Of a stretch of 64,000 nucleotides of DNA, positions 1 through 64,000 are shown piece by piece. Position 1 is the first letter of the stretch; each line of letters starts with the position of its first letter. The notes under the pieces are model-generated. The model searched no databases. It worked only from the letters and a program-made list of their open reading frames with translations, and was not told the origin of the DNA. The position numbers and the translations under genes were made by a program. This stretch comes from Sphaerolaimus hirsutus. Its lineage: Eukaryota > Nematoda > Chromadorea > Monhysterida > Sphaerolaimidae. The stretch is from positions 9,800,529 to 9,864,528 of the forward strand of contig OZ038451.1 in the NCBI GenBank assembly GCA_964036195.1, given 5' to 3'.

Positions 1-870
1 GAGGCACGCACACTAGTACACCACCGAAATTTGGGAAACTCATAAATGTGTATTGAAAACATTTGAGTTTACCAGAAGGCTACTCATTGTGGTAAACTCA
101 AATGTGTTCAAAGCAGATTTATGAGTTCCCCGAAATTTTCGTAGTCCACCGATGTTAATGTGTATTTACTTTTTCTCAAAAAGTACGCATACTCGAGTAA
201 CGAGTAAATACGCATACGCACACTTTGAAAAAGTATCTGTACTTGCCTGTACGCTTACTTTTTGAGAGTACTGGGGTACAGTTAGGGTTCAAACGGGATC
301 CCGATCCCGAATCCCGAGAAATTTCGAGATTTTGTGGTCCCGATCCCGATCCCAAAACCTCAATCACGATCCTGATCCTGAAATTTGAAAAAGCCAATCC
401 CGATCCCGACACTTTGACGATCACGATCCCAGAAAAAATGCCCCAATCCCGATCCCGGTAAAATTCAGACACAAAAGGTGCCAGAAATGGCTCTTTTAAA
501 GGACCATTTTGTATGCAGTTTGCAAAAATTTTGCGTGCAAGCGCGCATTTCTTCACCTCACTATATCTCTGTTCCATGGGCATGGACACCACTACAAATG
601 GACCTGATATAGTGCCCATTGCCATAGTGTAAGGTTAATACACAAGCATATATGCAGGGGCGTATCCAGATTTTGGAGCGGGGGGGCTGCTTGTTTATGG
701 AGGCCAGCGAGCGGGGGGGGGTCAGCCCCCCCCCTAAATTTTTACATGCAGAGTGGCGGAATGGCTCCATGGCGCTGGCGCCACTAGTAGGTGTAACGCC
801 ATGGCGCCATTGGCGTTGGCGCCAGCGCCATGGAACGCTGTATATGTATGTAAATATACATACAAATGGC

Positions 871-1115
871 CCTACACACACTAGTTTTCACCGTGACTGA
901 TGTGAAAACTGAAATGGCGACATGGCGACATCCAGCCTACTCATTTTGTATGCTTTATGTGTTTTAGTTTTCAAATTTTCAAAGTTTAACTATCATTTAT
1001 TAAAACTCAAATTTAAATAAAATCAAATCATTCAACCGTGATTTTTAATTTGCATTTGAAAAAAATTCAGTTTTCACACGAAGTCACGGTGAAAAGTAGT
1101 GTGTAGGCACAATAC
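871..1115. mobile_element. Family M element
   Basis: The ends are CCTACACACACTAGTTTTCACC and a degenerate complement. The subterminal stretch encodes GTGTGAAAACTGAAATGGCG followed by an AT-rich centre. Three other copies in the window (3175, 8435, 32213) share the layout. Confidence 0.7.
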
Positions 1116-1299
1116 AGCAAACAGCACACAATTGAGTATATTTATAACGATTTCGGTCACAGGGAGCAAATTTGCTGATAATACATCACGTCTGGTGAAA
1201 AATGCGTGCTTGCGCGCAAAATTTTTTCACGCTGACATTGAAAAAGTGGCATTTACCGGCCACTTTCTGGTCTCACCCCGGGAGGGGGGGGGCTGCAGC

Positions 1300-1804
1300 T
1301 AGGGTTCAAACGGGATTGACTTTTCGGGATCGGGATCGGGATCGGGATTGGTTTTTTGAGATTTCGGGATCGGGATCGGGATCGGGATTGGCCGGGATTG
1401 GGGTCACGGGATCGGGATCGGGATCGGGATTGGCATTTTTTCGGGATCGGGATCGGGATTGGCATTTTTTCGAGATCGGGATTGGGGTCGTGGGATAGAG
1501 ATTTTGGCCAATGTTTTGGCATCCACAGTTGTTCATAAAGGTCTAAAAACACTGTTGGATGCCAGAAACGTGGCATAAAATGAACGCTGGGGGTTTGCGT
1601 TCACATTTTTGCATGCAAAAACGTCGTTTTTTCACGTTTGATAATTACCACTAATTTTTCCGGGATCGGGATCCCGGACTTTGGAGTTTCTCGGGATCGG
1701 GATCGGGATTTGAAAAGTTTCGGGATCGGGATCGGGATCGGGACTGCTAAATCCCGGAATTTCACGGGATCCGGGATCGGGATCGGGATCCCGTTTGAAC
1801 CCTA
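1300..1804. mobile_element. Inner family A element, nested in L
   Basis: The ends are TAGGGTTCAAACGGGATT and ATCCCGTTTGAACCCTA. The target duplication GCTGCAGC is perfect (1292-1299, 1805-1812). The arms are runs of CGGGAT. It sits in an L element that itself sits in another A copy, so the family was mobile at least twice at this locus. Confidence 0.9.
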
Positions 1805-2338
1805 GCTGCAGCCCCCCCCCCCGCCCCCCCCCCCCTGGATACGGCCCTGCATATATGGTAGACAGTGGTGTGAATGACAATGCCAGGCAGCCCATTGCGC
1901 AGTGCCTAAATGAATCTATAGCATTGTTTTGAATGCCAATTTAATCCAACGTTTCTGGCATCCATTGTTTTAGGTGTTTTGGGTCATTTTGTGAAATGTC
2001 AGGAAAAAACCCTGAAAACCAAATTTTTAGGCCTAAATCCCGATCCCGAAAAAACGCCAATCCCGATCCCGATCCCGATCCTGAAAGGTCAATCCCGAAA
2101 TCTCAAAAAGCCAATCCCGATCCCGATCCCGAAAGGCCAATCTCGATCCCGATTCCGAAAGATAAAAAAACACAATCCCGATCACGATCCCGATCCCGAA
2201 AAGTCAATCCCGTTTGAACCCTAGGTACAGTAGAGTAATTTTTGCGAGTACAGAAAGTGTTTTTTGCCATTCGAGAGCCCTGCTTTTAATAAAAAATACT
2301 TATCAATAGAAAGCAAAAACCTTTTTGTTGTAAAATTT

Positions 2339-2778
2339 ACCGTATTTCTTCGATCATATTGACCGCCAATGTATTGTTTCATAGGCGGTTTTAGGGGGTC
2401 AATGTAAACGAGCACGTCAATGTAAACGAGCACGGCAATGTAAACGAGCACGGCAATATATTTCTCAGATAGTATTTATCACTTAAGTGCATTCTGTATG
2501 AGTAGCGAAAGCAAAAGCAAAACTAGGGAGAACAAGAAGTGGAGACGTTGCAACACAAAGTGGTTAAGTGCAAAACGCAAACAGACGGGGAATGTGCATA
2601 TGGCGGCAAACATCAAGAGATAAATCGGATCATGCAACTCCAATTTTTTCATACGGCAATGTATTCGGCAATGTATTCGAGCACGTCAATGTATTTTTCA
2701 GATGCCCCACAGACCCGCCAATGTAATCGAGCAAGCCAAGGTAATCGAACACGTCAATAAGATCGAAGAAATACGGTA
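2339..2778. mobile_element. Family T element (ACCGTATTT ends)
   Basis: The ends are ACCGTATTTCTTCGATC and GATCGAAGAAATACGGT. The arms carry iterated words of the form CACGTCAATGTAAACGAG. The termini match those of families R and S, and it appears to lie in the interior of the larger family I copy. Confidence 0.65.
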
Positions 2779-3174
2779 TACGGTAAACATTCATAATGCT
2801 CTCTTCTACATTTTCAAAGAAGAAAAGATAATTCTAATTGCCTTTACACTTTCCTGAGTAAAAAAATACTCGCATTTACGCTTTATGAGAATAAAAGTAT
2901 TTTACTCTCATTTACTCTTAAGAAAAAGTTAAAAAAAACTTATGATTTCTGTACGTCAGGGGGTGAGTAAAAACAAAATACTTTACGCATACGCATACTT
3001 TGAAAAAAGTTGGGTACTTTTAACAACTCTGCCGTCGCAGTCTACTACTTGGTGTGCGCATCGCCATTGCTCCATCGAATGTACATAGGTATCCATCGCA
3101 ATCAACGTACTGCTTCAACTTTCTTTGGCCTCAGCTGAATCCAATTCATAGAAGTTACAAATCGCATTATTGTG

Positions 3175-3421
3175 CCTACACACACTAGTTTTCACCGTGA
3201 CTTCGTGTGAAAACTGAAATTTTTTCAAATGCAAATTAATGAACACGGTTGAATGATTCAATTTAAATTAAATTTGAATTTAAATTTAAATTTATGAAAG
3301 TAAAAGTATGAAAATTTGGAAACTAGTACACATATAGCATACGTTAAGAGTAGGCTGAATGTCGCCATGTCGCCATTTCAGTTTTCACACGTGTCACGGT
3401 GAAAACTAGTGTGTGTAGGGC
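3175..3421. mobile_element. Family M element
   Basis: The terminal block CCTACACACACTAGTTTTCAC is present on the left and its complement on the right. The centre is AT-rich. It is in the opposite orientation to the copy at 871. Confidence 0.75.
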
Positions 3422-4004
3422 CATTCATTCAAGAAAATTTTCAGTTTCCAAGTAATACACGGACACTGTGGCAAAAAAAAACTGACCTCGCTCAAAAGTT
3501 ATGGGCAAAAATCATTCACACATTTTTTCAACAGATATTTACTCGTCGCTCACGGGCATTTATTTGCAAACGCATGAGATGCTATGAAATCGCATGAAAT
3601 AAAAATAAGAAAAGGATGAAAAATTGCAGGGCAGATGGGCAAAACCCGCTGCCCCGGGCGCAGTAATTCACAAAAGCGGGGCGGTCACGCAAATGGCGGT
3701 TGCGAATGGCGATGTCGATAAAACCGTCCACACATCGAGAGCTTATTTTATTCGATTCAAAATTGCAGCATTTAGAATCTACTCCAGCTGTGCGGAAAAC
3801 CTTGGCGAGAATAACGACCGGGGGCTTATTTCATTTCGCAACCTGTCAAATTTTGAATTTGAAATCAAGTGACAAAATTATGCTAACATTTCGAATTTGC
3901 AGTGACACGTTTATGAGGTTGTCTGCCATTCCACAGGGCATTTGAAACACTTTACAACTGAAAATTAGAAAGTGTTACTTGTCAAGGTGCGAGATTGGTA
4001 CCAA
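3422..4004. other. No gene recognised
   Basis: Non-repetitive sequence with only short spurious reading frames. I see no family protein, no splice-consistent exon pair and no complete repeat element. Confidence 0.5.
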
Positions 4005-4170
4005 CCAGGGGCCAGTTCCGCAAAATGATAAATGAGAAGTGAAATGGCCAAACCGAAGAAAAAAAGTAATTTCTCTTCGCTTTTGCCATTTCACTTGCCA
4101 ATTCACTTGCCATTTCACTTCGCCTTTGCCATTTCACTTCTCACTTCTCATTTTGCGGAACTGGCACCAG
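4005..4170. mobile_element. Family AA element (GTGAAGTGAAAA words)
   Basis: The ends are CCAGGGGCCAGTTCCGC and GCGGAACTGGCACCAG. The arms are built of GAAGTGAAATGGC words, with the complement CCATTTCACTTC in the other arm. Copies at 23247 and 52377 have the same asymmetry: one end starts GTGCC-type, the other GGGCC-type. Confidence 0.75.
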
Positions 4171-4640
4171 GACATCTGACGCGAGCGCCAGCGATATTCA
4201 GGCCTTTTCCAAATAGTCGTATTATAAATATTACAAAGGAAACCCAGATTTGCAATACAGACACATGGAAACCCACACAAAAAAAACGCCCGCGCTGAAC
4301 ACACACGTGGCGCTACCCTACAGGGAACTCCCCCCCCCCCCCCCCACCCCCACAAATGCTCCAGCTACATAGCTATCCTGGAGCCTTTGTAAATACTTTT
4401 CCCTCATTTTCACATTCAAAATCACTCATTTTTGAGCCTACCTAATTGCCTATTTTCTACGATTTCAAGCTTTATTTGAACTCCTAAATATACACTAAAT
4501 AAACTTTAAGCTACGATACTTTTCATATAAATAGTTTAAGCGATTTTTCTCCCTCTTTAGCCCTTTACAGGGCCAGCGATTTGCTATTTATCAGATTCAG
4601 AACCCGGCTCGAAATTCCCCGCCACTCTACAAGATTACAA
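4171..4640. other. No gene recognised; poly-C tract
   Basis: A pure C run at about 4330-4346 is followed by AT-rich unique sequence. No coding signal or complete element is visible. Confidence 0.45.
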
Positions 4641-5023
4641 TACCGTATTTCCTCTAATAGAACGGCATACCTCCAATAGAACGGCAGGTTTTGGCCCTTT
4701 TTTGCACTCATGAAACCAATAGAACGGCACCTCCAATAGAACGGCAGGTAAATATTACGTTGGAAGGGTGCCAGAACACATACAAACATATAAATGGATG
4801 GACGGCGAGAATGTTGAAGGCATTCAAATATTGATATTAAATTACAAATAGATACTCAGATATAAAAAAGCTTCTAAGTTTCATTAAAAATAAAACAATG
4901 CTCACATGAAAAATCTGTGAAAACATCTGTGAAAAAAATAAAATGGCAGCCTCCAATAGTACGGCAGGTAAAAAAGTTGACGAAAAAAATAGAACGGCGG
5001 AATCTATTAGAATAAATACGGTA
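4641..5023. mobile_element. Family S element (CAATAGAACGGC words)
   Basis: The ends are ACCGTATTTCCTCTAATAG and a degenerate CTATTAGAATAAATACGGT. The arms repeat the word CAATAGAACGGCA. The larger homologue is at 44252-44780. The ends match family R, so a shared transposase is likely. Confidence 0.75.
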
Positions 5024-5259
5024 GTCACTTTGATTTTTCTCGCCGATAATTTAATCGCGCTGGCACACAGTCACTCAGGTCAACGTGCCAGCCTCTGCTC
5101 AAGACTGGGTGCCATTTGCACAGTTACAAGACACCGACTGACACAGCGAAAGGCTATGGGGTCGGTGCTACGCGCGCGGGGTTGGGGTGTTTTGCGGAAA
5201 TGGGTGGAGGTGAAATGGAAAATGTGAATTTCAAAATGGAAAAAAATTAGAATTTTAAT

Positions 5260-5700
5260 GGGATATTCGGCGAGAACTCGGCCATAAAGTAAACCCGGCC
5301 GTAAAGTAAATCCGGCCGTAATGCATAGTTGTACAAACGTATTTACGTTTACTCGATAAATACGTATACTCGAGTGCTGCGTAAATACGTTTACGCGCCT
5401 CCCGAAAAAATACCGGTACTCAGTTACTCGCGTACTTTTTGAAAGTACGCGAGTACAGAAAACGAATATTTACAGATATTTACGTTTACTCACCTTTTAC
5501 ACAGCGTAAAAGTAGAAAAAATTTTACTTAACGTTTTCTGTATTCAGGTGTGACTAAAAATAAAATACTTTACGTTTACGTTTACTTTAAAAAAAGTTCA
5601 GTACTTTAAACAACTCTGCCGTAGTGATGCCCGGCTTAAAGTAACACCCTCTACTTTACGGCCGGGTTTACTTTACGGCCGGACCATCCCCGGGATATTC
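5260..5700. mobile_element. Family J element carrying a family I insertion
   Basis: The arms repeat GGCCGTAAAGTAAA, and the complement TACTTTACGGCCGG closes the right side. A family I element is inserted at the target CCGTAATG. The same I-in-J junction occurs at 49086-51325. The outer edges are approximate. Confidence 0.7.
5324..5618. mobile_element. Family I element (ACGTAAA words), nested in J
   Basis: The ends are CATAGTTGTACAAACGTATT and AGTACTTTAAACAACTCTG. The target duplication is CCGTAATG on the left (5316-5323) and CCGTAGTG on the right (5619-5626), 7 of 8 identical. CAGAGTTG-type ends with 8-bp duplications are typical of hAT elements. The arms iterate TTTACGTTTAC. Confidence 0.85.
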
Positions 5701-6473
5701 TTGTAGATGGCGACGCTTCTAAAAAAATCGTATTTTCAATTTTAAATAAATTTACAAAATATCAGAAAGTATATACTTAAAATTTTGTTATGTTTATGTC
5801 TTTTTCCCATGATTTTCCAGGGAGATTCAATCATATTTTCTTTTTGACAGAATTTCTGAGATGTTTAAAAATATCAGAAAAAATCTTTTATGTTTTTTCC
5901 AGCTTTTCTTAGAGAGATTTGATTATATTTTCAATTGAGATACCTTTTGAGATTGCTATTTTCTCACATTTACCCATTTTTCAGGGCTAACAGTGACAAT
6001 GATAGTTGCGTTGAAACACTCAATCAAATTTAAATGCAATTATTTATTTGTAAGCCCATGCATGCACAAGGCCAAATAGACCAGTAGAAGTGGCATGGAG
6101 CGAATAATTTTGTGACAGAAACGCTGCAACCTACACAAAATAATAAATTTGGCAAAAATTCTTGAATTGAGATTGTATTTTCCCTTACCTTATTTATATA
6201 GCGCATGCGAATAGATATCCAAACATTATTATTTGCACAAAAATGATCTGTAAAAAAACTGGTCACAGAGTTACACACAAAGTGTTCAGTGCGGTCACGT
6301 GGCGGCCAGAACAAATCATTCAATTTTACCGCCAAAATGTAAAAATGGGAACAAAATGGCGAGTGCTGCCGCACATGACAGTCGAGTGGCATAAGCTGTC
6401 ACAAGTATGTGCGAAATGTATTTTACAGACAAAATGTGCCACCCACCTGGTGCGTGTATTGCCGCGAAAACTG
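5701..6473. other. AT-rich repeat remnant, no gene
   Basis: Positions 5725-5990 resemble family U interior sequence (AAAATATCAGAAAATC words) without clear ends. The remainder to 6473 is unique sequence with spurious short frames only. Confidence 0.4.
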
Positions 6474-6946
6474 CAGAGTTGTTGAAAGTACCGAACTTTT
6501 TCAAAAGTAAACGTAAACGTAAAGAATTTATTTTTTACTCACACGTGCGTACAGAAAACGTAAAGTATTTATTTTTTACTTTTACTCATGTGTAAACGTG
6601 AGTAAATTACTTTTGTCCCCGGAAAACGTAAAAGTGGGTATTTTTGAGAAATTTTCTATCAATTTTCGCTCAAAATCACTACTTTCTGGAACTTTTTCAC
6701 CATCAAATTCACTAGTTAATGTGTTTTTGCCTAATTTTAAGCTTTTCTCTCCCTATGGTTCCTTTATGCCTTGAAAAAGCCTATAAAAAACCTGTTTGAA
6801 ACACGTTTTCTGTACCCGCGTACTTTCAAAAAGTACGCGAGTAAGGGAGTACCGGTATTTTTTTCGGGAGGAAACGTCAACGTATTTACGCAGTACTCGA
6901 GTATTCGTATTTGTCGAGTAAACGTAAATACGTTTTAACAACTATG
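6474..6946. mobile_element. Family I element with perfect duplication
   Basis: The ends are CAGAGTTGTTGAAAGTACCG and ACGTTTTAACAACTATG. The 8-bp target duplication GAAAACTG is perfect (6466-6473, 6947-6954). The interior contains AAACGTAAAG words and the CTTTTTCAAGGC block shared by other I copies. Confidence 0.9.
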
Positions 6947-7422
6947 GAAAACTGCGGCAGGTAATACAGGGCACGTGCCCGCAGATTACTAGAGAACAGG
7001 TGTATTCTGAAGTATTCACGGGCCCGCATTTTACAGGCGCTGGCCTACGTTCAAACGAATGCTATTCATTGTCGTTCGTGGACAAACATTTTGTTAGAGC
7101 GATGAGTAAGTGGCTTTAGAAAGTTTGCCGCACCCAAAAAGTTAAGAACTGTTTAAAGCATATAAATAGAACGCTATCGGAATTTACCATTCAAAAACCA
7201 ACACGACACACACACACACATGTTCAAAGGGCCCACACAAGTTGACATCGCAAATAAATGTCAACTAAATAACACAAAAAGTTAAAAGCATCCCGCTTCA
7301 CAGAAACAATGAAAATGAAGTGTCACGATGTAAAATCTAAACTAGGTATGCTCTATCACATAGGAAAGTTGAAATCACATAATTGATCAAAATTTAGTCG
7401 ACACGAATTTTGATGTCAACTA

Positions 7423-8780
7423 AACACCTTCCCGGTCACGTCCGGCACCCTATTTTCGATTTTACTTGTGACATCCTATCTTAGGCGCGCCAGAAGCTGA
7501 AACTTGCGGGAGATATTGGCGCGACCCCACTCTATTTCGCATGAATTGAGGGCGTCGCGGCGACGCCTTACAGGGTGGGTCGCGCTAAGTGCAAAATTTT
7601 TATTGGCTGTTTTGGTGTTGGGCACCCACTTATTTCTGAGCTGTGGGAGGGGTATAAACCTAAAATTTTGGGTATGTGTTACCAACACCATCCCCTACTA
7701 TACACTATTCAATAGTGTGAGATGAATGTGAAAAATTTCTAAAAAATTATCTTATTCTCTAAAAAACACCACCTCCCAATAGATGGATGACAAATTTTTT
7801 TTCACTTTTTGGAACTTTTTATTAGACACTTTAAGAGCTGGTTTACAATATTTTAAAGGGAAGGGTTTGATGTTTAAAGTTATGTAAAGATAAAGAACCA
7901 TACCTCTAAAATGCCTGCATTTCAAAATTTACTCGGGGGAATTTTATGACATCATAATGACATCATTGCAGGAATAAAAAATTACAAAATTTACACTTTG
8001 AAATTCCTCCAAATAAATTTTGCAATGCAGACATGTTAGAGGTAAGGTTCTTTACATAACTTTAAACATCAAACCCTTCCCTTTAAAGTATCTTAAACCA
8101 GCTTTTCAAATGTCTAATAAAAAAGTTTCAAAAAGTGAATTTTTTGTCATCCATCTATTGGGGGTGGTGTTTTTTCAGAGTATGAGTTTTTTTAGAAATT
8201 TTGCACATTAATCTCGCATTATTGAATAGTGTATAGTAGGGGAGGGTTGTTGGTAACAGATCCCCAAATTTTTTGATTTATACCCCTCCCACAGCTCAGA
8301 AATAAGTGGGTGCTGGACCTGTGTGGGACACCAAAAAAGGCAATAAAAATTTTGCAATTAAGGTGACCCATCCTGAGAGGGGTCGCACCGACCCCCCCAC
8401 CCCATTCATGAAAAGTAGGGGGGTTAGCGCCAATGGCCCCACACACTAGTTTTCACCGTGACCTGTGTGAAAACTGAAATGGCGACATGGCGACATTCAG
8501 CCTACTCTGTTTGTATGTTATACACGTTTTAGTTTTCAAATTTTCAAACTTAAACTTTCATTAATTAATATTCAAATTTAAATTAAATTTAATCATTCAA
8601 CCGTGTTCATTTATTTGCACTTTTAAAATTTTCAGTTTTCACATGAAGTCACAGTGAAAACTAGTGTGTGTAGGCACATTATGTACCCCAAGCTTCAGCT
8701 TCTGGCGCGTCCTAGAACTGGAGAAAGGATGTCACAAGTAAAATGAAAAATAGGGTGCCGGACGTGACCGGGAAGGTGTT
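7423..8780. mobile_element. Family W long palindrome in N, with M inside
   Basis: The ends are AACACCTTCCCGGTCACGTC and GACGTGACCGGGAAGGTGTT, flanked by TA on both sides. The two arms are near-complementary over most of their length, for example the block GCACCCACTTATTTC-type on one side and its complement near 8300. An M element (8435-8682) is inserted in the right arm. No coding capacity is evident. Confidence 0.82.
8435..8682. mobile_element. Family M element in W
   Basis: It has the CACACACTAGTTTTCACCGTGA end and its complement GTGAAAACTAGTGTGTGTAGG, with an AT-rich core. It interrupts one arm of the W palindrome. Confidence 0.75.
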
Positions 8781-9045
8781 TAGTATGTGGGCTAGGTTTT
8801 TGAATGCTCCAATGGCAAACACAAAGAGCGACCGCATTACGATCCGATTAACGGTTAAACATCCGGCCAGCTCATGCGCTCTCCATGTGATTCCCGCTGG
8901 CTGCAGTCCAGCGGCACAAAAAAATCACGTGAAATTAAATCGTCTTACGCACGCGTGCATGCATGCATGGGGACGCAGGTGCACAATTTGCAAGTATTTA
9001 TTAAACATTGTGTTACACAGCGAAATAGGATGAACGGGCGACTAA

Positions 9046-9597
9046 AGGCCCACAGACACTAGTTGACATCGCAAATAAATGTCAACTGAATGTCAACTAA
9101 ATAACACAAAAATGCCCCCCATAAGACACCCGCAACGGGTCTACATGCGAAGCAGGTTAGATGCCAAGCAAGCCTACGCCACGGTAAGAATGAAAATAAA
9201 GTGCCATGATGTAAAATAAACTATGCTCTATCAGATAGGAAAGTTGAAATCACATACAGCAATGAAAAAAATCGTCAATTTTTTGAAAATATAATTACAT
9301 ATAATCTCAGGAAATCTGTCAAGAACAAATATAAATAAATTTCTCAACAAAAAAAAGCCCTGGAACAAATATAAATATCAGAATTTGAGAGATTTTCTGA
9401 TATTTTTAAAAATCTCAGAAAATCTCTCAAAAAGAAAATAGAATTAAATCTCTCTAGAAAGTTGTGAAAAAATATAAATCTTTTTTTAAATAAATCTTTT
9501 TTTAAATAAATCTTACAGAGATTTTTTCAATGCTAATCACATGATTCATTAAAATTTAGTTGACACGAATTCAGTTGACATCCAGCGTGTGTGGCGC
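9046..9597. mobile_element. Family N element with a U insertion
   Basis: The left end is GGCCCACAGACACTAGTTGACA and the right end is GTTGACATCCAGCGTGTGTGG. A family U-like segment (about 9256-9537, AATCTCTCAAAAAG words) occupies the centre. Confidence 0.7.
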
Positions 9598-9952
9598 CAA
9601 AAACCCGGCGCGCGAACGACACGAGCGGCCGTTCGCGGAAAGTGCACGCCGGCCGGTCTGCGAACGTGTCGCGCGCAGCCGCGTGACCGGATGATAAATC
9701 GGCGCGGCAATGTGTTTGCTTTGCGCCGGTCGGATGCCGTGTTTACTATTTACTCGCAATCGGAACAAACTACTCGCTATCACAGAATAATCGCGGAATA
9801 AACTATCACAGAATAAACTAAGGCGGCGGCAACGCGATTCAGGAAGTAGACAAGTAACGAGAAAAGTTATAAGTGATAAGTAAATTGATAAGTGGTAAGT
9901 CAAGTGACACGTCAGTGTACTTAGCTTTGCTTATCATTTACTTTAATCGTCA

Positions 9953-10147
9953 CCTGGAAGCAGTCCCAGACCGTGCAAAGTGTAAAGTAATGTGTCAAAC
10001 GCCAATGCCATGTAAAATGGCAATCAAAACTAAAAATATTTTATTACTGAGAATTGCCACTTTACATTACATTTGTAATGACAATTGACAATTTCATGGC
10101 ATTTGACACTTTACTTTACACTTTACAGAGTCTGGGATTGACACCTG
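9953..10147. mobile_element. Family Q element downstream of AASDH
   Basis: The ends are CAGTCCCAGACCGTGCAAAG and CAGAGTCTGGGATTGACAC. The interior has TGTAAAGTAATGTGTCAAA words and complements. It lies about 300 bases past the AASDH stop. It contributes an AATAAA on the minus strand (near 10036), a possible but unproven poly(A) signal. Confidence 0.75.
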
Positions 10148-10452
10148 TCATCTTGCACAATTGACAGTGAGATTTGGTGTTCTCATTCCCACAAAAACAC
10201 CTTTACACACATTTCAAACAAAACGCATATGTACACTGTTTCCAACGGTAAACGCTAGACTGGCTAATAACCTATGCAATGGATCCAATGATCACACCTC
10301 GAGACACACATACAAAACTAGATATCAATAAAATAATCCCTCCCCTTGAATAGTTCCCCACCCTCTAAAAAACACAAACGACAAAATAACACCCCGGGGA
10401 ACTAATCGAGGGTATACGGTATTTACAAACAACAAAAGTCAAACGAACCAGC

Positions 10453-13195
10453 TCAAATAAAATACAACTCCTCCGCCGGCCGCAGTTTCACGCAGTGCAA
10501 CCTGTCGTCGCGACACCCGACCAGCGCGAAGAAACGGCCCCCGTTCTGCACGACGGCCGGTGTCGAGAAAGATTGCGACGGTAACTGGTAAATGGCGGCT
10601 AGCGCGCGGAAATTGAGATCGAACAGGTGCAGCTGCCCGTCGCTGGCGGTTAGAAGCAATGCGTTCAGCTGGAAAAATGTGGCGATGGAAGTTCTCTAGC
10701 TGTCGGTGTGGGAATGATAAATAAATGAAAGATTTCCGGTAGCCCTGTGCCGGTACTCATCCAAACCCGGTACTCATCTAAATCCGGCACTAATCTACCG
10801 TATTTGCTAGAATACTTCCCCCTTGAATACTTCCCCCCCTTGAATACCTCCCCCTCAAGGCATACGATAAATTTTTAAGTCTAATTTGGACAATAATAGC
10901 ATGTTATTGTGTAAATAAAGCATGTTTTGTCGAATGAGTTGATGGAAACATGCTTGAGAATTCTGACGAAATAATAATCCCCCCCCTTGAATAATCCCCC
11001 CCTTTAAAAAGTCTGACGAAATAATAATCCCCCAGGGGGATTATTCAAGCAAATACGACATACCCCCTGGCACACACACATAACAGATGTTTGCCGATTC
11101 AATATTAAAATAATGCAATATTAAAATGATGGAATCGAACCCAAAATCACCTGTTCGACAACGCACGGCGCCCTCGTGAGTGGCGAGTCGGTCAACTTAT
11201 ACTCGGCGACCTTCTCAAATGCGACACTGTCATCAGCATCAGACGTGACCACCAGCAACCGTTCAATTACTCCATTTTGACACGTGATAACTAAGGATTC
11301 TCGAGGTGCATGTGACGTCACTTTGACAGCTTGCGCGAACAGCGGCGCCTCGGCTTTGTATGTGGCTAGCTGCAAATCGCAATGAACCATGGAAATTTTG
11401 TAATGCAGCGTTTACAGGTCCTCGTGTGCTGACGATAAAATTAAGTGGAATGTTCAATAATTCCGGAACAAAGTTCCATATCTGCAAGAAAAAAAGTGAA
11501 GTGTGCTCACCTGTTATATGTACACACATGACAATTTGCAGATAAATTGAGCTTGTCGTTCAAGGTTTATAGACATTTGAAAGCGAATTTCAGTCGTCGG
11601 TTTGGAAAATATTTATGGAACTTTATTTCGGAATTATGAAACTTTTTCAATTATCTTCATATAATTTGACACCGGTTGACGGTTAAACCTTTTTCCCATC
11701 GCTTCCGTGAACAGCGTGCAGGTTCCCATCGACGCAGCAGGCGTAAATCATTCCAGTGTCGAAATTCACAAGAAGCGGGGCGAAAATTGGAGCACCCAAA
11801 TGAACGCGCCACTTTAATGATACAGACAGTCCAGCATCCAAATTCAATCCATGCTGAAACAGACAGTGAAAAGTCTTTGGAATATTCGAATGACGGACTT
11901 TCTCTTAGACAAACAACGAGACAAAAAGATCAGCAATTAACCGTGACCAAATCGAAAGCCTGTACAAATCCAGCCAGGTCGGCGACAAACACATCGAAAA
12001 CATCTGGGGGCAGTCCCGGACCCTGTAAAAGACCCTGTAAAGTGTAAACGACCCTGTAAAATGTCAGGTGTCATGTAAACGTCCCTGTAAAGTGTCAAAT
12101 GTCTGTAATAGACCCTGTAATGAATCATGTGATCCAAATCTAATACTTTGTATCCAAATCATTTGGATACAAAAACATAAGATTTGTATACGATACAATA
12201 AAATTTGGATACACATAGCACTTTACAGGGTCTCTTAAATGACATTTGACACTTTACATTATCTTTTACATGACACTTGACATTTTACGGGTCTTTTACA
12301 CTTTACAGGGTCTTTTACAGGGTCTGGAACTGGCACCAGAACTGGCTCCGCGGCACACAACAGGCTGCCCAAGAGCGGCCCCTTGCAACTGTGTCGACTC
12401 ATGACATTTCCTCTTTTCACAATCTAGCAGATACATGTGTTTGTCATGTGAACATGCGAGCACCAGTGAACCGGTCACAGCCGCCGGGGGACATTTGAAT
12501 GCGTCGGCAGCGCCCGAAAAAGCCCAATGAATACTCCCGTCGTTCATGGATAGGAAGTATACAGTGTTGTTGAAGCAGCCTGCGCGAAAAAGTCAATTCA
12601 TTTCATTTTGGGAGCTCGAAAAAAATATACACCGTATTTTGTCGAAATACCCCCAGGGGGTTATTTTCCAGAGTGGAAATTTTGAGGAGATATTTCGAGG
12701 GTGGTTATTAGATTTCCCCCAATTTATACATCATGTACATTGTATACATGATGTACTTCATTCCAGACGGGGAGTATTTCCCATTGTGTAGTTTTTGTAT
12801 AACACAAGGGGTGTTATTTTTTCCTGAAATCCCTCAGACCTGGGGATATTTCGATGGGGGTATTTCAAGGGGGTACTTCGTGGAAATTCGGTATATAAAG
12901 AAAAATAAAGAAAAATTAGCTGAGGCCACAGGATATACCTACCTGTCTAGCATCAACTCCCAAACGGCATCTATTCACCATTCCACCAAACCACAATAAC
13001 CAAACCACTTACCAAACACAGCAAACTGTCCATCTCGAGTAACCTCAGCGGTGGCCTCCACACGATCGGGCAACTGCCGCCGCCACAGCGAGCAGCCGTC
13101 GCCGATGCGAATCCTCACGACCGTACCGGAGTGCGAGCCGATCAGCACCGTGTTGGTGCCCGAGGGCACCTTGGCGCCGGCGTCCACGCACTTGT
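10453..13195 (-). CDS. AASDH: AASDH C-terminal PQQ/beta-propeller exons
   Basis: Six exons (13195-13013 to 10668-10453) encode repeated blades with the signature GSHSG, GCFNNTVYFL, CSHDKHMYLLD, VFVADLAGFVQAFD, CCVDGNLHAVHG and GCRDDRLHCVKL. This matches the PQQ-repeat C-terminus special to AASDH among acyl-CoA synthetases. The stop TGA is at 10453-10455. The intron between exons 12579-12337 and 12003-11942 is entirely a family Q element. Confidence 0.9.
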
Positions 13196-16100
13196 CTGCG
13201 GTTGGGAAATACAGTGCCCTCAGTGGAACAAGGGGGCAGTCCTAGACAGTGTATAATTCACTGTCAAATGTACTGTAAAAGACACTGTAAAATGTCAAAT
13301 CGCAGTGTCAAAAGTCGTGTAAAATGCCCATTTCAAGACTTTTGACACTGCGTGCCATTTGAAATTTGACAGGGTCTTTTACATCTGACATATGACAGAG
13401 TCTTCTACATTTTACAGGGTCTTTTACATGACATTTAACATTTTACAGAGCCTTTTACAAGGTTTGGGACTGGCTCCATGCCCAAACATTGAATACAGGA
13501 TTGGAAAAATAGCTGCCATCCCTACACTTACCCATAGGGTAGGACCAATTGGCAGTGAAAGCGTAGCGATAAGAGAAGTCCAAGCCTGATCGCAAAGCGA
13601 GATCTTGGGAGAACCCATTTTCGAGTGAAATGGCAGCAGACCCTGAATGATATAAGTATCAAAATAGATCATTTCCAGAAAAAAATTTGCAAACAAGTCA
13701 GAAAAAAACAATCTACCATCATCTTTCAACAGGGCATTGAGCGCATGAGCGCACTCTTTCAGACGCACGCCCAGGCACTGTATTAATACAACGGCCACTG
13801 AATTTGACGCCGTATATTGACGCTCTATAAGAGATGCTACACGCAAAGCGGCGTGGGAGTCGACACCCAAAGCAGTCAAGGTCGTGTCACTGGTGACGGT
13901 CACACTTTCAATGTCGTCCGCTAGAACCTGTGCGATATCGAGCAACTTGATATTCATTCGCGCGACTGTCGGAAACAAAAAACAACAACAACAACACGAT
14001 ACCTTGGAAACAAACTGCAGCAGATCGTCCACGCTGAGGGAGGTGCCCGTGTGCACAGCGGACCCCTTGTCAACGCAATGAGACAACAGCAAGTTTTTGT
14101 CTATTTTACCTGGACACAAATTGACAAGTGATTTGATCACCACCAACGATGTAGAAAGAAAGCAGATACAATAACTCGGTCAATTTAAGAAACTATGCAA
14201 AAGCGCATTTGTGCAAAAACTGTATTTCAATTAATTTCGCCGCGATTCGCAGTTGCCACCGACCGTTAGAATTCAGCGGAATTTGATCAACTACAACAAA
14301 TGCGTCCGGAAAAGTATAACGCGGCAGCGGCCAACTCTGCTGCACCGTTTTGCGCAGCTGAGCGCTCCCACCGGTGGTTTGGCAAAAACAATAGATCTGG
14401 GGGCGGTCCCAGACCCTGCGAAAGACCCTGTAAAATGTAAAAGAGCCTGTAAAATGTATCATGTAAAAGACCCTGTACAATGTACTGTAAATGTAAATGT
14501 AAATGTAAAAGACATGTAAAGTGTCAGGTGTATACAAACCTTATTCTATGGTATACAAATCTTATTCTATAGTATCCAAATCTTATGTTTGTATACACAG
14601 AGTCTATAGTATAAACAGAGTCTTTTACATGACATTTTATATTGTACAGGGTCTTTTAAACACCTTCCCGGACAAGTTCACCACCCATTTTTTTATTTCA
14701 CTTCGAATGCAATATCTCCGTCCATGGGGGTGTTGTAAAGCTGAAACTTTGTATATATAAAGTTGTAAGACCCCTCTACTCACCAACAATGGGGGAGGTG
14801 CGGCGACTCACTACAGGGTGGGTCACCCTATATTCAACAATTTTTTTGGCGTTTTTGGTGTCCCAAACAAGTTCACCACCCACTTGATTGGCTACACTAC
14901 GAGAGCCATATCTCCAGCTGTGATGGCGGTATAAAGCTGAAATTTGGGGGATGTCTTGCCAACAACCCCCTTCACGATCCACCAGTGGGGCGGCTGCCAA
15001 CGACCCACTAAAGCATGGGTCACTGCATATAAAGTTAACCATTTTCTAAAAACAGCCCAAGTGTCCCAAAACAAGTTCATTACCCAACTGCATTAAAAAA
15101 TGTTGCAACAACATACCTAATAAAAGAATGAATCGGGTTGGAACACTATTTCAGCCAAAACAATTTTTTTTCAGTAGGGCATCCACCCTGTCCCATAAAC
15201 AGCCGACTGAAAATTTCACTTTAAACCAATTTTTTGTATCACACTTAAAAAGTTGGTTTACAAAGTTCACTAGGGGAGGGTCTAAGGTTTAAAGTTATGT
15301 AAACAACATAACCTCTAAAATGCTTCCATAAGGAAATTTACTCGGGGTGAATTCTATGATGTCAAAATGATGTCATTTCAGGAAGAAAATTTGACAAAAC
15401 TTTCACTTTTTCATTCACCCCAAATAAATTTCCTTATGGAAGCATTTTAGAGGTTATGTTGTTTACATAACTTTGAACCTTAGACTCTCCCCTAGTGAAC
15501 TTTGTAAATCAACTTTTTAAGTGTGATACAAAAAATTGGTTTAAAGTGAAATTTTCAATCTGCTGTTTATGGGACAGGGTGGGTGCACTAGGGTTGGGGA
15601 ACCGAACCGAACCGAACCGAACCGAGAACCGAGCACAATTTTGGAACCGAGAACCGAGAACCGGAACCGAAAAAAATACCCGAACCGGAACCAAGAACCG
15701 GCACTTAGACCCGGAACCGAACTAAAGAACCGAAAGAACCGAAATTTTATAAAATAATCGGCCGCCTCCCCCCTTCCTGGGTGAGAGTAGGGATATGCAT
15801 GGAAATGTAACTTCCGGCATCAATTTTAGGGTCATTTGTCAAAAAAATTTGCACGCAAGCGCGCAATTCTTGCTTCATGCAATTGGTGATTTCATCTCAC
15901 CAGTTGCGCAGCCTCATGTGTTCACAATCCCACCTAAAATGTGTATATGTATGTCAAATACATATACAGCAGTCTGTGGGGGTCTGTGCCAGTGCGCATG
16001 TAAACCTGGTGCGCATGTAGGCCCATTTTCATACATTTTTCCATCACACTGATATTTTAGAAGTACATTGGTACGCGTACTGGTAATTCTCTCAAAAAAT

Positions 16101-19100
16101 ACAGCAAGTGGGGTGCCAGTCTCTCTATATGTACATGTATAAACATACATATCAGAGATTTTTGGCACCAATGCCAATGGCGCCAGCGCCATGATGCCAT
16201 TTCGCCACCATGTAGGTAAACTTTTAGGGCGGGTGGCTGAATCCCCCTCCCATACAGCAGGCTCAGTAAACAAACATACACCATGCTCATAAATCCTGGA
16301 TATGTACCTGGCCCCCGAAGCAAGGGGTCTACATGCACACTGGGTTTACATGCACACCAAGTTTTGGCCGTCTGGGGCACCTACGCCAACGCCAATTGCG
16401 CCATGGCGTGGTGCCTATGAATGGCGCGAGCGCCATGACACCATTCCGCCACTACAAGGGCAAAATTGTAGGGGGAGGTTGTTTTATGTTGTTTTTCCTT
16501 TGTTCCGCATATTATTCTCTTATTCCCGATTTTTTCATTACCCGATACCCGACTTTTTCATTACCCGGAACCGAAATCTTTGACAATATGGAACCGAAAG
16601 AACCGAACCGGAACCGAACTTAAGAACCGAACCGAGAACCGGAACCGAAAATTTTGAGGAACCGAGAACCGAACCGAAATTTTTTAGAACCGAGAACCGG
16701 AACCGAAAATTTTGAAATTCCCAACCCTAGGGTGCACTACTGAAAAAATTGTAATGAGCAGAACTAGGGTTCATATCTGATTCAATTTTATATCAGGTAT
16801 GTTCTCACAACATTTTTTTTTAATGCATTTGGGTGGCGAACTCGTTTGGGACACTTGGGTTGTTCTTAAAAAAATTATCAAATTTATATGCAGTGACCCA
16901 TGCTTTAGTGAGTCGTCGGCAGCCGCCCCACTGGTGTATTGTGAGGGGGTTGTTGGCAAGACATCCCCCAAATTTCAGCTTTCTACCGCCCTCACAGCTG
17001 GAGATATAGCCTTCAAAGTGTAGCTAATCAAGTGGGTGGTGAACTTGCTTGGGACACCAAAAACGCCACAAAATTTTTTTGCATATAGGGCGACCCACCC
17101 TGTAGTGAGTCGCCACACTACCCCCCATTGTTGGGGAGTAAGGGGGTCTTACAACTTAATATATAAACTGCCGGTCAATATAAACTGGCTTTCACTAAAA
17201 AAAATTTCAAAAGTTTGTAGTTCGATCCAGGATTGGGGTTTTGGCCAAGGTGTTTGTATTTTTGGATAGCCCTAACATTTGTCTACTCGCACCCCCGGGG
17301 GGACCCCTGTGGCTGCACCCCCGCAGCCACAGGGGCGCCTCCCGTAAAAAAATTTCATATTTGAGTTGGTCAATATAATCAAGCTTTTTGCGGCATTTTT
17401 TTTGCTCGCTTTACACAGAATCTGTAAAGCGAGCGAAGCTATCCGATTTGGATACTTCAGGTGTAGAAATTCACGCTCTTTCTTTTGAGCATGGATTCAA
17501 GCCCTGTATCCCAAAAAAGTCGCGATTTTTTTTAGTTTATCGCTGATTTAAAAAAATCAGTCTATCGTTACTGAATCTACAGGGTGGGGGTAAAAATTTT
17601 ACTGTGGGGGTGTGAAAACTTAACGATGGGGGTTGAAAATTTGACATAGTATACAGAAAATTATGGCGCACATTTTGAATAAATCACCCCCACACATCTG
17701 TACACACGGAAAAAACTTTCATAAAATAAAATTTGAAATTTAAAATAACTTTTTCTCGTCCAGGGGCGGAGGAGGACAAGAAAACGTTAGTTTAAAGTTC
17801 AAATTTTATCTTACGAAAGTTTTTTCTCTGTGTACAGATGTGTGGGGGTGATTGATTCAAAATGTGCGCCATAATTTTCTGTATACTATGTCAAATTTTC
17901 AACCCCCATCATTAAGTTTTCACACCCCCACAGTTAAATCTTTACCCCCACCCTGTAGATTCAGTAACGATAGACTGATTTTTTTTAAATCAGCGATAAC
18001 TTTAAAAAGTCGCGATTTTTGTTGGATACAGGGCTTGAATCCACGCTCAAAAGAAAGAGCGTGAATTTCTACACCTTTTAGTATCCAAATCGGATAGCTT
18101 TGCTCGCTTTACACATTCCGTGTAAAGCGAGCAAAAAAAATGCCGCTAAAAGCTTGATTATATTGACCAACTCAAAAATGAAAAAATTTTACGGGAGGCG
18201 CCCCTGTGGCTGCTGGGGTGCCGCCACAGGGGTCCCCCCGGGGGTGCGAGTAGACAAATGTTAGGGCTATCCAAAAATACAAACACTTTGGCCAGACTCC
18301 CTTCCTGGATCGAACTACAAACTTTTGAAAAAAATTTGAGCGAAAGCCAGTTTATATTGACCGGCAGTTTACAAAGTTTCAGCCTTATAACACCACCATG
18401 GACAGAGATATTGCATTCGAAGTGAAATAAAAAAATGGGTGGTGAACTTGTCCGGGAAGGTGTTTACATGACACAGGACATTTTACAGGCAATTTTACAT
18501 TTTACAAGGTGTTTTTCAGAATCTGGGACTGGCACCAGCTGCGATTGCTCGTTGAACATGGCAGCTACCGGTACACCGACAATAGACGATGTAGCCTGTG
18601 CGCGATGACACATTTGCCCATGGGTGTCGCCCAGATTTTCGATGATATTTACACGATTATAAATACCTTCTCAATGGACGCTAAATCGATCCTCCGACCA
18701 AATCGCTTAACTTGTGTATCGGTTCGTCCGACGAAAATAACTCGACCATCGGTGGTGATCTCGACCTGTGGAGAATAACTTATAACGAGCCGCTTCTGAG
18801 TTGGGCCCATCCCTCACAAGTACGATGTCGGACAAATTTTTCACGTGTAAAAAAATGGCCGATCAGCTTGAATTAGATTTGACAATAATTTTTGTATTTA
18901 TATTTTACTTTTGACAAAACTATTTGACATTTAAACGATATAACAGCGCTAGACCGGCCTCACAATATATTTACGACATAAAGCTGTGTTTTTTCGGTGC
19001 CGTTGTGCGATTTGGAGGTGAGTGGCGTAGCCGATTTAGCGTTGTATGCAGCTATGTTGTGTGTTCTAAGGTTTGTGGCGCTTACACGGACATGTCTAGA

Positions 19101-22100
19101 GGTGGTCCGCGCGGCTGGGGCGGCAGAAACGCCCCTGGGAATCGTGGACAACGTGGCAATGGCAGCTACAACAACAATATGAACCGTGGCGGTGGTCGAG
19201 TTCAAAAGCGGCCGCACTCGAGTCCAAATGGTCAACATGTGGCAGCCAAAAGGTTCAACAATAAGGTTGGTGTTTGGATTTACGTTTGTGTTTCGTTGGT
19301 AAGTTCGGCGTTTGCTTTAAGCTAGGTTTTTTTTAAGTATTGGGTTTAAGTATTTTACTGAGTTGCTACTGATGATGACCCAGCTCAGTGCTAGTATAGC
19401 AAAATGGGTCGAAACTAGCTTTTCCTATTTTTCAAATACCAATGTTAGCGAAAGAACGAACCATGTCTCCAGTGGGCCGCAGTCCGCCAATTATTTTGCC
19501 GTCGCTGCAGCACTGTTCCAAATGTGCGCCGTGCATAAACTCGTCGTCGACATAACAGACCCTGGTCTCACCGCCGCAGAGAAGTTCGCCGCGCGACCCG
19601 GCCCCAGCCGATGCGACGGGCACTATGCTGTAAAAAGGGTTGTGTGTAGGGATCCAAACTCGATTTTTTTCAAAGTCGAGTTGGAGTCACAGCCGACAAG
19701 ATTTTTCCGGTCGAGTCGGCGAGTCAGTGGAAATCGAATCTCGAGTCAAAATGCAAAAAAAACTCGAGTTTCGAGTCATGGCCACATTTTTCGATCAAGT
19801 CGAGTCGAATCTTTCGGCACACATTTTTCGAGTCACGAGTTGAGTCAACTCATATTCGAGCCCCAGTGGTGTGGTGCAAGTAAATCTTTCAAATGAACAT
19901 GAAATTATTTGTTCACATTTAAATAAAAACATTCACAGCAAAACATTCACAGCTTCAAATTATTGAAAACTTGGGAGGAAATTTTTTAAGATAAATTACT
20001 GTGCCAAAACACAGTTCAACGTGACCCGCAGACATTTGGTTCAATTTACAGAAAATCCTACCAACCTGCCGTCGTCACGGCGTAGCGCAAACTCAGTTCC
20101 CAGTAGCGGGTCACCGATGTCAACTGGATCCACTCTGAAAAGAAATATACTTCGATTCTGAACAGATAAAATCACTACAGGCCATCGCTTTGCCACAAGC
20201 GGCCTCAGAAACAAACAAAAGTCTTATAGAGAACGTTGGTTCTGAAAAATCGAGTGAGGCGCACTAAGGGTTGGGAACCATCGCCCCCAGGGGTGTCCTA
20301 TATTTTGACCCTCAGGGTGTCGGATATGTTGTTAAGCGCGCGCCCCATTGAAGACCCCTGACTTTCCCTCATCTATCAAACTGTTGGTGCCGTGCCGTGA
20401 CGAGGCATAATTTGTAGTAAACTGGTATGGCGAAGAAATTAAATAGGTATATGGAGCCTCGCGGAAACTTCAGCGCTTGGCTCTATTACAAATTGTGAAC
20501 TGCCAAGTCGTTCAACACCCGCAACGTTGTAAATTCACCCAAATATAAACAAACATCGTGTCCACATCTACAGTTCTCAAACTGGCCCAACACGAGACCT
20601 CAGTAACCCCATAAATATTGCTCAATTTGCACCAATTTGCACCCGCACGGCCAGCCAAACGCACGGCCTTGAGTAGGTGCTCCGAGGGGAACGGCTCCCC
20701 TCCCAGCACCAAGTGCCGCGCCGTGGGAAACACGGTGGACAAGATGAAGTCCAGTGGCATGCAGCTGAATTGTGACGGCGTCATCTGGAAGGTGTATGTT
20801 CCTTGAATTGAAAACACTCCTTGAAGTAACCGTGCCTTCTAAGTGAGTAACTGTGAGCTGGGAAGAACTTCACTCGAAATACCCCCCCCCACTTCGGAAC
20901 GAGTGTATTGAAAGCATGAAATGAAAGATGAGAAAATAATGAGTTTTGGGTGCCGATTTGTACCCCAGCTATTAGCTATACATAGCTATACAACGGGCTG
21001 TGCAACTATTATCACATTTCGATTTGAAATATTGACATGTTATTGTTCGATTACCTTTTTTCTGGATTTACAAATAAATCACGAACATTGACGAAATGCT
21101 GATCAAATAATGACCCTCCCCCCGGCGAAAATACCATAAACAAGTCTGAATGAGCTGGTGGAAAAATAAACCCATGGGGGGTAAGGTATTTCAAGCAAAT
21201 ACGGTATCACAATAAACCACTCAAATCGTCAACCCAAAAGAAACACACCATCAACACATTAGGCGCGGCGTCGCAGGCAACCAATTTCGGCCACAATCTC
21301 GCAACTTCAAAACCGGTCGCCTGTTTCGCGGTGAGCACCACCAAACGGCAGCCGGCACTCAGCGCGCAGAACGTGGACACGACGCTGGGGTCGAAAGTCA
21401 GCGGGGACAGGGACACTATTGTGTCCGCGGAGGTGAGACTCAGTCGCGTGCTGTGGTGAGAGAGAGTTGGCAACATTGGCGGCCTACACACTAGTTGACA
21501 CACGTGTGTCAACTGGTTTGTGTCAACTCAGATTTCGGCTTCACGTGTCGCAGAGCGATCTTCCAATGCACTTGTCGTAATATCAATTTTTCTACATTGC
21601 CGCATGTGCATTGGAAGATCGCTCTGGGACACGTGAAGCCGAAATCTGAGTTGACAGACCAGTTGACACACATGTATCCACTAGTGTGCAACATTAAATG
21701 CCTATCAATGCACCTAATCGCAAAGAATACCTCTTAAATGATCTCACGTTCATAAAACCGACCACAAATCTACTATGTTCGGAACTATGGACGAGTGCGG
21801 CACGCGGACAATTTTCGGCACGCCCGTCGTGCCGGACGTCTGCATCACATAGGCCAGCGGGCCGGGCGAACATCGAAGCTCAGACTGCGCGAGTGAAATA
21901 CCGCAATAACTACCCTTGAATTAACTTGAATTAACCCCGCATACCCCCAGGTGTGAGCGACCTGAGGACAAATTAATCCTCACGAAATACCGCCCCCCCC
22001 GTCTTGAAAAAGGTATTAATGTGCATGGTGTCTTAATTGCTGCCAATTAGTGTCGCAGCTACACACAAGACTCGATAGTTTGTGTAGTGATCGACGTTGA

Positions 22101-23972
22101 TATGGCGAAATATATCCACTCGTTTGGACAGATTTATAACCCGATTCTTCACTTCACGAAAGTTTCTGGTGAAATAATAACCCCCTCGAATTAACCCCCT
22201 CAGAATTTACAGGAAAAATAATAAACCCCTTGCCCTGAGGGTATTTCGACTAAATATTTACGCTAGGTTGATAAAGAAAGAAGTGCTAAACAGCACCACA
22301 CTAGTTCAGTCTCGCCAACAGTAGAGCACACGCAGGCGACTCCCTGCTCGGAGCGGTAGATGTGCGCCGCCACAACTCGGCTGCGGCCCAATGGAATCTG
22401 GGGGCACTCCCAGACCCTGTCAAATGTCAAGCAAAGTGTCAACTGTTTCTCATTTTCCAGGGAATTTTACACTTTTTTACATGACATTTGACATTTCACA
22501 GGTTCCGGGAGTGCCCACCAGGTCGCAACTACCATGCAGCACAGGGAAATGCCTATCCAGCGCCGGCGACGCGTCAGAAAGTCTGAAACTGCCGCCGGCC
22601 GCCGCGCGGCGGCTCAATTCACCCGGGCGGATTGACACAACTATGGACACAAACGGTCGCAACCGCTGCAGTAGGTTAAGTGTGTGAGGGTCGGCAGGGC
22701 CGCCGGGGTGCGCGGGCAGGTGGAACCAATGTCCTTCGCACTTGAGCACGGCTACTTGGCAGATTATCGCACCTGGGATTGGAGAAACGGCATAGGTGGA
22801 TAAGTTTGTTTGGTTGTGAACAAGGGTAATTCTCAGCTGTTATGAAGTTTTTGCGGAATTTGAAAAAAGTATTTGAAAAAATGCCTACAAAATATAATTT
22901 TGAAAAAGCAAGAGGTTTTTTATTTAAGAGTCGTTTAAAGACTTTTTTTTCATCCTAATAGCTATCCACCCGGAAAAGCGATCTACAATCTCTATGAATC
23001 TATAATCTACAGCGAATCTTCCAAACAATCAAATCCAATTTTCTTTTAAAAACCACAAAAAAAACAGTAAAATAACCCGCAATCAAAGCCGCACTACCCC
23101 CATCCGGATCGAGAGCCACAACCACCGGGGAACACCTCAGACATCCAAAAGACGGCTGAAAAGTGAGCAGTTCAGCCAACTGGCCGGCGGATTTGTGCAG
23201 TCTGTGCAGGGTGCACTGGCCCAGTTGAGCGGAATCGGGGTCGGACCAGGGGCCAATTCCTCAGAAAGTGAAGTGAAATGAGAAGTGAAGAGTGAAGTGA
23301 AGTGAAAAGTGAAGTGAAAAGTGAAGTGAAAAGTGAAGTGAAAAGTGAAGTGAAAAGTGAAGTGAAGAGTAAAGTGAAGAGTAAAGTGAAAAGTGAAGTG
23401 AAAAGTGAAGTAGAAAGTGAAGTGAAAAGTGAAGTGAAAAGTGAAGTGAGATGGGAAGTAGAAAGTGAAGTGAAAAGTGAAAGATATTAATAGTAAAATG
23501 AATTAAAATTGAAAATAACAATAAAACGTAAAGGATGAATTCTGACTTAGAAAGCATTGTTCTCGATGACGGTAGCGATGATTTAGTAGGTTTTTCGCTC
23601 GGGGCAGAACTTGGAATTCAGAATGTTACCCCATTCAAAAAACAATTTCACTTCTACTTTTCACTTCACTTTTCACTTCTACTTTTCACTTCACTTTTTA
23701 GATCACGTCGCTGTTCACTTCCACTTTTCACATCACTTTTCACTTCATTTTTTACTTCACTTCACTTCACTTCTCATTTCACTTCACATTTTGCGGAATC
23801 GCCACCAGAGCAGGCCGCGGTCGCGCTGCCCGTCACTGGGCGGGCACACGGTGCCCAGTAAAGTTTTAGCCAGCATTTCCGCTGCGTATGGGTTCGGGTC
23901 GATTGAAGACTTTATTCGCCGGTGATAAGTAGAAAAGCTAGTTGAATTGATGTGCATAAGCTTTTCAGTCAT
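10453..23972 (-). CDS. AASDH: AASDH homologue: acyl-CoA synthetase family member 4, 20 exons, complete
   Basis: Minus-strand exons in order: 23972-23806, 23246-23077, 22772-22519, 22397-22302, 21884-21763, 21450-21249, 20784-20555, 20134-20066, 19627-19462, 18765-18667, 18595-18536, 14396-14264, 14109-13717, 13642-13532, 13195-13013, 12579-12337, 12003-11942, 11853-11689, 11369-11151, 10668-10453. The sum is 3360 nt, about 1119 aa; the family is near 1100 aa. All joins keep frame. Seen: the AMP-binding motif TSGTTG, SPLTFDPSVV, YGVTEVS, the carrier motif GVDS, and PQQ-propeller blades ending VGCRDDRLHCV. Known family role: adenylates a carboxylic substrate and loads it on a phosphopantetheine arm; the human protein is linked to lysine/2-aminoadipate metabolism, though its substrate is debated. 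The first exon start (MTEKL) and the exon 4 donor are the least certain points. Three introns are exactly family Q elements. Confidence 0.93.
10796..11062. mobile_element. Family R element in an AASDH intron
   Basis: The left end is ACCGTATTTGCTAGAATAC and the right end is CAAGCAAATACG. The arms repeat CCCCTTGAATA words. It fills most of the intron between the last two AASDH exons. Confidence 0.65.
12004..12336 (-). mobile_element. Family Q element that is exactly an AASDH intron
   Basis: Read on the minus strand, the exon ends GTTCTG and the element begins GTGCCAGTTCCAGACCCTG. It closes ...GGACTGCCCCCAG and the next exon starts ATGTTTTC. Splicing at the element ends restores the phase-1 codon GAT and a continuous propeller reading frame. 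The arms are TGTAAAATGTCA words in both orientations, with a short GGATACAAA palindrome in the middle. Confidence 0.88.
12631..12894. mobile_element. Family R element in an AASDH intron
   Basis: The ends are ACCGTATTTTGTCGAAATAC and a degenerate GAAATTCGGT. The arms have CCCCCAGGGGGTTATT and GGGGTATTTC words. Confidence 0.7.
13230..13477. mobile_element. Decayed family Q element inside a larger AASDH intron
   Basis: The ends are GGGGGCAGTCCTAGACAG and GGTTTGGGACTGGCTCC. Both would-be splice dinucleotides are mutated here: donor GA, acceptor TG. The actual intron uses flanking sites GTAAGTG (13531) and CCGCAG (13196), which lie outside the element. Confidence 0.75.
13532..14109 (-). CDS. AASDH: AASDH phosphopantetheine carrier exons
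   Basis: The exons 14109-13717 and 13642-13532 encode the acyl-carrier region. The attachment serine is in TALGVDSHAALR, at about residue 674. An in-frame TGT/TTG microsatellite at 13983-14003 encodes five consecutive cysteines just before the helix that leads to the serine. Reading through it keeps frame, whereas excising the GTATCG...ACAG segment (37 nt) would not. The second exon joins in phase 1 and runs into NWSYPMDKCVDAG, the usual start of the propeller region. Confidence 0.85.
14264..23972 (-). CDS. AASDH: AASDH adenylation (AMP-binding) domain exons
   Basis: The first twelve exons give residues 1 to about 590. The P-loop-like TSGTTG followed by PKIVRV is at about residues 245-257 (exon 21884-21763). 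SPLTFDP is near 288. GGEPFPSE is near 366 and YGVTEVS near 395. The GRTDTQVKRFGRR hinge region is near 505 (exon 18765-18667). The domain ends in PLNSNGKID at the exon 14396-14264 to 14109 junction, as in adenylate-forming enzymes whose A10 lysine precedes the carrier. These residues support a catalytically competent adenylation domain. The substrate cannot be inferred from sequence alone. Confidence 0.92.
15589..16729. mobile_element. Family B element (GGAACC words) in W
   Basis: The ends are TAGGGTTGGGGAACCGAACC and TTCCCAACCCTA. The 8-bp duplication GGGTGCAC is perfect (15581-15588, 16730-16737). Both arms iterate GAACCG/CCGAAC words. The middle (about 15775-16490) resembles a decayed L-type segment with GCGCCATGG words and TATATGTAC stretches. 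Confidence 0.88.
17166..18369. mobile_element. Family V 1.2-kb palindrome in W
   Basis: The ends are AACTGCCGGTCAATATAAAC and its complement, flanked by TA. The two halves mirror each other about position 17765, including the GCTCGCTTTACA, GACTTTTTTGGGATACAGGGC-type and CACCCCCACA blocks. It interrupts the right arm of W, whose left arm preserves the empty site. Confidence 0.88.
19091..19268 (+). CDS. Possible RGG-rich first exon, antisense inside an AASDH intron
   Basis: The plus-strand frame begins MSRGGPRGWGGRNAPGNRG and continues with Asn/Gly/Arg-rich sequence to KRFNNK, followed by a GT donor (AATAAG|GTTGGT). The composition resembles N-termini of nuclear RNA-binding proteins such as the NONO/hrp65 group. 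This is composition, not homology. It sits between AASDH exons at 19462 and 18765 on the opposite strand. No following exon is visible, so it could be a nested gene start, a retrocopy fragment or chance. Confidence 0.35.
19647..19865. mobile_element. Family F element (GAGTC words)
   Basis: The ends are TAGGGATCCAAACTCG and a degenerate CATATTCGAGCCCCA. The target duplication is GTTGTGTG (19639-19646) and GTGGTGTG (19866-19873), 7 of 8. The arms repeat GAGTCGAGTC-like words. It lies only 19 bases upstream of the AASDH exon acceptor at 19627. Confidence 0.8.
20870..21206. mobile_element. Family R element in an AASDH intron
   Basis: The left part has CGAAATACCCCCCCCC and the right end is TTTCAAGCAAATACGGTA. 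The left terminus is degraded. Confidence 0.6.
21481..21690. mobile_element. Family O element (CACACTAGTTGACA ends)
   Basis: The ends are GGCCTACACACTAGTTGACA and TGTATCCACTAGTGTG. Long arms include CAGATTTCGGCTTCACGTGT and its complement. Copies at 25711 and 40896 match. It is 31 bases from the acceptor of the AASDH exon 21450-21249. Confidence 0.8.
21895..22262. mobile_element. Degenerate family R element in an AASDH intron
   Basis: CCCTTGAATTAACC-type and AATAACCCCCTCG words run in both orientations, ending GACTAAATATTTACG. The termini are decayed. Confidence 0.5.
22398..22518 (-). mobile_element. Short family Q element that is exactly an AASDH intron
   Basis: On the minus strand the exon ends GCGACCTG, the element runs GTGGGCACTCCCGGAACCTG to GGGTCTGGGAGTGCCCCCAG, and the next exon begins ATTCCATTGG. 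The join is phase 0 and gives LHGSCDL-IPLGRSR. At 121 bases it is the shortest Q intron, with the interior reduced to one pair of TGTCAAATG words. Confidence 0.88.
23247..23805 (-). mobile_element. Family AA element occupying the first AASDH intron (GT-TG ends)
   Basis: On minus, exon 1 ends CTGCTCTG, then GTGGCGATTCCGC opens the element. It closes GGAATTGGCCCCTG before GTCCGACCCC. Joining there gives W-SDPDSAQLGQ in frame, which fits the AASDH N-terminal layout. The interior is a tandem of GTGAAGTGAAAA words (23260-23490 and complement). The 3' dinucleotide is TG rather than AG. Alternative AG sites nearby break the frame or create a stop. Confidence 0.7.
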
Positions 23973-23988
23973 TACTGCAGTGCAAACT

Positions 23989-24172
23989 GCCAGTCTCTAG
24001 CCCTTTAAAGTGTGAGGTGAGGTGTAAAATGTCATGACAAATGTAATACAAGTTTGTCCATTGTCATGCAGTGTCAATTGCCACGCAAAATGCAGTAATA
24101 AAATCTTTTTTTTTGTTTTGATTGACATTTTGACACTTAAATTTACAGGGCTCGGGACTGCCGCAACATACC
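23989..24172. mobile_element. Family Q element upstream of AASDH
   Basis: The ends are GCCAGTCTCTAGCCC and GGGCTCGGGACTGC, with GTCATGACAAATG-type interior words. It lies just upstream of the proposed AASDH start codon (23972), so it may be in the 5' untranslated region or promoter. Confidence 0.6.
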
Positions 24173-24296
24173 AACATAAAAAGGGGCACTTGTAAAAATC
24201 CGTGAACACGGCTTGAAAGCTCAGTGAGCTTTGCAGTTGAAAATTTCGTTTGGTTAAGACAAACGCACGCAACTTAAATATTTTTGGGTTATAAAT

Positions 24297-24958
24297 ACCG
24301 TATTTCCTAGAAATACCCCCCAGGGGGGTTATTTTTTCAGAGTGAGAATTTTGAGGGGGGGGTTAAACGAGGGGTTGTTCATTTTTTGGCCAGAAATTTT
24401 TTGAAATCCCAGTACTAAATTGTCCTTTGAAACGTACGCAGACGTCGTAAAATGCAACAAAAATAGCCATTTATAAGACTCTAGAAGCTTGTAAACTGGG
24501 GTCCACCCAAGTTCGGCAGCCCCTATGTCGCGTTGCGTTGACCGCTGCAGCTCCAGCTACATGGCGGGTATAAGGCCCAAATTTTGGGAGAATATACCCA
24601 ACACCCCTCGCTACTATACACCGGCGGCAGAGGCCCCGCGACCCACCTGAGTGTGGGCCGCCGTATACGCAACCGATTGTTTTGATATACAACATTCCAC
24701 CCAAGTTCGGCACCCACAATGATTCACTAGAATACGCTGATACCATCAGGTCTGGCACCTGACTGCGTTTTAAAAACATGCATGGTAACGTTTTTTTCTG
24801 AAAGGTTTTTTTGTTTGAAACGGATGACAAACCGCAGCCTTTGTCATTTACGTTCTCTATACACTAAACCGGGGGGGGGGGGTATTTCGAGGGGAGGGGG
24901 GTTTATAAGTTCATAGAGTCCATTTTGAGGGGGGCGGGTATTTCGAGGAAATACGGTA
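24297..24958. mobile_element. Family R element
   Basis: The ends are ACCGTATTTCCTAGAAATAC and GTATTTCGAGGAAATACGGT. The G/C-run words (CCCCCAGGGGGG, GAGGGGGGG) are typical of the family. The centre (24480-24760) holds a separate inverted pair around CCACCCAAGTTCGGCA. Confidence 0.8.
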
Positions 24959-25710
24959 TGCATCTTCGTTACAGTTTGAAAAACTGAAAGCAGAACAGAA
25001 GAGTTATACCACAACTGCGGCAGTAATTTTATTGAACTGATTCATTAAAATATGGACATTTTACACAATTATAATACATTTAAACAATCATTACTCAATT
25101 ACTCTCATTAACAATTATTCGTGGTTTCATTGTGCGAATAACTGCAGAGATTGCAGAATATCGCAGAACTTCAAATGCAAACGCATGCCCATAACTTTAC
25201 ATCGTAAATAAATATTATATATAAATTTACAGACGACAATAAAATTTGCTCAACTATAACTTTTTGCAATGGCTACAAAAATTCAGTCTATTACATCGCT
25301 ATAATACCACCAAAAACGTCAGTCTAAAATCCAATTCCTTGTATGCACGATTGTCTTCCAGTGTTGAGCACTGAAAAAAGCTCTGGGAGCCTTATATTTT
25401 TAAAAATATCAGAGAAAAAAAATTATATTGAAATTTTCCACGATCTAAAAGTCCAAAATTTGAAAATTTCGGGTTAGGCCCAGAAACGTCATCCAGGACT
25501 ACTCGCACGCATTTTTCATTATTTGGGGAAACAATTCAAACACGGCACTCAAAACAAGCCGATAAGGTAATCAGCTCTGGTCAATTTGCCTGTTTGTACG
25601 CCTTTGTGATAGTCTTTTTTGCACATTTTTACATTCTTTCAAAGTAGGGTTTATTCTTTTTACGAATTACAAATCCCCTGCTCCACTAGTGTTTGCATGC
25701 TACAATAATT
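24959..25710. other. AT-rich sequence, no gene recognised
   Basis: Upstream of the AASDH start region. Short frames only, with a partial family U-like stretch near 25375-25440. Confidence 0.45.
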
Positions 25711-25930
25711 GCGGCCCACACACTATTTGACACTTGTGTGTCAACTGGTCTGTGTCAACTCAGATTTCGGCTTCACCTGTCGCAGAGCGATCTCCAATTG
25801 CACATGTGCCAATGTTCAAAATCAATATTATGGTAAGTGCATTGGAAGATTGCCCGGAAACACGTGAACTCGAAATCTGAATTGACACAGACCAGTTGAC
25901 ATCCATGTGTCAACTAGTGTGTGGGCCGCC
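25711..25930. mobile_element. Family O element
   Basis: The ends are GCGGCCCACACACTATTTGA and its complement ending GTGTGGGCCGC. The arms contain CAGATTTCGGCTTCAC and the complementary GAACTCGAAATCTG. Confidence 0.82.
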
Positions 25931-26064
25931 TATATATACATTTAATGGGGTGGCAAAAGTACCTTCAGGTGAGAGCAGCAAACCAAAATATAAATACCTA
26001 GGTGTGTACACACATAAATACAAGCTTTTTTCATAGGTTGAATGCAATGATGAGTGGACTGGGA

Positions 26065-26323
26065 TTAGCATTGAAAAAATCTCTGGGAGATATATATTTA
26101 AAAAATCTCAGAAAATCTAAGATTTTCTGAGATTTATATTTTTTTCACGATTTTCTGAGATTTTGAAAAATATCAGAAAATCTCTCAAATTCTGATATTT
26201 ATATTTATTTATATTTGTTCAGGGTTTTTTGAGAGAGACTTAATTATATTTTTTTCTTGAGAGATTTTCTGAGATATTATTTAATTATATTTTCTAAAAA
26301 TTGACGTGTTTTTTCAATGCTAA
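26065..26323. mobile_element. Family U element with 6-bp duplication
   Basis: The ends are TTAGCATTGAAAAAATCTCT and TTTTTTCAATGCTAA. Flanks show CTGGGA at 26059-26064 and again at 26324-26329. The arms repeat AAAATCTCAGAAAATC and complements, giving a strong hairpin. Confidence 0.8.
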
Positions 26324-26329
26324 CTGGGA

Positions 26330-27154
26330 TGGGAGTTTTCAAATTATAATACACATAAATACACAACAAATCGCACAGTAGTCTGCAAAACGACAACCAG
26401 AAACCGGGTAATATTCCATCGATACATCATATCCATATATTTATCTAAATAAATACATAAATATTATGCAGGTACGTGCGCATACTTGATAGAAATATTT
26501 AAATATTATTTTATCGAAATTAAAATAATTCAGTTTGAAGCATTTGCCCGCTGAACCCTTGACTTTGAAATAAAAAACTGGAGGGGTTGGAAAAATCTCT
26601 AGTCAAATTTTATAAAACTCTATATTTTCCAGAAATAATCCAGATAGGGTGTAGATTCGGACACTTGTAATTTTGCAGTCGAAATTCGAAAAAGTCTTCG
26701 CAAAAAGTGCATCAGCTTCGACGCGCAACGCACCTGGAGCGATATTTGCGGCAAATACTTTTGTAAATCGAAAATTCTGTAGACAGAAAGTTGTCGGGGG
26801 GCACACACATCGTTTTTGTAAAGTTTGATGCCATCTTAATTCAGGTCACACGAGAGGGTATATATTTATTTACAAGTATTTATATATTTTTCGGTGCAGT
26901 GCAACATATTATCTGATTATCGACAAATGGGAGCAAATGCTTTAAATGATTTTAAATATCAAACACAATAACCTGGATTAAATAACAAAAATGAAAATTT
27001 TTGATGGACAAAGTCACGATGTTCTGTACAGAGAAAACGAAATTAAGGGCAGAAATGCTCGGAGGATAGGGAGAGAGAGTATAGCCCGCAAACCTGATTA
27101 AAAGTCTGTAAATAGTAATACACAAAACATGAGCACACCACTTAGACAAGCTTT
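26330..27154. other. AT-rich unique sequence, no gene
   Basis: Reading frames here are short, AT-driven and have no recognisable protein similarity. No full repeat element was seen. Confidence 0.45.
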
Positions 27155-27332
27155 ACTGGTGCCAGTCCCAGACCCTGTGAAATGTCAAGTGTCATGCAAA
27201 GCGTCAAAAGTCAGGTAAAATCCCCGGTAAAATTTCAAACGTACGTTTGCCATTTTACCGGGCATTTTACATGACTTTTGACACTTTGCATAACATTTTA
27301 CAGGGCATTTTACAGGGTCTGGAACTGCACCT
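27155..27332. mobile_element. Family Q element, intergenic
   Basis: The ends are CTGGTGCCAGTCCCAGACC and GGGTCTGGAACTGCACC. It has the usual TGTCAAGTGTCATG words and the TTTACCGGGCATTTTACATG block also seen in the activin receptor Q intron. Confidence 0.82.
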
Positions 27333-27654
27333 GGTGTAGATGCCAGCCACTAAAAAAAACAGCAACAAATGTGGTAGTAAATAAAATCAAAAACGACAGT
27401 GATCAGCTGTTTATTGGCAGAAACTACCAGCTTGAATAATCACACAGGTCACGCGTGAAGTTTCAAATTCGATTTTTGTTTGGATCAAAAAATAAAATAA
27501 CAGGTTAACATTCCTGATACATTTTGTATGAATATGAGTCAAAGCACCGAGATGTGCGTTCTTAAGGAAATTTTTTAAAAAATGCTGGTCGTTTTTGTCA
27601 ATTTGCAAGATTGCTTATTAAAAAAAACACTTTTTAAATGTACCAACATATTAT

Positions 27655-28566
27655 ACATGGTCGGGCTGAAAAGTCCCCGGGCAGTGCTCGCCATTCGCGC
27701 TAGGGGTAAGCTACGGTCATAAAATTTTTACACGTGAATATATCAGGTGTTTTGAGTTACCACCCAAAATTTCACCCCCTAGCTCCACCCACTGCGGAAC
27801 TGTGGGGGTTACAATTTCGGTCATTTTGTACTGATGTACAAATGGTGCTCTAGCTCAATGCTGCTTTAGTGTTGATCATGAAACTTTGGCTAGTGTGAGC
27901 CACCAGTGTTGGTAATGTGCTGATAATACTCAACACTTTTATCAACATCATTGCTATTAAGGTAAAATTAATATGCAGATCAGGGTGATGTGCAAGAAAC
28001 GTGGAACTGTGATGGATGTTTTTGGTGATTATCTGAGATCATGTTGTAATGCAGTGATTTTAATGTTGTTTTGAAATGTGCAGTAGGTAAGTGAATGTGT
28101 TTAAAATTTACCTATGTTTCATTACTAATCTGTAGTGGGCACATTACCTGTGTTCAACAGCAGTGTGCATGCAAAATGCATCCTGTATTAAACACTTTTT
28201 GAGGAGAGGCAGAATAATGAATTTGGTAGTGGGAGTAGTGACAGTAATGACAATATGGACTAGACTTATGATATCATAGCTAATGTTCGTTGGTGCTGGC
28301 ACATTGCCAACACTGGTGGCTTACACTAGCCAACGTTTCACCATCACAACTTAAAGCAGCATTGAGCTAGAGCACCATTTGTACATCAGTACAAAATGAC
28401 AGAAATTGTAACCCCCACAGGTCCGCAGTGGGTGGAGCTAGATGGGTGAAATTTTGGGTGAAAACTCAAAACACCTGGTATAATAACGTGTTAAAATTTT
28501 ATGACCGTAGCTTACCCCTAGCGCGAATGGCGAGCACTGCCGGGCGACTTTTCAGCCGGACCATGT
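27655..28566. mobile_element. Family X 0.9-kb palindrome
   Basis: The ends are CATGGTCGGGCTGAAAAGTC and its complement, flanked by TA. The arms mirror each other, e.g. CTAGGGGTAAGCTACGGTCA at 27700 and TGACCGTAGCTTACCCCTAG at 28501. The middle shows a further inverted pair around TGCTGATAATACTCAACAC. Confidence 0.85.
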
Positions 28567-29310
28567 ACAATTAATGGTGCCACAAACAACGAAATGATTC
28601 GCAAATTACCTTATTTACATTTCGAAGCAATTTCTATACAAAACAAAAGCGCCATAAAAATTCTTCAAAAGCGAGCAGGTAAAGTATCAGCGATAAAGCC
28701 AAGCAAATCTGGCGATTCAAAAAATACAGTAATCACGTGAATAAAACTGAGGGAAAAGCGTGAGTTATACGGTGTCAGTCAAATCGCGACCGTGTGAATA
28801 CTGCCGGCAGTCGTTCGAGAATTGTAACCGAATGTCGTCGGATTCGACGAGACCCTGCGTTCAGTGTTGAAAATATTTAAAACGAAGAGAGGGAAAAAGT
28901 TTGACACGAGTGAGTGTTGGGAAACCCGACTATTAGGATTCGGAATTTTTTGGGGAGGGGTTCACCATATTGGCTTTTTCCAGGTGTAGAACGAAAAAAA
29001 GAGATAAAAATTGCTGAAGGCAGATAACACACACCTAAAAATATGTATAAAAATATATTTAGGTAATAATAGAAGGCAATAATGCCTGGGCATAAGGGTT
29101 AAGAAAATGCGAACAGAGTACTCTAATTAGCGATGTCGATTAAAATTTGCGGCAATTTGCTTCTCATTGAAATTTAGATAGCAGGCGATTTCGGCCTGGG
29201 GAATTCAGGGTGTAGTATCATATTATAGCCAAAATTCGCTGTGACGGATAGATAGCCAGGCAGCGCCGAGGGTAGATATCTGGAGCTTTTTTGATGGGGC
29301 ATCCTCAATA
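28567..29310. other. Unique sequence 3' of the activin receptor
   Basis: No gene or complete element seen. It may include the receptor's 3' untranslated region, but I could not fix a poly(A) signal. Confidence 0.4.
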
Positions 29311-29493
29311 GGGTTGAGAACACAACCCAAACCCGTTTACCGCACATTTTTGAAACCGAAACCCGAACCCGGCTCTACTACCCGAACACGACACCTGAAA
29401 AATTTCTGGAACCGATCGATACCCGAACTTTTTTCGACCCGATACCCGAACCCGAAACTTTTGAAATTCCCTACCCCAACCCCCCTCCTCAAC
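29311..29493. mobile_element. Family H element (CCCGAA words) in the receptor's 3' end
   Basis: The left end is TAGGGTTGAGAACACAACCC. The right portion is GAAATTCCCTACCCCAACCC. The arms iterate AACCCGAAACCCG words. It overlaps the open frame at the C-terminus of the activin receptor. Confidence 0.6.
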
Positions 29494-32400
29494 CCCCCAT
29501 CGACAACCCCCAAGACCATCAAGCAACCCACCGGCGGGTGCCGTCTCCCACTGTGCTGCCCAGCGCAGTGGCGCACCAGTCTGCTGTGCTCGTCGCTGGT
29601 GGCGCAGCTGCTGGACGTGTTGTCGTCGGCGTCGCTGCCGTGGCCGGCCAGGCGCTTGAGCACCGTCTGCAGGCGCTCGTAGGCGCTGCTCGGGGTCAGG
29701 CGCGCCTCCGACTCGTGGTCCCACATCTCGGACATGGTGCAGACTAGGGCGTCAGCCTCCTGCGGTACGGGAGGGGTTGTTGAAACGTATTTACGTTTAC
29801 TCGAGAAATTAAATACGTATACTCAAAAAATACGTATACTCGAGTACAGAGTAAATATTTACGTTTACGTATCGTCCGATTGAAAAGTACCTGTGCTCAC
29901 TTTACGTATATCTTTTAAAGGTACGTGGGTACAGAAAACGTATTTCAGATTTTCAAGGCATAGAAAGGATAAAAGAGCAAAAATGGTATATAAACACATA
30001 CATAGACAAAACTAGTTGACCATTGGCAAAAAGCACATGAACTAGTGAAAAAGTTTAAAAAATACTCACTTGTACGTTTCTGGGAAAATTTTTCGTTTAC
30101 TCATGTTTATACTTAAGTATAAGTTAAAAACTTTAGATTACGTTTTCTGTACTCAGGGGGTGGGTAAAAAATAAATACTTCACGTTTACGTATACTTTAT
30201 GCGTAAAACCCTGGGAAACTTCGGTGACGAATGCAAAGAAAGTGGTTATTACAAAACAAATGTACTCACTTTATCGAGTTTCCAGTGAGGTTCGATGGCG
30301 GGTCGTCGTTTCTGGTCGCAAACGCACTGTTTCATCTCGGTGAGCGAAGGCTGCAGACCCACGTCGTCCTGGACATTGAGAAAAAGATGACATGTGAATC
30401 CGGCAGCTAAAATGTCGGATATAATGAACCAGTTGGAAAAAGTTGGGATGTAGGGGAAAAAATTTTTTCGGAAATTTTGAAATATTTGGTTTGGGTTAAC
30501 CGCAACCAAAACGTTTGGTACTTTTTTTGCGATTTCAAGAACGCAATTTCACCTACACTTGGTAGCCGTTTTTATTGGTTTTGAAACATTTTAGGGTGTT
30601 AAAAACAATGACAATGTGTACGTGAAATTGCGCACTTGCGTGAGAGAAAAAAAACAGCAAAAATTCTGGCTGTGGGTTTTTTCCCAAAAGAACAGTATCG
30701 ATGCTTGCGTTTAAAAAAACACATTAACAATCCGGCCATCCTTACCGGGGCCGTCGAAAAAAGCGCTCTCCCACCCCTACCCCAAAAAAAACATTCAATT
30801 TTTTCAATCTCCCACCTGAAACGGCAATTTGTACTCATCAGGAGACTGGTCGCCAATGCGCGCTCTATTCACCAACTCCCACAGGACCAGGCCGGCGGCG
30901 TAGGCGTCAATTTGGCGGAACGCAAACCCCGAAAACTCGGTGTAGCATTCGAGCACCTCGGGCGCCATGTACCGCCGGGTACCCGTCTGCGTGCGGGTTT
31001 TATTCGTTTGTTGAGTTGACATTTGTTGTGAAGGGGAGTTGTGAAGGTTTTTGAGTTGACTTTTGGAAGTGTCATGTCCGATGTTTTTCGAAATATTTGA
31101 ATTTTAATTGACATTTTTATAGCTAAGAAAGAATGCAAACATTTGAGTCGATTTTTTGCTTAAGGAAAGGCTCAGAGTACAGGATTTGACAAAAGCCGCG
31201 ACAGTTTTTGTGACAGCAGTCAACGAATAAATGGCGTCAATAAAACGAGATAGTTTGAATTCGAACGTTTTATATATTTTTAAACGTTTTTAACAATTTA
31301 ACGACTTGAATGGTTTTTCTGAACTATTTTAGCTCACCAAAAAAGTATCTCATCAACATAAACAGCCTAACTTTATCAAAATTTTGAATGCTTGCCTAAC
31401 GTTCAATTCTTTCCAAAAAAATTTGGACACATTGCCGAGTAAACGAACCTGTGTTCTGATGTCGCCGGGCATCTGCCCATGATCACATTTGATGGCCAGG
31501 CCGAAATCGGCTATCTTGGCGCGTAGCTGGCTATCCAAAAGCACGTTGCGCGATTTGAAATCTCTGTAACGTAAAACACGTAGGGTTCAAACGTGATCCC
31601 GATACCGAATCCCGAAAAATTTCGGAATTGTGAATTCCCGATCCCGAAACCTCAATCGCGAACCCGAAATTTAAGCCGAATTAATCCCAATTGCGATCCG
31701 GAATTCTTACCATAATCCCGATCCAGAAAAAAATGTGGGACATTTGTCAACTGACTTTTTTCACTGAGAAATGTAACGGAAACCCCCTGTGTACATTTTA
31801 TGAGACCCCACTGTAGTCCCGTGTGTTTTTAGACCTATTTGTAAAAACGACGATCCCGATCCAAACGCCATCCAAACTCCAGATCCCGATCCCGAAAAAA
31901 CGCCAATCCCGATACCGAAAACTAAAAAAACAATCCCTTCCCGATCCCGAAAAGTCAATCCCGTCTGAACCGGAAAACACGACGTAGCAATCAGGTACAA
32001 GATAGTATACAAATCCGCGTCCGACCTGTGAACTATAGTAGGTTTGAGTACGCGGCCAGTTCCCGACTCGATTTCAACGTCGTGCAAAAACGCCAGGCCG
32101 CACAGAAAGTCCGCGCCGATGCGAGCGGCGAGGTACAGCGTCACGACTTGATCCTGCGATGGATGCATTGTATTTGCATTTTATATGTTTATCGACACAA
32201 AATAGGTGTGATAATGGCCCTACACCAAGGACGTATCCAGGGGGAGGGCGGGGGGGGGGGGGGCTGCACCCCCCCCCTTTCCCGGGCGAGACCGGAAAAA
32301 TACCGGGAAAATGCAATTTTCGGTACCAAATCTCAAGGTGCCGAGTAAAAATTTTCATTCGTCGCGCACACAGAAATATCAGCAGATCGGTCCCCATACA

Positions 32401-35400
32401 CTCAAATCCATGAAATTTCACTCAATCGTGTGCCCGTCGCTGTATATGTAGTGTATTTCCATACATATACAGTGCTTTCTGGCGCTAGCGCCAGCGCCAA
32501 TGTCGCCATGGCGTGACGCCTACGAATGGCGCCAGCGCCATGGCGCCATCACCTCCCTTTGTAGGCAACATTTTAGGGGGGGGCTGAGCCCCCCCCCCCG
32601 TTCGCGGGGCTCCGTAAACAAACAGCCCCCCCCCCGCTCAAAAATCCTGGATACGTCCCTGCCCTACACACACTAGTTTTCACCGGGACCGATGTGAAAA
32701 CTGAAATGGCGACATGACGACATCCAGCCTACTCTTTTTGTACGCTATGTGTTTTAGTTTTAAAATTTTTTAAGTTTAACTTTCATTAATTTTAATTCCA
32801 ATTAAAATTAAATAAAATCATTCAACCGTGTTCATTAATCTGCATTTGAAAAAAATTCAGTTTTCCCACAAAGTCACGGTGAAAACTAGTGTGTGTAGGC
32901 ACAATGGCCACACACACACTAGTTGACATCGACACCAAATGTCAACTGGTTCCTATCCCAATTCCAAGCTTGGGAACATCGTTCGTTGGCTCGTCAGCAA
33001 GCTTTCAATTGGGGTCGGAACCAGTTGACATTTGTTGTCGATGTTAACAAGTGTGTGTGGGCCCAATCACTTGAATTGAAACCCTGTATCTAGGTTCAAT
33101 TGGTAAGATGTAAACAACACCAGTTGTCCAAAACATTTTTTTCGCCACGTGTTTTAATTATGCTAATATTCATGACGCATTTCCGAATGACTCACACACA
33201 CAACGATCGATTAAAAATCCAAACTCAATCCACATGAATCATTCGAAAATCCTTAATTCTCATTTACCCAGCCCCGCAGCTCAGTAGTCTTAGATTCGTA
33301 TCACTAGCCCATGCGAAAATCCCGTCGCAACCCGCGGCCCGCGGCGTGCTCAATCAATTTCCACCCATATAAGCGCGTTCACATCAAACCAGCTGTTGTT
33401 AAAAGTTGTTAAAAGTACCCAACTTTTACCAAAGTATACGTATGCGTAAGTATTTTGTTTTACTCACCCCCGAGTACAGAAAGCGTAAAGTAATTTTTTA
33501 CTTTTTCAAAGTAAATGAGAGTGAAATACTTTTTTTCCAGAAAGCGTAACTGCGAGTATTTTTTCTCAGGAACACGTAAAAGCAAATAAAATTACTTTTT
33601 TTTCTCTGGAAAATGTAGAGGGAGCATTATGAATGTTAACCCTGGACAACAATAAGGTGCTTTCTTTCTATAAAAAAGAAATCTTAATGAAAATCAGGGG
33701 CCTTGAATGGCAAAGCAAAAATACTCTTTCTTCACTCGGAAAATATACTTTACTGTACGCGAGCACTCTCAAAAAGTAAGCGTACAGGCGAGTACATCTA
33801 CTGTTTTCAAAGTATGCGCATAAGTATTTACTCGGTACTCGAGTATGCGTACTTTTTGAGTAAAAGTAAATACGCATTTACAACTGTGCAATCCAGCGGC
33901 GCGTGCCGCGCGACCGATCCGCTCGCAAAAAGCTACAAACTCAGGGCTGCTTTGTGCCGCGAAGCCGCCCCCCCCCCCCCCGATTCAAGCCACGCGAAGT
34001 GGGTGGTCCGCAAAACTCGCGCAGAGCGATGGCAAAGGCGCAGCGGAAATGGCGCCGCGCCGTTTGATGTGATCGTGACATGTGATTTGTCATGACAAAT
34101 GTGATGACGAATTTGCCATCGTCATGCAGTGTCAGGCAACGTGGCAAATTGTCATGCGAACCTCACTAATAAAATCTTTTCTTCTTTGTTTTGATTGACA
34201 TTTTGCATGACATTTGACTTGACTCGGGGCTACCCCCAGAGAGTACGGAGTCCCAACGGCAAACACAATCGGTGATTTGCCAACACTGGCGCCACAAAGT
34301 CCAAATGGCGCACTATATAGTGCCCACAAAAGGCTTCACCGCCAGCCGCCATTAATTACCATCGACACTGTCTGCACAATTCTCAGCCACGCGCCACTGT
34401 AATTCCATTCGCGCGAACACGCCGTCTTTCTTATGCGGCTATTTAGTGTCCGGGGGTCCTTCACGATGAATACCAAATCAGCGCATTTATGCATCTCGCA
34501 CTACGAACTAGATTGACCAAAGATGGATTGATTACGGCACTTTGAATGGACGGTAAAATATTTAAGTGACTTGACCGGCTGTAAATGAGTGGGTGGTACA
34601 CGTCACCAGGCGCGTGCCTTTTTAATTGCTTCGTTTGAGAGAGTTTTTTTACAAATCTTAGCGGTAATTGACAGAAAATTGTAAATATCACAGCTGAGAG
34701 TATCACCTGGTATTTCACAAGCGGGGGTATTCCTGATTTTGACTGTCCGGGGGTTTGATAGATAGCAACAGTGGGTTTTGTAGATTTGGACTATATAAAC
34801 TAGTGATTTTGAAGGTGAAAAACTATAAAATGGTGTGAAAATCAGCGATTTTGAGCTAAAATTGAAGCAAAATTTCTCAAAAAGCGCTCCAGATAGCTAG
34901 TAGAAGAATAGCTGAAAATAGGCAACAGGAACACGTATCGGATATGAATTAAAATCTACAAAAAATTATAGACAGATAGTTGAGGATTTAGGGGATAAAC
35001 GCCAAAAATTTGCCTCAGGGATGGATAGATATCTAGGCAACTTGGGGGGGGGGTCAACCACCCCCTTTCCTACTCCAGCACCTTATTGACATAAACTACA
35101 GCACTGAGTTTTCAGAGCTTTCTTTAAGGAAAAGTACCATAATCAATCTTAAAAAACACATTTCCTATCCAAGCAGCGCATACTGAACAAGCAAACGCAA
35201 GCAGCACACAAAAGTGACGCCCCGAGACTGAGATCCCAGTACTTTCACCACAGTCGATTCACGCCTTTCAAACAACCCCATTTAAAACACAAACCAAAAA
35301 CAATACCCACTTTGAGGTAATCGGTGAGCGCGCCGTTGTGCATGTAGTCGGTGACGAGCCAGTACTGCTCCTGGCCGAGCTCGGGCGACCCGCGCACGTC

Positions 35401-38400
35401 GGATTCTATGTACGTCACGATGTTCGCGTGCTCGCGCATGCCCTGCGAACGCGGTTGAGTCATTTGGGTTTAGCGAGTTTGAGTTAAGATTAGGGGTGGC
35501 CAAAAAAGGTTGTTTTTTTTCGACGACCTGAGGGGTTTTTTAAAAAACAGTTCCGATGGTACGGGTTTTTTTAACATAAAACATTGTTTTTAAACCTTTG
35601 AAAAAGCCCGGCTATCTCTAGTTAGGATGATCGAGTGAGTAAGCGAGAACTGCACACACAAGTAGGGTTCAAACGATATATCGTATCGAATATCGGATAT
35701 TGACCATTTTTAATATCAAATATTGACCATTTTTTCGATATATCGAACCTGTACTGTGTCCCTAAGTAAAGTTTTTATTTTCAGTTTGAAATATTTGTGA
35801 TTGATATGATTTACTTATAGTATTTTATCTGATGAGTAAAAGTACAATATTTATAATGTTATTTTTGTTGGAGTGCTAAATTTGAAGCCTGAAAATGCTG
35901 ATATGCTATTTTTGCAACATGCATTGAGCAATTCAGTTATAACTTATAAGTATGAACTGTAATATCTACCAATCGTTTTTTTGCCTGATACACTTTGATT
36001 CATCATGTTTTTCTTCCATTTTCTACTTTTGACTGATGTAAACCTTTTTAAAATCACTTGTACCATTCACATTTCAGTAAAGCGATGATTAACCATGTGT
36101 GCAAACTGCAACCACATGAAGATACAATATGCCGCTTGCAGTTTGCCTTGCTATACCAAAAGCAAATTGCAATATCGAATATCGAAAATATCGAAATATC
36201 GAATATCGACCATTTTTTATATCTAATATCGATATTGAGGTTCCATATCGTATCGATATCGAATATCGAGTTTCAGAAAAAAATATCGAATATCGATATC
36301 GAAAAGTCATATCGTTAGAACCCTACACACAAGTTGACATCGCAAATTCATGTCAATTGAATGTCAACTAAATAAAACAAAAACAAATCTAAACCATCAA
36401 ACAGAAACAATGAAAATAAAGTGTCACGATGGGAAATCAACTATGCTCTGTCACATAGGAAAGTTGGAATCACATAATCAAAAAACTTGTTGAATTTAGT
36501 TGACACGAATTTTGATGTCAACTAGTGTGCGGGAGGAACAACCGACCATGACACCGTAGATATCCTTCTCTTGGACCCACGAATCGACGTCGATAGATGG
36601 AAAAACCTTTACGGCCACCAGGCGATCGCTTATACGACCGCGGTAAACCTGTGTAAATATGTTGGCATAAGTGCTTTTAGAGCGTGCATGAACTGTTTCC
36701 CTCCCATTTGGCCTAGGACAACTCGGAAAAAACCTACATTACATGTGTATTATACACCCGCCACTCCCCCCCTTCGAAAAACAACAACAAACCGTGGAGC
36801 TTTTTGCTGTGAACAGATTCAATAGGCTTCTTGCCAAACGGCTTTTTTTGCACCAAGAAATGTGTACGGAAACATCCAGTGACCCATCTTATGCCACTTC
36901 TCAGACATCTTAGTGTTTTAGACCTTTTTGTGAAAATTCAGGGAAACCCTAAATACCAGAACCTTGTCCAAAATCCCGATCACGAAAAAAAATGTCAATC
37001 TCGATTCCGATCCCGTGACCTCAACGTCAATCCCAAAAAATCTACAAAAAAAACAATCCCGATCCCGTGACCCGAAGCTTCCCTATCCCGTCAGGTCAAT
37101 CGGTTTGAACCCGGCAGTATCAATTTCGAAAACTTTAAACCCCACTACGGTTCACAACTTCAAACTTGACAGCAATTAGCAACATGACAAACCTGGCCGT
37201 ATCTACCCTTAGCTACCACAGCGTCCAGTTTGAGCCCTTTGAGCGCATTCGGCGTGCCGTCGATGCGATTCGCGGATGATAGTAGTATCGATTCGGTGGT
37301 GCCCATCTGCAGAGAGACAAGATTTGGTGTGGCATGAAGAATTGCAACGGTGATTTATGGCTAGCAAGGGTTGCTTTTTTAGCGGGTTTAGTAGATTTTG
37401 AACCTCTAACTGCGGGGTGCTCAATGAATAGTGTGTCCTACGGATAGGAAAGATTGTTGAAATCGATATTTTGAGTCATTGGGGCAACAAAAATGGCTGT
37501 TTATATAAAAGTTTGACTGTTACATAACCAAACTTGCAATCAATAGCTGTTCAGTTCGTATGTTACAATTGATTGATTCCGAATGGGGGTGCAGCTAACC
37601 CTCACAAATCGGGCAGCTATCTATCCCGGAGGCCCGCTCAGCTGGCTTCCGAAAGAAATTAAAATCGTGAAAACAGCTAACCTGAGGAACGCCATCCAGC
37701 CTATGCTTTCGTTCATAGTTAAGCATTTGATACTTGCGGTAAATGAAATACGCCGCCACAACAATCACCGCCAGCAAAATGATAGGAATTAGAATCGTTA
37801 GAACGTCCCAAAGCGTCGCCGCCTTGTCGTATGGAGGAAAGCTGGTCGTCTCGGCACCTGTGTGAAACATTCGGACGTGTTCCGGTCACTTAAATAAATC
37901 ACTGGTGAATCGCCGTTTAGCATTTCCACGAAGGCATACAAAAGACACCATCCTCCCCACCCCACGCATGACAGGGTCTTTTACATGACATTTGACACTT
38001 TGCAGGGTCTTTTTCAGGGTCTGGAACTGCCCATGGGGGTCTTTCAAGTCGGGGGGGGTGAATTCAAAGGGGACAAAGATTCTTCAGCCCAATTTTCCGA
38101 ACCGACAACTGAATTTTTTTTAAATGCTTATAACTCTCGAATGACATGAGTATGTATCGGAAAATTGGCATTCACGGACACTTAACTAATGAGTATACTT
38201 CACTAGCTTTTCTTGAAGATATGAAACTTTATTCCGGAAAAATGGAACTTTTTCACGTTTTCAATTTGTCGGCACAAGTCGCAGTGTAAACGCTGCTTAA
38301 CAGTACCAGTACAGTACCAACAGTGAAATCTACAACCCAAACCAACTGGGCCCCAACACATCCACATCGGCCTTGCTCAGCGCCAAGCGCACGTCGGCGT

Positions 38401-39729
38401 TGCACATGTCGCCGGCGCAGCAGCAGAAGTAGGTGAGCTGCTTGTCGCCGGGCAGGGCGTCGTCGTGGCCCGCCGCAACGCACGAGTCCCCAGGCAGGCA
38501 TACTTGGAGCACTTGGTAGGACCAGCATCGTTTTAGTTGTAGCTGTGGGGGGGGGGGGGGTTAAACGATGACAGAAATTCGGTGACATTGGATCAGGGTT
38601 CAAACGGGATCGCGATTCCGAATACCGATGATTTTCGGGATTTAGTGGTCCCGATCCCGATACCCCAATCCCGTCCTATCTCAAAAATTTTCGAAATCCC
38701 GGTCCCAGAAAATTTTGAGCAAAAGATAAAAACGTTAAAAAAAACACCTATGCACTGAGAAATATGAACGCAATTATCCTGTGTGCTTTTATGCCGCTTT
38801 TCTGGCGTGTTTTTGTGTGTTTCACACCTTTTTCGAAAAATTAAAGAAAAACCCTCTATACCTCTAACTTGGCCTAAATCCCGATCCCGTGACACCAATC
38901 CCGACCCTGAAAACGCAAAAGCAAAAAGACAATCCCGATCCCAAAAACACTCAACAAAAAGAAAACAATCCCGATCCCGAAAAGTCAATCCGTTTGAACC
39001 CCACATCGACCTCACCCGCCTGATGATAACAAACCTTGAACCCATCAGTCCCATTCTGCCACACGGCCATGCAGCCGACCCTAAAACCGGGCTTGCGCTG
39101 CTGCGGGCACACCTGCTCCGTCACGGGGCAGTCCTCCTCGCTGATGCCGCTCGCGTTGCAGTCGGCCAGCGAGTAGCTCTCGCAGCGCGTCGAGCTGGGG
39201 GCGAACACGTTTGCCATTTTACCGGGCATTTTACATGACTTTTGACACTTCGCATGACATTTGACATATTACAGGTGTTTGCCATTTTACCGGGCATTTT
39301 ACATGACATTTGACACTTTGCATGACATTTGACATTCTACAGGGCATTTTACAGGTGTTTACCACTTTACCGGGCATTTTACATGACTTTTGACACTTTG
39401 CATGACATTTGACATTTTACAGGGTCTGGGACTGGCACCTGAGCAGCGCGCCCAGCCGCCGCAGGCTAGTGTGCGTCCGCCGGTCCCCCTCGATCAAAGT
39501 GGTCGCGCCGCACAGGGACAGAATGCCTGGGTTATGCGGTGAGTTTGAAGCATAGGTTCGTGGAAGGCTGCTGACGTCACACGGTGAAGCGTGAGAATGG
39601 ACCGAAAAATACCGGGTCCAATTACTGGCAATGTGCCAAAGAAAACTAAGTTTCATACATCGACTAGGAAACAGATCCCGAACACGCACCTGCAACGCTC
39701 AACACCAAAAAACTCCTAAATAGCGCCAT
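29337..39729 (-). CDS. Activin receptor type II (punt-like) Ser/Thr kinase, 13 exons
   Basis: Minus-strand exons: 39729-39690, 39526-39439, 39194-39016, 38511-38347, 37857-37682, 37306-37193, 36648-36547, 35442-35311, 32153-32026, 31563-31449, 30986-30816, 30368-30270, 29759 to about 29337. The first twelve sum to 1509 nt (503 codons) with consistent phase. Signal peptide [14 protein letters not shown]; Cys-rich ectodomain with the CCCAGDMCN block typical of type II receptors; one transmembrane helix; kinase with GRYGQV loop, VAVK lysine, HRDFKSRN, DFG and YMAPEVLE. It binds activin/BMP-class ligands and phosphorylates type I receptors upstream of Smads. The C-terminal tail reads into a family H element, so its true stop is uncertain. 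The expected protein is near 510-550 aa. Confidence 0.93.
29500..37306 (-). CDS. Activin receptor kinase-domain exons
   Basis: Eight exons. The glycine-rich GRYGQV spans the 37193/36648 splice. The ATP-anchoring lysine is in LVAVKVF (about residue 268). The catalytic HRD spans the 32026/31563 splice (about 374-376). DFG is near 394, followed by [24 protein letters not shown] and WDHESEARL near the end are type II receptor hallmarks. All catalytic residues are present, so the kinase should be active. Long introns hold E, N, I, L, M, P and A elements. Confidence 0.92.
29776..30200. mobile_element. Family I-like element in a receptor intron
   Basis: It opens GTTGTTGAAACGTATTTACG, has the CTCGAG/TACGTATACTC and TTTTCAAGGCATAGAAAGG blocks of family I, and runs to CACGTTTACGTATAC. 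The right terminus is decayed. Confidence 0.65.
31581..31973. mobile_element. Family A element 17 bases from a receptor splice acceptor
   Basis: The left end is TAGGGTTCAAACGTGATCCC and the right end is a mutated GTCTGAACCGG. The 8-bp duplication AAAACACG is perfect (31573-31580, 31974-31981). The acceptor of the exon starting at 31563 (minus) lies only 17 bases away, so the element sits within the branch-point/pyrimidine region. Confidence 0.85.
32213..32907. mobile_element. Family M element interrupted by L
   Basis: The left end GGCCCTACAC is split from CACTAGTTTTCACC by the L insertion. The right end is GGTGAAAACTAGTGTGTGTAGG. Confidence 0.75.
32226..32661. mobile_element. Family L element with perfect duplication
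   Basis: The ends are CAAGGACGTATCCAGG and ATCCTGGATACGTCCCTG. The duplication CCCTACAC is perfect (32218-32225, 32662-32669) and duplicates part of the M terminus it entered. Internal GGCGCCAGCGCCATGGCG words and poly-G/C runs. Confidence 0.88.
32907..33063. mobile_element. Family P element
   Basis: The ends are GGCCACACACACACTAGTTGAC and a complement closing GTGTGTGTGGGCC. The arms have AAATGTCAACTGGTTCC. A second copy is at 47479-47607. Confidence 0.78.
33401..33892. mobile_element. Family I element (gcatac subtype)
   Basis: The ends are AGTTGTTAAAAGTACCCAAC and AATACGCATTTACAACTGTG. The arms have GCGTAAAGTA and CTCGAGTATGCG words. No clear target duplication. Confidence 0.75.
34240..35310. 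other. Receptor intron sequence without recognised gene
   Basis: Mostly unique sequence. A stretch at 34860-35060 shares the GATAGATAGCTAG and TTTTGAGC blocks with the CC element near 54827, so it is probably a decayed CC relative. Poly-G run at 35045. Confidence 0.45.
35655..36536. mobile_element. Family N element interrupted by E
   Basis: CACACAAGTTGACATCG begins the N body after the E insertion. The right end is TGTCAACTAGTGTGCGGG, 11 bases before the donor of the receptor exon 36648-36547. Confidence 0.7.
35663..36325. mobile_element. Family E element (ATATCG words)
   Basis: The ends are TAGGGTTCAAACGATATATC and GATATGACTTTTCG-type complement closing GTTAGAACCCTA. The duplication CACACAAG is perfect (35655-35662, 36326-36333). 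The arms are runs of AATATCGATATCG. It shares TAGGGTTCAAAC with family A but uses a different word. Confidence 0.88.
36950..37112. mobile_element. Degenerate family A element in a receptor intron
   Basis: AATCCCGATCACG and CCGATCCCGTGACC words lead to CGGTTTGAACCCGG. The left end is missing. Confidence 0.55.
37682..39729 (-). CDS. Activin receptor ectodomain and transmembrane exons
   Basis: Five exons. Exon 1 has ATG at 39727-39729 and [14 protein letters not shown], continuing hydrophobic through [10 protein letters not shown]: a signal peptide of about 22-26 residues. Exons 3 and 4 carry the three-finger ectodomain cysteines ([46 protein letters not shown]) and an N-glycosylation sequon in WQNGTDG. 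Exon 5 encodes [20 protein letters not shown] (about residues 173-197) followed by a basic stop-transfer RKYQ. The intron between exons 2 and 3 is a family Q element. Confidence 0.9.
38597..39003. mobile_element. Family A element in a receptor intron
   Basis: The ends are CAGGGTTCAAACGGGATCG and ATCCGTTTGAACCCCA. CCCGATCCCG words in both arms. The target duplication is not clear. Confidence 0.75.
39195..39438 (-). mobile_element. Family Q element that is exactly a receptor intron
   Basis: On minus, exon 2 ends GCGCTGCTCAG and the element starts GTGCCAGTCCCAGACCCTG. It ends GTTCGCCCCCAG and exon 3 begins CTCGACGCG. The join is phase 2 and gives [14 protein letters not shown]. The interior has about three tandem copies of an 80-base unit with TTTACCGGGCATTTTACATG. 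This is the same family as three AASDH introns. Confidence 0.87.
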
Positions 39730-39903
39730 AGCGCAATGCTTCTTTGTGTCCGGCGAGATTCTCGCGGCTCGCCGTCGGTCGGGGAGATGCAACAACAGTT
39801 CGGCCACACTTGACACGTTTTCTTTTTTGGAGGGGAAGTAGCAGTTGTTCGTAATATCCGGAAAATGGCATGACGTTGTCTTCAGCGCCTAGCGTTGGAT
39901 TAT

Positions 39904-40330
39904 ACCGTATTTCCTCGAAATACCCCCGGGGGTTGATTGTTTCATAGTGGTCCCGAGAGGGGGGTTATACGAGGGGGGGTATTTCGAGGGGGGGGGGGGG
40001 TTATTATTTCACAAGACAATTTTTGAAAACCAAGTATGAAATTGTCGTCTGAAACGTACAAAGACGTTGAAAAATGCAACAAAAACTGCCAGTTATAAGG
40101 TTCTGTAGACTAATATTAGTATGTAGATGGTATGTACACTGTTCTAACGTGACACCGACATTGTTGTAACGTGTGTTCTGCAGTACACAGAACACAAACT
40201 ACAGTTATTGTCATGTACATTCCCTTTACACTCAATTTGGGGGGGGTATTTTGAGGGGGGGTGATTGTTTCATAGTGGTCCCGAGAGGGGGGGGTCAAAC
40301 GAGGGGGGGGGTATTTCAAGGAAATACGGT
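39904..40330. mobile_element. Family R element upstream of the activin receptor
   Basis: The ends are ACCGTATTTCCTCGAAATAC and GTATTTCAAGGAAATACGGT. GGTCCCGAGAGGGGGG occurs in both halves. It lies about 175 bases upstream of the receptor start codon, close to its likely promoter. Confidence 0.82.
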
Positions 40331-40895
40331 ATATCAAAATTGAAAAAGCTGCCATATTTAGTGAAAAAGATGCGACGCGTGGTTTATCACCAATAAAACA
40401 ATTTTCATTTTTTTGCTTACGACATTAATTCTCGACGTTTTGACAATGAAACTCCAATCGACCGGATAATTTGCGGATTCTGGGAACGCTCGTAACTATT
40501 GTGTAACTTATGTTCGGTTCTATCAAATGGAAGAGAACCCGTATGTGATTTTGGCAGCCGGCCAAAAAGTGGGTATCGCTTTTATAATAAATACAGTAGG
40601 CCAAAATAGATACATAACCGTATAAGATATATTATAGACAAAAAAAGGGATGGTAAAGTTTAGAATGGACAAAATGGGATATATGTTAGCGATTTTGAGC
40701 AAAACAGTTGCGGAATAATCGCTCGGACTTGGACGTGGGTCAAATCGCTTGAGTAACTTGGGCGTGGGCCAAGTTTACATACGTGACCCGATCCGATCAA
40801 ATTGACACGATCCGAGCGAAATGAACGTTGTGGGACATCTGGCTACCGCGTTTCCCAACTTGTGCCTTTGAATCCAGCTGTAGTAATTATTGGCA

Positions 40896-41096
40896 AAACA
40901 CACATAGTTGACAGATGTGTGTCAACCGTTTTGTGTCAACTCAGATTTCGGCTGCACGTTTCTAAATGCAGATGCAGCAATGTTGAATTAAATACTACGG
41001 CAAATGCATTGGAAGATCGCTGTGCGACGTGTGAAGATGAAATCTGAGTTGACACAGGCCAGTTGACACACGTGTGTCAACTAGTGTGCGGGCCGC
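40896..41096. mobile_element. Family O element
   Basis: The ends are ACACATAGTTGACAGATGTG and GTGTCAACTAGTGTGCGGGCC. It has CAGATTTCGGCTGCACG arms. Confidence 0.78.
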
Positions 41097-42740
41097 CATT
41101 AGTGTGAGCAGAGTGTGAATTGGAGCACTATTAAACGTTTAAACGTTACAAACACGGTCATTATTCATCTTGAATGGGTGCCATGTCAATGTCATGGCCA
41201 CGCCTTCTTATTGGAATGCATAAACGGAATGATTGATTGTGAACCTTCTACATCTGGAATTGAACAGGGCATATATTTACGCATTTAAAAACGTAACTTA
41301 CAATATTTTAGTGCGCGATCCCATATTTCACGTGGGCATGGTTCTACGGGGATTGAATTTTTCTGGAAGTGTGTTTTTTTACAATTTGTTTTTGCGTGGG
41401 CTGGTGCGTGAATCGACATCCGCATGCGTAACCAGTTCAATTCGACACTCACGTAATATTGTGTTGAATTTTCCCATGGTGGATTATTCATGTAAGTGCA
41501 CTATTTTTTCGGTTAAATCGGCCAGGCGATCGGCAATGAAAATTTTTACTTCCGAGAATTGTTTTCGAATTTCTCGATTTTCATCTGGAAAAATGTGAAA
41601 AATCGGGAAACATTGCATCATTCATCTCACGGAATATTTCCAACCGTCGCTAGCCATAAACAATAATACTTTCCATGTCACCTCGATTAACTTGTTTCTG
41701 TTGAATAACTCCTCCCCTTTGAATTATCAACACAGTGAGAGCCAATGAGAAGAACTCCCTCAAATAATCCCAAAATTACGGGTTGCAAATAAAAAGCAAA
41801 TGACCCCCTTAGTCACGGAAAAATGCTTCATGCAACGTGTAAGCAATGTTCTGAAAGCATGTAATTTTGTTCGACGCCAACAATCATGGAAAATACCCTA
41901 AATCCTCGAATAAGACCCCCTTGAATAACACCCCCACCCCTTTGAATAGCTGCCCCTGTTGGCCGTGTAAGGACAAAAATAACTCCCCCTTTCAATACCT
42001 AAGTCCCCTCTCTTGAATAATTCCCCCCTCCTGAATAACCCCCCCCCCCTCAATGGTGCAACACAAGCTGGTTTCATGGTTCCAATTTCAAAAACTCGAT
42101 CGAAATTTTGTGATCTGCAAAAATAGAATGTTCATGGACCGATCTTTTCTGTCAACTAATATTTACTAGTGCGTTGAGTCCAAGTGTTCAGTTTCGGGAT
42201 GGTGAAAAGTGTCAATCAGCGTTCGCGTCGCCATTCAGTTTTTGAACTAGTTTTCAAATTGGAACCATTAAACTAGTTTGTGTGTCCACTGTGATCCGTG
42301 GAAAACATGCTACAAAAATTTTAAAAAACGATCAATGTAAATATGTAATCAGTCACACGACGGAGCAATTCCTCCGGTATTCCGGTTCTATTAAAAAACT
42401 TTAGTTATGGTTATATTTATAATAATATTTTTCACTTTTTTCGCAATAGTTTCTATTATTACAGAACAGATTCTCTTTTTGCATGTAAATAAAAATTTGT
42501 TTTGGTAGCGGTGAGTTTTTTATCGACACACTTTGTGCTCCATAAATAATGCGAACTATCGACAAAATGTATCAATTAACGATCTGAAAGGGAAGCGTGC
42601 ATGCATTTTTCTTGACTCGATCATATCGATTGAATCGACTGCCGTTGATGTAAAAATAAACCTATAAAATATGTATACCTATTATTTACCTATTCACGTA
42701 TTTTTCGTGGAAGCCGCAATTGCAGAACTCAGATTTCTAA
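41097..42740. other. No gene recognised; decayed R-type repeat
   Basis: Positions 41695-42060 contain CCCCCTTGAATAA words of a decayed R element. The rest is AT-rich unique sequence with no protein similarity or splice-consistent exons. Confidence 0.45.
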
Positions 42741-43236
42741 CGATGGCAAAAAAAATCGAAAATTCGAAAACGTTTTCGAATTTTTTAGGACTTTTCGAAT
42801 TTTTGAGCACGCGGTGAAAAAAAATACATAAAAATCGATTTTTTCAAAAGATTCGAAAAGACTTTTCGAATTTTTTATAGGTAATTAGAGGCATTGATAT
42901 GTATTCTTAAGTTCCATGTTCTAAATCAATTGACAATTGACTTGCAGTGTGTCTGAGCTATAAATTGAGTTATTGCAATAAAGATGTAAAACGTTGAGTT
43001 CCGAGTTCAATTAAGTTTTGAATAAAATATTTTGAAAAAATTTAGAAAACTTTTTTTTTAAATTCGAAAACTACCAAAAAATTCGAAAACTACCAAAAAG
43101 TTCAAAAACTACCAAAAAAATTCGAAAACTCAATTCGAAAATTCGAAAACTGTTTTGGAGGAAAATTCGAAAATTCGAAAAGTCATTTCAGAAAAAATAC
43201 TAAAAATTTAAATACTTTTTTCTGGATGGTTTGCCA
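42741..43236. mobile_element. Family G element (AATTCGAAAA words)
   Basis: The ends are GATGGCAAAAAAAATCG and GGTTTGCCATC. The arms repeat AAAATTCGAAAA on both sides of an AT-rich centre. No target duplication found. Confidence 0.65.
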
Positions 43237-43266
43237 TCATTACAGATTTCCGCGGCCGTACAGCAG

Positions 43267-43769
43267 CAGAGTTGTTAAAAGTACTGATCTTCTTTAAAAG
43301 TAAACATAAACGTTAAGTATTTTGTTTTACTCACACACGAGTACAGAAAGCGTAATGTATTTTATGTTTACTTTTACACTGCGTAAAAGGTGAGTAAATT
43401 ACTAGTAAAAATTAGTATTTTTTCAAGGAAAATGGGTATTTTTCTCACAGAAAACGTAAAAGTTGGTATTTTCCTCACAAAAATAGCATAAAAATTGGTG
43501 CAGATTCAATTTTTACTCTGAAATACATCAAATATGTGTTTCTCTCTCCTGATAAGTATTTCCTAGGCAAATGTCATGTTTGTCACTTTCTGTCTGGCAA
43601 AATGACATTTTCTGTCCCCTTAAAATACGTTTTATGAACTCGCGTATTTTCAAAAAGTACGCGAGTATCTGAGTATCGGTATTTTTTCGGCAGGAAACGT
43701 AAATGTATTTACGCAGTACGCGAGTATACGTATTTATCGAGTAAACGTAAATACGTTTTAACAACTATG
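43267..43769. mobile_element. Family I element
   Basis: The ends are CAGAGTTGTTAAAAGTACTG and ACGTTTTAACAACTATG. The duplication is TACAGCAG (43259-43266) and TACGGCAG (43770-43777), 7 of 8. Confidence 0.85.
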
Positions 43770-44251
43770 TACGGCAGTCACCATGTCAATTCGGCAACAC
43801 AATCACTATCTCATTTTAATGTGCCTAGGTATTTGTGTGTGATATTTTTAGGCAGATCTCCAGTTTCACACAGCCCGTGCACGATTTCCAATTTGCGTCA
43901 CATTTGTTATTCTATTGAAATACATATTTATGCGCAGGTAATTATTTCCCCTTGACCAATGTCAGCGTGTTATTTTTTCCGGGCAATGCCAAATTTGTTT
44001 ACACTGGATGACAAATGAATTAATTAAATTATCTTTCCTTACCAGAATTGTGAATCAGACGACAGAAAATTCAACATCACATTTCCCGGTTCTTTATGAT
44101 TGTTTATCTTTACCCCCGCACGCAATTCTCAGTTTTGGCAGATAGTTGGCCGAGTTTATTGCACTGCCAAACATATATCTATTTACAACTCAATTACGTT
44201 AGGTTTTTCATAGGAAGGTTTTTGAATGGCGTTTTCGTCAATATTGCATGT

Positions 44252-44780
44252 ATACCGTATTCCTTCTAATAGAATGGCATACCTCCAATAGAAGCGCACC
44301 TACAATAGAACGGTAGGTTTTGGCACGGTTTTGCACTCGCGAAAACAATAGAACGGCAGGTTTTGGCACGGTTTTGCACTCGCGAAAACAATAGAACGGC
44401 AGGTTTTGGCACGGTTTTGCACACGCGAAAACAATAGAACGGCAGGTTTTGGCACGGTTTTGCACACGCGAAAACAATAGAACGGCAGCCTCCAATAGAA
44501 CGGCAGCCTCCAATAGAACGGCAGTTACCAATAGAACGGCAGCCTCCAATAGGACGGCAGCCTCCAATAGAACGGCAGTTACCAATAGAACGGCAGCCTC
44601 CAATAGAACGGCAGCCTCCAATAGAACGGCAGCCTCTAATAGGACGGCAGTCTCGAATAGAACGGCAGGTAGAAATTACGTTGGAAGAATGCGAAAGCAC
44701 GTAAATATTAGAAAAATAAAGAGAAAAAGGTTAATGAAAATTAGCATTATTAGCATCATCTTCTATTAGCAGAAATACGG
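44252..44780. mobile_element. Family S element with tandem arrays
   Basis: The ends are ACCGTATTCCTTCTAATAG and CTATTAGCAGAAATACGG. A 43-base unit containing TTTTGGCACGGTTTTGCAC is repeated four times (44290-44480). About ten 20-22 base units of CAATAGAACGGCAGCCTC follow. Reading frames through it are repeat artefacts. Confidence 0.8.
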
Positions 44781-45060
44781 AACTTATTCATATTTCAATG
44801 ATGGACGATTCAGATTGAAAAAGTGATAGCTATTCCATTAGTTTCTCCGTGACTCGATTATAGGTGCATGCCATATCGACTTACATTCATTTCACCGATA
44901 TGTAAATATTTGTCTTCCATGTTCGGATGATGTTCGGTTGTCGGTCTTCAACAAAATGTCCCCCTCCGAGTACGTGATCACTTTCCACTTTTAGCTCATG
45001 CGAATAGGTATGTATTTATTGATGCAAGAACGAAAATAAATCTATTCGTGTAACTATTAT

Positions 45061-45495
45061 ACCGTATTACCTCGGAATACCCCCATGGGGGTTTATTATT
45101 TCGCCAGCAAAATTTGAGGGGGGGGGTTAATTCGAGGGGGGGTTTATTCGAGGGGGGTTTATAATTTCCTCAGGAATTTTCGTAAGGACCGTAGTAAATA
45201 GTAGGCATTTTCATACCAAAAACAGGTAATAAATGTGTCCAAACAGGATATATTTGGACATAAAAACGTAGATAGCTACACAAACTAGTCTATGTGTAGC
45301 TGCAATGTAAATTAACAGTAATATACATCATGTACATTGCATACATGACGTATTTATTATGTACGTGACGTACATCATTCCGAAGGGGGGGGGGTATTTC
45401 GAGGGGGGGTATTATGTCCCCAGCCCATTTTTGAGGGGGGGGGGTTAATTCGAGGGGGGGTCAATTCAAGGGGGGATAATTCGAAGTAATACGGT
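45061..45495. mobile_element. Family R element
   Basis: The ends are ACCGTATTACCTCGGAATAC and AATTCGAAGTAATACGGT. G-run words alternate with TTATTCGAGG. The centre has a CATGTACATTGCATACATG-type palindrome. Confidence 0.8.
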
Positions 45496-45833
45496 AGATT
45501 AAATTTTTCAAAGCACTTTTTCGTCTACCCACAAGAAAACTACCTCCATAGCGCATTCACTCACTCTGACTTCTTTTGTGTTGGATCGTCACTTGTGTCA
45601 GTATATGTAAAATACCTATGCCATGAATGTATTACTCATTGTATAATAGCATAGGTGTTTACATACAAGCCATCCAAGGAAAATCACCTGCTGTACTAAA
45701 TAAAGCCATAGATAGCACAATTGGTTGCCATGGGGCTGGCTGTCCTAGCTAGAATATCTTTGGGACCGTCAGGTGTCAAACCTGTTCAACGGGTGAGGAA
45801 TATGTCGGCACCCTCCCAATCAAAGAGTTATCT

Positions 45834-46028
45834 GATGGCACTCCCGCACCCTGTAAAGTGTAAAGTTTTAACTGAAAAGTGTCAAATGTCATGTAAAATG
45901 TCAATTAATACAAAATATTTTATTACTGAACTTTTGATACTTTGTATGATAATTGATAAATTTGTATGACATTTGAAATGAGATTGAACACTTGGCTTCA
46001 CACTTTACAGGCCGTGGGACTGGCACCT
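45834..46028. mobile_element. Family Q element, intergenic
   Basis: The ends are GATGGCACTCCCGCACCCTG and CCGTGGGACTGGCACC. A second partial Q (GGTGCCAATCCCAGACAC) abuts it from 46028 to about 46130. Confidence 0.75.
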
Positions 46029-46137
46029 GGTGCCAATCCCAGACACTATAAAGTGTAAAGTAAATATCAAATGTCGCGTAAAATGTCATGCAATGTGCCA
46101 ATTATCAGTTGTGTCTTGATTTTAGATGCATCTAACA

Positions 46138-46280
46138 CTGTTGTTAAAATGTATGTACCCAAAACTTACGTACACTTAAGTACTGACTAAATACGTTTAC
46201 GTTTCCTCCGAAAAAGTACCTGTACTCGCTTTTGCATATACTTTTCTCGACTATTCGAGTACAGAAAACGTATTTCCGAA
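46138..46280. mobile_element. Family I fragment
   Basis: It begins ACTGTTGTTAAAATGTATG and carries TACGTTTCCTCCGAAAAAG and GTACAGAAAACGTATTTCC. The other end is absent. Confidence 0.55.
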
Positions 46281-46350
46281 AGTTAATGTTGGAAATAAAA
46301 ACTGAACACTGTTTTTTATCTGCGTAGGTTCTCTTGTTAAATCTTTAATG

Positions 46351-46522
46351 TACCGTAAATGCTCTATTAGTACGACCCCCCTCCAGTAAAGCGACCCCTC
46401 CAACAGTGCGACCCCCTTGGGCACGCTGTGTAAGTATAATGCGACCCCCTCCAATAAAGCGACCCCTCCAATAATGTGCTGAAAACAATTAGCGACAGTC
46501 GCCTTAATAAAGCATTTACGGT
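46351..46522. mobile_element. Small element with ACCGTAAATGC ends
   Basis: The ends are ACCGTAAATGCTCTATTA and TAATAAAGCATTTACGGT. The arms use CCTCCAGTAAAGCGACCCC words. The layout is like R and S with a different word. Confidence 0.7.
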
Positions 46523-46930
46523 ATTTATGTTGGGGAAGTAAAAATAAGGACGGCACAACCAAATCTAATGGACGTAAGCTTCCTATGCATGTAAACCCGC
46601 TCGGCATGCAGACCCGTTCCAGGGGTATCCATTCGGGGGGGGGGGCAGCCCCCAAATCGATCGGCTATCTATCTACCAATCCCTATCCCCCCGGTTACAA
46701 ATAGAGATCCTTGTTTAGTTGAAGTATTGATGTGTGAAGAAAACGTTTTCTGATTTTCGAGTTTTTGTTTGCCATCGAAACATTGTAGTGTGCCACCGTA
46801 GTAGTAATTGCTTGCTTAGATGAGTTGTTGTGTGGCTTGAACACTTTATTATAACTCGAATGTTATAATAGGTACCTATTTCCTAACGAACCCCTAACTG
46901 GGTAAATAAATACATTAACAGTAATCGTGA

Positions 46931-47217
46931 TTAGCATTGAAAAAATCTCTGTGAGATTTATATTTAAAAATCTCAGAAAATATAAGATTTTTTGAGATTT
47001 ATATTTTTTCCACGATTTTCCAGAGAGATTTAATTATATTTTCTTTTTGAGAGATTTTCTGAGATCTTTAAAAATATCAGAAAATCTCTCAAATTCTGAT
47101 ATTTATATTTTTTTCTCCAGGTTTTTGAGAGAGATTTAATTATATTTTATTCTTGATAGATTTTCTGAGATTATATTTAACTATATTTCCCAAAAATAGA
47201 TGATTTTTCAATGCTAA
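46931..47217. mobile_element. Family U element with 6-bp duplication
   Basis: The ends are TTAGCATTGAAAAAATCTCT and TTTTTCAATGCTAA. TCGTGA is present at 46925-46930 and again at 47218-47223. AATCTCAGAAAATATAAG-type words and complements fill the arms. Confidence 0.82.
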
Positions 47218-47224
47218 TCGTGAT

Positions 47225-47395
47225 TAGTGATGTAAAAAGCGCCAGACTTTTGGCGCCAAGCGCCAAAAGCGCGATGGCGCTTTTGGCATGTGAGCGCCAA
47301 GCGCCAATGGCGCCACAGCAAAATAGCGCCAAGCGCCAAAAGCGCCATGGCGCTTTTTGCTTTGGCGCTAGCGCCATGGCGCTTTTACATCACTA
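47225..47395. mobile_element. Family C element (GCGCCA words)
   Basis: The ends are TAGTGATGTAAAAAGCGCC and GGCGCTTTTACATCACTA. The duplication ATCGTGAT is perfect (47217-47224, 47396-47403). It landed directly at the edge of the U element. The arms are GCGCCAAAAGCGCC words. Confidence 0.9.
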
Positions 47396-47478
47396 ATCGT
47401 GATACCTGCGTACTGGGATGTGCAATGTAAGCAGTGCAGTGCAGTTCACGCAAGTGCAGTGTCATTTTCCACATTTGG

Positions 47479-47607
47479 CCGACACACACTCTAGTTTACA
47501 ACGACACCAAATGGCAACTGGTTCTGATCCCAATTCAGCAAGCTTTGAATTGGGATCGGTACCAGTTCACAATTAGTGCCGTTGTGAACTAGGTGTGTAG
47601 GCAGGGC
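47479..47607. mobile_element. Family P element
   Basis: The left end is GCCGACACACACTCTAGTTT and the right is GTTGTGAACTAGGTGTGTAGGC. It has CAACTGGTTCTGATCCCAATTC arms. Confidence 0.7.
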
Positions 47608-48610
47608 CATTCCAACGCAGAAACAGGGGAGATTTGAAGGTTAAGCTAACTGACAGTTAAATAATATGTTATGCATACTTTGTGCACGAGTTCAGGTGTA
47701 TTATTAGCACTGGCACTAAGACTATTATTATTGTTTGAATGTCCCTAGCAACAAAATAACATTGGCTGAGATCAAGTCGGATGTGCGTCACATTTGATAC
47801 CTATTTAGTTAGATGCATTAATTCCAAAAAATTATGTTTCAACCTTTATGTGCACAGTAAGCCAGCACTGTAAGCCCCTCAAAATGGGCACTATAAATTA
47901 ATAACCCCCCCCCTCGAAATACCCCCCCCCCCAATTGAGTGTTAAGAGAACGTCAATGACAGAAGCTGCGGTGTATGACCCGTGCAATGGAAAACACACG
48001 TTAAAAACGATGATTGTGTTACGTTAGAACATGGTTGATACCATCTACATACTTATATAAGGCTGTAGACTCTTATACATAGTGGTTTTTGGTGCATTTT
48101 ACTAGGTCTGCGTACGTTTTTAGTACTGGGAGTTGAAAAAATTCTGGCGAATTACCCCCCTCGAAATACCCCCCCGAAATACCCCCCTCAAAATTCTCAC
48201 TGTGAAAAAAACCCTGGGTTTTTTTATGAGGAAATACGGTATTTACATCAAACGTCACACCGCGCATACAAGCAAGTAAATATCAGCAGCTAAAATTTTA
48301 GGCACATTTAAAAAATACGCGCAAAATATCCGTTCAAACGAATACACTATTATAGGTCTGATACTGTTTTTTATCAATTCCAAACGGCCATTTTTGCCTG
48401 ACAGGTACCAAATACAGCTAAATACCGAACTAGCTACAGCGCATGCTATTACTTTACATGCTTTAAAATGATTGGATTGACCGATCTGCCGCCTGACTGC
48501 TATGCGGCGCCACCGGAATCTCCACCAGCTGGTGCAGGTGATTTTGTAGGGGTTCCCACCTTTGTGGTGCTCGGATGTCCATAGGGGTTAATGAATGTCA
48601 GGTTCGGGGG
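47608..48610. other. Half R element and unique sequence, no gene
   Basis: From about 47895 to 48241 CCCCCCTCGAAATACC words lead to GAGGAAATACGGTA, a family R right end with a decayed left. Otherwise nothing is recognised. Confidence 0.45.
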
Positions 48611-48792
48611 TACAGTTCAAACGGGACCAGTTCTGTGGGCCGGGCCCAAAAACTTGTTTGTTGGGACCGGACCGGTACCGACTACCAGGATCGTGTCGGA
48701 TGTCGGTACCGGTGTCGGGCGGGACCGGAACCGCATCAGGCCCGGAAATTTGCCGAGTCATCTACCGGGACCGTGGTGCAGTTTGAACACTA
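48611..48792. mobile_element. GGGACCGG-word element with CAGTTCAAACGGG ends
   Basis: The left end is CAGTTCAAACGGGACC and the right is CGTGGTGCAGTTTGAACAC. The arms repeat GGGACCGG/CCGGTACCG. The terminal AGTTCAAAC resembles families A and E. Confidence 0.6.
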
Positions 48793-48921
48793 CTCCGGTG
48801 AATTACAGACTGCGGCGCCTGGGATTGTAAAATCAGCCAAAGGGCGCCGCACCATGGCTAGCTCATTTATTTTATTGGTGCTCTCTTTCTGTGGAACACC
48901 TAACGCCTGGCGCTATTAGCG

Positions 48922-48998
48922 CTTGGTACCCTTATTTCTGGCTTGGTACCCTTATTTCTGGCTTGGTGCCCTTATTTCTGGTATGGTGCCCTTTTCCA
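48922..48998. repeat. Tandem repeat, 20-base unit
   Basis: Four consecutive copies of GCTTGGTACCCTTATTTCTG with minor changes (TACC to TGCC in the later copies). Confidence 0.85.
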
Positions 48999-49251
48999 TC
49001 ACTAGCGCTAAACAACTGGTAAAATAATTATTTGGTAAAATATTCACAAAACTATATCTATATCTCAATATCTCACAAAAACGGGGATGTACCGGCCGTA
49101 AAGTAGAGGGTGCTACTTAAGCCGGGCATCATTACGGCAGAGTTGTTAAAAGTACTGAACTTTTTTTCAAAGTAAACGTAAACGTAAAGTATTTTATTTT
49201 TAGTCAGACCTGAGTACAGATTTTCTACTTTTACGCTCTGTAAAAGGTGAG

Positions 49252-51110
49252 TAGTGATGTTAAAGGCACCGGGAAAAATGGCACCGCACCGCACCGGCAC
49301 CTTTGCCAACGCATGAAAAGGGCACCTGGCACCCTGGGGCACCGGCCAGAAAATGGCACCGCACCGCACCGGCACCGGTGCCATTCGGAAAAAATGGCAC
49401 CGGCACCGAAGGGCACCGGCGGGTTGTCGGTGCTAGCACCGAAAGGCACCGCACCAGGCTGTGATTTCCGAAGTAAATATCGGGCAGTTTCTCAGTGGCG
49501 ACTAGTGATGTGAAAGCGCCATGGCGCTGGCGCCTGGCGCTAGCGCCAAAGCAAAAAGCGCCATGGCGCTTTTGGCGCTTGGCGCCATTTTGCTGTGGCG
49601 CCATTGGCGCTTGGCGCTGGACTTTTGAAAAGCGCCATGGCGCTTTTGGCGCTTGGCGCTATAGTGCCGTGGCGCCATTGGCGCTTGGCGCTAGTGTTTT
49701 TAAAAGCGCCAAAAAATCGCCACATAGTTGACCATTTTCTGCATTAATTGATGCAGAAAAATGTGTGTAAAATGCAATTTTGCAAAACATTTACATTCTA
49801 AAATCTACATTCTGCATTCCCACTTCTAATTGTTTATAGTGATTGGTATTTTCACTGCTTGCTTTGTATAAAGAATGTTACAACAATGTGATGCGATAAA
49901 TTATGCATCATATCACAGATAGTGATGAGTTTTAAAATTGTCTTGTTTTGTTATTGATGTGGTATATTGGATATCACAGTAGGGTGTGATCACTTCTCAT
50001 GGAACTGCAGGTGTGCAGGGTCTCCAGTGGGGGGGGGGGCTGGGCTGGTACTACCACCCCAATCGGCCAGCTATCTAACCCATCTATCTTGAGGCGAATT
50101 TTTTTCGGCTACTATAACCTGGTGCACAAGTTATTGACACACGGCAACACAAGTTATCGAAATTGAAGAAAATGGTACTGTGTGTCTCACCTGTACCATT
50201 AAAAGCAAAATCATTTTGGCGCTGGCGCCATTGGCGCTTGGCGCCATGGGCTCCTGGCGCCTTTGGCGCTTGGCGCTATGGTTAGGGAAAGCGCCATGGC
50301 GCTTTTGGCGCTTGGCGCCAATTTGCTGTGGCGCCTTTGGCGCCTGGCGCTAAAGTTTGAAAAGCGCCATGGCGCTTTTGGCGCTTGGCGCCAAAAGTCT
50401 GGCGCTTTTCACATCACTAGTGGCGACACCTTCGGAAGTGCATATTTCCATGAATTTTCCACCGATTTTGATGGTTAAGCACTTAAAATGATCAGAATTA
50501 TGTGGTGATCACTTTTATGAAGCAATTACAGTGATTCCAAATGAACGATAAAATATTTAATCACTACATTGCCCTTAGCCACTATTGTCTACTGATCGGA
50601 GTCGTTGCTGTACAGAGAACGGAACTATCTCTGTCATAAACTGACAACAAATTTTGAACAAAAAAGTAAAACAAATATAAAATATAAAAATGATTTAAAA
50701 TTCAACAAAATTTTAGATTCGCTCATCAGATCACGTATCAGGTATAATGGATTTCACAGTAAGTATATTTATTTGATGGGATGTTTACAAAATAAGCCAA
50801 AAAACGGTTGGGTAAATATATTGCTGTTTTTTGAAATATGAATAAGCACATATTTACAAAATTGCAGAGCACATGAAGCCTTCGCCGGTGCCTTTCCCGG
50901 TGCCTTTTACTTTGGCCTGGTGCTAGCACCTTTGGCACCGGCAAAAAAATGGCACCGCACCGCACCGGCACCGGTGCTATTCTGAAAAAAATGGCACCGG
51001 CACCGGCAGGGCACCCCTGAAGATTGCAATGGCACCGCACCAGCACCGGTGCTGGTGCCCTTCGGTGCCGAGCACCGGGGCACCGGTGCCCCGGTGGCTT
51101 TACATCACTA
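49252..51110. mobile_element. Family D element (GGCACC words) nested in I
   Basis: The ends are TAGTGATGTTAAAGGCACC and GGTGGCTTTACATCACTA. The duplication AAGGTGAG is perfect (49244-49251, 51111-51118). The arms are GGCACCGCACCG words. Confidence 0.92.
49503..50419. mobile_element. Family C element nested in D
   Basis: The ends are TAGTGATGTGAAAGCGCC and GGCGCTTTTCACATCACTA. The duplication GTGGCGAC is perfect (49495-49502, 50420-50427). It is larger than the copy at 47225, with an AT-rich centre and a CC-like fragment near 50018-50090. Confidence 0.92.
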
Positions 51111-51363
51111 AAGGTGAGTAAACGTAAATATCTGTAAATACTCGTTTTCTGTACTCGCGTACTTTCAAAAGTACGCGAGTAACTGAGTACCGGTATTTTT
51201 CGGGAGGAAACGTAAACGTATTTACGCAGCACTCGAGTATACGTATTTATCGAGTAAACGTAAATACGTTTGTACAACTATGCATTACGGCCGGATTTAC
51301 TTTACGGTCGGGTTTACTTAACGGCCGAGATCTCGCCCACAAAAACACCCCCACCAATCGCAG

Positions 51364-52297
51364 CCGTGTGCGGTCACAAGAGCCGCTACCTAACCACGTC
51401 CGACATGGGCGACGCCAAGGCGCAGCACGCTCGCCGCCGCTCCACCCCGCAGAGGTCCAGGGAGTCTGATGTCCTGTGGGCGGGCTTGATTCACACTCAG
51501 GCCAGGATGCCCATGCATGATAAGGCGGATAAGTTGATTATGCAGGTTGGGTGGTGCGACTTTGGGGGTGAGAAGTTGATTGTGAGAACTGCGGCCATGT
51601 CTTGTACCCGGCAAAAAAATCCATCAAGTAGCTTTACATATCCTATAATATTTACCTCCAAGATACCACTGGAATTGGAGTTACGTAGGTATTTAGATAT
51701 AATCCAAAGGAGTTCGGCAAGGTCTACAACACCGCATACCATATTTCACTAATCAAAAATATAGAACGTTCAGTGCGAAGCATGCGATCAACACCGAATT
51801 GTTTTTCAAATGGATCACTTGTTATAAGCATCTGAATCTGGCTGAAGTCCCGCACACTCTAGTGTTTCGTAAAATGTCAAAACTCACACAAGTTTGTAAA
51901 ACGTCATGCAAAGTATCAAAAGTTCAACTGTAAAATCTATTTTTTCTTCTATTCATTGAAATTTTACACGACATTTGTTACTTTACCTTACACTTCACAG
52001 GGCTTCTAAAGGACATCTGAATAATCCCAAACTTTTTCTTTCATTTTCCAGACCACAACATCCACAACAGTGCACCACAGCTACGAAACGAACCCCACTG
52101 TGAAGGTGGACAATGTGGACTTTGGGAGCGACAAAAATGATCATTGCGACGCGAAAAACACAAACAATGATAAGAGTGGTGGGAATGAAGGAGTGAATGA
52201 ACAAGGAAATGGTGATTACTTGAAGCAGCCCGGATTTTTTAGTAAACTTTTGAAACGCCGGCATTCGTCTGCCAGTGTGAACAAAGGTGTAAAATGA
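51364..52297 (+). CDS. Unrecognised gene, two 3'-terminal exons
   Basis: Exon 51364-51545 follows the acceptor CCACCAATCGCAG and ends ATGCAG|GTTGGG. Exon 52052-52297 follows TTTTCCAG and ends at TGA. The join is phase 0, and together they give about 142 residues. The first exon is Arg/Ser-rich around MGDAKAQHARRRSTPQRS, then DKADKLIMQ. The last exon is acidic and Asn/Gly-rich, ending LLKRRHSSASVNKGVK, which looks like a disordered cytoplasmic or nuclear tail. Codon third positions are GC-rich in the first exon, as in neighbouring genes. No family recognised. Upstream exons, if any, lie beyond the J/I/D/C nest. A start at the ATG at 51408 is possible. Confidence 0.55.
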
Positions 52298-52330
52298 ATT
52301 TCTGTCGATACAACTTTCACAATGACGTAC

Positions 52331-52740
52331 AGTATTTCGTCGAATTAACCCCCCCCCCCTCGAAATATCCCGAGATCTGGTGCCAGTTCCGCAAAATGAG
52401 GAGTGAGAAGTGAAATGGCAAAGGCGAAGTGAAATGGCAAGTGAATTCGCAAAAGCGAAGTAAAAAATAAAAAGTAATTTCCCTTCGCTTTTGCCAATTT
52501 CCTTCTCAATTCACTTGCCATTTCACTCCGCCTTTGCTTTTTTACTTCGCCTTTGCCACTTCACTTCGCACATCTCATTCTGCGGAACTGTCCCCTGAGC
52601 AATATGGGGAAATAATAACCCCATTGAAATGCCCCCACTCTGGCGTATTTCTTCTTATAGAAGAGCGCCGTTCTATTTTTTGTCAACTTTTTTTACCTGC
52701 CGTTCCATTGGAGACTGTCTGGGGTATTTAGAGGAAATAC
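52331..52740. mobile_element. Family R element interrupted by AA
   Basis: The left arm is GTATTTCGTCGAATTAACCC and the right GGGTATTTAGAGGAAATAC. Family AA is inserted at 52377-52597, with ends CTGGTGCCAGTTCCGC and GCGGAACTGTCCCC. Confidence 0.65.
52377..52597. mobile_element. Family AA element in R
   Basis: The ends are CTGGTGCCAGTTCCGC and TGCGGAACTGTCCCCTG. GCGAAGTGAAATGGC words and complements fill the arms. Confidence 0.78.
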
Positions 52741-53436
52741 CTACGATATTTAAATACATCATATCATATTTACGCATTTTACGTACTTTTACTGCTGTGG
52801 TTCCCAATTCTTGGCTTTTTAAAGTGTGTTAAACTGTTTAGTTCGCTTGACTTTTAACAGACTGAAATGATTGGCAAATGACCTGACATATTTCGATCTG
52901 ACAAGTGAATTTTTAGCCTTCAAAAGCGTTGTGTTCTTTAGATTTCTAATTTCCGGATTTGTAGTTCCGCATACAAAAATGTTCGAACGCCTAACTCAAA
53001 ATACATATCAGTGTACCGCCCGCTACTGTGTTGTGAATTCTAATAAAAATCTCTACAACTATTGTAATTCTGATGTTAATTTGATGAAGAAAGCTAAAAA
53101 GTTTCATTTGGCTGTTAATTCTATGGGCGATTTTTGTTGCCACTGCGATGAGTTTAAAACGTGAAAAATCAACGTCACGTCACCCGAACATATTTTAGTC
53201 TTCTTGCGTAAACTACTACGCGTGTGTAATTTGCGCGGCGATGTTCTGAAAATCTAGGGATGTACAAACGCCTGGCGCCGCTTATCCGAAAAACAAATCA
53301 GACAAACGAGCACGAGAACAACATTTATGTCTAAAAAAGGCGGAGTCTACACAACTACTTGCCACCATCGTCAAAAATTCACAAAAAATAAATTTCACAA
53401 AGAAAGTCAGTGGTCTCTCGATTCTAACCACCGAAA
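52741..53436. other. RPS23 upstream region with a small open frame
   Basis: A 97-codon plus-strand frame (52871-53164) contains Cys-rich sequence YQCTARYCVVNS and CCHCDEF but no recognised family. It could be an exon of the upstream gene or chance. The RPS23 promoter and 5' untranslated region should lie in 53200-53436. The pyrimidine-rich GGTCTCTCGATTC at 53412 could be a TOP-like transcript start (inference). Confidence 0.35.
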
Positions 53437-56137
<2,701 letters not shown>

Positions 56138-56138
<1 letters not shown>

Positions 56139-56143
56139 ATAAA
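56138..56143 (+). promoter_or_regulatory. RPS23 poly(A) signal
   Basis: AATAAA immediately at the RPS23 stop codon. Confidence 0.6.
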
Positions 56144-56365
56144 ATCGATCTATAGATTTTTCCCGTTGCATCCTTACGCTGTTAATTGTTCAGTCGATTT
56201 ATATGCGTTTTTATGCGCATTTGTTGTTCCTTTCTCGTTAACGCGTTGTCACTTTGAGCTGTCATGAAGTTTCTATAAAATTATTTGCCTGGTCGATCAC
56301 AGCGCTGAAACGAAAATTCCGTCGCCAAAATTCTTTCTAAAATTTGACGTGAAGATAAAGTAAAA

Positions 56366-59300
56366 ATGGACAAAGTCTTCATGCAGAATGGCTACTGGAT
56401 ATTACTAGCTTTGATGTTGCCGCTGTTTTTCTCGTGTTTCAAGTGGGGAAAGAAATCTAAAGGGAGTAAGGACCGTTTGTTAGTGCACGGCTGCGTGGTT
56501 TCGCATTTTTACGTGATCCGTTTTTGGGGCGGCTGGCGGTTTGAACTTGAGTTTCACCGCGTCTAGATGTCAACTGCTTTCCATGTCAATCCAGATTTTA
56601 GTTGACTGGTCATAGTTTCAAGTGCACTTCTCACACATGTAGACAAAATGTCAAAAGGGAGTTGATGCTTGCGTGTGCATTTGGGCATCGTTTCGTGACC
56701 TATCGATTAGAATCTATCACCTCGATAGACGCGATGGCATTGAACTTAAAACCCTTAGTCCGATTCATCATCGATTTGATGTCACTCCGAATTAGTGACG
56801 GAATGGCGCCATGGCACGATATTTCTTGGATGCTTCGCTTGGCGCCATTTTGATTTCCACCACTACCCTGCAGTCTCTGAACGCCAGTGCATTGATGCAA
56901 CACTGGGCTGAACTAATTAAGTAGGTATTTACATGGTCGCTGGACTTAACACAGCGCTAAAACACAATAGGAACACCAGCGAGCGGCAGAATCGTGTGGG
57001 TGGGGACCAGGCCGCAGCCGACCCTGGAGCCTCTATAGCAGTTATCAGAGAGGCGTATAAGCCTGTGCGTTTAGATGGAACACTGGTGATCGAGTGGTTC
57101 TCACAGTTGTGAAAACGTTTTACGTTTAAAATACTTGAAATATACATACTCGAGTAGTCGGTACTGTACTCGCTTTTACGTGTACTTTGATGTACCAGTA
57201 CTCGAGTACAGAAAAGTTTTTAGGAAAGAGTACGGTTAGGTTTTTATCCATGCGTTTTTCAAGGCATGTGAGGGAAAAAGGGAAGGCAAAAGTATTCAAA
57301 AATGAATAAAGGTAAAATTTTTTGACTCGGTTGGCTTGGACTGAGTTGGGTAAAACGAAATACTTTACGTTTACGTATACCTACTACTTTTAACAACTCT
57401 GCTAGGCCTAGCATAAATCGAGGATGGCATTTCAGGGGCCGGGGGGTCCGCCTAAGTTTCGTGTCGTCCTATTCTGTTGTACGTTGGCCGATTTTGATGC
57501 CGTTCAAGTATGTTGAGTTTGAGGTTGGGGCTACGGCCAATTTTTTTGTTTCCTCAAAAAATCCCCCCGTCCCGAGATAAGAGTCTATAAAAAGGTGGTT
57601 ATTTTGCATGTCCGATCTGGCATAATGAATTGAAAGCTCAATAACTCAGCCATTTCTGAGCCGATTAGGATCGTTTAACACTTAAAATGATTGGGACAAC
57701 CTGCAGAGTCCATTTTTGTTGTTGTATTAGCGATGTCTAAATTCCGTATGCCGATTTGACCCGGTTTTTCAACACGAAAAATGAATTTTTCTGAACATGC
57801 TATCATATACTTAAGACAATAAGAATTAATATGAAACAAAAATGAGTTCAATATCTCTTTCCAATCAAAAGTTATGGCGCTTCAAACTTTTCCCTCCCAT
57901 CCACATAAATAACCACATGCATGCAACTTCAAAACTCCATATCTCGACCATTTCTCAGCCAATTTTGTCCAATGAACACTTAAAATGACATGGAGTTTTC
58001 ATTTTTGGACCCAGATTATCCATATTTCTCATCAGTTTTCCCATACAAGAAAATAATGCGAACTCTTGAATGAAATTGTCATAATTAAAATGCATACAAA
58101 TAAACTGTGAATAAAAACGATATCTCCATGTTATTATGATCATTTTAAATGTTCATCAGTGAAAATCGGCTGAGAAATGGTCGAGATATGGAGTTTTGAA
58201 TTTGCATGTATTGTTCTTCATGTGGTTATTTATGTGGATGGGAGGGAAAACTTTGAAGCGCCATAACTTTTGATTGGAAAGAGATATTGAACTCATTTTT
58301 GTTTCATATTAATTCTTATTGTCTAAAGTATATGAAGGGTGTGCTTCTAAAAGTACCGATCTACAAATTTTTCAAATTTGAGTTAGGACCATTTTTGGGG
58401 TCCCCATAAAAATGCTCTTAAAAAATATGTATAATAAGCGGGGGGTGCAAAATTCAATTTTGAGATATGGGGGGTCGAAAAAAGCAAAAAAATCGCAAAA
58501 TACAGTTTTTGAAATTTTAAAAGTACCGATCTACACGCTTTTTCAGCTTTTGTGTCTTTAAAAGTACCGATCTACACACTTTTTTCAAAATTGTTCTTTT
58601 CAATGTACCGATCTGCACATTATTTTTTGTGCTTCTAAAAGTACCGATGTCAGATCGGTGTCCGGTTGCGCAAAAACTCATTTTGTGCTTTTTTATTATG
58701 GGTAAAAGTACCGATCTACAGCCTTATGATTTTGTGCTTTAAAAAATACCGATCTACACACTATTACCAATTTGTTCCTTTAAAATGTACTGTACTACAA
58801 AAATACAATTCCCTAAATTTTATATAGCTAGTGTTATGTGTATAATCAATGATTATACCCATGCATGTGGATACCCAACAATATGGCCGAAATACTCTTA
58901 CCCAAAATTCCCATACCCAATACCCATGTATGGGTATTGGCATGCTCCAAACTTTCAATCGCGATTATCTCAAAATCGATTTTTTGTAGATCGGTACTTT
59001 TAGAAGCACACCCTTCATATGATAGCATGTTCAGAAAAATTCATTTTTCGTGTTGAAAAACCGAGTCAAATCGGCATACGGAATTTAGACATCGCTAATA
59101 CAACAACAAAAATGGATTCTGCAGGTTGTCCCGATCATTTTAAGTGTAAAACGATCCAAATCGGCCCAGAAATGGCTGAGTTATTGAGCTTTCCAATTCA
59201 TTGTGCCAGATCGGACTGGCAAAATAACCACCTTTTTATAGACCCCCCTTATCTCGGGACTGGGGGATTGTTTGAGGAAACCAAAAATTTTGTCATAGCC

Positions 59301-62300
59301 CCAACCTCAAACCCCAACATACTTGAACTGCATCAAAATCGGCCAACGTACAACAGAATGGGACGACACGAAAGTTAGGTGGACCCCCCCCCCCCCTAAA
59401 ATGCCACCCTCGATTGTTGCCATGCTCGCGCTATGTCATTCGTGTCCGGCTCTTTTTTTCCAAATTTGCGCCTGGCGTGCCTCACTAAGGCGCTTTTCGA
59501 TCACTAGTCCAGACCCAGCCTTCCTGTGTGATAGTGTTCCTGCGCGCTACTCTACCGTTCGCAGGGCATGTACGACAACCGGCACCTGAACATGATGCAG
59601 TGCGCCAACGACTGCGGCAGCACCGGCGTCCGCCACGTTCTGGCCAGGCCCACATTGCCCATCGGCACCGTATGTTGCCTTTCCTTGCATAAAGTAAACT
59701 AGCAAGTATAGTCTCGAGAAAGTCTCTCAAAAATGTAATTGAATATCTCCGAGAAAAAAAACATCAGGAAAAATATAAATGAGCATGACATTTGACATAT
59801 TACAGCGTCTGTGAGTGGCACCCGGCGCCAGGTTTACCGCACCTGAAAGTGCCCACTTGAACGTCGATCGACGTAACACCGAACATAAGGCCAGGTGGCA
59901 ATCCCAAGCCCTGTAAAGTGTAAAGTAAAGTGTCAAATGTAACGTCAAATGCAATGTCAAATGTAAAGTAAAGTAAAGTGAAATGTCAATTGTCATGCAA
60001 AGTGTCAAATGTAGGTAAAGTCCAATCAAAAGTTAAGTGTCAATTGTGTATCCAAATCTTATTTTCCGAAATAGGAGTTGGATACAAAAACATAAGATTT
60101 GGATACACAATTGACACTTTACTTTACGTTTGACTTTACATTTGACACTTTGCATGACAATCGACATTTGACTTAACACTTGACATTTTATTTTACACTT
60201 TACAGGGCTTGGGATTGCCACCAGTGGAATGTTCCTTGCACCACGATAGCCCCACCTCGTAGGAAGCGCTACGTGCAAACCGGTCTTTGAAGCGCACCCG
60301 CGGCGTGTTCATGGCGTACAAGATCGGCGGCACCGTGTCCGACTTGGGCGTCAAACGGTCCACCATGTCCAAGATAAGCTTCCAGCGCCGCTCGTCCGAT
60401 GGCGCCGGCAAGGCTCCGAAGGCGGACCCTGTCAATGTGCCAAAGGATAAAGAGTGAGTGGGGTGTTTCTGCGCCGCCACGATTCTATTTGATGTCACTA
60501 GTGATGTAAAGGCACCGGGTCAGCGGTGCCCCGGTGCTGGGCACCGAATGGGACCAGTGTCGGTGCTGGTACGGTGCTTTTTCGGGGGTGCCTTTCGGTG
60601 CTAGCACCGGCAAGCCGCAGGTGCCCATCGGTGCCGGTGCCCTTTTTCAGAATGTTGTCGGTGCGGTGCGGTGCAATTTTTTTTGCCGGTTCCCAACTCC
60701 CAAGCTGCCAGGTGCCCTTTCTAAGGGTACGCCGAGGTGCCGGTGCGGTGCGGTTCCATATTTCCCGGTTCCTTTAACACCACAAGCTGTCACTGAGCAC
60801 TCGGTACACGCTTCAGTCGCTCAGCCTATCAAGTTTTTAAGCAGCCTCTGCTCCGTTCCCCGTTTCGCGCAAAACAATTTCCACGATTCATTGGGACCCG
60901 AGATAACGTAGTTCGCCGCTGTCAATTAACATTATTTGGCTAGCTTCCAATCACATTTATAAACACATCGAATCTTACAGCAAATGATTTCAGATGCAAT
61001 GAATAGAGTAGCGTGAAAATGCCGTATTTCCTCGAAATATCCCCAAGGGGTTCATTTTTCAGGGTGCAAATTTTGAGGGGGGTTCATCGAGCAAATCATA
61101 GTTGTTAAAACGTATTTACATTTACTCGACAAATACGGATACTCGAGTACTGCGTAAATCCGGTACTCACGTTCAGGTTTCCGTTTCCTAACGTCATAAC
61201 GTTTTCATAACGTTTACGTTTCCTCCCAAAAAAAATACCGGTATTCACTTACTCGCGTACTTTTTGAAAGTATTTAAAACAGGTTTTTAAATAGGCTTTT
61301 TCAAGGCATAAAGGAACCAAAGGGAGAGAAAAGCTTAAAATATGGACAAAATATCCAAAATAGCATAAAAATAGGCAAAAACACATCAACTAGTGAATTT
61401 GATAGTGAAAAAGTTCAAAAAGTAGTGATTTTGAAAGAAAATTGAGGCAACATTTCTCAAAAATACACACTTAAACTGGTGGACAATATAAATGGAAAAT
61501 TCACAAAATAACATTTTAAAAATCACACAAGCAAGCCATCAGGCTGTCACTTTGTGAGGGTGCCCCAAAGTATATACTATATATAACCAAAGTGGCACCC
61601 CCTCAGGCCACCCTTGTTGCTGAAAATATTTTTTTTCCACTTTTTTTCTGGTCAATATAAATGGAAAATCCATACAAATTTTTGTTCAGGCCAGAATTTG
61701 ATTTATTTATAAAATGGGTTTGGGATGGTTTAGGCCACTGATTTTTTGGGACATATGAGATGGTGACTTCCTGCAACTATTCCACCCCCTCACAACCGAC
61801 GCAATCCCTACACCAAAATTTTGCTGAAGATCAAACCTGAAATATTTTTTGAACAAAACATATATTGGAACTAATGTGTCTTACACAGCCCCAGGCTTAT
61901 GATACAGCACATGGTGGCCAGGACTGGCTTCCTAAGTGTCATGAGCAACATGTGGCTGGTCCTGCACCACATTGTTGCACAAAGATTGCATTTATGGCGA
62001 TCAGTGGAAATACCACTGTTCAAAGACAGCATTTCCGTAAAAGCGTGACCGGCCTCTGCAGCATCTGCATGCAAATCATTAAATGCTAGTGCCCATTGAT
62101 TTCAGGCAACAATTATCTGTTAAACATATACCAGGGGACAACTGGAAATGTGTCCTGTATTTTGTGTAAATGGGCCAGACAGATGAAGAGGTCATTTCCA
62201 GAAAGTGTAAATTTGTGGTTTTTGCAATCACAATCAAAATGTTTGCACTTATAAAGTTCTTAATATGTTTGAATGTCATGAAGTGGCTGATATCTGCAAA

Positions 62301-63112
62301 TTAGGATGGATTTTTGTGAGGCAGCAGCAGTGTGGGGACAGCAGCGGGTAAAAATCACCCTGCAACCTATGTGCGGCTCTGAGCAACCCATTAGTTATTT
62401 TTTTTCCATCAAAAAACTGCCAGCACAAGCGTATCCAATGCTTGTGTTGGCAGCATGCCAAAAATGGCAGCGCGCTTTCCCGCAGCAATATTCTGTGTGG
62501 GATTCCAAAATTTTCCATTTATATTGGCCAGAAAAAAAATCGGAAAAAATATATAGAAGGCTGTCATGGCTAACCAGGGGGGTGCTGGGGGGTGCCATTT
62601 GGGGACAATGTAAAGAAATGTTGGCCCCACATTCACACAAAATTTTAGCTAGATTGGGCTGATCATTTGCACATGAGAATATTTCGAATATTTATGTAGT
62701 CAATTTTCCATTTAAATTGTCCACCAGTTTATGTTTTCCGGGGACAAAAGTAATTTACTCACGTTTACTCATGAGTAAATATAAAATTTAAATACTTTAC
62801 GTTTTCTGTACGCACGTGTGAGCAAAAAATAAATACTTTACGTTTACGTTTACTTTTGAAAAAGTTCGGTACTTTCAACAACTTTGGAGGAAATACGGTA
62901 TGTCAATCTGCATTTCGTCAGTTGAATTTCACTTTCACACCACTCAAAAAATCGCACTCAGCGGCCTGGTGCCAGTGGCCTGGCTGGTCGAGATGTACGA
63001 CTACGACTTCACCGTGTTCAACGAGTTCACCGACAGGCCCAAGCGGAATCTGAACCGTCGCAAGATCAGACTGATGCAGCAGCGCATGCAGCTGGACAGC
63101 GCGTACAAGTGA
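56366..63112 (+). CDS. Unrecognised four-exon gene with N-terminal hydrophobic segment
   Basis: Proposed exons: 56366-56482, 59565-59669, 60263-60453, 62962-63112 (stop TGA). Phases are 0/0, 0/0 and 2/1, total 564 nt, 187 aa. The N-terminus MDKVFMQNGYWILLALMLPL then FFSCFKWGKKSKG looks like a signal anchor. The middle has QCANDCGSTGVRH and the Lys/Ser-rich KISFQRRSSDGAGKAP. The end is basic (NLNRRKIRLMQQRMQLDSAYK split by the last exon). Internal exons are strongly GC-rich at third positions. Donor GTATGT at 59670 and GTGAGT at 60454 are good. The last two exons are firmer than the link to exon 1. AATAAA at 63204 suits the 3' end. I do not recognise the family. Confidence 0.55.
57112..57402. 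mobile_element. Family I element in an intron
   Basis: It starts GTGAAAACGTTTTACG and ends TACTTTTAACAACTCTG, with CGAGTACAGAAAAG and TTTTTCAAGGCATG blocks inside. The left end is decayed. Confidence 0.6.
57420..59410. mobile_element. Family Y 2-kb palindrome
   Basis: The arms mirror each other from GGATGGCATTTCAGG / CCTAAAATGCCACCC inward, including GTTGTACGTTGGCCGATTTT at 57478 and its complement near 59343. A central second inverted pair covers 57785-58330. Z is inserted in the right half. Confidence 0.82.
58337..59010. mobile_element. Family Z element (AAGTACCGATCTACA words) in Y
   Basis: The ends are AGGGTGTGCTTCTAAAAGTA and TACTTTTAGAAGCACACCCT. Flanks ATATGA on both sides fit a target duplication (GTATATGA / TCATATGA, 6 of 8). 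The word AAAGTACCGATCTACA recurs at least six times. The uninterrupted target is preserved in the other Y arm near 57808. Confidence 0.82.
59892..60224. mobile_element. Family Q element in an intron of the unrecognised gene
   Basis: The ends are CAGGTGGCAATCCCAAGCCC and GGGCTTGGGATTGCCACCAG. TGTAAAGTAAAGTG words in both arms with a TTGGATACAAAAACATAAG centre like the Q at 12004. On plus its ends read GT...AG, but the reading frame favours the acceptor at 60262, 38 bases further on. A partial second Q end lies at 59800-59830. Confidence 0.8.
60499..60785. mobile_element. Family D element in an intron
   Basis: The ends are TAGTGATGTAAAGGCACCGG and a mutated TTTAACACCACAA. The duplication is GATGTCAC (60491-60498) and GCTGTCAC (60786-60793), 7 of 8. 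GGTGCCGGTGCC words. Confidence 0.82.
61097..62886. mobile_element. Family I element nested in R
   Basis: The ends are CATAGTTGTTAAAACGTATT and GTACTTTCAACAACTTTG. The duplication is GAGCAAAT (61089-61096) and GAGGAAAT (62887-62894), 7 of 8. It is interrupted by BB. Confidence 0.83.
61472..62731. mobile_element. Family BB palindromic element nested in I
   Basis: The ends are TAAACTGGTGGACAATATAA and AAATTGTCCACCAGTTTA. The termini resemble family V. Internal frames (61865-62089, 62306-62662) are not recognised proteins. Confidence 0.78.
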
Positions 63113-63203
63113 CACATGTTCATGGTGATGCATGTGTTTAGATTGTAGTGTTAACGGATTTGTTAATGTGTTGGTCCATGTGCTACTGTTGTCAATAAGT
63201 GCA

Positions 63204-63209
63204 AATAAA
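63204..63209 (+). promoter_or_regulatory. Poly(A) signal of the 56366-63112 gene
   Basis: AATAAA about 92 bases after the TGA at 63110-63112. Confidence 0.6.
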
Positions 63210-63214
63210 GGTGA

Positions 63215-63663
63215 AGGAGAAAAACGACTGAAAAATCAAACTATTGGAAAATTACATCATTTTTGTAAAAATTTTTCTGCGTAGTTCCACATGCCACTTT
63301 TTCCAGATTGTGACTATTTATTATACTTTCTGCTGCAATATGGCTTCCATGCTTTTTATACTTGCCATTTGGCTGGCATACTGTTTTACTGTATACTGTT
63401 CAAAATAGAAAACACCAGACACAAAGCACATGGCATCTTCCCTAGTGATGTGAAAAGCTCCAACACCCAGTGATAAGCACAAACATTGCCAGAGCAGAGT
63501 GGCGCCACAATGCAAGCTAAAAATGGCACTATTTTGGATTTGATGGCGCCACTCCATGAAAAAGCACAATTCTTTAGTTAACAGCACCAGTTGCCATTTT
63601 GGAGTAGATAGCACCATGCCATCAAAATGGCATTGTTTTAGAGTGAGTGGCACCACTCCACAC
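63215..63663. other. Downstream sequence with a C/D-type repeat remnant
   Basis: TAGTGATGTGAAAAGC at 63443 matches the terminus of families C and D, followed by decayed GGCACCACTCC and GCCATTTTGG words. No gene recognised. Confidence 0.45.
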
Positions 63664-64000
63664 CATAGTTGTTAAAACGTATTTACGTTTACTCGATAAA
63701 TACGGATACTCGAGTACTGCATGTTTACGTTTCCTCCCTGAAAAATACCGGTACTCACTTACTCGCATAATTTTTGAAAGTACGCGAGGACTGAAAACGT
63801 ATTTCAAACAGGTTTTTAATAGGCTTTTTCAAGGGACAAAGGAACCAAAGGGGCAGAAAAGCTTAAAATATGGACAAAATATCCAAAATAGCATAAAAAT
63901 AGGCAAAAACACATTAACACATTGACTAATTTGATGGTGAATAAGTCCAAAAAGTAGTGATTTTGAGTGAAAATTGGAGCAAAATTTCTCAAAAATACCC
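63664..64000. mobile_element. Family I element running off the window
   Basis: It begins CATAGTTGTTAAAACGTATT and follows the family consensus (CTCGAGTACTGC, CTTTTTCAAGGGAC, GCTTAAAATATGGAC) to the window edge. Confidence 0.75.

Follow-up and report, generated by a model that had tools for sequence, protein, structure and literature searches.

The window, by which we mean the whole 64-kb stretch of DNA that was analysed, contains a gene for AASDH (ACSF4, the beta-alanine-activating enzyme), an activin receptor type II-like gene, and 14 listed copies or fragments of a short inverted-repeat element, designated here as family Q (Table 1). Splice sites of the AASDH model were picked by eye from the reading frame and GT/AG. 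Its 1035-residue product matched two Pfam families: Beta-prop_ACSF4, at E 3.5e-69 and across the whole profile (positions 1-329 of 329), and AMP-binding, at E 6.7e-28. The donor sequence GTAAGT is present in only 2 of the 16 non-Q introns of this by-eye model; judging from these sites, AASDH donors may be loose beyond the GT, and such looseness may ease intron gain. The joined pieces of the second gene gave activin receptor IIB as the best PDB match (E 4.4e-43). Its ectodomain match is weak (E 0.059 with the exon upstream of intron I and 0.031 without it), and that exon is open and in frame, with no homology support. A gene for ribosomal protein uS12 (RPS23) is located at 53438-56140, and no strong Q end was found within it.

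Table 1 Genes and family Q copies in the 64-kb window. Flanks are the 3-mers immediately outside the terminal inverted repeats (left/right), read on one strand
Feature	Positions	Strand	Description	Flanks
Copy A	9957..10144	-	Q element ~0.3 kb 3' of the AASDH stop	CAG/CAG
AASDH (ACSF4, beta-alanine-activating enzyme)	10453..23260	-	20 exons and 19 introns in the model, 1035 aa, start codon not located	
Copy B	12004..12336	-	Exact intron 16 of AASDH, 333 nt, phase 1; element 12007-12336 plus right-hand CAG 12004-12006	CTG/CAG
Copy C	13233..13477	-	Degenerate Q inside AASDH intron 14 (13531-13196), away from the splice sites	CAT/CTT
Copy D	14397..18535	-	Exact intron 10 of AASDH, 4139 nt, phase 0; Q split by a nested insertion	CTG/CAG
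Copy E	22398..22518	-	Exact intron 2 of AASDH, 121 nt, phase 0	CTG/CAG
Copy F	23987..24164	-	Degenerate Q element	GTT/TTT
Copy G	27159..27330	-	Q element, no gene recognised nearby; right arm nearest to left arm of copy I	CAG/CAG
Activin receptor type II-like gene	30800..39740	-	Partial model	
Weak Q-like end	34170..34215	+	Ends in CCCCCAG; below matrix threshold	
Copy H	37970..38031	-	Single Q end between the ectodomain and transmembrane exons, inside an activin receptor intron	
Copy I	39195..39438	-	Exact intron of the activin type II receptor gene, 244 nt, phase 2	CAG/CAG
Copy J	45835..46026	-	Q element	CAG/CAG
Copy K	46030..46110	+	Single Q end adjoining copy J, triplet common to both	
Copy M	59783..59822	+	Single degenerate Q end	
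Copy N	59895..60221	+	Symmetrical Q element, inverted repeats GTGGCAATCCC/GGGATTGCCAC	CAG/CAG

The body of intron B is a single, nearly palindromic MITE of family Q. Read on the minus strand from 12336 to 12004, the intron runs TCTG^GTGCCAGTTCC...GGGACTGCCCCCAG^ATG, or more fully TCTG^GTGCCAGTTCCAGACCC...GGGTCCGGGACTGCCCCCAG^ATG (carets mark the exon borders), with an exact GT...AG. The preliminary description of this locus had placed the GT donor and the CAG acceptor at the ends of the element and had claimed that its exact removal restores the AASDH frame, and both points hold. With element B spliced out exactly, the propeller profile PF13570 (Beta-prop_ACSF4) was matched at 234.8 bits over positions 3-329 of 329, compared with 122 bits over positions 3-144 when reading through into the element, where the entering frame runs to a stop soon after (ORF 12296-12592). 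An element with GTG at its start and CAG just after its end will automatically show GT..AG on one strand, and it might be argued that the elements stay unspliced in dead genes and that the fit is due to chance; the 20 modelled AASDH exons are free of stops and give a full-length Pfam match, and the propeller is complete only with the element removed, which leaves this explanation scarcely credible.

Copies D and E in AASDH, and copy I in the unrelated activin receptor gene, had likewise been described as introns formed by the same family, and each was found to fit exactly and to leave an open frame after removal. In all four cases the intron opens with base 1 of the element and closes with the final G of the adjacent CAG, which supports the introner behaviour proposed earlier. 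Similarity reaches both splice sites in introns of different genes (B, D and E in AASDH; I in the activin receptor). Copy I is internally deleted, with a good left arm, most of the right arm lost, and ~8 bp of the right end in common with the other copies. Terminal inverted repeats (TIRs) as good as those of AASDH introns 2, 10 and 16 were obtained in 0 of 300 shuffles for each of these three, and p was at least 0.063 for the remaining 16 of the 19 introns. Copies B (z -17.85) and E (z -8.02) form hairpins; an ordinary intron folded as a control (n=1) gave +1.00, and copy I forms no hairpin (z +0.94). As judged by eye, the insertion nested in copy D is ~3.8 kb long (~14660-18460) and ends in AACACCTTCCCGG/CCGGGAAGGTGTT, with what looks like a TA duplication; its position within the interrupted element indicates that Q was there first. 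PDB alignments of the AMP-binding region are too loose at junction D to tell an ancestral CTG from one brought in by the element. Parts of the ~3.8-kb insertion recur near 0.7, 7.6-8.4 and 32.5 kb.

It is also conceivable that Q invaded old introns and that later deletions trimmed the flanks until intron and element ends coincided. Copy C and fragment H do lie within longer introns, which counts against the introner reading, but exact trimming would have been needed at both ends in four cases out of four, to base 1 of the TIR on one side and to the last base of the CAG on the other, and we consider such a history quite improbable. The look of an ordinary insertion into an existing intron is given by AASDH intron 4, in which a different palindromic MITE is set back from both splice sites, by ~74 nt on the donor side and 20 nt on the acceptor side, in contrast to the exact fit of the four Q introns. 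This MITE belongs to a second palindromic MITE-like family, of the type CACACTAGTTGACACACGTGTGTCAACTGG, which is represented at 21451-21762 (in AASDH intron 4), 25703-25933 and 40898-41098, with copies about 75-84% alike.

Family Q is larger than first described. Ten of its copies are two-ended (A, B, C, D, E, F, G, I, J and N) and three have one end (H, K and M), with a weak end near 34.21 kb; the nine two-ended copies that lack a nested insertion are 118-330 bp long, and four of the 14 listed copies and fragments are exact introns (B, D, E and I). A weight matrix of Q ends was built from 21 ends found by eye, and the same 21 ends together with that of M score at least 15.2 (22 ends). Three mononucleotide shuffles (one strand counted, doubled) gave 4, 2 and 0 matches above 8.5. 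Matches above 15 at 444, 1779 and 4582 were judged not to be Q, two of them because they lie within TCCCGA repeats. No gene was recognised around F, G, J, K, M and N; unrecognised genes could nevertheless surround some of the ten copies and fragments that are not exact introns, and copy A could be an intron of the 3' UTR. Copies J and K (45835-46110) lie end to end on one CAG/CTG triplet, as if one had inserted at the edge of the other. Copy N directly adjoins an open minus-strand frame (the two together span 59895-60519) that matched no Pfam family above cut-off, and on the minus strand it has a GT donor, with CTG where the acceptor CAG would be.

The TIRs of Q have the form GTGCCAGTCCCAGACCCTGTAAA. 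The flanking 3-mers are identical in five of the ten two-ended copies and are then always CAG (CTG on the other strand), and 200,000 draws of random 3-mers from the window yielded at most four identical pairs, five being reached in none. The motif CWG (CAG or CTG) accounts for 2.6% of the 3-mers in the window and adjoins 16 of the 22 scanned ends, a count in which one end of E and one of G needed a one-base shift in register and the triplet of J and K is common to both (the TIR register was set by eye, which makes these flank statistics slightly favourable); the exceptions are C and F, each at its two ends, and the single-ended H and M. Identical CWG flanks in combination with TIRs point to Q being a DNA transposon with TIRs and a 3-bp duplication of a CWG target. 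This duplication fits the family as a whole, identical flanks being absent in B, C, D, E and F (5/10). Since TIRs and CWG flanks also occur on copies outside the exact introns, Q is a DNA element and not merely a family of introns. The same copies (A, G, J and N), with TIRs and identical CWG flanks, argue against the copying back of intron RNAs by reverse splicing, as proposed for fungal introners, with the TIRs incidental; four exact sense introns, all ending in GCCCCCAG, would be in keeping with such a process, which we nonetheless regard as very improbable. Q is short and non-coding, carries TIRs, is present in many copies and has identical CWG flanks in half of the two-ended ones, as is typical of a MITE. 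Judged from its sequence, family Q is very probably a non-autonomous cut-and-paste MITE acting as an introner, and its four exact introns are presumably spliced and presumably represent gains.

The type of transposon is suggested by the NuwaI group, which is related to PIF/Harbinger and is described in the available text of PMC4482050 as having a 3-bp CWG duplication and TIRs of 12-61 bp, usually starting with GGG, in 16 animal genomes. Q resembles NuwaI/PHIS in its TIRs and in the 3-bp 5'-CWG-3' duplication that fits the family as a whole, and its TIR length falls within the NuwaI range. In Q, a GGG start is confined to the right ends of B, C, D, E and I, to the single end H and to the weak end near 34.21 kb; most of the other ends start with GTG, and the GTG at the left ends of the four intron copies, as opposed to the usual GGG of NuwaI, counts against the link. 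The same source describes NuwaI only from animals and its autonomous candidates as mostly having a DDE and a Myb/SANT frame; the text available does not mention intron formation. We infer that a NuwaI/PHIS transposase, a relative of PIF/Harbinger, moves Q. No transposase (DDE, Myb/SANT) was found with Pfam in 30 of the 269 stop-to-stop frames of at least 70 aa in the window, and none of those 30 frames, ten of which are near A, F, G and J, matched any family above cut-off. One sub-threshold FANCI_HD2 match was noted at 6033-6398.

A preference for CTG^AT had been proposed from the rebuilt exon junctions, and this junction is indeed present in three of the four introns. The target is better described as the duplicated CWG triplet: AT follows B, D, E and J but not A, G, I and N, and CTG^AT was therefore not adopted as a separate motif. 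The apparent preference is mostly a consequence of the CWG target.

In a FastTree analysis of 21 arms, all arms of B, C, D, E, G, H and I cluster together (support 0.929), and those of A, F, J, K and N fall outside. This clustering indicates that all four exact introns derive from one subgroup; they are accompanied by a pyrimidine-rich right end, which may have been inherited or selected. In all five two-ended copies within AASDH or the activin receptor gene (B, C, D, E and I) the right end is GCCCC, and its counterpart GGGGC is absent from A, F, G, J and N at all ten ends. The weak end near 34.21 kb shares the CCCCCAG ending. Among the arms, the one closest to the left arm of I comes from G, a copy that has no GCCCC-type end. 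The four introns have the same sense relative to transcription, as had been claimed; the element is nearly palindromic, so its orientation is read from the terminal bases only.

The CWG target would explain how the splice sites arise, because the element starts with GT and a right-hand CAG can act as acceptor. An element landing in a sense CAG of an exon would give CAG^GTG...CAG^, in which the donor GT would be the first bases of Q, the acceptor AG would lie in the duplicated CAG to the right of Q, and splicing would restore the mRNA as it was before insertion. Copy I, with CAG on both sides, fits this scheme, in which a splice site is recruited from the target duplication. In B, D and E the sequence is CTG^GTG...CCCCCAG^AT, with the triplet CTG on the left and CAG on the right, and this counts against the introner reading: insertion into a sense CTG alone would provide no AG, so the duplication is imperfect exactly where it matters. 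Three routes to these copies can be envisaged. The target may have been CTG, with the right duplicate changed to CAG under selection for an acceptor; the element may have brought a CAG flank along; or the CTG may be part of the element. The CTG/CAG mismatch occurs in three of the four exact introns and is absent from the remaining four two-ended copies with CWG on both sides (A, G, J and N), and this confinement to exact introns leans towards selection, in small numbers. On the last of the three routes, CTG...CAG would belong to the element ends in the intron copies, no target duplication would have been made, and 3 nt would have been added to the mRNA. The arrangement CTG^...CAG^ is common to B, D and E and extends their inverted repeat, and omission of the CTG codon at junction B shifts the ACSF4 score by only +0.9 bits (235.7 vs 234.8), so that the sequence fits an ancestral and an element-borne CTG equally well; G and I, in the same subgroup, have CAG/CAG, a direct and not an inverted repeat, which makes an element-borne CTG rather unlikely. 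Returning to target-derived splice sites, we tentatively suggest that a CWG-targeting MITE of PIF/Harbinger type might be a ready-made intron maker, in that CAG suits the exon end before a donor and also supplies the acceptor AG. Roughly half of the sense insertions would then work as introns without any mutation, and the CTG/CAG copies would carry either a selected AG or a carried-along CAG.

Earlier work on the non-canonical introns of tunicates is reportedly on Fritillaria. For tunicates, an animal lineage, introner transposons are among the intron sources discussed in the available text of PMC13326754, and the introns concerned are non-canonical, in contrast to the GT/AG introns of Q. The introner elements of the dinoflagellate Amoebophrya have inverted repeats predicted to form hairpins and direct repeats of 3-5 nt over the exon/intron borders, and are mostly among non-canonical introns according to the available text of PMC7789003, whereas the Q introns are GT-AG. 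The 2022 introner survey of Gozashti et al. (PMC9860276), as far as its text is available, includes families with TIRs and target duplications that take splice sites from either side. Q is like those introners in forming introns that are similar up to both splice sites, in its TIRs and in its short duplications. In some of the surveyed families one splice site is borne by the element and the other comes from the duplication, and mRNA length is usually unchanged. The available text describes no CWG duplication and its main text lacks the word 'Harbinger', while Q has imperfect CTG/CAG flanks.

Introners as such are established, and the literature searched contained no introner derived from PIF/Harbinger or NuwaI and none of the Q sequence strings; the 2025 papers PMC12130899 and PMC12166617 (cited in the available text of PMC12768974) lie outside that literature, and Q or its host may be in print there. 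Viral contigs searched with CATGACATTTGACACTTT gave no stretches. With AGTCCCAGACCCTGTAAA, two matches were returned from viral contigs, in identical stretches of ~460 bases that are rich in Gly and Pro codons and have no further Q feature, and these were put down to chance. Contigs of prokaryote genomes searched with ATGACATTTGACACTTTRCA gave none. Rfam at the gathering threshold and a tRNA search with bacterial settings returned no hits.

Intron gain is rarely seen in progress, and in the available text of PMC9860276 introners are reported from no more than two groups of animals, in a survey where 835 of the 3,325 genomes come from animals and land plants. Four exact introns in 64 kb, with duplication-bearing copies nearby, would offer a direct test of how target choice sets up splice sites. 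If the CTG/CAG copies carry an old CAG flank, splicing would be independent of the target. Family Q would also allow a test of whether a single type of transposon repeatedly turns intron maker.
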